A DNA stretch of 64,000 nucleotides from Tilletia caries (lineage: Eukaryota > Basidiomycota > Exobasidiomycetes > Tilletiales > Tilletiaceae). Every line of letters begins with the position of its first letter. Within the stretch, counting starts at the first letter, position 1. A program made the translations under genes and the position numbers. Below are positions 1 to 64,000 of this stretch, piece by piece. Where the stretch lies: positions 744,001 to 808,000 of the forward strand of contig JALUTQ010000045.1 of NCBI GenBank assembly GCA_032718865.1, written 5' to 3'. A model generated the notes under the pieces. It saw nothing but the letters and a program-made list of their open reading frames with translations, was not told the DNA's origin and ran no database searches.

Positions 1-592
1 AGAAGTTGCCGTTCGCAAGCCGAAGATTTGACCCAACTTACAGTTACTCACAGCTACTTACAGTGCGAACTTATAGCTACTTATAGTTACTCACAGTTAC
101 TTAAAGTTACTTACAGTGCGCACAGTAACTAATCACAACTATAGTAGTCAACTATTAATAACTGTATCCATTAACTAACAATAACTGGAACAATTAACTA
201 TTAACAATTGTGCCCACAGTAACTAATAATGACTGTAACAAGTAACTAAAAATAACTAAAAAGCATGAGTTTTTGGAGATAGTCATAAGAGAAAACAATG
301 TACGAGCGAGCACGGAGGCGGCAAAGTACGTGCCCGAAGGTAAAATGGAATAGTACCAGACATCTTGAGGCAGATACCGCTTGAATAGGTGGCTGAGACG
401 CGATTAAGTTACTACAAATAACTGTAAGTAACGTATAGTGACAGGCTCAAAATTAAGTTAACTGTAATCATAGTTAGTGGCTAAACTGTGACTAAACTAA
501 ACTGCGGGCGCCGGCGCCGGGTTCCAACTACAACTAAACTTAACTGCGGACCAAAAGTGGACGACTTATAATAACTGGCCGAGCCTTGAATA
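1..592. repeat. AT-rich dispersed repeat with AGTTACTTACAGT words
   Basis: The stretch is built from imperfect copies of agttacttacag, taactaataact and their complements, with a GC palindrome (gcgggcgccggcgccggg) near 504. It ends near 592 with ccgagccttg, whose complement CAAGGCTCGG resembles the CAGGGCTCGG ends of the elements at 4507 and 6489. The same CAGTTAC-type words and a similar end return at 27945-28235. I read it as the right part of a MITE-like element cut by the window start. No gene is seen. Confidence 0.5.
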
Positions 593-1980
593 GGAGTGCT
601 CAGGGAAGGCTGCAGAGTGAGCTGCCTGCTCGAGTCAAAAAAAAATTGTCAATTTCATGGAGAGACACGTTCAAGTCGCGTCCCAGTCGTGTTGACGCAG
701 ACTTCAAATCTTTGAGGAATGGTCCAAAAAATTGAATGCATTTTAGGCGCGTCTGTGCAGCGTTTCAAGTCTGCCCAACGCGTCTGAGCAGCGTCTGTGT
801 CGCCCGAGCAGCGTCTGTGGCACGTCTCTGTTGCGTATGCAGATTTCCTGACCGTGAATCACTATTGGGAGATGATTTGTGGTTTTTACTATCAATAGTA
901 TGTGGCCCCCAAAAAATTACTGAATACTACTCACTATACTCTGCCGTGGTGCATTGAGGTTTGAGCGTTTGCCACAATATTGAAGATCACCTGTTCGTCC
1001 GAACTGTGGGTCACATAAGAATCAAAGCTGCGAGTTTTGTCAAATAAAGGCCAGACTGTTGTCCAAGCGTTTGCGCAATGCAGTCCAACGCTACGTTAGC
1101 AAAGTTAGTCCGTACGCTTGCTTTCGCAAACACAGGCGGCACACCGCCGTGGGAAGTCCCTTGAGCGCAGGTGAAAGTAATACAGACAGTATGGTATCCG
1201 GTTTTCCGTTTTGTGCCAACGTCAAAACATTGATCCTCTGGCAAAGCCGTGAGGGCTACTCACAATTGACATAGGCGGTTTTCACTATTCAGAGGTCGGC
1301 AATAGTTCCGGTACAACTCGGGTACTCCCCATACTTTTCTATAGAATTTGGGTACAGTCTTGGGTATTGGCCCTCCCATACCCAAGAGCAGGCGTGCGTC
1401 GACCTGTACAATTGCTTTGGCCTGAGCTCCGGTCCGATGGCCGTCACAACCTAAAACGACCCTTCCTCCTGGTGGTGGATGGATACTAGTCCCGAGGACG
1501 GGGTGAGGACAGTGCAATGCTTTGACCGCGTACAAGCTCGGCAGCGGCTGGCTGGCGCACGAGGATCAGAAACGGTGAGACACATCCTCCATATATCCTG
1601 CTCCTCGTTAAAAAAACGAACGCAGCTAAAACTGACATGGCAGTTCGGACTCCTCAGCAGTCACGGAGGTCAGCTACGACGAATTTCGCTTGGGTTACAG
1701 CCCTAGGAATACCAGAGGACTCGACCCCACCGGGATGATTGTCTGGGCGCGGCGCAAGTACAAACCAACGCAGAAAAGATGTAATGAACAGGCAGACAGC
1801 CACATGCATATGGTAGAGGGCAAGAATGAAAGGAACAGGGCGCGACGCACCACCCGGAGAGATGGGCGAAAAAGGAGATGAGAAAAGGATGGGAAAAGGG
1901 GTGGGAGGTGTTAAGAAAACATCACGTGGGTACCGCGTTGGCAGAGGTCATTTCCTCTCGAGAAGAGGGGCACCGAACAC
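593..1980. other. No recognisable gene; short AGCAGCGTCTGTG repeat
   Basis: Only short unsupported reading frames are present. Between about 741 and 836 the word agcagcgtctgtg and close variants recur, a small degenerate minisatellite. A purine-rich stretch (1800-1920) precedes the next coding region. I see no domain, tRNA or element end here. Confidence 0.4.
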
Positions 1981-2049
1981 CATGACGACCACCACCCTTA
2001 CCACCCCATTCCACCATTCGTTGGTCTCAAACACAGCAGACTACCTTCC

Positions 2050-3417
2050 ATGGCCGACAATACCACAAACAACAGCACCGTAGCGACCTGGACGGGTACA
2101 ATGTCATGCTCGCCCCCGATGACCTCCTCGGCTTCACCCCTGTCTTCGAGCTAGTCGTACTCGAGTCGGTTGATCACGGCAACCTCATGGATCCGATTTG
2201 TCCCGACCTAATGACGATCGGCACAAGGAAGCCGGTCATGCGATCGAGTTCGATTTCATCCGACGTGTTGCGAATCGACCGCAAGTACAAGACAGCCCTC
2301 GTCAACGAGATGCGCAACATGTCCGGCATGTCTCTTTGCAAGTCCCCGCACCCGGATGGCCTTGTTCGCACGTGCTGCCCTGTCCGCCTGGTTGATCTGA
2401 TCAAGGCACTAAACAGCATTGGTTGCAAGACAGTTCGGTTTTCGGCGTACCGGATTTTAGATATCAAACCCCGCACGGCGGTAAACTCTAGCAGTCCGGA
2501 ACATCCACAGGCCGGACTGCAGTGACGGAATCGAACTATACAGACCCAAGAACGAGGCGGCAGACGAACACCGTTCCCGCCGTGCCCTGCTCGGTCCCCC
2601 TGGCAAGGGTCACGGCTCGGTCAAGTACACCATCAAGGCGAAGGACGATACCTTCACGGTAATTACCATTCATTAGGGGTTGTCACGCAGACGGAGGAAC
2701 TCTGATTAAACCCGAAGAAATGCTATAAGCGAGGTTTTAGCGCGGTTCCTCGAGGAAAATGGGACGGAGGAACAGAGGAGGTCTGGAGCTCCTCTGTTTT
2801 GACCCTCCTCCGGAAAAGTTCCTTCATCTTTGATTCTTGGCTTGTCGCATAGCAACAACAGTCTCGCGACACGGTGTTGATTCATCGCAACACCGTGTAG
2901 ATGCATATGTCTTCTTGTCTCCCATCCTTGTTCAGCTTTTCTGCAGAGAGGGGCTGGTCACACACCAGGCTCATCCAAGCCACTTTCGAGCTCTAATTGC
3001 TTACATAATTAAATGAAAGACATGGCATTTCTTCGGGTTCCTCCGTCTGCGTGACAAACTGACAACCCCTATTGTACCGCGGAACTGATGAAGGAGCTCG
3101 CCTCCAGCATCGACCGGTCTGGAACCCTTCCGAAACGGGTCGACGCTATGATCCTAACCCAACTCATATGGCAGTCCCTCATCACGACTCTGAAGGATCT
3201 GGACGCCATCCTCACTGACGATACCCGGATTAAGGTCACGGCTCGTGCACGTACACTCAAAGACGCCTTGGAGAAAGTCCAAAATCTCCCACTTCTCAAC
3301 CTCGAAGAATACCTACACCCCATCCACCCGGACTTCCAGGCATTCCAAGTTCGAAAGCACGTGGTTCCCGCCTCTGCCTTCGTGGAGCAGGCCACCAGGC
3401 TCCAAAGGCATGTCTGA
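2050..3417 (+). pseudogene. Unrecognised gene split by a MITE
   Basis: I do not recognise this protein. A natural-looking frame runs from about 2106 (first clear Met; true start uncertain). A probable 64-nt intron at 2447-2510 (gtaccg...ccacag) shifts exactly into the next open frame (SDGIELYRPKNEAADEH). That frame runs into a 396-bp MITE at 2675. If the MITE and one copy of its ATT duplication are discounted, the frame continues without a break (TVITIH then CTAELMKEL) to a TGA at 3415-3417. The second part is helical, with Leu/Lys-rich segments. The precise join across both the intron and the insertion is good evidence that this was a real gene. It is now interrupted unless the MITE is spliced out. 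Confidence 0.5.
2675..3070. mobile_element. 396-bp MITE, TIR AGGGGTTGTCA, 3-bp TSD ATT
   Basis: The left end reads AGGGGTTGTCACGCAGACGG. The right end is its complement, except for 8 extra bases (AGTTTGTC-type) after position 11 of the inverted repeat. Flanking ATT at 2672-2674 and 3071-3073 is the target duplication. A 3-bp duplication fits PIF/Harbinger-like MITEs, but no transposase is present to prove the superfamily. The interior carries a short cgcgacacggtgttg / cgcaacaccgtg inverted pair near 2867-2898. The MITE interrupts the coding region around it. Confidence 0.75.
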
Positions 3418-3533
3418 TTGGTCTGCGTTCTGCCTTGTCCACTTCTTGCTCTTTTTAGCACAACATTATCAAGGGTTCCCAACAAAACTTTTAAACGCAA
3501 TAAAACAAGTTTATTTCGGCACAACAGAATGAT

Positions 3534-4367
3534 TTATGACTTTTTTGCTGCTATGGTAGTGACGTACCTTTTCCAAGCTTTGAATTTGACCTGCGTGGCC
3601 AAATGATCAAGCTGCAAGAGCTCTCGTGTCGTGGGTTGTTTGACGTTGCCCATAAATATGCTGTTAGCAGAATTGCCATGTTGTGCCGGAATAAACATCT
3701 TTAGCGCGTTCGAAAGGTTCTGTTGAGAACTCGAAATAATTGTTGTCCTAGAAACACCAAAGCAGACGAGACAGAACGCAAGACCAATCAGACATGTCAT
3801 TAACCATTCATACTAGCTGCACCAGTGTCCACAGAGATTTATAAGATTGCTATCCATAACTGTTTAATCCGCTCCAATGGCCGATGATTGTCTCTGACAC
3901 GTTTTTAGGGCGTCTTTTCTTGCCATTAAGCTTTACTATCAAAATTTGAGGCAGAACATCGGGTTCCTGCTCTGCTTTAAGTTGCTTTAAAAATTTCAAG
4001 GCAAGCCCAGCAGCACAATTAGCGTGCTCCAAGAGTGATTTTACCGTGAAGCAAAAAACAACGTGGAATACAAAAAGTCAGGTGGCGCAGTCACACTCAA
4101 TATGGAGTCTTTTATTGCGCATGCAGCACTCGAATTTATTGCTTTTCTTCACCGCTTCCCTCGCGGACTATGCAAGCCTTTCCGAGTTAATATTGAGACG
4201 ACGTAAGAGAAAAAACATGTGACGGTCCCTGCTTCAACACCTTCTCCTACTTTGCTTCTTGCTCCAGCACTCTCTCCCGCCTTGCCTTTCTCCTCAACAA
4301 GGCTCAGAATTTCGATGTCCAGTGCTGACGGATGAAGCGCCGCGAGTTCCACAGCATCAAGTCTCAC
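3534..4367 (-). CDS. Possible multi-exon hypothetical gene
   Basis: Three separate minus-strand frames have a natural amino-acid make-up: 4367-4149 (MRLDAVELAALHPSALDIE), about 4032-3850 (ALKFLKQLKAEQEPDVLPQ) and 3800-3534 (QPTTRELLQLDHLATQVKF). Their order and strand would suit one gene with two introns, but I could not fix splice sites and recognise no domain. An alternative is unrelated chance frames in intergenic DNA. Confidence 0.25.
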
Positions 4368-4506
4368 ACCAGGTGTTCAACGACGTGTTGGAGCAGAATT
4401 AAGCATGCCTTCCAACGTCTTGTTCTCATTTTCACACCAACCTTCTCACGGACTTTACAAAATTTTATGCAAGAAACAAAATCGGTTTGAACATAAAGCA
4501 TAGTCC

Positions 4507-4840
4507 CAGGGCTCAGCTCCGACTGTATTCGCACTTTTTTTTGGCATCGTCATAATTGAAGTCGTAGGCCTTTTTTTTTCCTTTTTTTTAATTCCGACAT
4601 AGTCATAGTCGCAAGTCCTACTACACTGCTATAGTCGACTGCAGTTGCAAACTTTTGCGCAGCCAAATGTTTGCATTATAGTATGACTATAGCCAAGATT
4701 GTAACGCCAGTGCGCCACTATGGTTGGAGTGTCGAACTTTGGGACAATAAGACTATCAGTGACTATGACTATAGTCGCTCATAGTCATATGAGGCTATAG
4801 TCTCAATAGCCGTAAAACTCCATAGTTGTGCCAAGCCCTG
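4507..4840. mobile_element. 334-bp hAT-like MITE, CAGGGCT ends
   Basis: The ends are CAGGGCTCAGCTCCGAC on the left and gttgtgccaagccctg on the right, an imperfect inverted repeat. The interior repeats the palindromic words gactatagtc and catagtcatag. It is a shorter relative of the element at 6489-7177 and of the fragment at 25718. The flanking 8-mers do not match, so the target duplication is lost or decayed. Confidence 0.6.
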
Positions 4841-5158
4841 GGGCAGACTGAGCGTCTTCGAATTTGAGTATTCAAAAAAAAGCTACACTGCTCGGTAATT
4901 TGCGCAGTGTTGCCGCAGAAGCAGCGAAGTAAGACAGCAAAGAAATAGAAAGTTTAAGAACAAGAAAACCTCAAACCTCAAGGCTCAAGCTGCTGCGCAA
5001 TACAAAAATCTGCTTTGACCCCTCGCTCCAGCGCCGTCGAGCCGCTCCGCGGCCTTGCGGGCTTCTCCAAACCTTCGCAGACCGCTCAAGCCGTCGCCGT
5101 CAAAAAATTACTCGCCTTCCCTGGCTTCGCCAAAGCTTCAAACTCAAAGTCGGCTTAT

Positions 5159-6010
5159 TCAACCCACAAAGAAGCCGGCATCAATTATCTTGGTAAAAGT
5201 TCCTTTTATTGTTGTCTTTGCTCGCGCGGCTCCTTCTTGTCTATGCACTGATATGCCAACTTCTTTCCTTGCTTCGCCAGCTTCGGACAGCGACGCTACC
5301 GCCACGGAATCTCGCAGGGCACAGCCTGCTTTCCCCCACGCACATGATCCGCTCCGTCCTTTCCCCGGTTTCGGTATTGCTCTGTCTGGAGAGGTAAGAC
5401 GTGAGCATGAGGGGGTACAATGCGAGGTGGTGATTGTTGCGGGGGATTCGGTTACAACCTCGTTGTTGACAAACCCGTTGACGATGCAGGCCTTGTGGAG
5501 GGCTGCGACCTTGTAGATCCACGCTGTGCTGTATGAGTCGGAGGTGCAGGCAAAGGCGCCAGAAGTACTGGCGACGTTGCCGGGGTGTGGACAAGGATGC
5601 CGGGGGTGCAGGCGAGGGAGCAGACGGAGTAGCGGAAGCAGCAGGAGCAGAGGAGCGAGCAGCGGGAGCAGAGGGAGCTGAAGGTACGTCGTGCTGCTCG
5701 TCGCGTTGTCGTCTGATAATTCCTGTTCCTTCGTGTGCCCACGCATGCGTTGTTTCCGGTGCATCGAGGACGCCCGACATTTCCAGTGTCTTTCTAAAGT
5801 TTATGGCGTAACCGGCCTTTCTGCTAGCCTTCATGAACTTGCCCACCGATTCAATCATCTCGCGGCGGCAGTTCCCCAGATCTTCCAGATCTTTGTCGAC
5901 GTTCGAAGACGGGCCAGCTGAGACATCGGGCTGAGTGGAGCGATCCTGCTGTTTTCCCTTCCCTTCCCCCTTCCCTTGCTGCTTCGATGGCGCCGGGTCT
6001 TTGGTTCATC
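5159..6010 (-). pseudogene. Hypothetical minus-strand coding region, frame broken
   Basis: From about 5985 down, the minus strand encodes a charged stretch with Lys/Gly/Gln repeats, then SNVDKDLEDLGNCRREMIE and KFMKASRKAGYAINF, then an Ala/Ser/Pro-rich linker. Natural-looking sequence resumes in a different frame (ACIVNGFVNNEVVTESPAT; a Ser/Gly/Lys-rich tail ending near 5159). The change of frame implies an unplaced intron or an indel. No family is recognised. The opposite-strand frames are Pro/Ala/Arg-rich and look like shadows. Confidence 0.3.
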
Positions 6011-6159
6011 CAGTCCTTGTTGATTGTTTGCTCATCGTTCTTGATCTTGCCGTTCCGTGCACAACAAACAGCTGGGTTCAGGGCAGCGACGACGCCCCTG
6101 TTCGGTGCAGCAGCGAGAAAAGGAGGAAGCAGAGGAGAGAAGGCGATGCAGTGTTGAAC

Positions 6160-6488
6160 ATTATACTATAGTATACTGTTTTCAGGGGCTCGGGTAGCTT
6201 ACTACATACTGCCTCTGGCCGTCGGGACCGACGACCAAAGGTAGTATATAGGATAGGATGGTAGGGTAGTATTTCTTAAAATACTACTATACTCCAAGGT
6301 CAAAAAGGGGTAGTACTATAGTATTATGATATTACTACTACAGTATGCGCAAATTTTCCATCATACTATAGTGGTACTATGATACTTAAATATTTCCTTC
6401 TCAAACGCAATGCAGGTAAAGATATCATACTATACTAGTGCTATAGTAGTACTATATGCATACTATAGTGCTGCCATATACTATTGTA
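6160..6488. repeat. ACTATAGT-rich dispersed repeat
   Basis: The tract is dense in tactatagta palindromes. Its part from about 6215 to 6358 (ggtagtatataggatagg...cagtatgcgcaaattttcc) recurs, slightly diverged, at 25000-25142. The element at 6489 is inserted at its right side, and AT-rich sequence of the same type resumes after 7177. Confidence 0.6.
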
Positions 6489-7177
6489 CAGGGCTCGGCT
6501 CCGACTATAGTCGTACGTTTTTTTGGCATAGTCATAGTCGTAGTCGCAGGCGTTTTTTGAAAATCCGAAATAGTCATAGTCGACTATAGTCGCAGGCTTT
6601 TGCGCAGCCAAATTTTGCACTATAGTGTGACTATAGCCAAAATTGTAACTCCTGTGCGCCAATATAGTCGGACCTTGGGACAGTAATTTTCGCACTATAG
6701 TCGCACGTCAAATTTCAGACTACAAATAGTTATGGTGTAGGTCGCCTTTCATTGTCTAAAATCGGATATAGTCAGGCTATGGTTCGACTATTTCACGATA
6801 GTATTCGCACTATGACTGGCTATAGTGTTTCATGGGCAATGGATGTCATACTCTGACTATAGCGGTGGCGGTCGGGTCTGCGGCTATAGTCGCAACTCCA
6901 AGCTATAGTCAGACCATGACATGCTATGGTCGGACTATACCCGAATTGTTTGCTGCGACTATGGCCTTGACGTCCAGCTATTGTCCGACTATAGTTACAA
7001 AATCAATTTTAGACCAGATTTTTAACGACTATGGCGACTATTGTCTTACATTTTCTGGAGCATAGTCATAGTCATAGTCGTAAGTGCGACTATCAGCGGC
7101 TATGACTATAGTCGCTCATAGTCGTATGAGGCTTTAGTCGTAATGGTCGTAAAATCACATAGTCATGCCGAGCCCTG
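6489..7177. mobile_element. 689-bp hAT-like element, CAGGGCTCGG ends
   Basis: The left end is CAGGGCTCGGCTCCGACTAT and the right end is catagtcatgccgagccctg. The flanking 8-mers CTATTGTA (6481-6488) and CTATCGGA (7178-7185) match at 6 of 8 positions, a plausible decayed target duplication. The CAGGG start and 8-bp size fit hAT elements. The interior is full of gactatagtc and catagtcatagtcg words. It has no coding capacity, so it is non-autonomous. Confidence 0.65.
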
Positions 7178-7185
7178 CTATCGGA

Positions 7186-7515
7186 GAAGTATAGTATAAT
7201 TGACTGGTAGTATAGTATGCTGATGAGTATATGTATACTTTAGTACTAATTTATACTATCGTAGGAGTATAGTATAATTTTCAGGGAGTATAGTATACTA
7301 CAGGTATACTATAGTACTTTGAGACGACATGCTCGGAGTTTCGGACTAAATTTGGTACTATAGTATACTATAACTCCGCCAGATTTTGAAATAGTATATA
7401 GTATGTTCTCCAAAAATTTCTCCCGAGACCCGATAGCATATAGTATGTTTTTGCAAATAGTATATACTATAGTGCACATGAATGCTACATACTCCAATAG
7501 TGTGTTCAACACTAA
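7186..7515 (-). repeat. AT-rich MITE-like repeat, copy 1
   Basis: This is the reverse complement of the repeat at 18411-18742, with matching blocks across its full length (for example the tttgcaaatagtatatac and ctccgccagattttga blocks). One end is gttgaacac/gtgttcaac, the other an attatactata stretch. It has no coding capacity. Confidence 0.7.
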
Positions 7516-8016
7516 GGCGATGTAAATTTGTGTCAGTCAGGCCAAAACAGTGCGGGCTTCGATGACTGAGGATAGAAACTTACGACGCACTTGCCGTCCG
7601 AAGGTTTGTAGTTGCCTAGATTGATGCGTACAGCAAAGCGTGTCTGGGGGCGTTGAAGAGCAGTTCCTTCCTTGCGTTGGTGGGTGGATGCTCCGCTCGT
7701 TTGCTGTTGCTGACCTGTTTCGAAGAAATGGGAAGGAGTAAGGGCAATCCTCTGATGAAGAGATACGTTTGATGATTTAGGCGGTGGTGGTGGTCGTCAG
7801 TTTGATTTCCCTTCTGAAGATGAGTTCTCGACACCCGAAAACCTTGCTTTGTCGGCCCGACATAACCTTTGATGGCGCCATCGATGAGATAAAACGCGGG
7901 CTATATTCGCCTGCGTCGATCTTGCCAATTACATTTGCATCCACCCAAACCTTGCGTAGAGGGTCAGTGCCCAGTGCTGCTCAGTTTTATTGCAACAAAC
8001 GACTCGGGGGCGGAGC

Positions 8017-8189
<173 letters not shown>

Positions 8190-8232
8190 AGACAAAGACA
8201 GAGAGAAAAGAGACCGCAAGAGGGAGGAGTGA

Positions 8233-9498
8233 TCACATTTCATCGTCGGAGATGACAACGGGACTTTCGCGGCAGTCGCCTGGGTCGGACACGATGATGA
8301 GGTTATCGGCGGTGTCACCGGGGTTCGTCCCGGTCCAAGCCTCTTCGTCTTTGTCTTGGAAAGCAGTACGGCGGGCCGCCTCGACATCGATCTGGCTCTG
8401 TTTCTTGGGCGGCTTTCCGTTGATATGCGTTCGCATCAGCGGGGGCATCTGTGTGAAAGGATCGATCGGCGGTTGTGAGATTTTGGCTTGCTGACTGAGG
8501 GAAAATCAAGAGAAGGACGTGCTAGTATGCTCACTTTGTCTTGGTTCCAGAGGAGGGAAGGAGGGAGCAGCGCTGTTGGAAGTTGGCGTGTAGCACAAGC
8601 TAGTGATCTTATCTTGAGCTTGAGCAAGCCGGCGGCGGCGATGGAGGGAGCGCTACTCACGTTGTTTGGGTTGAAGGGTCGTCGGAGTCGGATCTTGGTG
8701 GAGTGAATGTTGGCTTGCGAAATGGACGTTGTTGTCGTGGAGGAGAAAATTGAAATGCCGAAGGGGTTGGCGGAGGGACTTGGAGATCGCTATTGGAGTT
8801 GACCTCGTGATTGGTGTTAGAATACGTGGCCACAGTTGAGGGACAGATGGGGGAAGGAGCTACTCACTGTGGTTGATAGAGGTAGTTATAATGCCACGGT
8901 CGTTCTCTATTCTGAGCCAACGGCTTGCTATGAAAGACCGAGAGGCATCACAGTGATCGCAGTCTGGGTGCGATTGGTAGGACGTGCGTCGCCTTTTCCG
9001 TCGTTGTCCTTCTTGTCAACGTCGCGGCATGAGCACTCGAAGACGATCGGGTGAAGCGGCGGAGGAGGCGCGCCCACTCGCGCAAAGGCCAAAAACATCA
9101 ATTCCGTTTTCGGCCAAAACACCTTCGATGGGGGCGTCCATACGAACGGCTTTCCCCGAGCTCAGAACCTTGTCCGCAGAGTTCACCAACACGTCGGTCA
9201 GCGTGCCCATGATGGCCCAGCCTAGAGGAGTGAAGGGACGAGTCCACGTCGATGGCTGAACGTGAAGGTCATCGCCAGCTTCTTCTCGGGATAAGGGCGA
9301 CGGAATGGAATGTTGTGTTTCTGCAGCGTGCCTGCGATTGTGACATCGATCTTGAGGTCCTTTGCGCCTTCCATGAACCTCTCATTTCTCAGCGTCTCGG
9401 ATCAGGTTATCGATATCAGACCCGTATGCTACCCAGAGGGGTGAAGATGCCGCAAGCATGACACCTTCTACAGGTGCAGGCGCTGGTTCGTCGCTCAT
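8233..9498 (-). pseudogene. Decayed minus-strand hypothetical gene
   Basis: Several natural-looking minus-strand segments follow one another in different frames. From 9498 comes MSDEPAPAPVEGVMLAASS up to GSDIDNLIRDAEK and a TGA. Sequence continues one base out of frame as FMEGAKDLKIDVTIAGTLQ and PFRRPYPEKKLAMTF. A third frame (9210-9016) gives IMGTLTDVLVNSADKVLSS. The segment 8448-8233 gives QIDVEAARRTAFQDKDE and ends [10 protein letters not shown] with a stop. One single-base frameshift is clear near 9398, and other changes may be introns. No family is recognised. Confidence 0.4.
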
Positions 9499-9689
9499 CG
9501 GAGGGGTTGCTGCTGTGAATATTCAACAGGTGCAAGATGGGAATTGACAATCAGCGCGTTTGGATGGGGAGGTAGGGAAAACTGTACGTATCCGGTATCG
9601 AGGGAGAACTCACTGTTAGGATGACTTGAACGAGTTTCTGGAGGGATGACTGATCGGTCGCCTCTGTCTTGGGCGGGAAAGTGGAACAT

Positions 9690-9750
9690 TGTTGTTGTTG
9701 TGGTGGTGGTGGTGGTAGTGGTAGTAGTCGTGGTCGTGGTCGTGGTCTTG
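9690..9750. repeat. GTT/GTG trinucleotide repeat
   Basis: About 60 nt of imperfect gttgttgtg, gtggtggtg and gtcgtg units. Read on the minus strand it gives a poly-Thr run, with no other sign of coding. Confidence 0.85.
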
Positions 9751-9759
9751 ATCAATCAT

Positions 9760-10640
9760 CAAAGTGAAGAAAACTCGAAGAAATTCTCATGGGGTCAGAC
9801 GGCATACTTAGAATTAGACAGAGCTGACCGTGTGCCTTCATGCTAGCAGGCATGATAACCATTGGCAAAATGTGTGCACCAACCACGCTGACTGCCTCGA
9901 TGCGCGTCAACGACTCTTGATTCATTTTGCTGGCCAGATGAGCGTCGCAAGAGGGACACAGTGGGATAAAACATTGACTTTTGCCGATACCAATGCGGAA
10001 TCCTATCTCATCGACGTTCCATGTATATTTGGGGGATGATGCCCCGCTTTTTGTCTATCCACCTTAACAAGAATGGACTGCAGGCTTATAATCAATATTT
10101 TTGTTCGGAGGTTAACCATCAATGGTGGGAATCAAACTCTTGAAGCTTTGTCCACCAATTTTATCTGATATCTGTATTAGATACAATTTTACAGCAAGGT
10201 AGGAATTAAATTTTCCTTGTGTAGCAATTGAGAAGCATATATCAGGGCTGTATTAAAAAAATCCGTTGAATGATTTTATGGCAAAACAGGTCAACCTTTT
10301 TGATTATACATGATGAAAACAGCGCCTTAGACGTCAAGAGACGGCCTTTATACTTTTATCATCAATAACAAAATAAATATAGTACGCCTTAGAACATAAT
10401 CCACCTGCCCGCATCAGGACTTCCCAAATGTGCACTGTTACTATGACGCGCCTGAGCCAATGAGTGCAGAGGAATCGTGATCACTTGTTTCTGTCGTCGA
10501 TTTTTTATTACCAGCGCAGGTGGCAACGGAGACGAGACGAGTTTGCAGCAGTATCAGGAGCAATAGGAGGTTCAAGAGTTTCTGCGTCTCGTCCTAATGA
10601 GATTCCCCTTGTACGAGATCCGATCCATTCTATGTTCACG
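9760..10640. other. No recognisable gene; AT-rich spacer
   Basis: The stretch is AT-rich with only short open frames and no domain signal. Sequence close to 10500-10640 may be decayed upstream transposase sequence of the pogo-like relic that follows, but I cannot align it by eye. Confidence 0.4.
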
Positions 10641-10649
10641 ATCAATCTT

Positions 10650-11011
10650 TAGTCGAATGGAAATCAACACACGGAAGGATGGTTCGAGAACGATCTTTCT
10701 GGTGATACTCTCTTTGCGGTCTCAGAGAAGGGGTACCCAGACGGCGTCCTTGCTCTGGAATGGATCAAGCACTTCGAGGAGCGCACAAAGGCAAAGATAA
10801 AAGGACCGAAGCTTCTCTTAATTTTTGATGGACATGGATCGCAGTTCGCACTGCAGTCTGCACCAAGCAGTTTCTGGAACATTGTGAAGCGAATGTGATC
10901 GTTCCCATCAGTCTTTCTCCTCACTCGTCGCATATACTTCAGCCTCTGGATGTGTCAGTGTTTCAACCGTACAACAATGGGAAAAAAGTGCGAAAAAAGA
11001 AAAGGTGTTAG
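10650..11011 (+). pseudogene. pogo/Tigger-type DDE transposase relic
   Basis: The + strand encodes the hallmark block of the DDE_1 family of pogo/Tigger transposases. It starts QHTEGWFENDL and runs through GVLALEWIKHFEERT and GPKLLLIFDGHGS (the DGH/DGHxSH Asp motif). After a one-base frameshift near 10850-10870 it continues FLEHCEANVIVPISLSPHS and HILQPLDVSVFQP, the conserved LPPHxxHxLQPLDV region. A stop follows the Lys-rich tail. Only about 110 residues of a protein usually over 400 aa survive, and upstream frames are scrambled. It is a dead fragment. Transposases of this family act in the nucleus on their own inverted repeats. Confidence 0.75.
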
Positions 11012-11684
11012 GAAATCTGCACATGAGAACAGGGTGTGTGAAAAAGAATCAGCAGAGTCGAAGGAAGGAAAGAAGGAAGTCAGCAGTCAGCGCCGGAAGA
11101 GACTAGAGAAGAGACTGAAAGAAAGCTGTGCAGACTGCAGACTGCTGTGGGAAAGAGAAGGTGAGTGGCCAGACGGCAGTGTGAGAAGGTGAGAAGGTGA
11201 GAAGGTCAGTGATGGTGTCAGATGGCGGATGGGAGTCGGTGGTGTGGGGAGCACGCTGGTGCTGCTGCGAATGAGCGCAGGCGGAACGTCGGTGCTGCGC
11301 TGCTGGTGCAGGTGCGCATGCTGACACCCGTGTTGATGCAATGCTGGATGCGGGATGGCGGTGGTGAGGTGACTGATGACTGATGCTGTGGAAGGAAGGT
11401 TAGACGTGGGTGCGACGGACGGTGAAATTTTTTTAAGTCAGGAAGTCTCGCGACACCGTGTTGCAGACTTCGCGACACTGGGTTGCGCAGTCTCGTAGGA
11501 GTCTCTTCAGGAATTTTGGCTCAGGAGTCAGGATGTCCCAGGAGACCCACAGGAAACACCTGAACATGTAATTTCCAAGATTGTAAAATTTAATTTCTAA
11601 GAGCGTCCTCAACAATCCCCCAAGATTACAAGGGAGGTTTCTAGTCAGGAGGATCCTGGATCCTCTTCAAGTTTTGGCGGTGTA
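11012..11684. other. No recognisable gene
   Basis: The stretch is purine-rich (11040-11200), then a mixed sequence with short shadow frames. A copy of the small dispersed word gtctcgcgacaccgtg lies at 11445-11462, as also near 2867 and 34276. Confidence 0.4.
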
Positions 11685-11850
11685 CGTAGAAAAAATATAC
11701 CATTTGTACTATATCACCGCCGCCAAAACCAAATAGTATATAGTAAGACAATCGAAAAAGTGCCGGAAAGTTGCGATATACTATAGTGTGTTTTTGAAAT
11801 GGTATATACTGTTTAGTATACTATGGTTTCATAGTATGTTGCACCACTGC
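11685..11850. repeat. Truncated ACTATAGT MITE, right end GCACCACTGC
   Basis: An AT-rich stretch of tactatag palindromes ends in atagtatgttgcaccactgc. The identical end is found at 59744. Its left part is missing. It abuts the TAAGG element that starts at 11855. Confidence 0.6.
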
Positions 11851-11854
11851 TTAG

Positions 11855-13288
11855 TAAGGATCTTCCCGGAGTAGATCCCCGAAGCCCGGACTCCGGGGCG
11901 ACGCTCCGCTCAGCTCCGTCTGAGATCTGGCCAGCTCCGCGCTCCGCAAAATTTCTGATGATCAGCTGGCGAACACTCCGTGCTCCGTCGAAGTCGCGTT
12001 TGCGCGCAAGAATCTACTCCGTGGTCCGTAAAATTTTCACAGGTGGACTCCGTGCTCCGCGAAATAGTTCCGCAGACTCCGGGGTACTCCGGGGTGTCAT
12101 GAATTGAGTCCAACATGGGCTCAGGAGAGGGTCAAATCTCATTGAAACAGTTCATTCGCAGCTTTAGAAGTCTATATCATTTCTTTCCAAGGGTTTACGG
12201 CCTCAAAAAAGTTGAAATGCACAGTATTTCGACGTGATTCGGCCGAGAAATCCCTCGAAAACCGGTCTCGTGACTCAGTTTTGACCATCACGTGACCCAC
12301 TTTGCCATCCCCGGAGTCCGTCGGACTCCGGGTCTGCTCTGTACTCCGGGGCTTTTTTGTAAGGAAAGGCGCGGAGGAACTCCGCGCCTCCGCGCCTCCG
12401 CCCGCCTACCTCCGCCAAAACTCCGCGCTCATTTTTGGGCGGATCATTCCGTCCGCCCAAGACAGTGGTGTCGGCAAGGCCGGTATCATTCCGTCCGCCG
12501 TACCAGGGTGGTCCTCACCGAGGCCGCCTCCTCCGTCCGCGGTGGGTAGGCGGAGTTTTCCAAGGAGGGAACCTCCGTCCGCCTTCCTCCGGCGGAGTTC
12601 CGCGCCTCCGCGATCCCAACTTGCTGACCCAAGTCTTGGTCTCAGACTTTGGAGTTACTTGCTTAACTCGGCGAAAAAAATCATTCGAAGAGGGGTCTCA
12701 AGTCTTGAGACTCCGGCGTCACTAGAGATCACGTGGTAGGAAACCCGAGACTCCGTCTTCTGAGACCCCTTCAATAGGAGAGACCCTGTGTAACCCCTGG
12801 GTTTTCAGTCTCAGAGCGGAGTAAGCGCGGAGGCGCGGAGTTCCGCCGGAACTCCGCCGAAGTTGGGGCTGTCGACACCTCCGTCCGCGCTCAAGTCCGG
12901 GAACCTCAAACCCCTCCGCCCTCCGTCCGCGTTCAAGTCGTTGGCGGTACTTCTCCGTCCGCCCCTCCGCTGTCAGCCTCCGCAGTACGGAGGACGTCCT
13001 CCGGCGGAGGAAAATCGGCGGAGTTTTGCGGTACGGAGGCGCGGAGGACGCGGAACTCCGCCGAGGGCGCGGAGGTGACACCTTTCCTTACTTTTTTGAC
13101 AATGCAAGGAAACTAACTCCGTGCTCCGGAGCGTTGCAGCCATACCTTCGCGGAGTAGCTCCGCAAATCTAAAGCTAGTAAAAGATGCTCAAATCTCGCT
13201 CCGTACTCCGTACCCGTGCAGAGCGTCCCCCGGAGTCCGGGGAGCTCCGGGGTATGCTACTCCGGGGCCTACTCCGGGAAGATTCTTA
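11855..13288. mobile_element. TAAGG-type hAT-like element, 1434 bp with nested insert
   Basis: The ends are TAAGGATCTTCCCGGAGTAG on the left and ctactccgggaagattctta on the right, an inverted repeat with one mismatch. The interior is dominated by CTCCG/CGGAG words such as gtactccgg. Flanking 8-mers differ, so no target duplication remains; the left flank is itself a repeat end. About 703 bp remain without the nested element at 12360-13090, matching the 667-791-bp size of its relatives. It has no coding capacity. Confidence 0.7.
12360..13090. mobile_element. Nested TAAGG-type element, 731 bp, TSD CTTTTTTG
   Basis: The left end is TAAGGAAAGGCGCGGAGG and the right end is gcggaggtgacacctttcctta. 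Perfect 8-bp duplications CTTTTTTG flank it (12352-12359 and 13091-13098). The interior is saturated with CGGAGG, CTCCGCC and CCGTCCGC words. The 8-bp duplication and short TAAGG ends suggest a non-autonomous hAT-like element. It lies inside the element at 11855-13288 and so inserted later. Confidence 0.85.
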
Positions 13289-13682
13289 CAAGGAACCAGC
13301 CCAGCCAAAGTGAAAGTTCACTATGGTTTTGGTTTTTTTTTTACGACGGCTCCAGGCTCAGCCGTAAAAATATGTCGAAATTTTCACTCGTAGTTTTCAC
13401 TTTGAAGCTACAAAATATAGGAACCGAACAAATTTGCCGAGCTGTGACCATCTCCGTGACCTTGTAACTTCGGACCATGTACTTAGTGCTTACCACATTC
13501 GGCCCCTGTTCTCCCTCGGCGACTCGACGAGCTCTCACTTGGACTCAGAGACAGGCGGATCTCTCGATTTTGGACTGGACCCAAAATGTACGAGTAGCAG
13601 AAAATGAAAGGAGAGAAATAAAACAATTGGAAATTAAAAAAGAAATGAAGAAAGATGGAACAAAAAATGAAAAAAAAAAAAT

Positions 13683-13711
13683 CGACCACTGCAGGTATCG
13701 AACCTGCGACC
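13683..13711 (-). other. tRNA 3'-half-like sequence (B box, T run)
   Basis: On the minus strand the sequence gcaggttcgatacctgc forms a perfect TΨC arm with a B box (GGTTCGATACC), followed by agtggtcga and a T-rich run. The 3' acceptor strand AGTGGTCG is the same as in the tRNA at 17302. I could not find an A box or a credible 5' half, so this is probably a tRNA-derived remnant. It lies just upstream of the recombinase gene, pointing away from it. Confidence 0.4.
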
Positions 13712-13890
13712 TTGGCACGTGAGGCTGCATTTACTCGTACTCAGAGATTGCTCGGAGATAATCAAGAGTCAAGACTGTCGCGTGACGCGTCTCCTTTCAG
13801 TCAGCAGGCAGCAGTCAGCACTCTCGAAGTCCACCACTCGCAAGTCCACCATTACTCGACACCCAACTCTCAGTTCCCCGGCAAGCTGCC

Positions 13891-16807
13891 ATGACTAGCA
13901 AAGAGAGTCTGAAACGGAAGGGGGGGAGGAAGAGCCATATGGCTACTGCCATGACTCAGGGGTCGGACGCAGACCTTCTCGCGCACATGGAGAGGGTCAA
14001 GGAGCGGGCGGTACAGGCCGAAGACATGGTCGACGGATGTGAGTGGACTTGGTATCCCATGTATTCGCTGACATTGTTTACTGAAGCAGCTCGTTTGAAC
14101 AGCTACACAAACTTAAAAGATCCGGATGCTCTCCATGGAAGACTTCGAAGAGTACTGTCGGTGGGCCCACGCCGGCACCGCGCCTTGGGAGGAGCAAGAG
14201 CTCTACACGCGCTTGACTGGCTTTCTCGAGGTGAGTGTCCTTGATGTTCCTAATCAGGCAGCTGGCTACGGACTAGCTGGTACAGTATTACTATTCGCAC
14301 AGAGGCGACTTGAAGCGGTTATTGAGAGGCGCGGGAAGGCAAAGGCGGCCACGGTCATCTGGTGGACTGGTCTTCTGATTCAGGGGCTCATCACCAACGT
14401 CGGCGACGCCCAGCAGGTGACAGCTCTGCTCAAAGGGACCCGCCACGATCATCAAGACTAAATTTACTTCCGGCTCCGCAAGTACTGTTCGGCTCTGATC
14501 GCCGCATACAGTCTGGAGCGACACAGAGACGAGACAAAGTTCTACGGACGGCCAGAGCTCATCCTTCTACTACTTGCGGTGAGTTGTTGTGGTTCTGCCT
14601 TGCGCGAGGCTGAGCGCTGATCTACTGCCGCACCTTACGTCCTTACCTTCAGAACGAGAGCAAAATGATAAGGATGAGCACGGAGTAAGCCCCGGAGCGG
14701 CTTTGCAGGAGCGCCCCGGTTATCCGGGGCCGTACTCCGGGGGCGCCGGGAGTACGGAGTGAGAATCGGGAGTTAACCTCACCGTTGCCGGAGTACGGAG
14801 CTGACTTTTGGGCATTGTAGGAAATTCCCCGGAGTACGGAGCTGACCTCTGCGCGTTGCAAAAATTCCCCGGAGTACGGAGTAAATAAATACCTGCGAAA
14901 TGTGATGGAGTACGGAGTTACCCCCGGAGTCCGGGGCGCTCCGGGACCTCCACATTTTTCTCATAAGAAAATTATTTTCCCATAAACATGAGTATTTTGA
15001 GGGTATTTTGGGGTCAATTCTCAAAAATTCGTTTTTTTAGAAATCTCATCTCGCAGTCTAAATCTGACCAAAACACCTCTTCAAGCGCTCTCAGCCTGTT
15101 CTCTTAACCACAGCTGCTACAAGCTTGATCATGAGCATACACATTTCTGAAATCGTACCACATTTTGAGATTTGTGAGATCATCTCCCGGAGTACGGAGT
15201 AGACTTTCTGAAACACTTCATAATTTGACGGAGCACGGAGTAAGTTTTCTCTGGTGCTCCTAACCGTGACGGAGTACGGAGTAAGATGCTGGTGTAGGTC
15301 TGAAAAGAGACGGAGCACGGAGCACCGCAGAAAGGCAGCGGAGCGCCCCGGAGTATGGGCCCGGGAGTACGGAGCACTCGCGGGCGCTCCGGGCTCATCC
15401 TTACAAAATGAACCGTAGTCCGTTCGCAACGCAGTCAGCTATGCAACTCGCCTCGATTCTTCTGCTGTCATTCTACTCTGGCCTACGACCATCATCCCTG
15501 GTGCGGTACGAGATTGGCTCATCCTACGCGCGGGTGAGCGACGTCAAGGTCGTCAAGAGAGGGCCCTTCGACGTCTCGATCGAGCTAAGCATCAAGAACT
15601 TGAAGGGCTTCAACCACATTTCCGGAAAGGCTCACTCGCAACGATGGATCTTCAAGTCCGCGACAAAGGTAAGTCGGCGTGTCACCTTGGCTCTCGGCTC
15701 TGAACATTGATTGATTCATTCTTGGTTTTCTAATGTACAGACTCACAATGCTGGTCTAGACCTGAGCACCACTTTGATCCCGCTGCTTATCGATCGAGGA
15801 GTGCTATACGAGGCCGAATCAGGTTGCTGCGTTCCTTCCGCCGACGATTTCATCAGCAGCAGGCAGGCCGTCTTCGTCTGCCACGGCGACAGCCCACTCT
15901 TCTTGGCCGGGAGTCAGGTGTTGGGGGCTCTTTCAAGCGATCCCCTGACAGGGTCTGCAATGGCGTTGCAGATCGCCGCCCTGTGCACGCAAGCGAACCT
16001 CCCTCGAGCCGGGTCTTACGCATTCCGGCACGAAGCAGGCAATCGCATGGCGGTGATGCTTGGTGCCGAGGCGGCGAAGTCGGCTCTGGGTCACGGGTTG
16101 AAGGGAGATGTAACTCGCAGGTATGCATTCGATTTCTGTTGTTGCTAAACTTACTGTCTTACCATTGTTTATGATTTTAATGAACATTGATCAATCGCAG
16201 ACACTATTCGATGGACACAGCCAATATTGACTGGATAGACCTTGCCCTCGAGGAGAACATTTGACAGGAAGCGCAAGAGCGCCTGCGCCGGTCGAATCGG
16301 TTCTACCTACAGTGGTCAGGATACGCGGCTCGCTCCGTTATCGATTCGGTCAGAGGTGGCGTGGTCAAGCCCGCAACGGCCCTGAAGTCATCTGCTCTGC
16401 CCGCACAACCTCACCAGCTGACAAACGCAAAGATGGAAGAGATCGACAAAACTAGGGAAAAGCGAAGACAGGCGAAGCAAAGCGGGAGACGAAGGTGCAG
16501 CGAGAGGAAAGGTTGGCCAAGGTGAGTGCATCGCGTTCTCCCATCCATTCCGCAGGCGCTGACCGTTCTTCCATCTTTTCAGTTGACGAACTCCCACAAC
16601 GACTTCATGGCGCTTGCGCTGGCGTCCCTGGTCGAGAGCTCAGTCCGGCAGGAGACGTTGATCAAGGAAGCCATCAAGATGATGGGAGGCGATACGAAGA
16701 TCGGTCCTCCCTCATCCAGGGCCGAGCGAGTTCTGAGTGCTGGAACGCCTTCCAGCCTCTTTTCAGCTCGCACTCCAGCCCCTACGGATCCCGGCACTTC
16801 AGCTTAG
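13891..16807 (+). pseudogene. Tyrosine recombinase gene, copy 1, interrupted
   Basis: This encodes a site-specific tyrosine recombinase. The N-terminal part (MEDFEEYCRWAHAGTAPWE; YFRLRKYCSALIAAYSLER; FYGRPELILLLL) would be the core-binding domain. The catalytic part has SGLRPSSL (first Arg), a Lys-rich SIKNLKGFNH segment, SYAFRHEAG (second Arg in a YxxR version of HxxR), ALGHG (His) and RRHYS (nucleophilic Tyr). Introns fit at 14579-14652, 15669-15740 and 16121-16200; the last falls between the His and the Tyr. A C-terminal exon ends at TAG 16805. It is broken by a 735-bp element (14669-15403), an in-frame TAA (14459), an in-frame TGA (16262) and a frameshift near 16455. The layout recalls fungal DUF3435-type recombinases, but that assignment needs a profile search. 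Confidence 0.7.
14669..15403. mobile_element. TAAGGATGAGC element, 735 bp, TSD CAAAATGA
   Basis: The ends are TAAGGATGAGCACGGAG and ctccgggctcatcctta. Perfect 8-bp duplications CAAAATGA (14661-14668, 15404-15411) flank it. The interior is filled with ggagtacggagt and cccgg words. It is closely related to the copies at 24376 and 42909. It sits inside a coding exon of the tyrosine-recombinase gene; without it and one duplication the exon reads through in frame (NESK then MNRSPF). Non-autonomous, hAT-like by duplication size and ends. Confidence 0.9.
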
Positions 16808-17301
16808 CAGGCAAAGTTCGACTTCAGCCGTGGAGGAACTGCCGAAAATCCACTGACTATTGCCGACGATTGAACGACGCTTCACCGGCTCGCAGCCACT
16901 TCAGAGACAAACAGACAGCGGCTGCTGGCGTTCTCACTTCTCAGTTCTCACACTGTCCCTCTCAACTTTTCAAACATGTTCACGTCCTTTTCCTCTTCGG
17001 CACCAGGACCATGGTTCACCATCTAAAACACCGAAAAGACAGAGAAATGGTATGAAACGGACTGCAGACGGGAACAGGACGGCGCCAATCTTCTCTCCGC
17101 TCCCCCAATCAGCGAGACTACCGAGCGCAGACTTTAACATGTTGCATAACAGAGACGAGCGCTGCATGTCATGCACAGAGAGAAGTCGAGGGAGACCTGT
17201 TCGCCAAGCTGCAGTTACTGGGGGAGGAGGGGACAGTTCCTTCATGTGAGGTAGCAAGCAGTATATATTCAATCAACGGAAAATCTATACCACAAACAAA
17301 T
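16808..17301. other. Recombinase 3' flank, no clear gene
   Basis: Natural-looking fragments occur (a Lys/Arg-rich PSKTPKRQRNGMKRTADG stretch near 17010-17070), but stops interrupt every frame. This may be a decayed C-terminal tail of the recombinase, which in the second copy extends further as an acidic region. Confidence 0.35.
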
Positions 17302-17387
17302 GGCCGCTTAGCCCAGTGGTAGTGCGTCTGACTACGACTACAACATTAGTCATCAGGAGGTCGTGGGTTCGAGCCCCATAGTGGTCG
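17302..17387 (+). tRNA. Intron-containing tRNA, anticodon probably ACG (Arg)
   Basis: The acceptor strands GGCCGCT and AGTGGTC pair with two G-T wobbles. The A box ttagcccagtgg and B box ggttcgagccc fit consensus. Anticodon stem TCTGA pairs with TCAGG, and the T arm GTGGG pairs with CCCAT. The anticodon loop carries 14 extra bases, and intron GACTA/TAGTC bases can form a hairpin. With the intron at the canonical site after position 37 the anticodon reads ACG. The body also resembles elongator Met tRNA, so identity should be confirmed by tRNAscan-SE. The mature length is 72 nt. Confidence 0.7.
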
Positions 17388-17392
17388 CTATA

Positions 17393-17400
17393 TTTTTTTT
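17393..17400 (+). terminator. RNA polymerase III T-run terminator
   Basis: Eight consecutive T begin six bases after the tRNA 3' end, the usual Pol III stop signal. Confidence 0.75.
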
Positions 17401-17749
17401 GGACTGACCGATCTTCTACCGAACACGCTCAGGTGGTCATCCTCGTTATCGGGTGCTAAGCGGCCCTTTTCATTTTGGCTTCAAATTGTATTTTGAATTT
17501 ATGTGCAGTCATGTATCTGCAGAAAGCGGGAAAGAACTTTCCCTTGATATCTAATTGATACTCGCCCAAGACAGAAACCAGCAAACCTCTAAATCTTCAT
17601 CAAGCTCTTCGCTCAAAAGCATTTTGATACTTCTCTAAATGCACCAGCTTCAACGGTCTCAGTGATTATTTTCAAAATAGCATACAGTAGTGAACATGAT
17701 ACCAAAATACCGACCCAGAGTCCAGACCCGGCTGCGTAACTTACCGGGC

Positions 17750-18326
17750 GAGACGTGCCATTGCTGAACGGGAAGAGAAACGAAGTAGTGACCTGATGTC
17801 TATCGTAAGAAGGAGAAACAGCAAAAGAAAAAGAAAAGGAAAAAAAAAAACTCATCATCATAGCGAAGAGGTTAGGCAACGGGTCGCACATCTCCAAGGT
17901 TTCTTCGGATAGGAACTTGTTCAAGACGTCGTGGCCGCGGTCGTGGACGAAGGCATCCGTCACGTATTCATTCCCTGCGCCGGACTTGTTGACCATCCGC
18001 AATCATCGAAAAGAGCATTCAAAGTCGGGATCTTTTCCTTCTCCTTTTGCCTTTCGTCTCTGTTGATGCTGACACGACTCGCACTGGAAATTCTCGGGGA
18101 TTCGATGGTCGTCCATACATTCTTCGGACTGTCGTTCGAGCCGATGGGCAGGGTTACTGGCGGTGAGTTTGCTGCCGTTTAGCCGGACGTAGGTGACGGA
18201 CGAGTTGCGATCTGATCGTATGCGGGAGGAACGTCGGATGGTTTTTGAACTTGCGTTAGTATTTGACCCTAGCTGGTCTGTCCATTCTCCCCAATTTCGG
18301 CAGTCCGTGCCCATGGTTTTTTCCAC
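17750..18326 (-). pseudogene. Hypothetical gene with a frame break
   Basis: From 18326 the minus strand encodes a polar sequence (MEKTMGTDCRNWGEW; SDRNSSVTYVRLNGSKLTA; IPENFQCESCQHQQRRK), with a possible CxxC pair. The frame breaks near 18003 and natural sequence continues in another frame (MVNKSGAGNEYVTDAFVHD; NKFLSEETLEMCDPLPNLF), then degrades to a low-complexity Phe/Ser stretch read through A/T-rich DNA. No family is recognised. An unplaced intron is an alternative to a frameshift. Confidence 0.3.
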
Positions 18327-18410
18327 AATGTTTCGGGATTCCCTAGCATCGCTTTAACCAACAGGGAAAATCGCCGGAACGTCAGTATAAAAGCAAGTGC
18401 GGTAGGGTCA

Positions 18411-18742
18411 GTGTTGAACATACTATTGGAGTACGGAGTATTCCTATACTACATAGCATATATACCATTTGCAAAAACATACTATATACTATCGTGTCCC
18501 GGGAGAAATTTTTGGAAAACATACTATATACTATTTCAGAATCTGGCGGAGGTTATAGTATACTATAGTACCAATTTTCGTCCGAGACCCCGAGCAGAGC
18601 ACGTCGTCTCAAAGTACTATAGTATACCTGTAGTAAACTATACTCCCTGAAAATTATACTATACTCCTACGATAGTATAAGTTAGTACTAAAGTATACAT
18701 ATACTCATCAGCATACTATACTACCAGTCAATTATATTATAG
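18411..18742 (+). repeat. AT-rich MITE-like repeat, copy 2
   Basis: This is the inverted counterpart of 7186-7515 with the same internal blocks and the same gttgaaca end. The two copies differ by scattered substitutions, so they are not recent. Confidence 0.7.
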
Positions 18743-18841
18743 CAGCAACAGTGACAGTTCTGATTTACTCATGCCCTTCGTGTTTATTTTCCGAATAACC
18801 GCGCCATGAGCCATCTGGTGATAGTAGCTAGAGCGATGTGT

Positions 18842-19399
18842 TCAGGAAGGCTTGATAAGATGGAGTTCTGCGTCACAAACTAAGGATCGTATTTGGAGTC
18901 CAGGCCCCAATTCTCCCGGAGCGCCGGCAGTGACCTTGAAAAGCTTCTCGTAACTGCCCCACGCCGCGTGATTGGTCGTGGAGGCACCTGTCTGAGCAGC
19001 CTATAAGTATAGTCAGTAGATCTGTGACCGCGTGGAGCAGGAAGCCAGGAAGACCTTGCGCTCCTTGCGCTCCATCATTGCTGCCTCCCTCCGATGCTGA
19101 GCCATTCGCCTGGCCTCCTCGACCTCGCGCTGTTTCGTCGCCGTTGGTCCGTCGGGTCCTTCCGCAGCGAGCCGTCGTTGTCGAATATCCTCCCCGGCCT
19201 CGTTCACCGTCCGAATATGCCGGTGTGTTTGTCCGAGCAGGATCGGCGGTCCCACCTCGGGTACCACCGTCCACCTCCTCCTCCTACTGCCGCCGCCTCC
19301 GCCGCTGCCCCCCTGTACGGCCGTGCCCAAAAGCACTGACGCGCCGAACTCCTCGCGAAGCCTGATGGTTCGCTTCTCGGTTCTGGTGAGGAAATTCAT
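18842..19399 (-). CDS. Two-exon hypothetical coiled-coil protein, 167 aa
   Basis: Exon 1 (19399-19055) starts MNFLTRTEKRTIRLREEFG. It has a Gly-rich loop, then RHIRTVNEAGEDIRQRRLA and a charged, Ala-rich helix (EEARRMAQHRREAAMMERK) likely to form a coiled coil. A 54-nt intron (gtcttc...ttatag) joins in phase to exon 2 (19000-18842): AAQTGASTTNHAAWGSYEK ending HLIKPS and TGA. The exact in-phase join and intact frame support a real small gene. Function is unknown. The donor GTCTTC is unusual. Confidence 0.5.
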
Positions 19400-19552
19400 A
19401 GTTTGAAGAAGTGTGTGAAGGAGGGAGCAAAGGGCCAGAGGAGAGGGGCTCAAGCTTTATAGGGTGGTAAGGTAGCTACTAGCTGGTAAGCTGCTCTCTG
19501 TGTGATAGAAGGAAAGGAAAAGATGGAAGGGGCGAATAAGAGAGAGGGGAAG

Positions 19553-20219
19553 TAAGGTTGTCCCCGGAGTTGACGCGGAGCTGGGGTTTTGCGGACTCCG
19601 TACTCCTCCGACGGAGGCGGAGCGCGGAGCTCACTTTTAAGAAATTTTTGATCTTTAAAAAGTACAGAGTCCGCCTGGAGGACTCCGCCGGAGTTTACGC
19701 GGAGCGCGGAGCCCAATCCTGGGCCCATTAGTTAAAAGTGCGGAGCGCGGAGTCGTCAAAATTGTGTGAAAATTCCGGCGGAATTTCCGCGGAATGCCGA
19801 GAAAACAGGCATCGCCGAGACATGCGCAGGGGATAAAACAGGTATCTTCATCCGTTGAGAACTTCGAAACAGCACTGGAGTCAATACCGCAACAATGTCG
19901 GATGGTAAATGTATAGCTCTGATTGTATTAGAGTCATTCTGAGAGCAACTTATGCCACCACTGCGCTCCGACGGAATTCCGCGGAATTCCGAGCTCCGCA
20001 TACACGGAGCACGGAGGAGCATTATGAAAACGCACAGAACAAACGCGGAGTGCGGAGCTGGGAATCCAACTTTTGTATGATTCCGTCGGAACGCGGAGCT
20101 GGTTTTTTTCAGCTCTGTCTTAGTCTGCGGAGGCGGAGCTCGCCTCAAAAAGTCATAATTCCGGCGGAATTTGGCAGTGCGGAGGCGGAGCCCTCCGCGT
20201 TACTCCGGGGACAACCTTA
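19553..20219. mobile_element. TAAGGTTGTCC element, 667 bp
   Basis: The ends are TAAGGTTGTCCCCGGAG and ctccggggacaacctta. The interior is rich in gcggagc, ccgcgga and gaattccg words and is homologous to 33365-34155 and 38052-39559. Flanking 8-mers AGGGGAAG and GTCGCTAG do not match, so the target duplication has been lost, for example through a deletion or exchange at one side. Its right end abuts the truncated second recombinase copy. Confidence 0.8.
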
Positions 20220-20227
20220 GTCGCTAG

Positions 20228-22185
20228 TACGGTCCGAAAAGATATCTTCGTTCGTTCAGGACTTCAGGTGCAAGACCTCGGCATCATCAAGAGCGGTTCG
20301 ACAAAGCTCACCATCCAGCTGGATGTGCGGCACTTGAAAAGGTTCAACACTTCCCTTCAAAGGGGCATGAAGCAGAAATAGATTCTTCATTCCGTAAGGC
20401 AAGTGTTTCTGGGATATTTTGCCAATGGAACCTGATCCTGGGACTCAATCTTTCTCACAACTTTTTTTTTTGCTTTCACAGAAACACAACGCAATGTTCG
20501 ACCTCTCTTGCCATAGGTACTTAGAAGTCATCGTCCGAGTCTTCGAAGTCGATGTATATGCGTTGCCCCTTCGAGGACTAGCCCAAGTCTTCGCCTTATC
20601 TTGTTCCATCTCTCGCTTGATTTTCATGAATCCGGCTCCTTTGGACCTGGTTCTTCATTTTTCTCCTCCGAATCCACAGTCTCAAAGTTTGTCTCGGCAA
20701 AGAAGTCCGTGCTCGGATCCAAAAGCACCATAGAACCATTCGAAGCCGGCGAATGCGCAATGCCTGATTCCGATTCATAGTCTTCTTCGTTCGCTTGCGG
20801 AGTTTCCGGCACTCGTTGGGACTTCGGAGAGCCCTCTTCTTCCGCTGCAGCGGCGAAATTGCAACCGCTTTGTGGGCTCCTGGCGGTGTCCGGGCCGATA
20901 CCCTCGTCTCCTTGATCCAAATCCTTATCGCCAGCCGGAGCCGCCTACATCGTCCCGTGGCTCATCAAGAGGAGCGTCATAGAAGAAGCGGAAACAGGAC
21001 GGTGTGTCGCCACAGCGGACGGCTTTCTGATATCCTAGGCCGCTTGGTTTCGATGCATTGGCTAAGGTCCAATTTTCCTCACCGACAGTCAAGGGTTGGG
21101 CTGTGTCCAGCTCAATCAGCCGCTCACCGCCGGGAACATGGCCCAGCAAATTTGTACCCTATGCAGGGAGGTGGTTTGCCTTCCGTGGGAGGGTACGCGT
21201 TCCGCCAGGACGTTGGAAATTGCAACACGATCATGCTGGGCTCAGAGGCGGCAAAGCTGGCCCTGGAGCATGGATTGAAGCGGGACATTACACGCATGTA
21301 AGTACTACATTAGCAGCTGTGAAGCCAGAGTACAGGCTGTCAGCTGATGCCTTACAATCTGCACCTTCTTCAGACATTATAGAGAAGAAGTGTCCGACAT
21401 CAACTGGACTGGGCTCGCGTTGGAGGAAGACCTCTCTGCTGAGTTCCAGACCTGGTCTGGCCATGCGACCCAGAGGTGGATACCAGATCGTACGGCACGA
21501 AGCGGATGGGGGTTGAGGCAAGATCGGCTCCACCAAGGTCATCAAGACTGTCGGCCTGGACACAGGCGATGAAGAGAACGTTCAGCGAGACCCCAAAGTT
21601 CAAGAGCTCGACAAGAGAGTACAAGATGGATTGGAGCGTCTTAGGACCTTGACCGGCGAGAAGTTCAGGAACCGACAATCTTCGGTGGTCCACCATCTCG
21701 ACAGCAACAAGGCCAACGTACAGCAACTGGCCCGGCTCATTCAAGGAGCAAGAGGCGAGAAGCGAACCTTTGTGCGGAAGCACAGGCGAGGGCTCCGCGA
21801 AGAGAAGAAGAAGATCTGCTGAAGAAAGCAGCGGGTGGATTCAACGAGATGACGAAGGCTGCCAAAGTGCTGGCATCAACTTCCAGAGCTCGACTCGGCG
21901 GGCAATACACCTTCGCGAGGGTCTAAGGAGTTAAAGCCCCTAAGCCTACGCAAGAGGAACAAGACGAAGAAGCTCCACAGGACGATCAAAGTTTGGAGGA
22001 AGCCTTCGGAAGGTCTCAAGACACGGATAATGCCCAGGAGATCAGCGATGCTATCGAGAAGTCTTTCGCCGACGATATTGAGGAGGAAGATGAGGCGCTA
22101 ACGGAAAGGTTCTTGGGTCGAGACGGAAAGAACGTGGCTGCAGACAAAGCTTTGATTGCATTGATGCCTCGTGACGCTGATGTCT
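20228..22185 (+). pseudogene. Tyrosine recombinase, copy 2, decayed
   Basis: This is a diverged copy of the gene at 13891-16807. It begins mid-gene (DLGIIKSGSTKLTIQLDVR, matching DVKVVKRGPFDVSIELSIK of copy 1). It then has KHNAMFDLS, a foreign inverted segment (about 20515-20935), IVPWLIKRSVIEEAETGRC with an in-frame TAG, and after a frameshift GGYAFRQDVGN, LALEHGLK and, across an intron at 21299-21373, IHYREEVSDINWTGLALEE. The intron sits at the same place as in copy 1. An extended acidic C-terminal region follows (EEAFGRSQDTDNAQEISDA; EEDEALTERFLGRDGK), broken in several frames. The N-terminal half and the first catalytic Arg are missing. Confidence 0.65.
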
Positions 22186-22186
22186 T

Positions 22187-23779
22187 TGCTTCTCTTTCTC
22201 ACAGTCCAGTTCACACGTCATTTTCTATCCATGACTGATCGCCTTGTGCACCAGTGCGCATTCCTGCTCCTAATCCTTGCTCCCATATTCTCTCGCACCA
22301 TGCTGCTGTCTCAGCTGGTCGGCGACGTTCCACCCTTATTCAAACACACCCCGGCGCTGACGAGATCGAGGTCCGCCCGCAAAGAGCTCGCCAGCTTGCG
22401 AGTTCGGTCGGAGGAGAAAGTTTTTTTTTTTTCATCGCATTTTGATGGAAAGCCGATGATCCTAAAGGTGCGTGGTCAAGCCTTCAATGATCTCCTCACG
22501 ACCGCACACATGCAGCGCATTTTCAAACATTATTTGTGTTTTCCTTGAGGAAATGCGAAGAAAATATGAATGGATACCGGTAATAAACGCTGGCGAGCTG
22601 GGCGTTCTCCAACAAGCGCTTCTGGGAAACTGGTCCGCACTCAGCATCGGTACACCCAACATCATAAAATATTCACATCATAGAATATTCCCCTTCAGAT
22701 TTAAAAATACGCTGTCAAATGAGAAATACTTTCTGCCGTCTGCCGAGCACAGTTTATCGAGCGCGAGAAACGTTCTGAAGTTTCTCGAAAGAGGAGGGGA
22801 GGGGGGAGGGCGCAGGGGAGGGGGGGGGAGGGGGACTCTAGAGAAACCTCCTAGTGATAAATGAAACTTATCTTTCTCACCAGTTTCTCGCCTTTCGAGT
22901 TATTGTTTAACGAGATTTCGCAGTCACCCAATGACCCATTCCGGGCCATTCCCTTCTTTTCAAATTTCAAAAATGAGAATTTGAAGAGCTATGCCCATGT
23001 TATGATCATGAGCATCGCAAAGGCTTGAGGCCACTCTATTCACTGATGTACACTTGGTGCAAAATAGTTTCGCCCTCCACGTATGTTTTTTTTTGATAAA
23101 AAAATGGCGGCTTCATCTTTAAACGCAAATTTATGTTTTTGAAGTGCCTATAAATTTTATATGAGAGTCATTGGAATCTAGTACGTAGAGTTATATTTCT
23201 CCTTTGTATTGGTCGCTATCTCTATTATTCAACGGACATTATCGGAAAAATTCTTCCCCTAACCTTGCCCGCTCTTCGTTTGAGCATAAATTTCCTTCAC
23301 AGGGGGTGTTCAGATCCCTTCAGAAATCCAGGACTGGTGCACTCTGAGAGGTCCGAAAGTGGAAATTCTGGAGCTCTACTATCAACACGCTGTAGCACTC
23401 CTCGAACAAAATGGGGCCAGCAAAAACTCTTCTGTCCAGAACTCTTTGTTACGAGGTCTACCACAAGATTGTTCGTAACGCCTCTTTATGCTCAAATCGA
23501 AGTACACTCTGAAAAGGCATCGCTCAACAACTGACAGACCAGGACATGTTATGTCAGGTGATTGCAGGGACTCCGCGCTTTGCATAGAAGGGGGAGATGC
23601 GATCTTCGACGCTGGCCATACAATAGCAATTCAGATTGCTCAGCGACGGGATTGTTCTAGGACACTACGGATGCAGGCAACGTGGGAGCGCTGCACCTGA
23701 AGGTACGCATATAACTACTTCTCTCTCTGCTCCGGAATCTCATAGCTTCCCTACTTCACATTGATGATCTTTCCATACA
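22187..23779. other. No recognisable gene; includes a G-rich tract
   Basis: Short frames only. A G-rich run at 22791-22844 (repeated ggggag and a run of nine G) could form a G-quadruplex. The stretch 22900-23260 is AT-rich without element ends I can recognise. A fragment near 22540-22660 (FLEEMRRKYEWIPVINAGE) looks protein-like but is isolated. Confidence 0.35.
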
Positions 23780-24290
23780 TCTTGCCATCACAGCTGGAAC
23801 GATCGTGAAGCGGGAAGGTCCAATCATTCTGCATCGCCAGAACGGAGATCAAATTCGTCAAGACAACTCAGCTCTGATTGGCTCGCCTCTGGTGGAGGAC
23901 GGAAACGGTGTGAGTCTTTATCCTTTCCTTGTTCCACTTTGGCTGTTTGGCATGACAGGGTTGACATTTGAACAATCTTTTCATTATCATTGCAGACGTG
24001 TCTGGTTCGAATCGAGAGCGTGGTATCCAAAGAGAGGATCCTGCCCATTTCACTGCCAGCTATGTGGATCAACGGCCTTGCGAGTGGCCCTTAGGTTTCG
24101 CTCGAGGATACTTTCCTGTACATTGTACAACGGGAATAGCATGGCACGATCTGAGGCTGTATTTGGAAACGAGAAATGTCCCGGTACCTGTGATTATGAT
24201 TTCGCTTGGGACTACATCATAAAACTGATCGCGTTTCTGACACTGAATAGGGAGTACTGGAGGCGCTGAACGTTGCCCACGACTTCTCTC
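23780..24290 (+). pseudogene. Unrecognised coding fragment
   Basis: The + strand reads GTIVKREGPIILHRQNGDQ and SALIGSPLVEDGNG, then across a probable intron (ctttatcc...ttgcag, near 23911-23996) TCLVRIESVVSKERILPIS. Stops soon follow. Position of the intron and amino-acid make-up suggest a real exon pair from an old gene, perhaps a transposon C-terminus, but I recognise no domain. Confidence 0.3.
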
Positions 24291-24375
24291 ATCATCGATG
24301 TATCGTTGTCAGCAAGCCTGGGCCCTGGAGCAATGCAAGAGCGGGAGGTCACGCAGAGGTAAGAAAGCAGAGGGG

Positions 24376-24996
24376 TAAGGATGATCCCGGAGCGCCCCGG
24401 AGTGCTCCGAACTCCCGGGCCCATACTCCGGGGCGCTCCGCTGACTTTCTGTGGTGCTCCGTGCTCCGTCTCTGTTCAGATTTACACCAGTATCTTACTC
24501 TGTACTCACTACTCCGTCACGATAAGGAGCACCATAGAAAACTTACTCCGTGCTCCGTCAAATTATGAAGTGTTTCAGAAAGTCTACTCCGTACTCCGTA
24601 GCTACCGAGCCCGGTTAATCCGGGAGAGCTCCGTACTCCGGGAGATGATCTCACAATTCCCAAATTTGGTATGATTTCAGAAATGTGTATGCTCGTGATC
24701 AATCTTGTAGCAGATGTGGTTAAGAAAACAGACTGAGAGCGATTGAAGTGCTGTTTTGGTCAGATTTAGACTGCCAGATGAGATTTCTAAAAAATGAATT
24801 TGAGAATTGACACCAAAATATCCTCAAAATATCCATGTTTATGGGGAAATACCTTCCGTATGAGAAAAATGTGGAGGTCCCGGAGCGCCCCGGACTTCGG
24901 GGGTAACTCCGTACTCCGTCACATTTCGCAGGTATTTACTCCGTACTCCGGCGAAATTCTGCAAAGCCCAGAGGTCAGCTCCGTACTCCGGGGAAT
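24376..24996. mobile_element. TAAGGATGA element, inverted and right-truncated
   Basis: It starts TAAGGATGATCCCGGAGCG and follows the reverse complement of 14669-15403 through its ggagtacggag blocks. It stops abruptly near 24996, within the block that reads ccggggaattt, and is joined to a fragment of a different repeat. The second end and target duplication are absent. Confidence 0.75.
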
Positions 24997-24999
24997 TTC

Positions 25000-25142
25000 C
25001 CTTTGGTCGTCGGGAGGGCGAAGGTAGTATATAGGATAGGATAGTATGGTAGTATTTCCTATAATACTCCTATACTCCAAGGCCAGAAAGGGGTAGTACT
25101 ATAGTATGATGATATTACTACTATAGTATGCACAAATTTTCC
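25000..25142. repeat. Fragment of the ACTATAGT repeat
   Basis: This matches 6215-6358 (ggtagtatataggatagga; ggggtagtactatagtat; cacaaattttcc) with a few substitutions. Together with the preceding element it forms a chimeric junction. Confidence 0.7.
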
Positions 25143-25144
25143 AC

Positions 25145-25470
25145 TGGGCGCCGAGAGGGAAGAAGGGAAGAGGCTCCGGTTGAAGCAGAGTTCCTGCACG
25201 AGAAAGGCGAACCAGTGCGAACTCAGGGACAGTCTGCTCGAACGCGTGGAGCTCGTGCCAGAGCGGATCGCAGCGTGTCGATTACGCTGTGTGGATACAC
25301 GAAATTGGTCAAGGCTGGCTCGATAGAAACACAGAAGGACGCCTGTGTGTGGGGGGAAGCGATAAGGTGTGGGGATATTGTTTTTCTCGCACCACTTGAG
25401 GAAGGCGCGGACAGAGCTGCCATATCCCTCCATCGTGGACTGTGGAGGTCATGATGGAGCTAGCCATGCC
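25145..25470 (-). pseudogene. Core-binding-like recombinase fragment
   Basis: From about 25446 the minus strand reads STMEGYGSSVRAFLKWCEK, NNIPTPYRFPPHTGVLLCF and STQRNRHAAIR. The pattern (a helix with Y-x-S-x-x-x-x-F-x-x-x-C/F-C, then IP and a hydrophobic helix, then STxRNRxAAIR) recalls the SAM-like core-binding domain of tyrosine recombinases in fungal mobile elements. The frame then breaks. No catalytic domain follows in this strand. It is a different lineage from the copies at 13.9 and 20.2 kb. The assignment is from memory of the pattern only. Confidence 0.4.
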
Positions 25471-25717
25471 GACTTGCAGCTCCCTCCCACCACTGCAGAG
25501 GGGGCATTGACTGACTGAGCAGGCAAGCGTGCGCCCCGGGGGGGAGGGGGGGGAGCAGGACCCCGGCGGAAAGGGGCCAGGATTCCTGCACCGGAAAAGG
25601 GAAAGGGAGATAGCCGGAAACGTTGCCACGTGACACTGGGTCCGCAGGATTTTTGGCCGAGGCAATGTAGGAGGCCTACACCTCCACACCGGCCGATGTC
25701 GCCACGGTGCTCATGCG

Positions 25718-26014
25718 CAGGGCTCGGCTCCGACTATAGTCGCACGTTTTTTGGCATAGTCATAGTCGTAGTCGTAGGCGTTTTTTGAAAATCCGAAATA
25801 GTCATAGTCGTAAGTCTGACTATAGTGGCATAGTCGACTATAGTCGCAGGCTTTTGCGCAGCCAAATTTTGCACTATAGTGTGACTATAGCCAAAATTGT
25901 AACACCTGTGCGCCACTATAGTCGGAATTTGGGACAATAATTTTCGCACTATAGTTGCACGTCAAATTTCAGACTATAAATAATTATAGTGTAGGTCGCT
26001 TTTATTTGTCTAAA
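25718..26014. mobile_element. Left part of a CAGGGCTCGG element
   Basis: This matches 6489-6760 closely (ccgactatagtcgcacg; gcttttgcgcagccaaatt; ggacaataattttcgcac). Similarity fades near 26014 and there is no right end, so it is a truncated copy. Confidence 0.7.
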
Positions 26015-27596
26015 TTAATCCCAAAGTTTGGGATTAATGGTGGGTGAAAATTGGCGAAAGCCGTGTGGAATAGAAACATGTCCCGATTTCAACTCCTATA
26101 AGACACAACACCGCGTTTTACAAACGCGAGGAGAAGCGCGCCATCAAGCATAAAGATTTGCTCGGGCAAATGGATCGGTATCTGGACCTGGGAATTGGGA
26201 TCGGACAGAATAGTTCGAAATTTTGGAGCATGATTTTGAGAGCATGTATAAGAAGAAATGACCAACCGGTCAACTCAGACAGAAAGATATATGTTACGGG
26301 GTAAGATGAATGAAAAATACGAATGAAGAAGGCTGCTGATACACGAAAGTGATGCAGGCAAGATAATCTAATATGAGAGACAAGACGAGACGAGATGGAT
26401 GTGTAAGTACCTGGGCAGAGGACGGGTTCGGTGAGATCAACGAGAGTGATCCTACTGCCAGGGCTCGTCTGGACCATGTATGTATGTACACAGGTAACTC
26501 TCTGACGGAGGTTCGATTACATAAGCAGCCGGAAGTGGGGTGACAACGAGGCGAACGCGCCGGTAACCATCAACACGCAACACGACCTTGGCTTCTAATC
26601 TATCACACCCACCACCAGCTCCAGACCGCTCCAATGGATCAACCACAAGAGCGGGAGGCCGCTTTCGAAAAGCTCGGCCGAGATCAAGACAACAGGGACG
26701 CCAAGCGAATGATCTCGCCCGACTGGAGGCGGAGAGGTCCCGCGGTGAGAGGCTGCCTATGCCAATCTCGAGGCAGCCCAGCTCGATGCAGTCGTCGATC
26801 TCGACTCTTCCAGGGACTCCGACATGCAGGAAATCCCCCGCCCAGCACCCCAAGCACGCCTCCCCAACGTGCAACTGTGCCACCCACACCCTTCCCTCCC
26901 CAGCAGCAGCTCAACTGCCCTGAGTCCTGACTGCGGTCACGAGAAGCCCCGCGACGGTGCCAGACAATATCCACCGGATGGCAGGCTTGTGTGCGCAGCA
27001 TATCTCGTCCGACTGCGTCGCGAGCGCCATATTATAGTATATAGTATGGTGCCAAGAGCGCATACCGGCAAGTAACTATAGTGACTATCTCATCACCTGA
27101 TTGAACTATTGAATATTGGTCGCCCCGGCGGACACTAACCATAACTTGACTATACTTTGAACTCCAAGAATGATAACTAGAGTCACTTGCGGAGCCTTGG
27201 ATGAGCACATCACAATCAAGAGAGACGAGCATCGGGGTCCGCAGTTACATCAGGCATTAGGCCACCATTATCACCATCAGGGTAAAGCGCAGAAGAACGA
27301 GGCCTGCAGATCGTGGTGGAAAGTGAAACATGATTAAAACAAATACTGAAAGATGAGAAACTGATACTGCGCGAGATTGTGAGAAGTAGAGATAGCCTGA
27401 GCCTGGAAATAGTAAGCAATGCATTGTGAAATGAAAGTTTGTGATGGACTCACCACGGCAGTCGGAATATCAGCTGGAAGTAGACTGTAGAGTTTGAGGA
27501 AACGAGGAGCACGAATCGTCACTGCTTGCTTTGTGCCATATCTGAACAACGTACCGGTCACCGAGCAAGCAGTTTCAGGTCTTGAGCAGTAGTGCA
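26015..27596. other. No clear gene; possible decayed coding at 26590-26940
   Basis: Around 26590-26940 + strand frames carry natural-looking pieces (REAAFEKLGRDQDN; QGRQANDLARLEAERSRG; QLDAVVDLDSSRDSDMQ) but in different frames, consistent with a decayed gene of unknown kind. The rest is AT-rich with single tatagtata words near 27030. Confidence 0.3.
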
Positions 27597-27900
27597 TATT
27601 ATACTATAGTATGTCACTTTTGAAGCAAATTGTACTATAGTATATAGTTATTTTTTTTTTGAATTTGAGCCACATACTATCCATAGTATGCAAAAAGTAT
27701 ATACTATCTCCTGATAGTATAATATAGTATGCGGCGGAAATTGTATGACACTTGAAGTCTCCTATATTCATACTATAGTATACAATGACAATTCCCGGCC
27801 AAATTATGCCTTAATATGACACTAAAAGTGTATTATAGGATAGAGCTCGTATGTTTTTATGACATGTATAATGCACTAGGAGTATACTATAGCACACAGA
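27597..27900. repeat. ACTATAGT repeat
   Basis: It contains tactatagtatgtcac and tatctcctgatagtat blocks. The block 27705-27812 recurs at about 34488-34590, and gccttaatatgacactaaa recurs near 59266. It is a mosaic of the AT-rich MITE family. Confidence 0.6.
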
Positions 27901-27944
27901 TAGACTCCACATACCCAACGTATCACCATCGCCATCGCCCATCC

Positions 27945-28235
27945 ACTGTCAGTGGCTGTAAGTGTTTTCTCGAACTGAAAGTGGCTGTCAGTTTTTTTTT
28001 TCAACTTAAACAGTGCTGTATAGTCATAGTAAGTTTGAACACTTTGGGGCCCGAAAAAATTCCAACTTAATCAACTGTGCAGTTGATTGTACCTGGGCCC
28101 TACAGTTACAGCCAACTTAAATTTTTTTCGCGGCTCCGCCGCCTACAGTACAGTTACTGAGTTACAGCTATGACTTTTTAAGTCAACTTACCCATAGTCA
28201 CAGAGTCACAGTTATACAGTCGCCAAGCCTTGGCA
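27945..28235. repeat. CAGTTAC-type repeat, relative of 1-592
   Basis: Repeated agtggctgt, ccaacttaa and cagttac words and a GC-rich cggctccgccgcc core, ending gtcgccaagccttgg. Words and end resemble the repeat at the window start. Confidence 0.5.
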
Positions 28236-28541
28236 GTGGCGCGCACCTGCTGGCTCGGTTCAAAGGGAACCTGCGCGTCGCACCAGCGCCGATCGCTGAG
28301 CATGGAGAGGAGGTTGGAACACGAGAGCTGAGAGGGGAAGGAGGTTATGGGTTACGGTGTGTGGGCCAGATAGACATGGAGTGGAGTGACGCGACGGTTA
28401 GACACATCGCGTGGGAATAAATACGCGTCGCGTCGCGTCGCGGTACGTGGGTGCGCCTTCTTTCCGTTGCTTCAGTGTGACCATACCTCAACCTCATCTC
28501 ATTACTCTTATCTCATTACTCACAAGGATCACATCGCGATG

Positions 28542-29198
28542 CCAGCGTCTGCGGATCGTATGACTCCTCATCGTGCCGGCAGTACGAGCAGCGCAAGAGC
28601 AAAGTCGCATTGGCAGGTGCACTTTAGGCGTGAGAACCAAGAAATACAAGCTCGCTACGCTCTCAAGATCAAGGCGCTATCGCAGCAGGCCAAGATCGAC
28701 ACCAGCACTGCCCGACGTATCATCGACCAGCGCTTCAAACATATGCGCAGCCGGAACGGATGGAACGCATACCAGGCCTGGGTCAAGCACAAGGCGCAAG
28801 AGACGGCCGAGCAAACGGAAGGGCCGGCACCGACGGAAGGGCCAGCCGCAACGGAAGGGCCAGCACCAGCACCATCGGCCAACGATATTGACGAGCCGAA
28901 GGCGCCGGCCTCAGCAGCGAAACGAGACGTGGGGGCGGCCTATGAGGCTCTCACCCCAGCAAACAAGCAGGCGATCGACAAATGGGCAACAAAAAGATTG
29001 GACGAGAAGCCGGCATGCGATACTCAAAAGGAGTTCAGTGCGGCATGCTGCGACGTGATGACGCGAATCGGGCATCCACAACTCCAGTACGGCATCATGG
29101 CAGTTGCGTTCCTCTCTCATTCCCAAGACGGTATTGATCCCTTCTTGGGTCACTCGGACGAAGCCGGGTCGCCCTGGCCTCGGCCCTCAACCGTCTGA
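28542..29198 (+). CDS. Hypothetical protein, HMG-like helical module
   Basis: An open frame of about 218 aa from the Met at 28542 (the frame is open further upstream but promoter-like sequence there argues for this start). Features are a basic N-terminus (HFRRENQEIQARYALKIKA), GWNAYQAWVKHKAQETAEQ, a repeated TEGPAPTEGPAA linker, then AAYEALTPANKQAIDKWAT. The WNAxxxWxxxKAxE...Y..LTP...K pattern recalls helical DNA-binding modules at the N-terminus of fungal transposon proteins; this is inference. It ends WPRPSTV and TGA. Natural-looking pieces downstream (FELFHERYRESVRANHTQS near 29490) suggest more exons or a decayed continuation. Confidence 0.4.
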   Translation, partial: PASADRMTPHRAGSTSSARAKSHWQVHFRRENQEIQARYALKIKALSQQAKIDTSTARRIIDQRFKHMRSRNGWNAYQAWVKHKAQETAEQTEGPAPTEGPAATEGPAPAPSANDIDEPKAPASAAKRDVGAAYEALTPANKQAIDKWATKRLDEKPACDTQKEFSAACCDVMTRIGHPQLQYGIMAVAFLSHSQDGIDPFLGHSDEAGSPWPRPSTV

Positions 29199-29822
29199 AG
29201 ACCGGCACGACGGGAGACGACGAGACTTACTCCTTTTTTCAACTTTTGAACACCCTCCAAATCTCACATACTCAAAACTGCTTCACAGTCAGAACTCGTG
29301 CTCACTGCTGTGGCCACCGCTGGATCAAGGCAGGATTTTCAATGGTTTAAGTCTGCTAACATAGCGCATCGCATGAAAAGAGGTCACTTCTAACACGATA
29401 ACTACCCAACAACATCACCACGTTGTACTTGAACCTGCGGTAGACACTGGAATCAGCAAGAATCAACGAGATGATCCGAAAAATACATCTTTGAGCTCTT
29501 CCACGAAAGATATCGCGAAAGCGTGAGAGCAAACCATACTCAGAGCAAAGACGGGCTGGAATTTTTGTCCCTTCTGTTCCCTCACGCTATTTCCCCCTCA
29601 TACAGCTGACACCTAACTTGGCATTAACAGAACATTGCAGAGTTAAGTCAAACGTGTGAAGTCTGAGCCTCATCTAAGTTTACATCTTACCTAAGTACTA
29701 CTACTTCCACTTTCTTACCTACCCTGCAAGACTACCAACACAGTGATCAGTCACTTGAACAATATAGACATAGGTCAGAGTTTTAGCAGCATGTCCCTTC
29801 TGTCTCTATACAACGAGCGGTA
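29199..29822. other. No complete gene
   Basis: Isolated protein-like fragments (AVATAGSRQDFQWFKSANI near 29310-29360; FELFHERYRESV near 29490) lie on the + strand in frames interrupted by stops, perhaps a decayed continuation of the upstream gene. The remainder is AT-rich. Confidence 0.3.
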
Positions 29823-30660
29823 CTACGTGGTCTGTCTGTCCCATCCCGAATCTATTGCGTTCACGACTACCTCACCGTTGGGAAATCTTACACTCACGGA
29901 CGCCACGACCGGCTCGACCAAAGAAGATGCTGAATCGGAGTGGACCTGGTGCAAGATGACGGCTAGAGCGTCCTGTCTGGCGTCGCAGTACTCAGTAGAG
30001 AACGTAAGGCTTGGTCGGGTCAGGACGTACCACGACACTAGATAGGCAAATACGCAATGGCATGCTTCAATGCCTCGAAACTGGACTGTTGCTCGACGCC
30101 CCACTGGATTGGTATTCTGCTGGCCGTAACGGCCTTGCCTTCGATGTTGACCAACCGAGACCGACCATCGGCGGACTCGTATCTCCAGCCTTTAAGCAGT
30201 CGGATGAGTGGTGAGGCACGCTCAGCGAGCCCACGGACGAACGCGCGGCAGTATCCAAATAGCCAAAACGTGTGACACAGCTCTTGAAGAGTGGTCGGCC
30301 GCGGCAGGGACTCGACCGCCTGGGCACGATTCTTCTAGATCGCCACGCCGGCGCGGGATATCTTCCGACCCAGAAGTACGAGCGAAGGCACCGCAAATGT
30401 GCATTTAGCGGGACTAAAATTGAGGCCCACCTTCTCAGCAGAATTGAACAGTTGTTCCAATGAAGCGATTTTCTTGTCCATGGTGTCTGATGCGACGACG
30501 GAATCGTCGATATACACGTAACACGACGACCTAATTCCAGCGGAGAGATCCAAGGACCCGGTCCATGAACATTGAACGGGCATGAACCGTTGAAAGAAGG
30601 CGGGCGCGTTTTGAAGGCCAAAGGGAATCCTCTTATACTAAAAGAGTTCACGGTGGCAGC
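29823..30660 (-). pseudogene. Ty3-type reverse transcriptase/RNase H relic
   Basis: On the minus strand from 30640: RIPFGLQNAPAFFQRFM (conserved FGLxNAPxxFQR motif), then CYVYIDDSVVASDTMDKK with the catalytic YxDD box, GLNFSPAKCTFAVPSLVLL and GRKISRAG. An in-frame TAG follows (30344-30346), then the connection region (QAVESLPRPTTLQEL; YCRAFVRGLAERASPLIRL) and, after a frameshift near 30040, STEYCDARQDALAVILHQV, the first Asp region of RNase H. Order and motifs are those of a Ty3/mdg4-type retrotransposon Pol. Gag, protease, integrase and LTRs are not seen. Dead fragment. Confidence 0.8.
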
Positions 30661-30849
30661 CAGATTCAGATTCGATCCGCTTTTTTTTGGCGCAGATCTG
30701 AGATCCCCAGGTGAAGTGGTGTTCAGTTTTGTTTTCGAGCACTTCCAAAGTTCGTCCTTTTTTCTCTATAACTGTATGATTGACTAACTCATTTTCGCGA
30801 AATATCTCGTAGAAGAGCTTGATGACATTTTTCCTGATGATCAATCCAG

Positions 30850-31811
30850 ATGCACGACGTGCTCGTGACCGAGCTGTCTGTTATGGAAGACGCACTGGAA
30901 ACGGATCTGGGCAAGAAGCTGGCCCTCCTCCTCTCTTCCGGCCTCGAGAATCATCGCGAGCTCATCGCCGGCTGCGTCTTGACTCAGTGGGCAGGCGTCC
31001 TGGACCCGACAGTTAAGGACAAGCTTCTGAATAAGCATGGAGATGCCGGAGCAATGATGGACGAGATGTGTGTTCACATCGACATCTACTACCCTTGCCC
31101 TCTCCCGTCCCCAAGCCAAGCCGGCTCCGCAAATTCCAGCGAGAAGGACGGCTACAAGAGCCTCAAGCGCCGACATAATGGGAACATGGTTCAGGGCCAG
31201 GCCACGTTGGAATCGTCTTCACAGTTGCGCAAGTACCTTTCTGAGCCAGCTGTGCCTATCAGTGAGACAGATGACGAGAACGATGAGCAGAATCCTCTGG
31301 CCTACTGGAAGCTTCACCAGCAGCGCTTTCCCCAGCTCGCCAAATTTGCACGCGACATCCTCGCTATTCCTGCAACCACTGTTGCCTCAGAGAGCGCTTT
31401 TTCTCGTAGCAAGCTTCTCGTCACCGACCGGCGCACGAGGCTCAACAAGACCAGCGTTTCCGCCCTGATGTTCCTTGACGACTGGTACCACCGCTCCCAG
31501 CCGTCTTCGAGTCCGCGCCAGCTGGCAATGCTTAGTCTTTTGCTCTCAACTTGTCGGCCGACAACCTCTTCTCTCGTTTCAGACTCAAAAATGTTTTCGT
31601 CTTTTTTCAAAAATTACCATGTTTTCCCAAAATTTATATCGTTTCGCCCTGAAATTTTCGAGTTCAAAATTGCTCCGGGTACAGCGGGTCGGAGCCCATC
31701 TGGTCGGGCGGGTCGCGCTTCCAGCTTGTGGTGAAGCGGGCGGGCCTGCTCAAGGCCTGGCCCGGACTGACCCGGCTCGTACCCGCCCGACCCGCCCGTT
31801 GCGGAACACTG
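30850..31811 (+). mobile_element. 3' part of an hAT transposon with transposase C-terminus
   Basis: The + frame (30850 to 31734) encodes the C-terminal part of an hAT transposase. DPTVKDKLLNKHGD matches the LLDPRxK region. NPLAYWKLHQQRFPQLAKF, ARDILAIPATTVASESAF and RTRLNKTSVSALMFLDDW are the hAT dimerisation domain. The exon follows a good acceptor (tcaatccag). After the gene, subterminal repeats of cgggcgggtcg and acccgcccgacccgcc lead to an end cgttgcggaacactg at 31811, whose complement CAGTGTTCCGCAACG is a typical hAT end. The N-terminal half and left end are missing. Confidence 0.8.
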
Positions 31812-33233
31812 GTATGCGGCGGCTCAGTGCTGGCGCCCTCGCGCGCTTCTTCGCGAGCTCTGAGAATAGACGAGTCTCAAAAGTATCCGGCATGCTGAAG
31901 AGCGCAGCCAAAGCGGGGTCCAACGCGCCGCCGAAGACGTCCACCATTGGCTTATGTAGCTGTCTCGTCTGCTGCTGCGGCTGCAATGGCTGCAGCTGTG
32001 ATGATAGCTGTGATGGCAATGGTTGCGGCTCTGATGGCTGCTGCAACGGCGGCCGTGATAGCGATGGCTGCGGCTGTGATGTAAATGGCTGCGGCTGCGA
32101 TAGCTCCTGTGACGGCGGCTGTGATGGCTGTTGCTGCTGCTGCTGCTGCTGCTGCTGTTTTATCGCCTCTGCTTGAGGAAGAAGGGGCCGCGCCGAGCGT
32201 GACCAGGAGCCAGCTTGAGTTGGCCGGTAGGGTGTGTTTTGCAGGTTGCGCTCTTGGTGCTCGAGCAAGATGGTGGGAGGAGAGAGAGGTTCATTCCTGA
32301 TGCAACGCAGCTCGAAGAAAGCCCACTTGGTGTGGTCGTCATTTACGGCATGCTGGAACTTCACCAACTTCTGCTTCACATCAAGGAAAATGGTGTAGAA
32401 GCCGTCGTGGTTGAGGTAATGCATCACGACCTCCAGAAAGATCCTCAAAGTTGCCCTTCTTGCATTGTCCGCAGCGTTCCGTGCAGCCGGGCTGTGATTG
32501 ACTTGATGATAAGGTCGAGAGTCAATTTTAGCGGATGCTCCATCGTTCCATACTTTGACGATCTGGTCCGCATCGAGTAGCTTTGCTGGGATCAGCTCCT
32601 CCATTGCCACAGGACGACGCGAGTCTACCACCTCAAGACGCTGAGCCGTGGAGTTTCCGGTGAAGTCGACCCTTCCACTCGTAGCAAGAGTAATTTGACC
32701 GATGGTTTCGAGACGTAGGCGATAGTATTCGCCGTCCACTCCAGATGAAGACTCCTCTTGCTCGCGCTGCCTCCATCTGATCAAGTAACCCACCACATCC
32801 TCCTCCGATGGACCTTTGCTCCAACTATCGCCGAACTTGAGAAAAATTTGGTTGCCGTTCCGCAGAGCTGCACGTCTTTCGTTGTAGCGTGTGTTTTTGT
32901 GATTGAAGGTAGTGGTCAGGCGAGCAAGAGAGTCTGCGCCACAGTAGATGAATGCTCTCAGCCGGGAACGCTCGAGTAGTTGGCGGGCGGCAATAAACTC
33001 AAGGTTGGGGGGAAGAAGGGGCAACTCTGAGCTGGAGTAGGTAGTGGGAGTCTGAGCTGTTGGAGATCAAAGTGAGAGAAGCCGCCGGTTTGAGCTGACT
33101 GAGCCCTGCGCAGTGGCATAGAAGTCGAGGTGTTTGAGCGGGGAGAAGAAATAAATTCGGCGATCTCCTCAGCAACGGCGAAGGCCGAAGGATGTTCATC
33201 GACCGGAGCCTTGTGCGCTCCAGCCCTGTGCAT
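31812..33233 (-). CDS. Gln-rich hypothetical protein, 3' end cut by hAT element
   Basis: A long minus-strand frame (open from about 33050 to 31750) encodes ARQLLERSRLRAFIYCGAD, GNQIFLKFGDSWSKGPSEE, GRVDFTGNSTAQRLEVVDS, RRATLRIFLEVVMHYLNHD and FYTIFLDVKQKLVKFQHAV. A poly-Gln run and Gln/Pro/Ser repeats follow. No ATG opens the frame, so a 5' exon is likely; a good candidate begins at 33233 (MHRAGAHKAPVDEHPSAFA) with acceptor near 33050. Past 31812 the frame runs into the hAT end, so its last residues are transposon-derived and the true C-terminus is lost. Family unknown. Confidence 0.5.
32131..32157. repeat. CTG/CAG trinucleotide run
   Basis: Nine consecutive CTG-type units, read as poly-Gln in the minus-strand gene. 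Imperfect ggctgcggctg repeats extend it upstream to about 31970. Confidence 0.9.
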
Positions 33234-33364
33234 GATGTTTGAACCTCTGGGTTCAGATCTGATGGAAGTGCTGGTGTTTGAAAAGATGTTGAGAGGACGC
33301 GCAGGAAATGTGAGCCCCTGCGTTCCCTTTCATGTTAAGGTCGATACCTAACTGACTTTTCCAC

Positions 33365-34155
33365 TAAGGTTGTCCCCGGAGTTGACGCGGAGCTGGGGAT
33401 TTGCGAACTCCGCACTCCTCCGACGGAGGGCTCCGCCGGAGGCGGAGCGCGAAGCTCATTTTTGAGAAATTTTTGATCTTAAAAAGCACGGAGTCCGCCT
33501 GGAGGACTCCGCCGGAATCTACGCGGAGCGCGGAGCCCAATCCTGGGCCTACTGTGCGAAAGTGCGGAGCGCGGAGTCGTCAAAATAGTGTGAAAATTCC
33601 GTCGGAATTCCGCGGAAATTCCGACGGAGCTGTAAGGTCACGTGAAAGTCAAAATAGGGGTCATGTGACCTCATTTTGGGTGCGCTCCGCCGGAATTCCG
33701 CCCAAGTTCCGCGGAAATGCGCGGAATTCCGAGAAAATAGGCATCGTCGGGACACGCTCAGGGGATAAAACAGGCATCAGTATCCGTTGAGAGCTTCAAA
33801 ATAGCACCGGAGTCGATACCGCAACAATGTCGGATGGTAAATGTATAGCTCTGATTGTATTAGAGTCATTCTGAGAGCACTTATACCACCACTGCGCTCC
33901 GACGGAATTCCGTGGAATTCCGAGCTCCGCATACACGGAGCACGGAGGAGCATTATGGAAACGGACAAGAAAAAAAACGCGGAGTGCGGAGCTGGGATTT
34001 CGACTTTTGTAAAATTCCGTCGGAACGCGGAGCTGGTTTTTTTTTCAGCTCTGTCTCAGTCTGCGGAGGCGGAGCTCGCCTCAAAAAGTCAAAATTCCGG
34101 CGGAATTTGGAAGTGCGGAGGCGGAGCCCTCCGCGTTACTCCGGGGACAACCTTA
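33365..34155. mobile_element. TAAGGTTGTCC element, 791 bp, TSD TTTTCCAC
   Basis: The ends are TAAGGTTGTCCCCGGAG and actccggggacaacctta. Perfect 8-bp duplications TTTTCCAC (33357-33364, 34156-34163) flank it. The interior is homologous to 19553-20219 throughout, plus an extra block with ccgtcggaattccgcgg words. Non-autonomous, hAT-like. Confidence 0.92.
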
Positions 34156-34487
34156 TTTTCCACCACTTCTACTCAACCAGGTGGCGGCGTGGCGCGTTGG
34201 GCATGTTGTCCGTTCTCTCCGCCCCGACCGGGCTGGCAAGGGTCTCTAAGTAAATCATCGATAATCGAGAATTCAGTCTCGCAACACCGTGCGGCGACTC
34301 CGCAACACCGTGCTGCCAGCGTATCACGTGACTTTTCGCTGTCGAAGCCATATTGAAATTTGGCGCTCAAGATTATGGGATTCAAGGAGTTAAAATCCCC
34401 ATAGAACCAACTCCGTTCCCCAAACATTTATGGAATCTCGACAGATTATGGGGTTATAGGGCATGGAATTGGAGAGAGCCAGCTGTA

Positions 34488-34740
34488 CTATCTCCTGATA
34501 GTATACTATAGCATGCGGCTTAAATTGTACGCCACTTTTAGTCTACTATATTCATATTTCATACTATAGTATATAATGACAATTTTCAGCCTAATTGTGC
34601 AGTGTGCACTGCCACCTTCGGTGGCGTTTTAGACCCCCTAGAAAGTCCCTAAAACCGGCTCGTTTTGTTGCCCTTGAAAATTTCTGATTTGTCTTTACAA
34701 TTGCCCATCTAAAATTCGTCTAAAACTGGATGGTTATACG
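34488..34740. repeat. ACTATAGT fragment plus GCCACCTTCGGTGGC palindrome repeat
   Basis: The first part repeats 27705-27812. The second (gcactgccaccttcggtggcgttttaga...) recurs inverted at about 59140-59262. The junction suggests a composite MITE family with a gccacc/ggtggc hairpin. Confidence 0.6.
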
Positions 34741-35181
34741 GTGCTGACTTTCCTCACGTGTTCACTCATCTACAACGCGTCAGCGTTAGGCGAAACAACA
34801 CCCAACACTTCCTGCATGACTTATATATTACCACGTCATCATTGAGGCCATCGCCGCTATACTTGCTGCCGCTTTCATACATGCAGTAGCGATGTCATTG
34901 CGTTGCTGGTGCTGGCTCGCCCTGGTACCTGACGAGATAGGGTACATCCACGATGCTGCTGCCGTCCGCCGCGGGGTATAATGCGAGTTGCCGTCACTGG
35001 TTGTGCGTCGGGTTGGGTGGATCGTAGAGGCGGGTTGCTCGCTGCGAACGGGAGTGATGACGCCAGGGCTTGACGACTCTCCTAGTGACGGTGATGGGGT
35101 TATACGATCGATGGGTTTGCTTGCTTGTGGCCGCTGACGTAGGGGTGAAAGCGTTGGCCTTAGTCTCTCTCGTCTTGTCCG

Positions 35182-35188
35182 TATAAAA
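35182..35188 (+). promoter_or_regulatory. TATA box of the accessory gene
   Basis: The word tataaaaag lies about 105 bp upstream of the ATG at 35290, a usual distance for a core promoter with a short 5' leader. Confidence 0.5.
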
Positions 35189-35289
35189 AGGGTCGGTACT
35201 CACTGTGTCCGTGTCTCCTGCGCCCTCCAATCCAACCGCTTTCCTCTACTTCCGCGCACACATATCCCTTCGAGCTACAGGGTTAGAGA

Positions 35290-36915
35290 ATGTCTCGTCA
35301 GCGTTCGGCCGTCGGTCAAAACCAGAATCCCTTCGGACTCACAGGCAGTGGATCGTCGTCCTCGTCGTCCGCCTTCAAACGCATCACCGCAGAGTTGGCC
35401 CAGATTCGGAAGGACCAGCATCGTCTGTTGGCATCCGTTCAAAACGTGGTCAGCAATCAGCAGACGGGCCAAGGCGCAGGCACTGCATCTAGGGCTAGCG
35501 ACATACCTCCCGGCGTTATCTTCACCGCCACGGGTGGTCCAGCGGTCCCTCCTGTGGGTGTCAAGCACAACCACTCTTTGATCCTCCGTAACGCTCGATC
35601 GTTGGTTACCGAGAAGATGGGCGACCGGAGCAAGCGTCCGTACGAATACGACTACCCCAAGACGGTCTCGGCGTGGCGGCTTCGCGTCATTGCTGGTCGG
35701 GACGGTGATCCGGATCGAGAGGTCCGCCTCCTGCGGCTGAACTGGGCAAAGTCGTACATGTCCGAAGAGGTCCAGAGTCAGTTGCGCTGTATCTTCGACT
35801 ACCTTCTCACTCACCGGCGAGCCCACGGCGTCCCGGCGCATATGACCCGGGAACATCTAGTCTCGCTGTTCAGGAACACGTACGAGTATTGGCAGCGGCA
35901 ACATCGCCTTCGTCGTACCGCCAAGGGTCGATCGCAGACTGCTCAAGAGAAGGCTCGGAGTAAGCTTCTCTCTCGTAGGCGCGCGAAACTGTCCGCACGT
36001 ACCGAGGCGCTGGGTATCCCCGAACTTGTCCGATACGCGGACGGTACAACCTTATCCCGCAAAGGCAAAGCGAACGAGGCGAAGGTAGCAGCCCGGGGTT
36101 TGGATATGCGTGCCGACATCGAGTTCGCAGTGCAGATGGCCGTCCACTCACCTGAGGAAGTGGAGATGGAGTCCCACAACAATGGCGAGCGTATGGTCGT
36201 ACGTCCTATGTTCTTGGAGTGGCGCTCTCTCGAGTTGCTCGACACTGTGAAGTACATGGACGACAACCGGAAGCGTCTGCGTCCTCATCCGGTTCGCAGT
36301 TGCCTCCACGTCTTCCGGCAGTCGTCCAACTTTCGCCTTCCATCCACCGTCCGTCGCTGGATGGTCAGTTCTGAATTCGCTGCCGAGCATCCGGACGTTT
36401 GTTGTAACGTGTCCGATGACGCCGGTCCATTCGACGTCGAGACTGCCAATTTCGCCATGGTCGATTCGCCAACGACATGGGGTTGTCCTATCCCTGTCAA
36501 CAGGCTCCCTCCTACTCGATCGAATGGCGAATACTTCGGTCCTGGTGAAGCCGCCGAATCGGACGGTGAGGGAGACGCAAGGGATGGGGAAGTTGGTGGT
36601 GGTAACTCGCAGGATGCTGAGGCTGGGGTTGAAGATGATGTGGAACCATGGGACGACGGCGATTTTGACAACGATCCCTTTGGCGAGGGTGGGGAAGGGA
36701 GTGGAGAGGGCGAGGACCTGTTTGGCGAAGGGCGGGTTGATGACAGTGACGACGATGACAGTGGCGATGACAGTGACAGTGACGATGGTGGTGACGAATT
36801 TGACGACGATGGTGACGGTGGTGATGATGGGTACGGCGCATATGCTGGTCTGGGTTATCGTGGACGCGTTGGCAGTGTTGAAGGGGTCAGTGGTTTTGAT
36901 TTGGATGACCTTTGA
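35290..36915 (+). CDS. Transposon accessory protein, 541 aa, acidic C-terminus
   Basis: A single intact exon. The N-terminus is Ser-rich, then come helical parts (AFKRITAELAQIRKDQHRL; YLLTHRRAHGVPAHMTREH; YWQRQHRLRRTAKGRSQ) and a very basic stretch (KLLSRRRAKLSARTEALG). A conserved block follows, LPSTVRRWMVSSEFAAEHP, and last an Asp/Glu/Gly-rich tail. The basic and acidic halves suggest a nucleic-acid or chromatin-binding protein. The block LPST(V/I)xR..VSSEFA..HPD is repeated in the gene at 60891-63363, which also lies tail to tail with a similar transposase. I infer a second gene of the same transposon. Its function is unknown. It ends 71 bp from the convergent transposase stop. Confidence 0.75.
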   Translation: MSRQRSAVGQNQNPFGLTGSGSSSSSSAFKRITAELAQIRKDQHRLLASVQNVVSNQQTGQGAGTASRASDIPPGVIFTATGGPAVPPVGVKHNHSLILRNARSLVTEKMGDRSKRPYEYDYPKTVSAWRLRVIAGRDGDPDREVRLLRLNWAKSYMSEEVQSQLRCIFDYLLTHRRAHGVPAHMTREHLVSLFRNTYEYWQRQHRLRRTAKGRSQTAQEKARSKLLSRRRAKLSARTEALGIPELVRYADGTTLSRKGKANEAKVAARGLDMRADIEFAVQMAVHSPEEVEMESHNNGERMVVRPMFLEWRSLELLDTVKYMDDNRKRLRPHPVRSCLHVFRQSSNFRLPSTVRRWMVSSEFAAEHPDVCCNVSDDAGPFDVETANFAMVDSPTTWGCPIPVNRLPPTRSNGEYFGPGEAAESDGEGDARDGEVGGGNSQDAEAGVEDDVEPWDDGDFDNDPFGEGGEGSGEGEDLFGEGRVDDSDDDDSGDDSDSDDGGDEFDDDGDGGDDGYGAYAGLGYRGRVGSVEGVSGFDLDDL

Positions 36916-36986
36916 CCGATGTGGCATAGTGGTCTGCTCACCTTATGTTCAATGAAACCTTTTGACTTCGACCGTCCCCGGCGACT

Positions 36987-38043
36987 CTACGTGGGGATTC
37001 CTACGATGGTCCCTGGCCTTGTCCATCCAATCGATGCAGTGTTCACTGTCAACGCTACAGATGCAATGTCCTCGACGCTGATCACCGCCTCCTGTGGGTC
37101 GTCCCGCGTTGCCAACATATATCCCAGTTCTGTCCACATCGAGTCCGAGAACAGATGTCGGTCAGGCCAGTCCTGGTGTTGGAGGACTTTGATCTGAGCG
37201 TACGTGTTGTGTATCATCGTCTGTGCGGCCTCCTCGAAAAAATGTGCTTGAAAGCGTATAGAAAGTTAGCCAGTCTCTTCTGACCACCGAATCTCACAAC
37301 ACAGAAGGACGGGTCGGAAGTCGCTGCGTGGGCTGGGCCCTGTGGGGATAAAGTTGAGTTTCTTACGTCAATCCGGTTGAGGCGAGTGGCCATGTTGTTG
37401 GCAACGTTTTCTCTCCGACCTGGTGTACTGGCCGCCAAAGGGATGAGCGGCTGGGAATCGGCGGGGCGGCTCCTATTGGCGATGCTGCAGACGGCTTCCA
37501 GTTGGGTTAGGGTCAGTCGCATCGGTTTGGCGGTTCGGGTTGATGTGAAGCCTTGGTCCGTTTCGTCATCCATCGTCTTCGCGCCCTGCCGACTCTCGCC
37601 CTTGATGATTGCTCTCATTGTCGTCACGAGAGGTAAAGGCGGGAGGTTCTCGAGGGCTGTCGCGACGCGATGTCGGTCGTCTGTCCGACTGATCAGGGAG
37701 AATTCGATCTGCCCGTTCCGATGTCGGTTGGTTTTGATCTGATGGATGGAATAGTAGTGAGTGTTTTTGGAGTTGGAGTTCGGATCTGATTACTTACTTG
37801 CTTCATTAGTCCGTAGAGGCGCTCCGATGGGTAGGCCCAGTACGCCCTCGGCGGGCCATGGAGGCGGATCTGGTCCGCTATATGGAGCACGATGTGATAA
37901 TTGTAGGTCAGCCATCGTGGATGGAGATCCGTGGCAAAGATCTTGACGAGGTCGGAGAGATGTTCGTGTAGTTTGTCGAGCTGTGCATCCGCGAGAATGT
38001 AGGCGTGTGCGAGTCTTGTAGAATGCGCTAGATGTAGGCTGGC
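36987..38043 (-). pseudogene. Plavaka/Tnp2-like transposase, C-terminal third
   Basis: This is the continuation of the gene at 39568-40956 after a 1.5-kb insertion. It begins ASLHLAHSTRLAHAYILAD and holds the conserved C-terminal Tnp2 motif YNYHIVLHIADQIRLHGPP, RAYWAYPSERLYGLMKQ. A 59-nt intron (37797-37739, gtaagt...catcag) joins to IKTNRHRNGQIEFSLISRT, LPLVTTMRAIIKGE and LTLTQLEAVCSIANRS. Later segments (SDPSFCVV; MIHNTYAQIKVLQHQDW; MWTELGYMLATRDDPQEA) lead to a TAG at 36987. Similar blocks appear at 63442-64000 in the second copy. Late splice sites are not fully resolved. The gene encodes a DDE transposase of the CACTA (CMC) group. Confidence 0.7.
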
Positions 38044-38051
38044 TTCCACAA

Positions 38052-39559
38052 TAAGGTTGTCCCCGGAGTAACGCGGAGGGCTCCGCCTCCGCACTTCCAA
38101 ATTCCGCCGGAATTATGACTTTTTGAGGCGAGCTCCGCCTCCGCAGACTAAGACAGAGCTGAAAAAAAAACAGCTCCGCGTTCCGACGGAATTATACAAA
38201 AGTTGAAATCCCAGCTCCGCGCTCCGCGTTTTTTCTGTGCGTTTTCATAATGCTCCTCCGTGCTCCGTGTATGCGGAGCTCGGAATTCCGCGGAATTCCG
38301 TCGTAGCGCAGTGGTGGTATAATTTGATCTCAGAATGACTCTAACACAATCAGAGCTATCGTTGCCAACCTTCCATGCTCTGCGTGTCAGAGTTTTCCCC
38401 AGACTTTTTGAGGATTTAAGGGTTAATTCATTTCAACTTACGGCCGAGAAAGACGTGTGCCAGAACTTGATCAGAGTATCTACACATTGGTAGAAGTGGT
38501 CGTGGTTACACGTCACGGAGATGGCCTCAGTTGATGTCAGAGTGGTAATTGGTATAGGCCTGGTTTGTGGTAGAAGCTGTCACTAATCTTGGTGCGAGGG
38601 TGGGGCGTGGGGTAGACCGGTAGACGTCGTCGAGAATCGAGATTGCACAACTGGCTGACTGGGGGGGCGTCCCCCCCCAGACCCCTATGGCTTCCACCGT
38701 TCCACGGAATTCATGAAGTGGTTGAGTCCGGACTCCGGAGTCGGACAGAGTCAGTAGTCAGTGGTTGGAATTGGTGAGGGATGAAGATGACAGAGCTGGC
38801 CACAAGCGGCGTTAAGGTTTCGACCTTTCGGAGGTGAAGTGTACGCCGGAAATCACGGAAACTTGCTAACTCCGTGACGAGGTCAAAACTGGTCGGGGAC
38901 GTCCCAATTGACCACCCTTCAAAGTCATCCAAACGACGCGTAACTTGGCGACATAACAGAGGATAGGGATCTTCCCCTGCTGAGAAGTTTTGAAGAGGAT
39001 ACGTGCAGAATTGCGAAAAAAGTTTCAATTGATGTAGGCGGATAGCTCTACGGCCGTAAGAAAACCACCTCTATAACCCCAGTACTAAAGTCTGGGGAAT
39101 ATATTCACCATCCGACGTTGCTGCGGTATTAACTCCAGTGCTATTCTGAAGCTCTCAACGGACGATGACGCCTGTTTTATCCCCTGCGCGTGTCTCGACG
39201 ATGCCTATTTTCTGGGAATTCCGCAGATTTCCGCGGAAGTTGGACGGAACTCCGGCGGAGCGCACCCAAAATAAGGTCACGTGACCCATATTTTCGACTA
39301 TCACGTGACCTCACAGCCCCGTCGGAATACCGCGGAAATTCCGCCGGAATTGTCACACCATTTTGACGACTCCGCGCTCCGTACTTTTGGCTAGTGGGCC
39401 CAGGATTGGGCTCCGCGCTCCGCGTAAATTCTGGCGGAGTCCTCCAGGCGGACTCCGTGCTTTTTTAAGATCAAAAATTTCTCAAAAGTGAGCTCCGCGC
39501 TCCGCCTCCGGCGGAGTCCGCAAAACCCCAGCTCCGCGTCAACTCCGGGGACAACCTTA
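38052..39559. mobile_element. TAAGGTTGTCC element, 1508 bp, TSD TTCCACAA
   Basis: The ends are TAAGGTTGTCCCCGGAG and aactccggggacaacctta. Perfect 8-bp duplications TTCCACAA (38044-38051, 39560-39567) flank it. It is inverted relative to the copies at 19553 and 33365 and about twice as long because foreign DNA is inserted within it (about 38363-39100). It splits a coding exon of the transposase; with insert and one duplication discounted the frame runs KLVRIVE then ASLHLAHS without change. Confidence 0.92.
38363..39100. mobile_element. Insertion nested in the 1.5-kb element
   Basis: Aligned with its relatives, the host element is colinear up to caatcagagctat and resumes at ccatccgac. The intervening ~740 bp has no counterpart in other copies. 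Inverted cttacggccg (about 38437) and cggccgtaag (about 39055) may be its ends. A short minus-strand frame (38711-39028) has no recognised domain. Exact ends uncertain. Confidence 0.45.
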
Positions 39560-39567
39560 TTCCACAA

Positions 39568-40956
39568 TTCGAACAAGCTTGACGGGGGTGGAGAAAGTCC
39601 TGGTCTTCTTGTTGTGTTCGCTGACTTTCTTGCGTTTCCGAGGCGGTTTCGTATCTTGCCCTTCTTCGTTATCAGTCTCCGAAGCCATGCTGCTGTTGTC
39701 TTCCCTCTTCGGACACGGGCTCCTCCTCCTGGCGTCGCCCTCGTGGAGCCTTGGCCTTGCCTTTTCCCTTGGCCTTGCCTTTCCCCTTGGTGCTGCTCGT
39801 TACCGTCCGCTTCGTGGAAGAGAATACCTTTTCTATCTCTCCAGAGACTGACCACGAAAGCGCGAGCAGAAGGGGCAACAGGTATCGAGATAGGATGGAC
39901 CAACCGTGTGCTGTAGGGGATCCTCCTCCTGTGTCGCCGAGGGTTGTGGAAATCTTGGTCATACCGGCCGGGTACGTCGTCGCGGCGAGCAGAGCTTGAC
40001 AGCGCTTGAGGTCCGGGCCTTTGAGAAGACCTCCTGCCGTCAGTGTGTCCGTCCAGAAGTGTCGACAGAGTCCAAGATCGAGGGCGTGCATGACGTCCAC
40101 AGGAGCCATCGTGAGGCTCGACCATCCGTCCAGCTTGTATAAGGCGCAGGGAGCAGCAGCCGCTCCTCTTCGTAACAGGACTACGTCCAGTGCCGAGGGT
40201 TCGTTGAGCGTATCTCGTAACGCCGCTAGGGAGTTCCTGCGATGGTCGCCGACTGTACGCATTTCGAACGGTTTTGCCTCCAGATGCCGGTGTACCCAAG
40301 TGTCGCCGTCCGCTGTACACCACGGACAGAACTGTTCTTTGGACGAATGATGTGGAAAACCAGCTACGCTGGTGCGGGCTTCCGTGTCGGCGATAAGGCA
40401 TCGAAGGCGAGCATGAATGTGGTGCGTCGCGCCCGACCAGTCGATCACCTTCAGTCCGGCCGTTGCGAGGCGGTGGAGTTCCGTGATCATGATTTGTAGT
40501 ACCGATTGTAGAGCTTCGACTTTCGGCTTTTTGGGTCCAGGCAAGATGCAGCAGATGTGGGTTGAGTCGGGTGAGTTCCGCAACTGTCGTGGGAGGTTGT
40601 CGATCCTCAAGGATACGACGCAGCAGCTGTAAGGAGTCGTACCCGAGCGGCTGAATGGCTGTACGGAGTCGATCATCATGGTGAGGGACAGGTTATTCCC
40701 TGAGGCAATGCGGGCGTCGGATGCCCATGCATCCCCATCGTAGATGTCTTCGAGAACTCCGGGGTTGTGTTGCCGCGACCGCCACTGATTGCAGAGAGAG
40801 AAGAAATCTTCGCGTCTGGCGAGTTCGAGGAGCCAAGAGGAAATCGGTTCGTAGTGGAGAGTCAGTCGAGCCCTGCTCCGTTTCGACTGACTGGGTGCAG
40901 GAACGTCAGCATCTGCCTCCTCGTCGTCCTCGCCGGAAGTATCGGTACCAAGAAGC
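39568..40956 (-). pseudogene. Plavaka/Tnp2-like transposase, central part
   Basis: The minus frame, open from 40956, reads LGTDTSGEDDEEADADV, LHYEPISSWLLELARREDF, PGVLEDIYDGDAWASD and NNLSLTMMIDSVQPFSRS. It continues RIDNLPRQLRNS, GPKKPKVEALQSVLQIMIT and EQFCPWCTADGDTWVH. This is the fungal Tnp2-like order: an acidic Asp near DSVQPF, GPxxPxxxxxxL, and a Cys pair. Later come APVDVMHALDLGLCRHFWT and a Lys/Gly-rich linker. One frameshift or short intron lies near 39680, before ETDNEEGQDTKPPRKRKK. It joins 51482-52244 upstream and 36987-38043 downstream. Such transposases cut out CACTA-group elements in the nucleus. Confidence 0.75.
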
Positions 40957-40984
40957 TATGGAACGCCGTTTTCACCACCTTCGC

Positions 40985-41075
40985 TTTTCCCTTTTCCCTT
41001 TCCCCTTTCCCCTTTTCCCTTTTCCCTTTTCCCTTTTCCCTTTTCGCTTTTCCCTTTTCGCTTTTCGCTTTTCCC
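40985..41075. repeat. Subterminal TTTTCCC/TTTTCGC minisatellite, left
   Basis: About ten units of cttttccc, ctttcccc and cttttcgc lie just inside the left end of the 10.5-kb element. The right end has the same array in inverse orientation, shorter. They may be transposase binding sites or a product of slippage. Confidence 0.85.
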
Positions 41076-41099
41076 TTCTTCAGCTTCAGCTCAGTTGGA

Positions 41100-42900
41100 A
41101 TCTCCCGGGCCCCTCGGAACGGAGAGGAACGGGACTCAGTCAAGAGGTTTCCGACGCCAAAGGGAGTGTAGATTGTACTCAGAGTGAGCTGAAGTACATG
41201 CGGAATGCGATATAGTAGAACAGAAGAAAGGTGAAGCTGAGAAGCTGAAGAGGGAAGAAGAGGTGCTCGACAGACCATGAGACTACGGATGAAGACCACT
41301 CCACAGTGGTAAAAGACCGGATTTCCAACTCTCCCACCTCGAGTACCCTGTTCTGACATTTGACAGTGACCAATACCTGGCCAACCGTGCTGAGGTGAAC
41401 GTCCTGCTCTCCATGACCGTGGTCGCCGGCTTTTTGAGGAAGTTCGTAACGTGATTGAAGTGATGAAGTGAAATTGAGAGGGTGTGTGGGTCGACTGCAG
41501 ATGACGGCGAAGTCGAACTGCAAGAGGTTGAATGCTGCATGACGACGTGTTGAATGCTGAGTGCTGAAGGGGTGTGATGTCGTGCGGAGGTGCTGTGATG
41601 ACGATAATGGCTGTAAGAGGTGTTTGTTGCAGCCGGTCGTGCCGATGTGCTACTGCTGATGTGCCGAACCCGCCGCTGCTCCCACCGTTCCTGAACGCCA
41701 AAACCACCATGCCTTCCCAAACACTGACCATTTACCGCCTAGCCTCATCCTGCACCAATATACCTGCGCTGCCATCCTGCTCCGTACCTGCTCCCCACAC
41801 TGCCGCACCGCCTGATCAAGCCCTCCACCGCCAACATGCCCACGTATCGTGTGTCCTTACACGACTGCCTAATCCTAGCACCCGAAACACTGCCCACCAG
41901 CCACTGTGCCCGTGCTTGTCCCTCAGTCGTCATTGAGTGATGAGTCGACGCCGAGGTACTGGGCAACGCGCAAGAGCGGAGAGAAAGGGAGCAAAGGGAG
42001 GACTTGGCTGCATTGAAGGCGTGAGAACCTTAAGTTGCGTCTGGTGCGTGCGTCTGTGCGCGGAACCGAAGCTTGCTGGATGCCCAGCCATGATCGAAAC
42101 ACTCCGCTGAGTGCTGTGCTCCTCTTGAACGAGTGTCGACCCGATGAACTTGTCGCTCGGTCTCCTTGACGACCGAGACTTGAAGGAGTGGCAGATCTTG
42201 CGCGCGGTGGTCGGGTGTGAGGAAGAAACGCAGAACGCGCGTTCCCCTTTTTGCTGCTGTTGCCGCCGGCTATGCCGATCGCGGCCCGACAACCCGACGC
42301 ACACCTGCTGTCGATCTCGATGCCGTTTGACTTGGTGCCGATGCCAAAGGGCGACACCCCACACAGTGCCTGCGGCTTCCGGGCGCAAAGAACTCGTCCA
42401 TCCCACACCATGTTCCCAGCGCGGGCCACAGCCCATGCTGTTCCGTGCCTGAGTGTGGACCGACTGTGTTCTACTGCGCCAATTGCAAATGCACTCCCCA
42501 GAGTCCAGACCTATCCCTCTAACCCCACCTGTACCATCCTGCCCGTTCATTCATCCTGAACCCAGCCATCACATCCTGCTCCCACCCATCCCTGACTCCC
42601 AAACCAAACCAAACTCAACCAAGTCAACCAATCCTCCTCACCCAAACGCCTGGCTGAGGCCGGAACGCACAGAGAAGTTGTTGCTGTCAGCTGTTGCTGT
42701 TCGTTGATTGTGTCTTGACGGTGCCGAGCAGTTTTATGCTGATGAAGACTTGAGATTGTGACGTGATGATGACGGTGCAGAGGCAACGCTTGTGCCATTG
42801 CAGGGGTTGAGATCGGCAGAGCAGCTGCTGCGCTGTCTGCTTCAGGTCCGATGCCTGATGGTGCGCCTGGTGCAACGACGAGACCGGAGCGAGATTGTCC
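41100..42900. other. Internal part of the 10.5-kb element, no gene recognised
   Basis: Many overlapping frames on both strands are His/Ser/Pro/Arg-rich and look like shadows of compositional bias. I see no intron-exon structure or domain. C-rich + strand tracts (42490-42640) look untranslated. Confidence 0.4.
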
Positions 42901-42908
42901 AGAGAGGG

Positions 42909-43677
42909 TAAGGATGAGCACGGAGTAAGCCCCGGAGCGACTTTGCAGGAGCGCCCCGGTTATCCGGGGCCGCACTCCGGGGGAGCCGGGAGTACGGAGT
43001 GAGAATCAGGCGTTTACCTCACCGTTGCCGGAGTACGGAGCTGACTTCTCAGCATTATAGGAAATTCCCCGGAGTACGGAGCTGACCTCTGGGCGTTGCG
43101 AAAATTCCCCGGAGTACGGAGTAAATACCTGCGAAATGTGACGGAGTACGGAGTTACCCCCGGAGTCCGGGGCGCTCCGGGACCTCCACATTTTTCTCAT
43201 AAGGCAGGTATTTTCCCATAAACATGAGTATTTTGAGGGTATTTTGGGGTCAATTATCAAAATTTATTTTCACAAATCTCATCTCACAGTCTAAATCTGA
43301 CCAAAACAACTCTTCAAGCGCTCTCAGCCTGTTCTCTTAACCACAGCTGCTGCAAGCTTGATTACGAGCATACACTTTTCTGAATTTTGTACCATTTTGA
43401 GATTTGTGAGATCATCTCCCGGAGTACGGAGCTCCCCCGGAGTATCCGGGCTCCGTAGCTACGCAGTACGGAGTAGACTTTCTGAAACACTTCATGATTT
43501 GACGGAGCACGGAGTAAGTTTTCCCTGGTGCTCCTTATCGTGACGGAGTACGGAGTAAGATGCTGGTGCAACTCTGGAAAAAGACGGAGCGCGGAGCACC
43601 ACAGAAAGTCAGCGGAGCGCCCCGGAGTATGGGCCCGGGAGTACGGAGCACTCCGGGGCGCTCCGGGCTCATCCTTA
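42909..43677. mobile_element. TAAGGATGAGC element, 769 bp, TSD AGAGAGGG
   Basis: The ends are TAAGGATGAGCACGGAG and ctccgggctcatcctta. Perfect 8-bp duplications AGAGAGGG (42901-42908, 43678-43685) flank it. It is very close to 14669-15403 along its length (ggagtacggagctgacct, caaaatttat, gtttctgaaacacttcat blocks). It lies inside the 10.5-kb element and so arrived later. Confidence 0.93.
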
Positions 43678-43685
43678 AGAGAGGG

Positions 43686-45060
43686 GTGTGGTTCCGGATG
43701 GTGGTGATGTGGAGGGTGCTGTAGTGTGGCTTCGGTTCTGCGCGTCGAGTCGAGACTCCTAGTAGCGGCAACCATTCATGGAGGTGGTTCGGGCTCCGAA
43801 TGAGCTCGATTGAGTACGAACTCGTCGCAACTGCCCACACACCCAACAGCACAAGACTCCAGAGTCCAAACACTCTGGGGGGCTGTCTTCCTTCAGCGGG
43901 CACCAGCCGCGCTGCCTCTCCTGTCCCTCACTATGTCCACCGACCACCAAACCGAAACCAATCCTATCCTCTACCCATAGCCATCCTATACCCGCAGTGG
44001 ACGCCGCTGTGGCGAGCGCCACATGCTGGAAAGGGGGCCATACTGGGGGAGAGGTGCTCGTCACTCGAGTTGTGACTCGTAGCGCTCGCAGAGGAGAAAG
44101 TTAAGGCAAGATGGTCAGCGTACATCCTACTGAACAGTGGTGCGTTGCAAATACGCACCGGTAGGAGATGTCTCCATCCTGCCAAGCGGGTACAAGCCGA
44201 AGCTTGCAGGCAGGGTGTGGGGACAGAGTTCCGGTCATCAACCGGACACGGTATGACTATTGAACCAGCTATGCCGCTCGCGTGCTGTTCGCCATCCCGG
44301 CACGGCGCGAAGCTGAGAGTGGTGGTGGTGGCTGTCATGGGAGAAGATGCTGCGCCACTGGAAATCGATCCATTGTGTTGGGCCGCAGATTGTGATCGTC
44401 CCGCAGATGAACTTTGTCTGCTCATTGGCTCCGCCAAGTAGGCTTCGCCAGACACCACATATCCAAACCACTTCGCTGTCATCGCCCGAAACCTCGCCGT
44501 CCAAAGAGAAGCACCGCTAACGGGAGGAGGAGGCGACGAGCGAGAATCGTCTGGATGACGAGGGACGAGGATTCGTTCTGTTCGAAGAAAAGGGTTTGCC
44601 AAAAAGAAGAAACGTCTGAGAGAACGGCAAAGTAATGAAGTAGGGACGTCAGTGCCAGTTGTGGACCCATCGGAAGCACACATCAGAGTCTTCAAGCACA
44701 TGGGTCGGTCTGGTGCCCGGTACAAGTGTGTTTTCGGTTACTAGAGGCTTGCCGCTTGGACATGAGAGAAGAGGGGATGGAGAACGCAGTCATCAGTCAT
44801 AGGCGGGTCACCTGCGTCTTTGCTGACTAGGGGGTGTGAGGAATGTCCTGCGGGTACCATAATCTAACCTGCCGCAGATGCGGTGGTAGTTAAGCATAGC
44901 CTCGGCGTGGCGGTCGACGGGCTGAAAGGTGCGAATGGTTTTACTGAGCTGATGACGATCTGCGCCAACCTTTAGCCTGTGGTGCACGTCGATCAGGGTT
45001 CGACAATTGGATAAATTATGATTATTGTCAGCCTTCCCAATTTGAAAGTCAGAGGACTTA
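43686..45060. other. Internal part of the 10.5-kb element, no clear gene
   Basis: A minus frame from 44725 (MYRAPDRPMCLKTLMCASD) is open for about 250 codons but is compositionally weak, with no domain and competing + frames. I do not call it a gene. Confidence 0.35.
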
Positions 45061-45070
45061 GATGGTTAAC

Positions 45071-45790
45071 TTACGAGAGAGACTTGGGGTATGCTGCCCT
45101 TCGGTTGACAGATGGGCCGACTTCGTTGTCTGGAACCACAAACCCCTCCAGGTGCTGTTTCTGAGGCCGCCTGAGTCGAGGCTTGATGCGCACCTCGGAT
45201 CCGTCGGGCGCTTCAACCGCTGCTTCCGCCTCCACAAATTTGTTGGCAAGAATCCGGGCCTGTTTCACCTCCTCTCGCTGCGCCGCCCGAAGCGCCTTTT
45301 GCTGGGCTTCGATCCGTTTGCTACGTAGCTCGTTGAGTGCCGTATGTCGTCGGTCGTTGGGTTGTCCGCGCCGATTGCGGAGCCGCAACATCCTGCGCTT
45401 TGGGCCACATGGTCGCCGATCCAAGCGTGATTCAGGCTGAACCCCCGTGTGTGCTGCTTCCGTGACCGTTCCGGTTGACTGGGCTGCCGTTTCCGCTGCT
45501 GCCGCCGCCGCTGCCGTCGCTGCTGCTGCTGCTTTCTTTGCCGTCGCCGCTTGCTCACGCAGATGCTGCCGTCTTTCTTTCCGCATTGTTTCAACTTGGG
45601 CGCAGGTTTGGAGTGATGTTCATCTATCACATCGGACATCCAATCCATATACATATATTCCGGCGTAGGTTCCGCTGCCCGATCAGCCCCCGGCGCCCAT
45701 CGCACTGAGAAGTGAGAACAGTCCATAGGGCACGGGCTCCCGCATTTCGGTGACCGGAACATATGAGGCTTGATACATACACTCGCCGTC
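45071..45790 (-). pseudogene. Ala/Arg-rich hypothetical gene with frameshifts
   Basis: Three successive minus frames make sense together: YVPVTEMREPVPYGLFSLL, then RAAEPTPEYMYMDWMSDVI and DEHHSKPAPKLKQ, then TMRKERRQHLREQAATAKK followed by an Ala run, RRMLRLRNRRGQPNDRRHT, ALRAAQREEVKQARILANK and HLEGFVVPDNEVGPSVN. Two one-base changes are needed to join them, so the gene is probably broken. The last part looks like a basic coiled helix. No family recognised. It lies within the 10.5-kb element, on the same strand as the integrase. Confidence 0.4.
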
Positions 45791-45799
45791 CGACGGAAT

Positions 45800-47440
45800 G
45801 ATGAGGGGGACTTACGCGGTTGCGCAGTTACGCCCGCGTCGCACCTCCTGAGTTCTGATTTTACATACTCTGTTTCAATAATGAATTAGACTACTGTGAA
45901 CTGTAGTCTTCCGCGGTCAGCCCTACCAGCTGTTGCGATGCCATTTGGGCTTTGGCAAGCGCCAGCGACTGCACGGCTGGTACGCTGGTTACAGGCACCA
46001 AAACAGGGGTTATCGTCTGAAGCTGGCCAATGCGAAATAACAAATGAGGCATGGGAGCATGGGTTAAGCCCGAACGACGACCGCTTGTCACCTCACTGGT
46101 GTGGTGACTCAGTAAGTCTCAGTGTGTTAATTTTCAGCCGGCAGCCCCGCGTAAAGATCTCATTATTCGCATCTTCTCGTTTGACCGCCGACGTGACAGC
46201 CGACGTAAGGCCGCGCCCCGCGCCGGCCGGCCGTGTGGCGTGATTAACAATTCGCATATTCAAGTTTCAGGAACCAGGGTTTTCATTTTCTAAGCTAAGG
46301 CGCCCGAATGGCCAGGCCAAGCCACACTTCTTCGAAGGCTGACGCCAACTGGCCGTGCGGCGTGCCTCCTTCCGGTATAGAAGTGTATCACTGTGCTCAT
46401 CTGTGCGGATTGATGCCTGTCGGTGTGCAATAATGTATCATGGTGGCTGCCAGCTACCCGCTTCTGTCTCTAAATTAATTGTCTCATCTATATTGCAAAG
46501 CACTCTAGTTTATTGCGCCTCAGTTCCTGAAACGCTACATATGGAGACCGATCACCGAGGTCCGAGACTCGAGAGAGTGCAAGACCGCTTTCTAATGAGG
46601 TGAAGCAACCAGCTCAACCTTCTGCCTTCGACAGTGACCGATGATCAGCGACTGCTGAGTTAATATAGTCATCCTCGAGGCCCGACCTCCGAGAGTCCGA
46701 GCCCGATAATCGACCGAACAGAAATCAGGGTCCAGCCGAACATTCTTTTTTTAATGTAACTCAATAACATTCTTCCGCTCGTCGTCGCCTCGCTACATCC
46801 GTTCCGGCTTTCCGGGTCTCTTGCCTTTTTTCATGTACCTTATTCAAGGAATGCATCACGCAGGTCGCAGACGAAGAACAAGGTCGTATATGTGGCACTT
46901 TTCCTTCTTCCAGCCCGTTCTCTGAAGCACCCCCTCCCCCTCTAGTTTCCTCTCTTCTACCATCTCCTCTGAGCTCTGCCCTTTCACCTCTTACCTTCCT
47001 CTACCTCCGACGCCTTCTGCCACACTCACACTACCGGCCATACTCGCCTCTCCTCTCCATCGGCTCTCTGCGCGTATCTTCTCCTCTCCTCTCCTCCTAC
47101 CTCGCCGCTTCGGCTCGTCAACGTCGCGGCACTCCTCGTCGCCGCTAGTCTTGAGCTGTGTGGACCATCTAGCGCATTGTCCGTCTGGCGCTCTTTGGGC
47201 TCAGGCCTGTGATACTCGCTTCTTTTGGTCCCCTCTCGAGCAGTGCGGTGGCACCTGTGCAACGACGTCGGCGAGTTCGGTGCGACAAGACTCGAGGACG
47301 ATCGGACTGCGCGAACTACATTGCTGTAAGTTACTTCCACACCCCAATGCTCTCGCTGCGGTCTTGGCCCCTTGCTGACATGCGCTACTCTCTTCCTTGT
47401 CTCGTATCTTCGTAGTATTTTGGCGCGATCAGGCGCTTGT
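45800..47440. other. Spacer and probable promoter region
   Basis: No coding region recognised. The last 500 bp before the gene at 47445 are strongly pyrimidine-rich on the + strand (cccctccccctctag; ctcctctcctcctac), as is common in fungal 5' regions. An isolated CCGGCCGG palindrome lies near 46223-46236. Confidence 0.4.
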
Positions 47441-47444
47441 TATC

Positions 47445-49441
47445 ATGGATACGCGCAGCACACAGCCTGCGTCCAGCGCGGCTGGTGATTCGACAGGGCA
47501 GCACAGCAACAACGTGAGTTCATTCCATCCATTCTTACCGTCGCAGACGTCCACGTTGATCGTATGACTGACATCTGTATTCTTTTTGGATAGGATATCA
47601 ACGCCACGCTCGCGGCAATTCTCAAGCAGGTTAACCACGTTGGTACCAACGTGGATGATGTCTCCGGCAAGCTCGGCAAGGTCACCGAGCGACTTCAGTT
47701 GCTGGAAGCCCACTCAGGTCTCTATGGCCAGTCCACAGCTCCTCGGCCCTCTGACAACGGCACTACTACTAGTGAGTAGCTCCTGCTTCGGTCCAGAAGA
47801 GCCTGACATAACCAGTTACTGATTCACTTTGCTCTTCCTCAGCTCCCGTCCAGTCACAGCCAGTCCGTGGATCGATGTTTGCGGGACCGGGACCTTCGAC
47901 GTCCTACGCCTCAGGTCTGCCGCAGCATTCTTTCCCGGCCGCAGCGCCTACGACGAGCGCCGGCATCCCCGATATGCGCTTCCAGTCCACGTCCTCGGGA
48001 GGCACTGCGGACGACATCGAATTCCAAATGCTCCGAATGAGCTCGCCAGCCACGTCGACCTCGCAGCCGTCTCAGCACTCTCAAGGTCCAGGCCACTTCG
48101 CAAGCAGGGGGTTTCCTTCTGTCCGGCACCCGTCTTACGGGCAGCTTCGACCTTCACCGGCAACAGCAACCAGCTTAGCGGCAAGACACGTGACAAGGCA
48201 CGGCAAGCTGATGGCAATCTCAAGGGGCACCGGCGCAGGTTCGAAGTCGGAACAAGGATCCTCGGGTCGAACAGCACCAGTTCAACCGATTGTCTTCAAG
48301 AAACGCAAGGGCGACCAGAGCAGCTCGGGTATCGTCCTCCTCAAGGACCGTCGGCTTCTTGACGAGAACCTGCGCATGGGCAAAGCCGGAAAGCAATTCG
48401 AAACCCTGGTCGACAAGCATCGGCTTCGGATCTGGCCGGTCATTCCAAAGACTGCGGACGCTAAGGAAGTGTTCAGCATCATCGTGTCAGAGTTCGAAGC
48501 TCACGGACATCGACTGTGCACGGAAGGTCAATGCGGATACGAGTGAGTACTAACAACCTCACTTCTCTCGCTACATGCTTGAGCTCGCATTAACTTACGC
48601 ATACATCTCTTAACTTAGATTTGCGTGTCTCAGCACCTCCGACCTTAAGTTTCGCACGCTTGGGAGCGACGAGCAGCATGCCGTCGACTTCATCAACGCT
48701 CAAAGCCTTCAAGCTAAGTTCACCGGCCGCGAATGCTTCATCGTTGTCAAGAGCGACCTCAAGGCAGAAATCTACGACAATCTTCTGTCGAAGATCTCCA
48801 AGCGCCACCGCCACGAGGACGAGTACGACTCCAACATCAGTGCCATGAGCGGCGAAGATTCCGATAGTCGATCAGCGCAGGACAAGGAGTTTGACCAGTG
48901 TTACCGCTGTAGGAACACCTTTCCTACGTCCGTTCTGGCAGCTCATGAAGTGGGTTGTCGGCCAAAGAAGGTGAGTCTCATGTTAGGTCTGGGATGTTGG
49001 ATAGCTGAGCCAGCGAATGTTCCGATGAGCGTGGCTAACATGATAGCCTTCCTTTCCTTAACACAGAAACGGTGCGAATACAAGTACGTCAACCACATCG
49101 ACGACAGCGACATTGAGCTCGTGATGCCAAAGACGGAACAAGTAGAGGATGACCCCCTCGACGGGCCTTTCTTCGAGTCGGACGATGACCTTGACGGCAA
49201 CGCAAACGACGGCGACCGTACCATCTCGAGCGACTACACCAAGGGCGGCGGCGGCACTACCAGTTCCAAGAGCATTGCCCAGTCTGACGTCAAGATCATC
49301 GATAATTCAGTCAACGCTTCCGACGGCTCATCTTTGACATCTCTTCAACCAGAAGATGCCAGCGACGATACCGCGCATCAACGACAGTCTCCTGACCACT
49401 CGCAACGCAAGGGTCGTTCCGTTCCGAGGCGTGCATGGTGA
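47445..49441 (+). CDS. Zinc-finger protein of the 10.5-kb element, 557 aa
   Basis: Five exons: 47445-47513, 47594-47771, 47843-48542, 48619-48970 and 49067-49441, all with GTGAGT donors and AG acceptors. They join in phase to give an intact 558-codon frame. The N-terminal helix (NATLAAILKQVNHVGTNVD; GKVTERLQLLEAHSG) may form a coiled coil. A Ser/Pro/Gln-rich stretch follows, then a folded-looking part (KQFETLVDKHRLRIWPVIP; SDLKFRTLGSDEQHAVDFI; FIVVKSDLKAEIYDNLLSK). A CxxC...HxxxxC zinc-binding motif (CYRCRNTFPTSVLAAHEVG then C) comes next, and an acidic, Ser-rich tail. It lies head-to-tail convergent with the integrase gene. I infer a DNA-binding accessory or regulator. Family not recognised. 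Confidence 0.75.
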
Positions 49442-49512
49442 GTATCTGCATGAGTCTCAGCTTTTGGCTGGCGATGCTATATGCTAACAAATCTGTCTTG
49501 TGTTTGTGTGAT

Positions 49513-51319
49513 CTACAACACCTCGTTGATGGCATCCAGCACATCCAAGTAGGCACGCAGGCCGAAATCTTCGGGAGGCGGGAACGACGGAGAAGGCAGC
49601 AGCTGCAATAACCCGTGTCGAGTCTCCTCCAGATTCAGAACCGGAGGAACGCGGTCTTCTATCCGGTCCACGTGGACGTGCGGGCCATCATACTCATCCA
49701 AACCCCCCTCCCCAACAACATCATCGACGCCATAGTCTTCCGCACCACCCATCTCCACGCCCGCCGCCTCCAGATCCTGCCTCTCCTCACGATCCATCAG
49801 CCCGACATCGAATCCCCGACGTGCAGCATCCCAAGAACCTTTCCATCCCCACCAGACACCAGTACGATTCATAACCATATCAGTGAGTACCCCAAGCTGT
49901 GCTTCGACGTACAATTACGCGCATGGACTCACCCAAAGTGTACATCTGCTCTGGCGACAGGTTCCCCATTCCTTTAGTTCGAACCTTGTGGTGGTTCCAC
50001 ATTCCAACAAAGTGGTCGAGCGCGCCATTCAAATGCGGCAAGAAGACGAAGTGAAGCGCCCACAAGTGGATATCCGACTCGATATCCAGCACACCACAGT
50101 CCTCAAGATATTCGAACCAAGACTTGTACTTGGACACCGTCCACTTGCGGAGGTCCACCCAGAGACGCTCGATCCTTTGATTGTGAGTAGAGGTGCCTTG
50201 GATGAAAGAGCCCCGGTCGAGACCTGAACACAATCTGATGAGCTTTCCTTTAACCATCGCAGAGAACTATTCGAATCTCGACACCACTCACCTCTTTTCG
50301 CCTCCATCAACCTCTTAACCCCCAAGTTCTCTCCTCCATGATCTCCTCTGACTCGACTCGGCCACCCTCGTTTTTCCACGGCCAGCAAGAACAGCTCCGA
50401 CACTGTCTCCGCTCGGTTGTTGCCGGATGCTTGTAGAAAGGTAACTAGTCTACTCTTGCCATCGATGGCACCGTGAATGACAATCTTCCACCTTATCAGC
50501 TTGTGATGCCCGTCTATGTGCCACAGGGAGTTGACGAAGGGCACATAGTATTCCCGACGCTTGAGATACTTGGTCCATCGAGAAGTAACCCCGATCGGGT
50601 CGAGGGCCTTGATCGCAGTCCTTAACTTCGACCTGCTGACCCGGATGCCAAGACTGTTTAAGGCACCCATCGTTCCTCGCTCGCCAACCGTGTCGCTGTG
50701 CATGCTGCGTAATTTTACAAGATGCTAAGATAGTAGATGAAGACAGTCGCGATTTGTGAGAATGATGAGGATGTGACGTTCATAGTTCAAGGGAATAGGG
50801 GCACGGACTGACCTCGATCAGAGCTTGCTCGTCAATGAAAGTGTTCCACTTCTCGATGCCCATCTCTTCGCGACGGCGATATATCGTTCCAGGAGAGCAG
50901 TCCAACATGATGGCGATGTCGGCATCCCGGAAACCCAGCTCTACAAGCTCCAGCAAGAGCTCGCCGGGGATGCTGAGTTTCCACTGACCAGAGTCCGCCT
51001 TGATCCACTCTTGCACGCTAGACATGGAACTAGGATCTGAGGTTCCGGCAGACGTTTGTTGCTGTAAAGAGGACAGCTGCTGAGCCAAGTCTTGAAGTGG
51101 AACCCACAAGCTGTCAAAAATTAGAGGATGGAGACGAGGGGACAAGTAGCGAAGAGACGTGGACAGCTCCTCAATGATCAACTCATAGATGAGAAGCATA
51201 TCGCTGTTGACAGGAGAGGTGGTCTGAGAAAGGGAGTGGGAAATGGGAGAGGTAGCCCGCGAAATGTCTTCACGGAGAGCCGTAACCTCTTCGACGGTGA
51301 GGAGTGAAACCTCCGTCAT
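49513..51319 (-). CDS. Integrase-fold DDE transposase of the 10.5-kb element
   Basis: Exon 1 (51319-50813) has a helical N-terminus and a helix-turn-helix-like region (ELVELGFRDADIAIMLDCS, PGTIYRRREEMGI). An 88-nt intron leads to exon 2 (50724-50292) with LNSLGIRVSRSKLRTAIKA, YYVPFVNSLWHIDGHHKLI (first Asp), WKIVIHGAIDGKSRLVTFL and RVRGDHGGENLGVKRLME (second Asp). Exon 3 (50223-49933) holds GSFIQGTSTHNQRIERLW (catalytic Glu, about 34 residues after the second Asp) and LNGALDHFVGMWNHHKVRT. Exon 4 ends at 49513. This is the integrase core (rve-like) family widespread in basidiomycetes. It would catalyse strand transfer of the element ends. The last acceptor site is uncertain. No disabling change is seen. 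Confidence 0.75.
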
Positions 51320-51412
51320 GGCAGAAACCAGAATGCAGACTGTGGTGGACGGTGGGAAGGATGTACATTCGATAAATTATAGAGCGCTGATGGAATTGGA
51401 AATATTAAAGCA

Positions 51413-51455
51413 GGGAAAAGGGAAAAGCGAAAAGGGAAAAGGGAAAAGCGAAGGT
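51413..51455. repeat. Subterminal GGGAAAA/GCGAAAA minisatellite, right
   Basis: Inverted counterpart of the array at 40985-41075: gggaaaagggaaaagcgaaa units just inside the right end of the 10.5-kb element. Confidence 0.85.
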
Positions 51456-51481
51456 GGTGAAAACGGCGTTCCATAAGAAGC

Positions 51482-52244
51482 AGAGGTCCGTCGCATTGGG
51501 TGCACTTGGAGGGGGTGTTGTTGTCCAAGATGTGTGGCGTCCAACATGTGTTGACGGGGCATAGGGCGTAGGCAACCGAGAGTGAGCCTTGCCATAGACT
51601 CTGCCGGATACGGCGGAGACGTACCGATGCTTGGGGCTTTGCGTTGAATGTGGGCATCCATTCGCCTTGCCGGGTCGTCTGGGCGAGCAGGGCTTCGATG
51701 AATGTTAAGAGCAGGCCGCATATGTGCTCCGAGATCCCGAAAGTGGCATTCAACCAGACCAGGAGTAGCTCGAAGAGCCAGAGCCCTTCCGGACGAGCCG
51801 TAACCCTCTCGTTATCCGTGCGCATCCAGTCTGTCTCTAGCTGGGACATCGTTGGCACCAAGCTGTCGTCCACCGCCGCTGCCGCCAACAGCTCCGGATC
51901 TTCGTTGTTGTCCACTCCAGTCTGCAGGACAAGAAAGATTCTAGTGTCAGCTGCTGTTCAGGCACACCACTGGTGCAGATACTCACAGCAGTCATCGAGC
52001 TGTCCACATCGCCGCCCCAGCCATTCTCGTCATCGTGAGTGCCCCAGTCCGACTCCAGTGAATCGAGCGTGCCGAAGTCATCTTCGGGAAAGAGCAGCTC
52101 GTCCAATGTCGTCGACGCATTCGGTTCGGCAGCGTTCCAAGGGTTGAGGTCGTCCAGTTCGTGCCGCTTCCTTGTTGAACGAACAACGTGCCGGCCCCCA
52201 GCTCCGCATTTGGAGCAGTGACAGACGACTTGACGCTGCTGCAT
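51482..52244 (-). pseudogene. Plavaka/Tnp2-like transposase, N-terminal part
   Basis: Exon 1 (52244-51987) starts MQQRQVVCHCSKCGAGGRH, a Cys-rich zinc-binding N-terminus. It continues with an acidic region (LLFPEDDFGTLDSLESDWG). A 65-nt intron (gtgagt...ctgcag) leads to exon 2 (from 51921): PTMSQLETDWMRTDNERVT, LWLFELLLVWLNATFGISE, RLRRIRQSLWQGSLSVAYA and a second Cys set, LCPVNTCWTPHI, KCTQCDGPLL. The exon is then cut by the 10.5-kb element and resumes in frame at 40956. The CxC N-terminus, CP...C...C..C segment and later Tnp2 motifs match fungal Plavaka-like transposases. Confidence 0.7.
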
Positions 52245-52249
52245 TCTTC

Positions 52250-53190
52250 ATTCACAGGGATCGTTCCGCAGGCGGGGAGAGTCGGGGAGAGTGCTGCTGT
52301 TCCGGAGTTCTGATCTCTGTGGAGGGCAGCAGCGAATGTGATATGTCAGTACTAGATTGTCGCGGTACATACACTCCCAGAAACACATACCCGGAGCTGC
52401 CGAGGCGGGAGGTCGATCGTGGAGGGGTAAGGGTTCGATGTGAGGATGGGCACAATGAGTGACCATGCGCTAGGAAGTCTAGGTAGAGGCGATGACTGTG
52501 GAAATGTTGTCGGTCGACGTTGATGATGCAGGTGGGGGCAGAGCGACCGTTAGAAGAGATGGTGTGATGCTGGCGGCTGGCGGCTGGCGGTGATGGAGGT
52601 GGCAACGGCGGTGGTGACTGGTGGGGCTGCAAGAAAGCAGGGCAGGGCTCGAGGCGGCCGAGGGGGCGTTGGTTTGCTCCGTTTGACCGGACGGAACCGA
52701 AGACGAAGAGCAGAGGGGCGGATAGGGGCGATAGTTGTGCCTGTAGACGATGGCCAAAGATCGACTTCGATGATGGCGGCGGTGGGTTGGAGTAGTAGTA
52801 GTGGTGGTAGTGGTAGTAGTAGGGGTGGCAGCGAGGGGCCTGAGCGGAGGTGTGGCAACCGCCATAATACTACTCGGCCGTAAGCTCGCTCCGTAGCATA
52901 AAAAAGACTTAGGGAATTTCCGACTTCTGAGGCTCAACATGCACAACATCCAGACGACATGCGGGCAACAATAATGCTGAAGAGGCACGGATGGGGAATC
53001 AAATCGCATTGCAGAAGGTTATCGGCCTGAAATGATGACGCCTCTGAGATGTGATCGAGAAGTACTGGAGGGAAGAAAGGAGTAGTTGAAGGGGCAACGA
53101 CATGCAAACAAAGCGCACGGAGTAGAGTGGAAGGTAGGAAAGTGGTGGGAAGACAACAGTCGACGAGCGAAAGACCAGAGCGGGTTTGGC
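52250..53190. other. Intergenic region; (GTA/GTG)n tract
   Basis: Between the transposase start and the H3 gene I see only low-complexity frames (Thr, Ser, Pro and His runs on the minus strand). A ggtgg/gtagtagtag tract lies at about 52785-52825. The outer end of the Plavaka-like transposon should lie here, but I could not identify its inverted repeat. Confidence 0.4.
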
Positions 53191-53194
53191 GGCA

Positions 53195-53768
53195 TCAAGA
53201 CCGTTCTCCGCGGAGCCGACGGGCAAGTTGCATGTCCTTGGGTCGAATGGTGACACGACCAGCATGGATGGCCGCCAGATTGCTTCAGGATAGGAATGAG
53301 AGGGAAAGTCAGTCAGTAGCCAGTCTCGCATCTATGAAGAAGGTAGGGATCCACATACTCACGTGTCTGCGAGGATTGAAACTAGATAAGCCTCGGAGGC
53401 CTCCTGGAGAGCCCCGGTCTGGAAGCGGAGGTCCGTCCTGATGACATCCTGAGCGATCTCACGTACGAGGCGCTGGAAGGGGAGCTTGCGGAGGCACAGC
53501 TCGGTTGACTTCTGGTACTTGCGGATCTCGCGAAGGGCGACCGTGCCGGGCTTGTAGCGGTGGGGCTTCTTGACTGGGAAAGGGAGGGCGGGACAAGGAG
53601 AAGAAGACATGTGAGTGAGAACCGCGGAACCAAGCTAGGAAGAGGAACGGGGAGGAGATGCTCACCACCACCAGCGGCACGAGCGAGCTTCTCGGCCTTC
53701 TTGGCTAGCTGCGCGCGAGGAGCCTTGCCTCCAGTCGACTTTCTGGCAGTTTGCTTGGTGCGGGCCAT
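53195..53768 (-). CDS. H3: Divergent histone H3 variant, 133 aa, three exons
   Basis: Exons 53768-53666, 53573-53363 and 53282-53195 join in phase to a 133-aa H3 (canonical 136 codons). The tail starts [18 protein letters not shown] as in all H3. It then differs: Ala replaces K18 (PRAQLA), and the ARKSAPATGG segment with K27 is replaced by [13 protein letters not shown]36 and K37 (GVKKPHR) remain. The core keeps [17 protein letters not shown] and LVREIAQD, with an extra residue before TDLRFQ. Three residues are missing at [13 protein letters not shown], and it has [18 protein letters not shown]. It would wrap nucleosomal DNA, but lost modification sites suggest a specialised variant or a decaying paralogue. 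It is not CENP-A-like in its tail. Confidence 0.88.
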
Positions 53769-54326
53769 AGTGGAAAGAAGGGATGGAAGGTAGGCAAGAA
53801 GGAAGAGGGAGGAGAGAGAGTGAGGAAGGGTGGTGAGGAGAGAGAGAAAGGGGGATCCAGAGTGGGTCAGAGTCGCTGTCTTTATACCTTTGATCTCCAT
53901 AATGAACCATGGGAGGAGGATCCTGGACCTACTGAAAAACAAGAGTATTCATCAGTATTCCTAGGTCAACCCGAGTAATCAAGAGTCAGAATAAGAGTTT
54001 TTATGAGTAAACTCGAGTACGACTCTGTAATGCACCTACGATGGCTTCAGCCTCAACACGGCGGCTCCAGTATTCCCTACGTACCCTACACCGCACGGCT
54101 CGTGGAACATCCGCGCACCATCACCGCCACGGCCCGGTGTCATAGGTGCCGGGGGGTGGGTGGGGGGCGGAGCACAGTAGTAGTTTCGATAATGAGGAAG
54201 CAAGCAGACGTAGACAGACGGTGGTAAGCATGCTGTATGGACCAGAGGTATCGATGGGGATTGGCGCAGATACTCACCGAGGGGGAAGGAAGAATCGGAA
54301 GGGAAGGGAGAAAAGAGGGACTCACG

Positions 54327-55072
54327 ATCGTCTGCGCCTGCTGCAAAATATTCTGCATCACCGGGTTATTCATAATCTGCGCAATCTCAGAATCCCGCAC
54401 CGCCCTCGCAAACGTCTCCTCATTGCTCTCCCCGCTCCGCTGCTGATAGAGCGCCTCCAAAATCTTGTCTTGCGTGCTCGTAATCTCGCACGCGTTCGCC
54501 GCGGCAGCTGGATCGTTCGATGCCGGGGCTGCTTCGTTCGCCCATGTCGCGCGGGTTGGCCTGGAGGGCGAGCAGCTTGAACGCGAAGGCCGGGCCGGAG
54601 AAGAGGGGTGCGGTCCTGGGGTTCTTGGCCAGCTTGGAGAACAGGTCGGGGTAGGAGAACAGGTTGGACGCCGCAGGTCGGGGATACGGTCGCCGACCTC
54701 GATGTTGTGGGTGATGCGCTTGCACTCCTGGTGGGACCGGTCCAATGTTAGAGGCCGAACTGAGAGGGAAGAGGAGGGGAGAGCGAGCGCGTGAAAGGTG
54801 GTCAATAACTTGCGACACAGAGGAGCAGAGAGGAAGGAAGAAACCGGGGAGGAACAGAGGAAACTCACCAGGCTTGAGGACATCCTTGATCTGGCCGTAG
54901 ATCCCTTCCCAAGATCCCTTCCCACAACAGCGCGTGGCACGTCACCTCAATCGCATACACCGCGTACGTCGTACACCACATCGAGTGATACTGGTTGTGG
55001 TTGACTCCGACGATCTCGACACGGTCTTGAGGATCCCGCGGGCGGGGGAAGAAAGTACGCTGTGGCTGAGGA
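54327..55072 (-). pseudogene. Sti1/HOP-like fragment with frameshift
   Basis: The minus strand reads DLFSKLAKNPRTAPLFSGP and FAFKLLALQANPR (resembling the first DP/STI1 domain of the Hsp70-Hsp90 co-chaperone Sti1). One base out of frame it then reads ASNDPAAAANACEITST and ARAVRDSEIAQIMNNPVMQ, NILQQAQ (like the last STI1 domain). The TPR repeats that should surround these are not seen; upstream (55072-54880) is an unrelated-looking exon (MAAPQPQRTFFPRPRDPQD). I read it as a frameshifted or partial copy. The assignment rests on the short DP motifs only. Confidence 0.45.
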
Positions 55073-55378
55073 GCCGCCATGGGAGCAAGGAGCAGAACAA
55101 GATAAACGCAGCACTGTGTAGTCCCAGGCGTGATGAGTACGACGAAGACGCACCTCGGCTCGTTGAAGTAACCCAAGGGAAGGCAGACGATGCGTGTGCG
55201 AGACGCAGACATTGGTGAGAAATGTCCGCGTCGAGACCGGCCAGTACGTTATATGCGTGATGACGAGCAGCCAGGCCGAACGGATGCAGCCGCCATAATA
55301 ACCACCGCCTCTTCCAACAACCCACCACCACCATCTCTACCACCATCCACCGTCTACGACCACGGCGTACTCCCAATC

Positions 55379-56377
55379 ATGGATCAGTTCAACGACTGGC
55401 AACACCCTCCTGCGATTACCTACGACCCGAATGGCTTCATAGCCAATCTCGATCCCGCATACATATCAGCCGCTGAGCAGATACCAGCCAACACCACGTA
55501 TCCGACTCCCATCCTTCCGACGTCTTCACAGCGCTGTCTTCAGCTACTCCCGGAGGACATCCGACAAGCCTACAAGATCGCTTACGACGCTATCAGGCGC
55601 AGCATAGGACAACATCAGCGACCTGACTGGGACTTGATCTGGGTGAGTCTAGACTGGTGAGTGAGGTATGACTCGCAGGACCATCTCCGACCGGCAGCTG
55701 AACCCATAACACTCTTGTCCTCATCCTCTGCTGCGGAACGACGAGACAGCTCGAAGCGGTCCTGAGTCCACCTGAGCTCGTCAAGGACGCACTGAAGGCT
55801 CATTTCGACCAACTCTTCAGAAGCCCCGCCAACTCAACTTCCTCGAACACGTCACCGACCTTCAATGCCCAGGGCCCGGCCCCAACATCAGCGTCCTCTC
55901 CTAACGGCCATTCCGAAACTAACCCAACATCCAGTCACACGGCTATAACACAACCCGCTATCACCCCCCTCGGCCCGTCAAAGGCAGCCAACGACCAACC
56001 CAACCAGCCGGTCTCGGCGGTATCGATGTCCCCAGCCGCTCTGAAAGCTATTCGGTCCAACGAGTCTTGGAAGGGTTGGATCTACTGCGGGGTGGTGCGG
56101 TGGGAGGGTGGGGACAACCGATTCGAGGCCCCTGACGGACGATGAAATATTACAGCGAAGCCGACAGGTCAAGAAGAAGTCGCGCGGATCAACGAGCAAG
56201 AAGGCACCGAAGGGCGACAAGGTACTCAAGCCGACGACGCGCGCGGAAGGCTTCTACGACCTCCGCGAACGCTGGCAATGCACGACGTGCGGCAAATTGA
56301 GACACGAGAAGATAGCGAACACCTCAAATCTCCGCAAGCACCGAAGGGATTGCGAGACCACCGCCGGTACAAAGTGA
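55379..56377 (+). CDS. Hypothetical protein with C-terminal zinc finger
   Basis: Exon 1 (55379-55642: MDQFNDWQHPPAITYDPNG; LLPEDIRQAYKIAYDAIRR) joins in phase across a 107-nt intron to exon 2 (55750 on: LEAVLSPPELVKDALKAHF and a Ser/Thr/Pro-rich linker, SPAALKAIRSNESWKGW). In a G-rich tract near 56095-56105 the frame must shift to continue as DSRPLTDDEILQRSRQVKK, a basic stretch, and ERWQCTTCGKLRHEKIANT with SNLRKHRRDC, a BED/C2H2-like CxxC...H...C finger, ending at TGA 56377. The shift may be a small intron or an indel. A BED-like finger suggests DNA binding, often transposon-related. Confidence 0.5.
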
Positions 56378-56739
56378 AAGGACCGTACAACCAACCCAAG
56401 TGAGTCCTGCGCTCTTACTCCCCACTCTTTCCCTGGCTGCCACTGTAGCACGACGCTGATCCGCTGCTGTCGTTTCGCGTCTCCACTGCTCTTCAGTTGA
56501 CTCGAACCAGGTCCAACAGTACACTCTCTCGCCTACGCATTCACTAACCCTTCTCACCTCAAATCATCCACGTCAGCTTAACATCCAACACACCATCATT
56601 GACACATCAGCTCCACCAACCACAACAGATCAACTGCGCCTAGTCTCTCTATACGCACTCCCCTCGACAACGACCAACACACCATCACCGCACAACCATC
56701 ACCGCACACTTCGCTCAACGGGCCTCGATGTCAATAGAG

Positions 56740-57530
56740 TACAAAGGGGATCCTCCTTCACCCCACTCGACGATCTACATGGATCATCTTCCACCTTGGT
56801 CTCCGATCAACAGAATGCCGCGATCTCTCTGGTGAGTCTTCTAACCCTCTTTTCGGACGGAGAACGAGTTCACTGATCCTGGTTTCTGTTTGGGTCTAGG
56901 CCGACACTCGTATGCACGCCCTCACGCGAATATCAACAAGATCTCGACTCCCTCATCCCCTCCCCACCTACGTCCACACGCGCCTCCTCCACAAGAAGGG
57001 GTCGAGCCACACCCTCAAGCCTCACAGCCATACCCGGGGTCAAGAGCACACCAGCATCATCATCATCGCAGCTCCACACCACACCACACCGATCACACGC
57101 CAGACAATCCTCCTCCACAACATCCTCCGGCTCAGCCCTGGGTCTCCTCAGACACCCCTCAGACACTCCATCCTTCACGTCTGCTCCACTCCGGGCTCAG
57201 CTTCGGGTACGAAGTCGTCCTCCGTCTCGGCTCAACAGCATGAGAGTCCTGCCTCGAGCTTATACCACGGTCCAGCTCTTCCGCCTCCCTCTCGTCGCCC
57301 CCACACCTCCGCCTCGTCCAGATCAAACCTCTCAGACTCAGAGAGCTCCTCGCCCTCACGCTCTCAACGATATCACCGCTATCACCCTCACGGAACCCTC
57401 ACGCTCGCGACGCTCTCACCCTCACGCGCATCGGACCTCTTCGGACCTTTTCCTATCGACAGACCTCCCCTATCCTAACCCTCGTCATCGTACGGACCTG
57501 TCGTCGCTCTCATCGGACCTCTTCTAACCC
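56740..57530 (+). CDS. Possible Ser/Pro/Arg-rich hypothetical protein
   Basis: A first segment (GLDVNRVQRGSSFTPLDDL; STLVSDQQNAAISL) ends at a good donor near 56831 (gtgagtcttc). A good acceptor (gggtctag) lies near 56900. The following exon is Ser/Thr/Pro/Arg-rich in two overlapping open frames; the one with EYQQDLDSLIPSPPTSTRA looks more natural, but phase does not settle it. No domain seen. It may be the 3' part of the preceding gene. Confidence 0.3.
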
Positions 57531-57832
57531 TCGTCACCACCTCCGCCCCGTCAGACCTCACAACAGCCTCTCATTACAGTAGAGCTACTCTTACTCAAAT
57601 GTTCTCTCTGAACGTACTTCTCGGGAATGCAACTACCACTACCGTCACACACAATGTCGCGTCAGAGACACTATCAGACACAGACAGGACGAAAGCAATG
57701 GAAGTAAATAGAGGTTGAGAAATAGCCAGGCCGACGGAACAAGATGAATTGAAAGCGAACGGAAGAAAATTGAAAGCGTAGCGGAAGGAGAACATAAGAC
57801 CATAGAATACGAGTCTGTGAGCTACAGCGTTG

Positions 57833-58880
57833 TCAGATCGTGGGCCCTTGCGCACTCGCCCATCGCATAGTGCGGACCCGTTTCGCCGTGGGAGAATCGA
57901 GAGGAAGAGGGGGCTGACGAACGTCGCTAGAAGGTGCTTTCATCTTAGCCAGACTCGCCGGCTCTCCAGAGGCCAGAAGCTGATCCTTTAGGGAGTCTTC
58001 CTCCGATTTGGTCTGCGTCGAATAACAGTAGAAAGGCAGCCCAACGGTGGAAACTGGGCTACTCTGACGGGGAGCCTGTTGAATGGAGAGGGGTGTACGC
58101 GACTCAGAAGAAGCAACTGCAAAGAACGGCAAAGGGGATTGGTTAACTCATGATCCGATATCGAACCAGTATCCCGCCCAACATACACTGACCTGCGGCA
58201 TCCTGAGGAGGGGTAACGTCCGTCCTACGCCGACAGATGCCGGCGAGCGCAGCGACGCGCAGGTTGGCTTCGGATTGAAGTTGAAGAAGCGATTCGTTTC
58301 TTCTCTCGTAGTCGTCTGTGATCTTCTCCAGAGCGAGGACTCGCCCACGGAGCGTTGTAATCTCGGAGTGAAGAGCAACGTTGGCCTCGCCGGCAACCTC
58401 AAGTTGAGTCCGCATCGCGTCGGGGAGATCGAGGCCGCTGGTCACCGCGATTCTGGCCTCTCTGGCAGCCCTAAGTTCTGCACCCAACCTGTCCCGCTCC
58501 CTAACCAAAGAATCCAAGCGGAGTCGCATCGAAGTGGAACCCTTCCTCTCCCGTTCCAACGTGACCTTGACCCGCTCTACGCCCTTGGCTGCTCTGGTAC
58601 TGATGTCTTGAAGCTGAGAAACCTCGGAACGCAAGGTAAGTCGGTCCCGGATGAGGTCCTGCCGATCCGCGTCCATCGACCGTATCTTGCTGTTGAGTCC
58701 TCGAACCTTGACCGTCAGCCGCCAGAGTTCGGAACTGTTGTGTCGATTCCTCTTCTCCGCTAGGTCGAGTTGACCTGTGAGATAGTCTTTCTCGAGGGGC
58801 CATTGTTCCGCGGGCTCTGCAGTGGGTTGGGCGCCAGTGTCAATCCCAGAATCTCCATCTCTGGAGTCCGATTCGAACAT
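57833..58880 (-). CDS. Two-exon coiled-coil protein, 323 aa
   Basis: Exon 1 (58880-58193) starts MFESDSRDGDSGIDTGAQP and then forms a long heptad-rich coiled coil (EKDYLTGQLDLAEKRNRHN; DLIRDRLTLRSEVSQLQDI; DSLVRERDRLGAELRAARE; HSEITTLRGRVLALEKITD). A 76-nt intron (gtcagt...ttgcag) joins in phase to exon 2 (58116-57833), with SSESRTPLSIQQAP, SEEDSLKDQLLASGEPASL, a basic SPTAKRVRTMRW and the stop. The frame is intact. Function is unknown; long coiled coils often serve as scaffolds or dimerisation rods. No transposon feature seen. Confidence 0.65.
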
Positions 58881-59139
58881 ATCTTCTGAGGTCTATGAGG
58901 GAGCAAGGAGTGAAGTGAACAGGTCAACGATTATTAGTATCATTGCGGTGACGGTATATATACTAACCCACGCCGTGAGGTCAGTCAATCAGACTGAAGG
59001 GAAGGGACGGCTGGAAGGTGAAGGTGGTGAGGCGAGTGGGATCAGTAGTAGTCATCCTAGAACAACACATCAACCATCCTACTACGTCACCGATTCAGCA
59101 CCTTGTTTTAGGCAAAAAGTAAGTGGTAGAAAACCGTAT

Positions 59140-59256
59140 AAATTTAGCATAGCCCTAAAAACACCGGATAATCGGTCGATTTTAGGGATTGTCTAAAAAG
59201 ATCTAAAACGCTGTTGTAGGTGGGAATTTAATGCATCTAAAACGCCACCGAAGGTG
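59140..59256. repeat. GCCACC/GGTGGC palindromic repeat fragment
   Basis: Inverted counterpart of 34612-34740: ctaaaacgccaccgaaggtggca with a perfect short hairpin. It abuts the AT-rich MITE that follows. Confidence 0.6.
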
Positions 59257-59744
59257 GCAGTGGTGCCTTAGTATGACACTAAAAGTGTATTATAGGACAG
59301 AGATAGTATATCTGTATGACATTATGACATATATAATGCACTAGAAGTATAATATAGCACACAAATAGTATACTTTAGTATACAACCAGCTCTTTGCAAT
59401 GATCCTCAATACATGCTACATCCTATTGTGAATGCTTCTAGGATACTCTTTTCATACTACTACTACTCTGAAAGTATGATGTAGTATAAAAAGAGGATAC
59501 ATTCAGTATACGATTTAAGTACTATAGTACACTCGTATGCTACAGTAGGATAGTTCTAGTATGGTTTTCCGCAAGTGAGGAAAAGCATACTATAGTCATA
59601 CTATATTACCGTCACCAAACGAAATAGTTTAATTTATGAGAATTTAGAAGGCAATTCACGGCATACTATAGTATATTACTTAAATAGAGTACACTATTTA
59701 GTTTACTATCGTAGGATACTATTGATAGTATGTTGCACCACTGC
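59257..59744. mobile_element. 488-bp AT-rich MITE, GCAGTGGTGC ends
   Basis: The left end GCAGTGGTGCCTTAGTAT and right end atagtatgttgcaccactgc are inverted repeats over the first ten bases. The interior is tactatag-rich. The right end is identical to that at 11850. On its right the MITE directly abuts an integrase-like coding fragment. Confidence 0.65.
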
Positions 59745-60010
59745 ATTCAGGTGCCACGATGAGTTGACGAAAGGCACGTAGTAGGTGCGTCGTTGAAATG
59801 CTGTGCGCCAACGTGTCGAGCGGGAACCGGCACAAAAGGTGTACGGCTTCTCGAATATCTGAGCGGCTCACCGAGACTGCAATGTATGCCAAGGCACCCG
59901 AAGGCAGCGCTCTCCAGTCTCTCCGGCTCCAATATTTCGCACAACTTTAATATCTCGTCAAACAAGTTTCTCTCAGCAAGAAGTATAAAGGCCTCGGCAA
60001 CTTTGTTCAC
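59745..60010 (-). pseudogene. Relic of the integrase-type transposase
   Basis: Immediately right of the MITE, the minus strand reads STRWRTAFQRRTYYVPFVN, SSWHL, aligned with TSRWTKYLKRREYYVPFVN, SLWHI of the 10.5-kb element's integrase. The frame ends at the MITE, just before the first catalytic Asp. Further upstream (to about 60010) another frame has NKVAEAFILLAERNLFDEI and LGIHCSL, perhaps the preceding exon after frameshifts. It shows that the integrase family had at least one other, older copy here. Confidence 0.6.
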
Positions 60011-60024
60011 TTCCTATACTCTGT

Positions 60025-60890
60025 AACTTGGAAGTGAAAACTAGTGGTGAAACTTTCACCATACTTTGGCCTCCGAGCTGTCGAAAAAAAGATGGTGAAC
60101 TTTCACTTTGACGGGGCCGGGAAAGTGAAGAAAGTATGGAGATGGTGAGTTCGTCTTCATGTTGAACTTGAAGTCACTTGCTATCACTAATAGTGCTGCC
60201 AAGTTAACGTAGTCACTTGTAAGTAACTATCCAGTCAAGAAAGTCACTAATCATCAGTGATATGATAGGGTCTCGCGCAGCTCCGGACGACGTCTGGGCG
60301 GGACCCTCTCGCGCAAAACCCGTGTGGAACCCGTGCGCCGCACCCTGGCGCAACGGTCGCACAGAGCAGGGCGAGGTCCTTTCCTCGCACACGGGCTCGC
60401 ACTGCTTTGCGCGAGGCCAGCTCTCACACTGCTCGCACTCGCATCGCACACAGCACTCTCAGAGTGTATTCAGGGCTCGCACAGGGCTCGCACACGGCAG
60501 TGCCAGATCCAATTCATAGCATCATCCAGGAGACGTGAGAACAAGCAGATGCGGAGATCGGATTCGGAAGCGTGCAAGCATCGTTGCGAGGAAAGAGGCC
60601 CGCGAGTTGATGTCGATCTGCGCGGAGAATCGGAAAAGGAAAGAACAAGTCAGTGTCATAGCTCATTGACCAGAGACCCAGAGCCCAGATGCGCGAACCT
60701 GCTTGTCAATGAAGAGGAGAGCGCTGACTGCTGAGGATGAGAAGGAGAAGGAGTGAATATAAGTAGACGTGTCCTCTTGGATGTGTGCTCTGGAGCTACT
60801 CACCCCTCTAACCTCTTCCCTCATCCTGTTTCACCCGACACCCAGTACCCAACAGATACACACACCTTCTCAAAAGAGACTGGAGGGAAC
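60025..60890. other. Spacer with GCTCGCAC repeats; TATA near 60758
   Basis: No gene recognised. From 60260 to 60505 the words gctcgcac, cgcgcaaa and cagggctcgcac recur, including a direct duplication of cagggctcgca near 60472-60495 that resembles the hAT-like CAGGGCTCG ends. A tataagtag word at about 60758 lies 130 bp before the next gene and may be its TATA box. Confidence 0.4.
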
Positions 60891-63363
60891 ATGAGAGGAG
60901 CAGGTCGAGGTAAGCATGGTCGTTTCTCACTTTCTCAGTCCTCAGAGCTTTGACTGACCTTGCTTGATGATTCGTTCCCAGCTACCGCGCGTGGTGGTGG
61001 AGGGTTCCGTGGTGGAGCCTCTGCTGCCCGAGGTGGAGCTGTCCCAGCTGCGACGTCCCTTGCTGCGATGCAAGCAGCGTCTGAAGAGGAGCAACGAAAA
61101 CGTCAGTATTTCATCGAGTGCAGGGACGGCCTACTTGCCGATCTGTCCTAACAGCTGCAAGAGAAGGCCACAGAGATGCAGAACAGATTGAAGGAGCACA
61201 TCGATACGTCGTTGAACGACTATCACGAGGCCGCCAAAACATTCACCGCAGCTCACCAAGTTGTAGACCTCGACGATGTCGACCATAGCCAGATTAAGGA
61301 CGGAAAAATCGTCCTGGTCCTGAACGATATACAGCTTGACGAAGTGCAGCACGCGTTGCGACGACACCGAGAGGCAGAGGGAATGATCGAAGAGCTGGAG
61401 CGCGAGATAAACGCGCTTCGGACCAAGCTGGAGGAACAGCGGAGGTAACAACGTCAGCAACCGGCGCAGCGAACTCAATCTCGGCAGTCACCTGAATTCA
61501 CCGACGAGGAAAATCTCGAGAGCGGCCCAGTGCGCGATGCGGATCGCTCCCCTCCTCGAAAGCGGACTAGGTCTCGGAAGGTCGTCGGGCCCGGTCGACC
61601 AGACGCGAAGATCCAAGAAGCCTTCGAAGAACTGGTGCGAGAAGGGTTTGGAATCGATCCAGATGAGCCGTGGCCTGACTACCCAACGATATCGAGAAAC
61701 TCACCCGAGTGGCCGCGACATCCACCCACGGCTAAAGCGAATCGATCCGAAAATCCCGAAGACAGCGAGGAAGACGATGCTGACGAAGAAGGAGAATTGA
61801 AGGATCGTCTGGATTGGGTGGGAGGGAGGGTGGACGATGCAGAGTTCAGATCAATCTTACGCAAGCATGCGAAGACACTCACGGACGAAGCAGACGCATA
61901 CCGACTGCCGCCGAAGGAGCAAATGCGTGAATACGACTACATTTATCGAGCATGCGCTCGCACGCTGGAGAACATCAAACGCACCTGTCGGGAGCGGAAA
62001 TAGAAGGACGCTGCGACTCTGCTATCAAAGAAGGAGACAAAGGGTCGGTCAGATCGGCGGCGGAACAGGAGGAAGGGGAGGGTCAATGCGCGACTCAACG
62101 TGACGAAGAAGCACTCACAGCTTCAAACCAAGGCCTCGCTCGACATGATCACCTACGACTGCGTGGAGGGCGACGAAACCGAGTTCGAGGATCTTGAGAG
62201 CAATAACGACGACGACGAGCCACGCCCAGCTAAGAAGTACCTGAGGGTCATAATTCCAGAATGGTGGTCAGACCAAAACTATCAGCTTCAAGAGCAGCTC
62301 GATTCTAGAGTCCCTCAAACCCCTCCCGGCTACCCGGCAAAGAAGCCCAGCTTTCTTACCCGTCACACCGCAGCCCTTCCTTCGACAATTCCCCGCATCG
62401 CCGTCAGCTCTGAGTTTGCCACCAAGCATCCAGACCTGGTTGTCGCAGTCCACAAGAACAAGCCTCCCTTCAACCCCGACCGTGGCTCTTTTGCGGCAAA
62501 TGCAGGCGCCTGGGGAAACCCACTTACACACTGGTTCTTACCTGCTGCTGCGCGAAACGACAGAGGCGCGAGACGCGACGAGGGCGGAGAGGATGCTGAA
62601 GGGCAGAGTGCCGCCGCCGCTGAACGAGGTGCTGGTGCCGAACGAGACTCCGCCGCCGCCGCTGAACGAGGTGCTGGTGTTGGAGGACGAGAAGGAGTTG
62701 CTGAAGGACGAGGCGCTGGTGCTGGAGGACGAGAAGGAGTTGCTGAAGGACGAGGCGCTGGTGCTGGAGGACGAGGTGCCGCCGCTGAACGAGGTGCTGC
62801 TGCTGGAGGACGAGAAGGAGGTGCTGAACGAGAAGCTGCTGTTTCTGGACAAGGCGCTGCTGTGGGAGGAGGTGCTGCTGCTGGGAGGCGAAACGCTGCT
62901 TCTATAGGACAAGGCGGCACCGGACGAAGTACTGCTACCGCTGGAGGAGAAGAGGCGCTGCTGCTCAAGTCGGAGGAGCTGCTGCCCGAGGAGGAGCTGC
63001 TGTTCGGGGTGAAGAAGCGGTTGCCCGAGGAGGAGGAGCTGCTGTTCGGGGTGGAGGACTTACCCGAGTCGGAGGAGCTGCTGCTCGATTCGGAGGAGCT
63101 ACCCAAGGAGGAGGAGCTGCTGCTCGAGGTGGCGGAGTTGATGTCCGAGGGGGAGGAGCTGTGCGAGAAGGAGCTGGTGGTGGGCGAGGAGGAGCTGCTA
63201 CCACATGACGAGGAGGAGCTGATGGACGCGGAGGAGAGGTCGCTGGACGAGGAGGGGCTGCCGATGACCAAAGTGCTGCTGGGGGAGGAAGTGTTGAGGG
63301 CCGAAAGAGACGCACCCTCGATCTTGATCTCGAGATCCAGATGGACGTCGAAGACGACCATTG
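60891..63363 (+). pseudogene. Second copy of the transposon accessory gene, three in-frame stops
   Basis: Exon 1 (60891-60909, MRGAGR) splices across a 72-nt intron into a Gly-rich start (ARGGGGFRGGASAARGGA). The same frame then runs more than 2 kb, broken only by TAA (61149), TAA (61446) and TAG (62001). It contains a coiled coil (MQNRLKEHIDTSLNDYHEA; GMIEELEREINALRTKLEE), KEQMREYDYIYRACARTLE, a basic region, and ALPSTIPRIAVSSEFATKH, matching LPSTVRRWMVSSEFAAEHP of the gene at 35290. After 62560 comes a Glu/Leu/Gly/Ala repeat region with frame changes; the natural end is GRKRRTLDLDLEIQMDVED and TGA at 63363. Each stop could come from CAA or CAG by one C-to-T change. Confidence 0.65.
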
Positions 63364-63441
63364 ATCATGCGGCGATGATGGAGCAGCTCTGAAGAAGGTT
63401 GAGCAAAAAGGTGTGGTCAGAAGGAGGCACTCGTACTAGCC

Positions 63442-64000
63442 TCAACGCCAACGAAACACTCGTGACTCACATTGATGTTGCCTTTGGTCTTCACCCGGAG
63501 ACACTCCGATGAGCAAATCAAGTGTGACGGTTAGGGCATCAGAGGCCAATCTGGATACCGGAAGAAGCTCCTCCTCTCCCCATTGATTTGCGTCTGTCCA
63601 AAAGTACTTCAGATACCGCTGAAGGCGAGGGTCTGACATTGCCTCATCGAATGCGGGTAGTGAGACCTTTGACGCGCGACGACCGAGCAGATACGCACGT
63701 GTCTCCGTGCCGGAAGCGGCTCGGAAGTCGTGGCTAAGAATGTTCGCGATTTGGAAGAGATCCAGAGTCCCCCCATCCGCTTCGACGACGCAGAAGGTTC
63801 GGCTGACGTTGGCATTGACTCGCGATCCAGAACCGCCGAGAAGAACATGGCCGAACTTGAGGGAATCGTGTCGCTGCATTCGCTTGATCACCTTGGTACC
63901 GTCGGACCGAGTCGACCAAGATGGCAGAGCCGTGGGGTTGGTTCGTCAAATGCCGCTCATGTCGGGTTTGTGCAGCTTTAGAAGTGAAAAGCTGAGAGCA
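63442..64000 (-). pseudogene. Second Plavaka/Tnp2-like transposase, C-terminal part
   Basis: Entering from the window end, the minus frame reads SDGTKVIKRMQRHDSLKFG, SRTFCVVEADGGTLDLFQI, AYLLGRRASKVSLPAFDEA and RYLKYFWTDANQWGEEELL, then LASDALTVTLDLL. The order and spacing match the tail of the transposase at 36987-37700 (DPSFCVVRFGG; MWTELGYML; ISVEDIASVALTV). It converges on the accessory gene, as in the first copy. The catalytic part lies beyond the window, so it may or may not be intact; I list it as a partial copy. Confidence 0.55.

What the first reader, a model, noticed from the sequence alone, without database searches (positions are those of the whole stretch)
40957..51475. Complete 10.5-kb integrase-type transposon caught inside another transposase gene
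Perfect inverted ends of about 45 bp (TATGGAACGCC...), subterminal GGGAAAA arrays and a 6-bp duplication AGAAGC are all visible. The insertion site can be checked at codon level, because the host transposase frame continues exactly when the element and one duplication are discounted. Inside are an integrase-core DDE gene with no visible lesion and an intact five-exon zinc-finger gene. A ~10-kb element with an integrase-like transposase, a zinc-finger partner and 6-bp duplications does not match a family I can name with confidence. It is the best candidate here for an undescribed mobile system.
Basis: partly seen in the sequence, partly recalled or inferred. Interest (0 to 1): 0.92.

Follow-up and report, generated by a model that had tools for sequence, protein, structure and literature searches.

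The report
IS3EU-type transposon of wheat bunt fungus
The stretch is a real, multi-copy DNA transposon of a known but little-studied superfamily (IS3EU) in a Tilletia fungus, and its unusual point is a second gene, a zinc-finger protein, that travels with the transposase in related families.

Summary
Both ends are inverted repeats identical over 45 bp, flanked by AGAAGC; five other copies of the interrupted host transposon carry the uninterrupted site with one AGAAGC. Of 27 copies whose two ends I compared, 19 have an exact 6-bp duplication, and 155 exact ends with the shared 15-bp terminus occur in the 38-Mb genome. The closest named proteins are from Tilletia (bunt fungi). What is not in the passages I read is the partner: a spliced zinc-finger gene, tail to tail with the transposase gene. 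It is clearly present in a second family and probably in two more, there with a PHD-like finger in addition; one full-length relative is in T. indica. So: a new family of a known superfamily with a conserved second gene of unknown function. Most likely the transposase cuts and pastes, and the partner is a DNA- or chromatin-binding cofactor (inferred).

The parts
40951..40956 (.). target-site duplication, left copy (AGAAGC)
   Evidence: single copy at 5 of 5 empty sites
40957..41001 (+). terminal inverted repeat, left, 45 bp, TATGGAACGCC...
40980..41077 (+). subterminal array, 14 units of TTCCCTT-like 7-mers
41175..44619 (.). variable left arm: shared with the C5 copy and in pieces with a C28 locus, replaced by another, about 2-kb segment in C36, C23a, C11a, C11b, C3
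42909..43677 (.). nested 769-bp repeat, 11-bp inverted ends TAAGGATGAGC, 8-bp duplication AGAGAGGG at 42901-42908 and 43678-43685; absent from the C5 copy
47445..49441 (+). partner gene, 557 aa, exons 47445-47513, 47594-47771, 47843-48542, 48619-48970, 49067-49441; no Pfam hit
48899..48958 (+). C-x2-C-x11-H-x3-C motif of the partner (only such motif in six frames of the window)
49513..51319 (-). transposase gene, 518 aa, exons 51319-50813, 50724-50292, 50223-49933, 49838-49513; rva_4 domain, D240 D297 E332
   Evidence: last exon and first splice collinear with P0002
51412..51452 (-). subterminal array, right, 5.9 units of the 7-mer
51431..51475 (-). terminal inverted repeat, right, 45 bp
51476..51481 (.). 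target-site duplication, right copy (AGAAGC)
39672..40955 (-). host gene, downstream part: tnp2-type (CACTA/EnSpm-like) transposase interrupted by the element
51482..51957 (-). host gene, upstream part next to the insertion, same frame as in empty-site copies

Best explanation
The element is a full-length member of the IS3EU (IS3EU/GingerRoot) superfamily of DNA transposons in a Tilletia bunt fungus. Its 518-aa D-D-34-E transposase is thought to recognise the 45-bp ends and subterminal 7-mer arrays, cut the element out and join it to target DNA with a 6-bp stagger, which repair turns into the 6-bp duplication; in this way it entered a tnp2-type transposase gene. The second gene, tail to tail with the transposase, encodes a zinc-finger protein that is kept in related families and is more likely than not (about 0.6) a DNA- or chromatin-binding cofactor. 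Shown: ends, duplication, empty sites, copies, gene structures by homology, partner in a second family. Inferred: cut-and-paste, binding to the arrays, activity, the partner's role. The confidence given is for membership and for insertion with a 6-bp duplication.
For: Ends and duplication. Exact 6-bp duplication in 12 of 15 copies, 1 of 2 and 6 of 10. 5 of 5 empty sites. Transposase rva_4 1.7e-71, rve 5.9e-4, weak HTH_23 upstream; IS481 model 2.2e-8 and IS3 0.0018, both far below the curated cut-offs. Catalytic columns kept in relatives from fungi, a mollusc, a fish, a coral and a sponge, bar one row with a gap at the E. Published IS3EU of rusts: 6-bp duplications, ends TAYGG..CCRTA, repeats over 30 bp. 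Partner in a second family with the same 15-bp end and 6-bp duplication AACGCC, and a T. indica relative, 51%.
Against: 8 of 27 compared copies lack an exact duplication, so some are recombined or wrongly paired. Three of the 12 duplications are one insertion copied with its flanks. No Repbase IS3EU sequence was on hand, so the phylogenetic placement itself was not tested. No excision footprint, transcript or activity was seen.
Confidence: 0.93

Rival explanations
1. The element is IS3EU, but the zinc-finger gene is a passenger (captured host or selfish gene) with no part in transposition.
For: Rust and truffle IS3EU carry other extra genes; TET/JBP genes move between transposon superfamilies (PMC12730594 passages). 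No Pfam domain in the window's partner. In C11b its omega is 1.0 with small indels, and C23b and most of C3 lack it.
Against: A recognisable partner sits tail to tail with the transposase in a second family and probably in two more whose transposases are only 29-47% identical to the window's; in 5 of 6 copy comparisons its omega is 0.11-0.48 (few substitutions).
Confidence: 0.3
2. A superfamily of its own (neither IS3EU nor Ginger).
For: The two-gene zinc-finger architecture was not in the passages I read; no Repbase sequence could be compared.
Against: Ends, duplication length, inverted-repeat length and IS481/IS3-like transposase all agree with published IS3EU.
Confidence: 0.04
3. Ginger1/2 or Polinton/Maverick relative.
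For: Integrase-type transposase; Polinton also makes 6-bp duplications (PMC10045372 passage).
Against: Ginger1 makes 4-bp and Ginger2 4-5-bp duplications (same passage). No stop-to-stop frame over 289 aa lies in the element, the left arm is exchangeable, and rva_4 scores 240 bits against 20.5 for rve.
Confidence: 0.02

Closest known systems
IS3EU of rust fungi (Pucciniales; a Tuber indicum family too; Kojima 2025, PMC12730594)
   Same: 6-bp duplications, TAYGG..CCRTA ends, inverted repeats over 30 bp (as given there for the Pucciniales set), transposase gene opposite in orientation to a second gene
   Different: there the extra genes are TET/JBP dioxygenase and alpha-kinase; here a C2HC (in relatives also PHD-like) zinc-finger protein. 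Searches of this genome for alpha-kinase and Tet_JBP gave nothing, but their controls did not ring
IS3EU/GingerRoot at large (PMC10045372)
   Same: TA..TA ends, mostly 6-bp duplications, no HHCC domain reported by Pfam, IS3/IS481-like core
   Different: about 10 kb with two spliced genes and 7-mer subterminal arrays; I did not compare sizes with Repbase families
IS481 and IS3 insertion sequences of bacteria
   Same: DDE core, best NCBIfam models
   Different: far below the curated cut-offs; spliced genes; much larger element
Ginger1 / Ginger2, Polinton
   Same: integrase-type transposase; Polinton 6-bp duplication
   Different: duplication length (Ginger) or gene content (Polinton)

Membership tests
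IS3EU/GingerRoot | 6-bp target-site duplication | tested here: met
   19 of 27 copies compared (12 of 15; 1 of 2; 6 of 10); 17 of 25 if the three copies at one duplicated site count once
IS3EU/GingerRoot | termini TA..TA (rust fungi: TAYGG..CCRTA) | tested here: met
   TATGG..CCATA at both ends; 155 exact TAYGGAACGCCGTTT ends in the genome, control pattern 1
IS3EU/GingerRoot | inverted repeats longer than 30 bp (TET+ families of rusts) | tested here: met
   45 bp perfect, 64 nt at 95%
IS3EU/GingerRoot | IS3/IS481-like DDE transposase without the HHCC integrase domain | tested here: met
   rva_4 240 bits, IS481 34 bits, IS3 17.6 bits (both under cut-off), no zinc-binding integrase domain reported
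IS3EU/GingerRoot | transposase clusters with Repbase IS3EU transposases | not testable with these tools
   no Repbase sequence available; my tree holds only 27 proteins plus the window's
Ginger1/Ginger2 | 4-bp (4-5-bp) duplication | tested here: not met
   6 bp; the Ginger value is from PMC10045372 passages
Polinton/Maverick | self-encoded DNA polymerase and capsid genes (recalled) | tested here: not met
   no stop-to-stop frame over 289 aa within the element; no targeted polymerase or capsid search was made
TET+ IS3EU | TET/JBP gene between transposase and alpha-kinase | tested here: inconclusive
   PF12851 and PF02816 gave 0 matches in the genome, but nothing rang in the 14 control genomes either

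The most novel reading that the evidence does not exclude
Tilletia IS3EU elements are an obligate two-component transposition system: the transposase works only with a dedicated partner that joins a Rad18/ZC2HC-like finger, in three of the four families seen a PHD-like histone-reading finger, and a coiled coil, and that steers or licenses integration through chromatin; the window's family lacks the PHD-like part.
Probability: 0.25. Interest if true: 0.65.

Novelty: new variant of a known kind. Interest (0 to 1): 0.45.

Why it matters
IS3EU is a little-studied transposon superfamily; the fungal cases I found in print emphasise borrowed TET/JBP genes. Here a family with complete ends, empty sites, short derivatives and a zinc-finger partner makes it possible to ask whether integrase-like transposons need a chromatin-reading helper. 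Related proteins in Tilletia are mostly named hypothetical or 'integrase catalytic domain-containing', which hides a sizeable transposon population: 82 exon-level rva_4 matches in this genome.

Tried and rejected
Ginger, Polinton and 'new superfamily' readings: see rivals. Partner search in 5.8 billion proteins: 1 hit with the window's protein and 2 with the two-family alignment, all Tilletia; in each search only just under 8000 candidates were scored, so absence elsewhere is not shown. Structure of the partner: P0001 alone mean pLDDT 37, three-row alignment 39; in the latter only the C2HC stretch (two-strand hairpin and helix, blocks of 75 and 79) and, less so, an N-terminal helix (65-68) have any confidence, so no fold search was made. 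Solved structures by sequence: transposase only a chance tRNase Z match at E 0.3 and none with the 26-row profile; partner only ING3 at E 0.94, which is not evidence by itself. A possible third gene at 45071-45619 (minus): no indel in C27b but substitutions not biased to third positions (9, 6, 10), and frame lost in 3 of 6 copies: left undecided. Print: IS3EU with fungi, 17 of 17 listed; Tilletia/transposable elements/IS3EU, 15 of 62 listed, none with all three; IS3EU/zinc finger/second gene, 10 of 1,634 listed, none with IS3EU; IS3EU with basidiomycet, 3 of 3; GingerRoot, 4 of 4. In these listings no paper on Tilletia names IS3EU. The main text of PMC12730594 has no 'Tilletia', 'PHD' or 'zinc finger'; its supplements and figures were not read. 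PMC9172201 (passages) sorts Tilletia transposons into 15 superfamilies, of which the passage names nine, none integrase or IS3EU; the word integrase does not occur.
Full report
1. What is there. The window is G000:C39:744001-808000 of a 38.1-Mb, 40-contig genome. The closest named proteins are from Tilletia: the partner protein is 99% identical over 63% of its length to a T. caries protein, and the three best transposase hits are T. caries, T. indica and T. horrida. The species itself was not determined. The element runs from 40957 to 51475 (10,519 bp). Its ends are identical for 45 bp and 95% alike over 64 nt, with 7-mer arrays, 14 units left and 5.9 right. AGAAGC flanks both ends.

2. The empty site. 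The search with the left end and flank listed five places that match the flank but not the element. In all five, the joined flanks of the window (element and one AGAAGC removed) align at 96-99% over 476-600 bp with exactly one AGAAGC at the junction. In 4 of 5 the host transposase frame is printed continuous across the site; for L058 the script printed another frame. The host is a tnp2-type transposase gene (Transposase_21 1.6e-7; DUF1258 0.0048 and Plavaka 0.006 below cut-off).

3. Copies. Fifteen copies with both ends, found by similarity, were compared: 12 have an exact 6-bp duplication; C3, C5 and C22 do not. C23a, C11a and C11b share one site and are one insertion copied with its flanks. 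Three fetched places were left out of that count because they showed one end (L055, L056) or none (L057). Ten further pairs, picked by hand from the 100 ends listed, gave 6 of 10; a second family gave 1 of 2. Together 19 of 27. The genome holds 155 exact TAYGGAACGCCGTTT ends (82 forward, 73 reverse; control pattern 1). Of the 100 listed (the window's own ends are not among them), 86 pair up as 43 +/- neighbours under 20 kb and 14 stay single; 28 of the 43 are 1.0-2.7 kb and 15 are 4.5-17.9 kb. Five short copies of about 2.0 kb share only the end regions with the window's element and look like non-autonomous derivatives; the 11.8-kb C27a is related to such short elements and holds another element whose frames read like a Helitron helicase (by eye).

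4. The transposase. Four exons on the minus strand give 518 aa. The model agrees with P0002 of T. caries at the first splice and in the whole last exon. Pfam: rva_4 1.7e-71 at 228-412, rve 5.9e-4, HTH_23 0.0034. D240, D297 and E332 give D-D-34-E, and the same columns are kept in a 20-row alignment of relatives, except that P0005 has a gap at the E. NCBIfam's best bacterial models are IS481 (2.2e-8) and IS3 (0.0018), far under their cut-offs. In a 28-row tree (27 hand-picked of the 120 listed hits, plus the window's) the window's protein sits in a group of five with T. horrida, T. caries and T. indica rows (100/100), within a Tilletia group of 12 (86/94).

5. The partner. Five exons on the plus strand give 557 aa, tail to tail with the transposase (gene ends 71 bp apart). 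Pfam finds nothing. It has C-x2-C-x11-H-x3-C, the only such motif in about 128,000 residues of six-frame translation of the window. The gene region is present in copies C36, C5, C23a, C11a, C11b and C27b (in C27b a nested insertion of about 1 kb lies in the third intron, and another of about 0.7 kb in the transposase's third exon; C11b has small indels); it is missing from C23b and, beyond its second exon, from C3. Against the window's copy, omega is 0.11-0.48 in 5 of 6 comparisons (C23a and C11a are one insertion) and 1.0 in C11b; the transposase gives 0.28-0.79 in six. Substitutions are few, so this is modest support for selection.

6. Other families. The genome search with the partner also found divergent relatives at C1:1704588, C1:233018 and C25:810309 (the last was not followed). 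The two C1 loci (L063, L064) begin and end with the same 15-bp terminus; L064 has the duplication AACGCC, L063 none. Their transposases are 43-45% identical to the window's over the first part and 56-69% further on, and, tail to tail, there is a partner alike at E 2e-13, of 530 aa in my model of L064, with the same C2HC motif and a PHD-like finger (PF00628 0.0012, under the cut-off); in L063 the partner frame is shifted. Annotated proteins back the model: P0122 (T. caries/laevis, 97% over 83%; it uses another acceptor for one exon and ends before the PHD-like part) and P0123 (T. indica, 51%, full length, named 'Zinc finger PHD-type'). Two more elements, L087 (duplication CACCTG) and L088 (GTATCG), have a transposase 35% (L087) and 47% (L088, 29% in its N-terminal part) identical and, tail to tail, frames with C-x2-C-x11-H-x3-C (L087; in L088 the last spacing is one residue and the motif test fails) and PHD-like stretches (PF00628 0.04 and 0.028, under the cut-off). 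Direct similarity of these two to the known partners is not significant (E 0.02 or worse), so they are probable, not proven, homologues.

7. Left arm. Between 41175 and 44619 the window's copy resembles C5 and, in pieces, a C28 locus; C36, C23a, C11a, C11b and C3 have another segment of about 2 kb there. A 769-bp repeat with 11-bp inverted ends and an 8-bp duplication is nested at 42909-43677; 37 further copies covering most of it are listed (only 40 of 291 candidates were scored). The two genes and the ends are the constant part.

8. What is known. PMC12730594 (passages, and section 3.1.3 whole) describes IS3EU in Pucciniales with 6-bp duplications, inverted repeats over 30 bp and TAYGG..CCRTA ends; its TET+ families carry a TET/JBP gene between transposase and alpha-kinase, which lie in opposite orientations. 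PMC10045372 (passages) gives TA..TA ends and mostly 6-bp duplications for IS3EU/GingerRoot and no HHCC motif. The window's element meets each of these that I could test. I could not place it in a tree with Repbase sequences.

9. How it most likely works. Shown: ends, 6-bp duplication, empty sites, copies, two genes. Inferred from the DDE family: excision, 6-bp staggered strand transfer and gap repair. Inferred with less certainty: the arrays are binding sites, and the partner is a DNA-, ubiquitin- or histone-binding helper (the motif spacing equals that of Rad18-type and ZC2HC fingers by recall). Whether the partner is required or a passenger is open.

Noticed in passing
window 42909-43677: 769-bp repeat with 11-bp inverted ends TAAGGATGAGC and 8-bp duplication AGAGAGGG, 37 other copies listed at 89-99%; looks like a hAT-type non-autonomous element (judged by ends only).
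   Followed up: partly
window 41175-44619 against L044 551-2610: Left arms of the family come in different versions joined at the same points, as if exchanged by recombination.
   Followed up: partly
window 45071-45619 (minus): Open frame of a basic, alanine-rich protein kept without indels in a 5% diverged copy; coding status undecided.
   Followed up: partly
G000:C11:5781-14955 and 33030-42236, C23:581535-590722: Three copies share one duplication and flanks, two of them inverted on the 48-kb contig C11; suggests a palindromic duplication or an assembly artefact.
   Followed up: no
G000:C27:207860-219674 (L046, L047): Short IS3EU-like element with a large nested element whose frames read like a Helitron helicase.
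   Followed up: no
G000:C1:466952-481348: Nested arrangement: ends of two 1.7-kb elements lie back to back inside a longer pair of ends that also holds an rva_4 gene.
   Followed up: no
window 53382-53948 (minus): Frame containing a histone H3-like start (MARTKQTARKSTGG...) beside the transposon-rich region.
   Followed up: no
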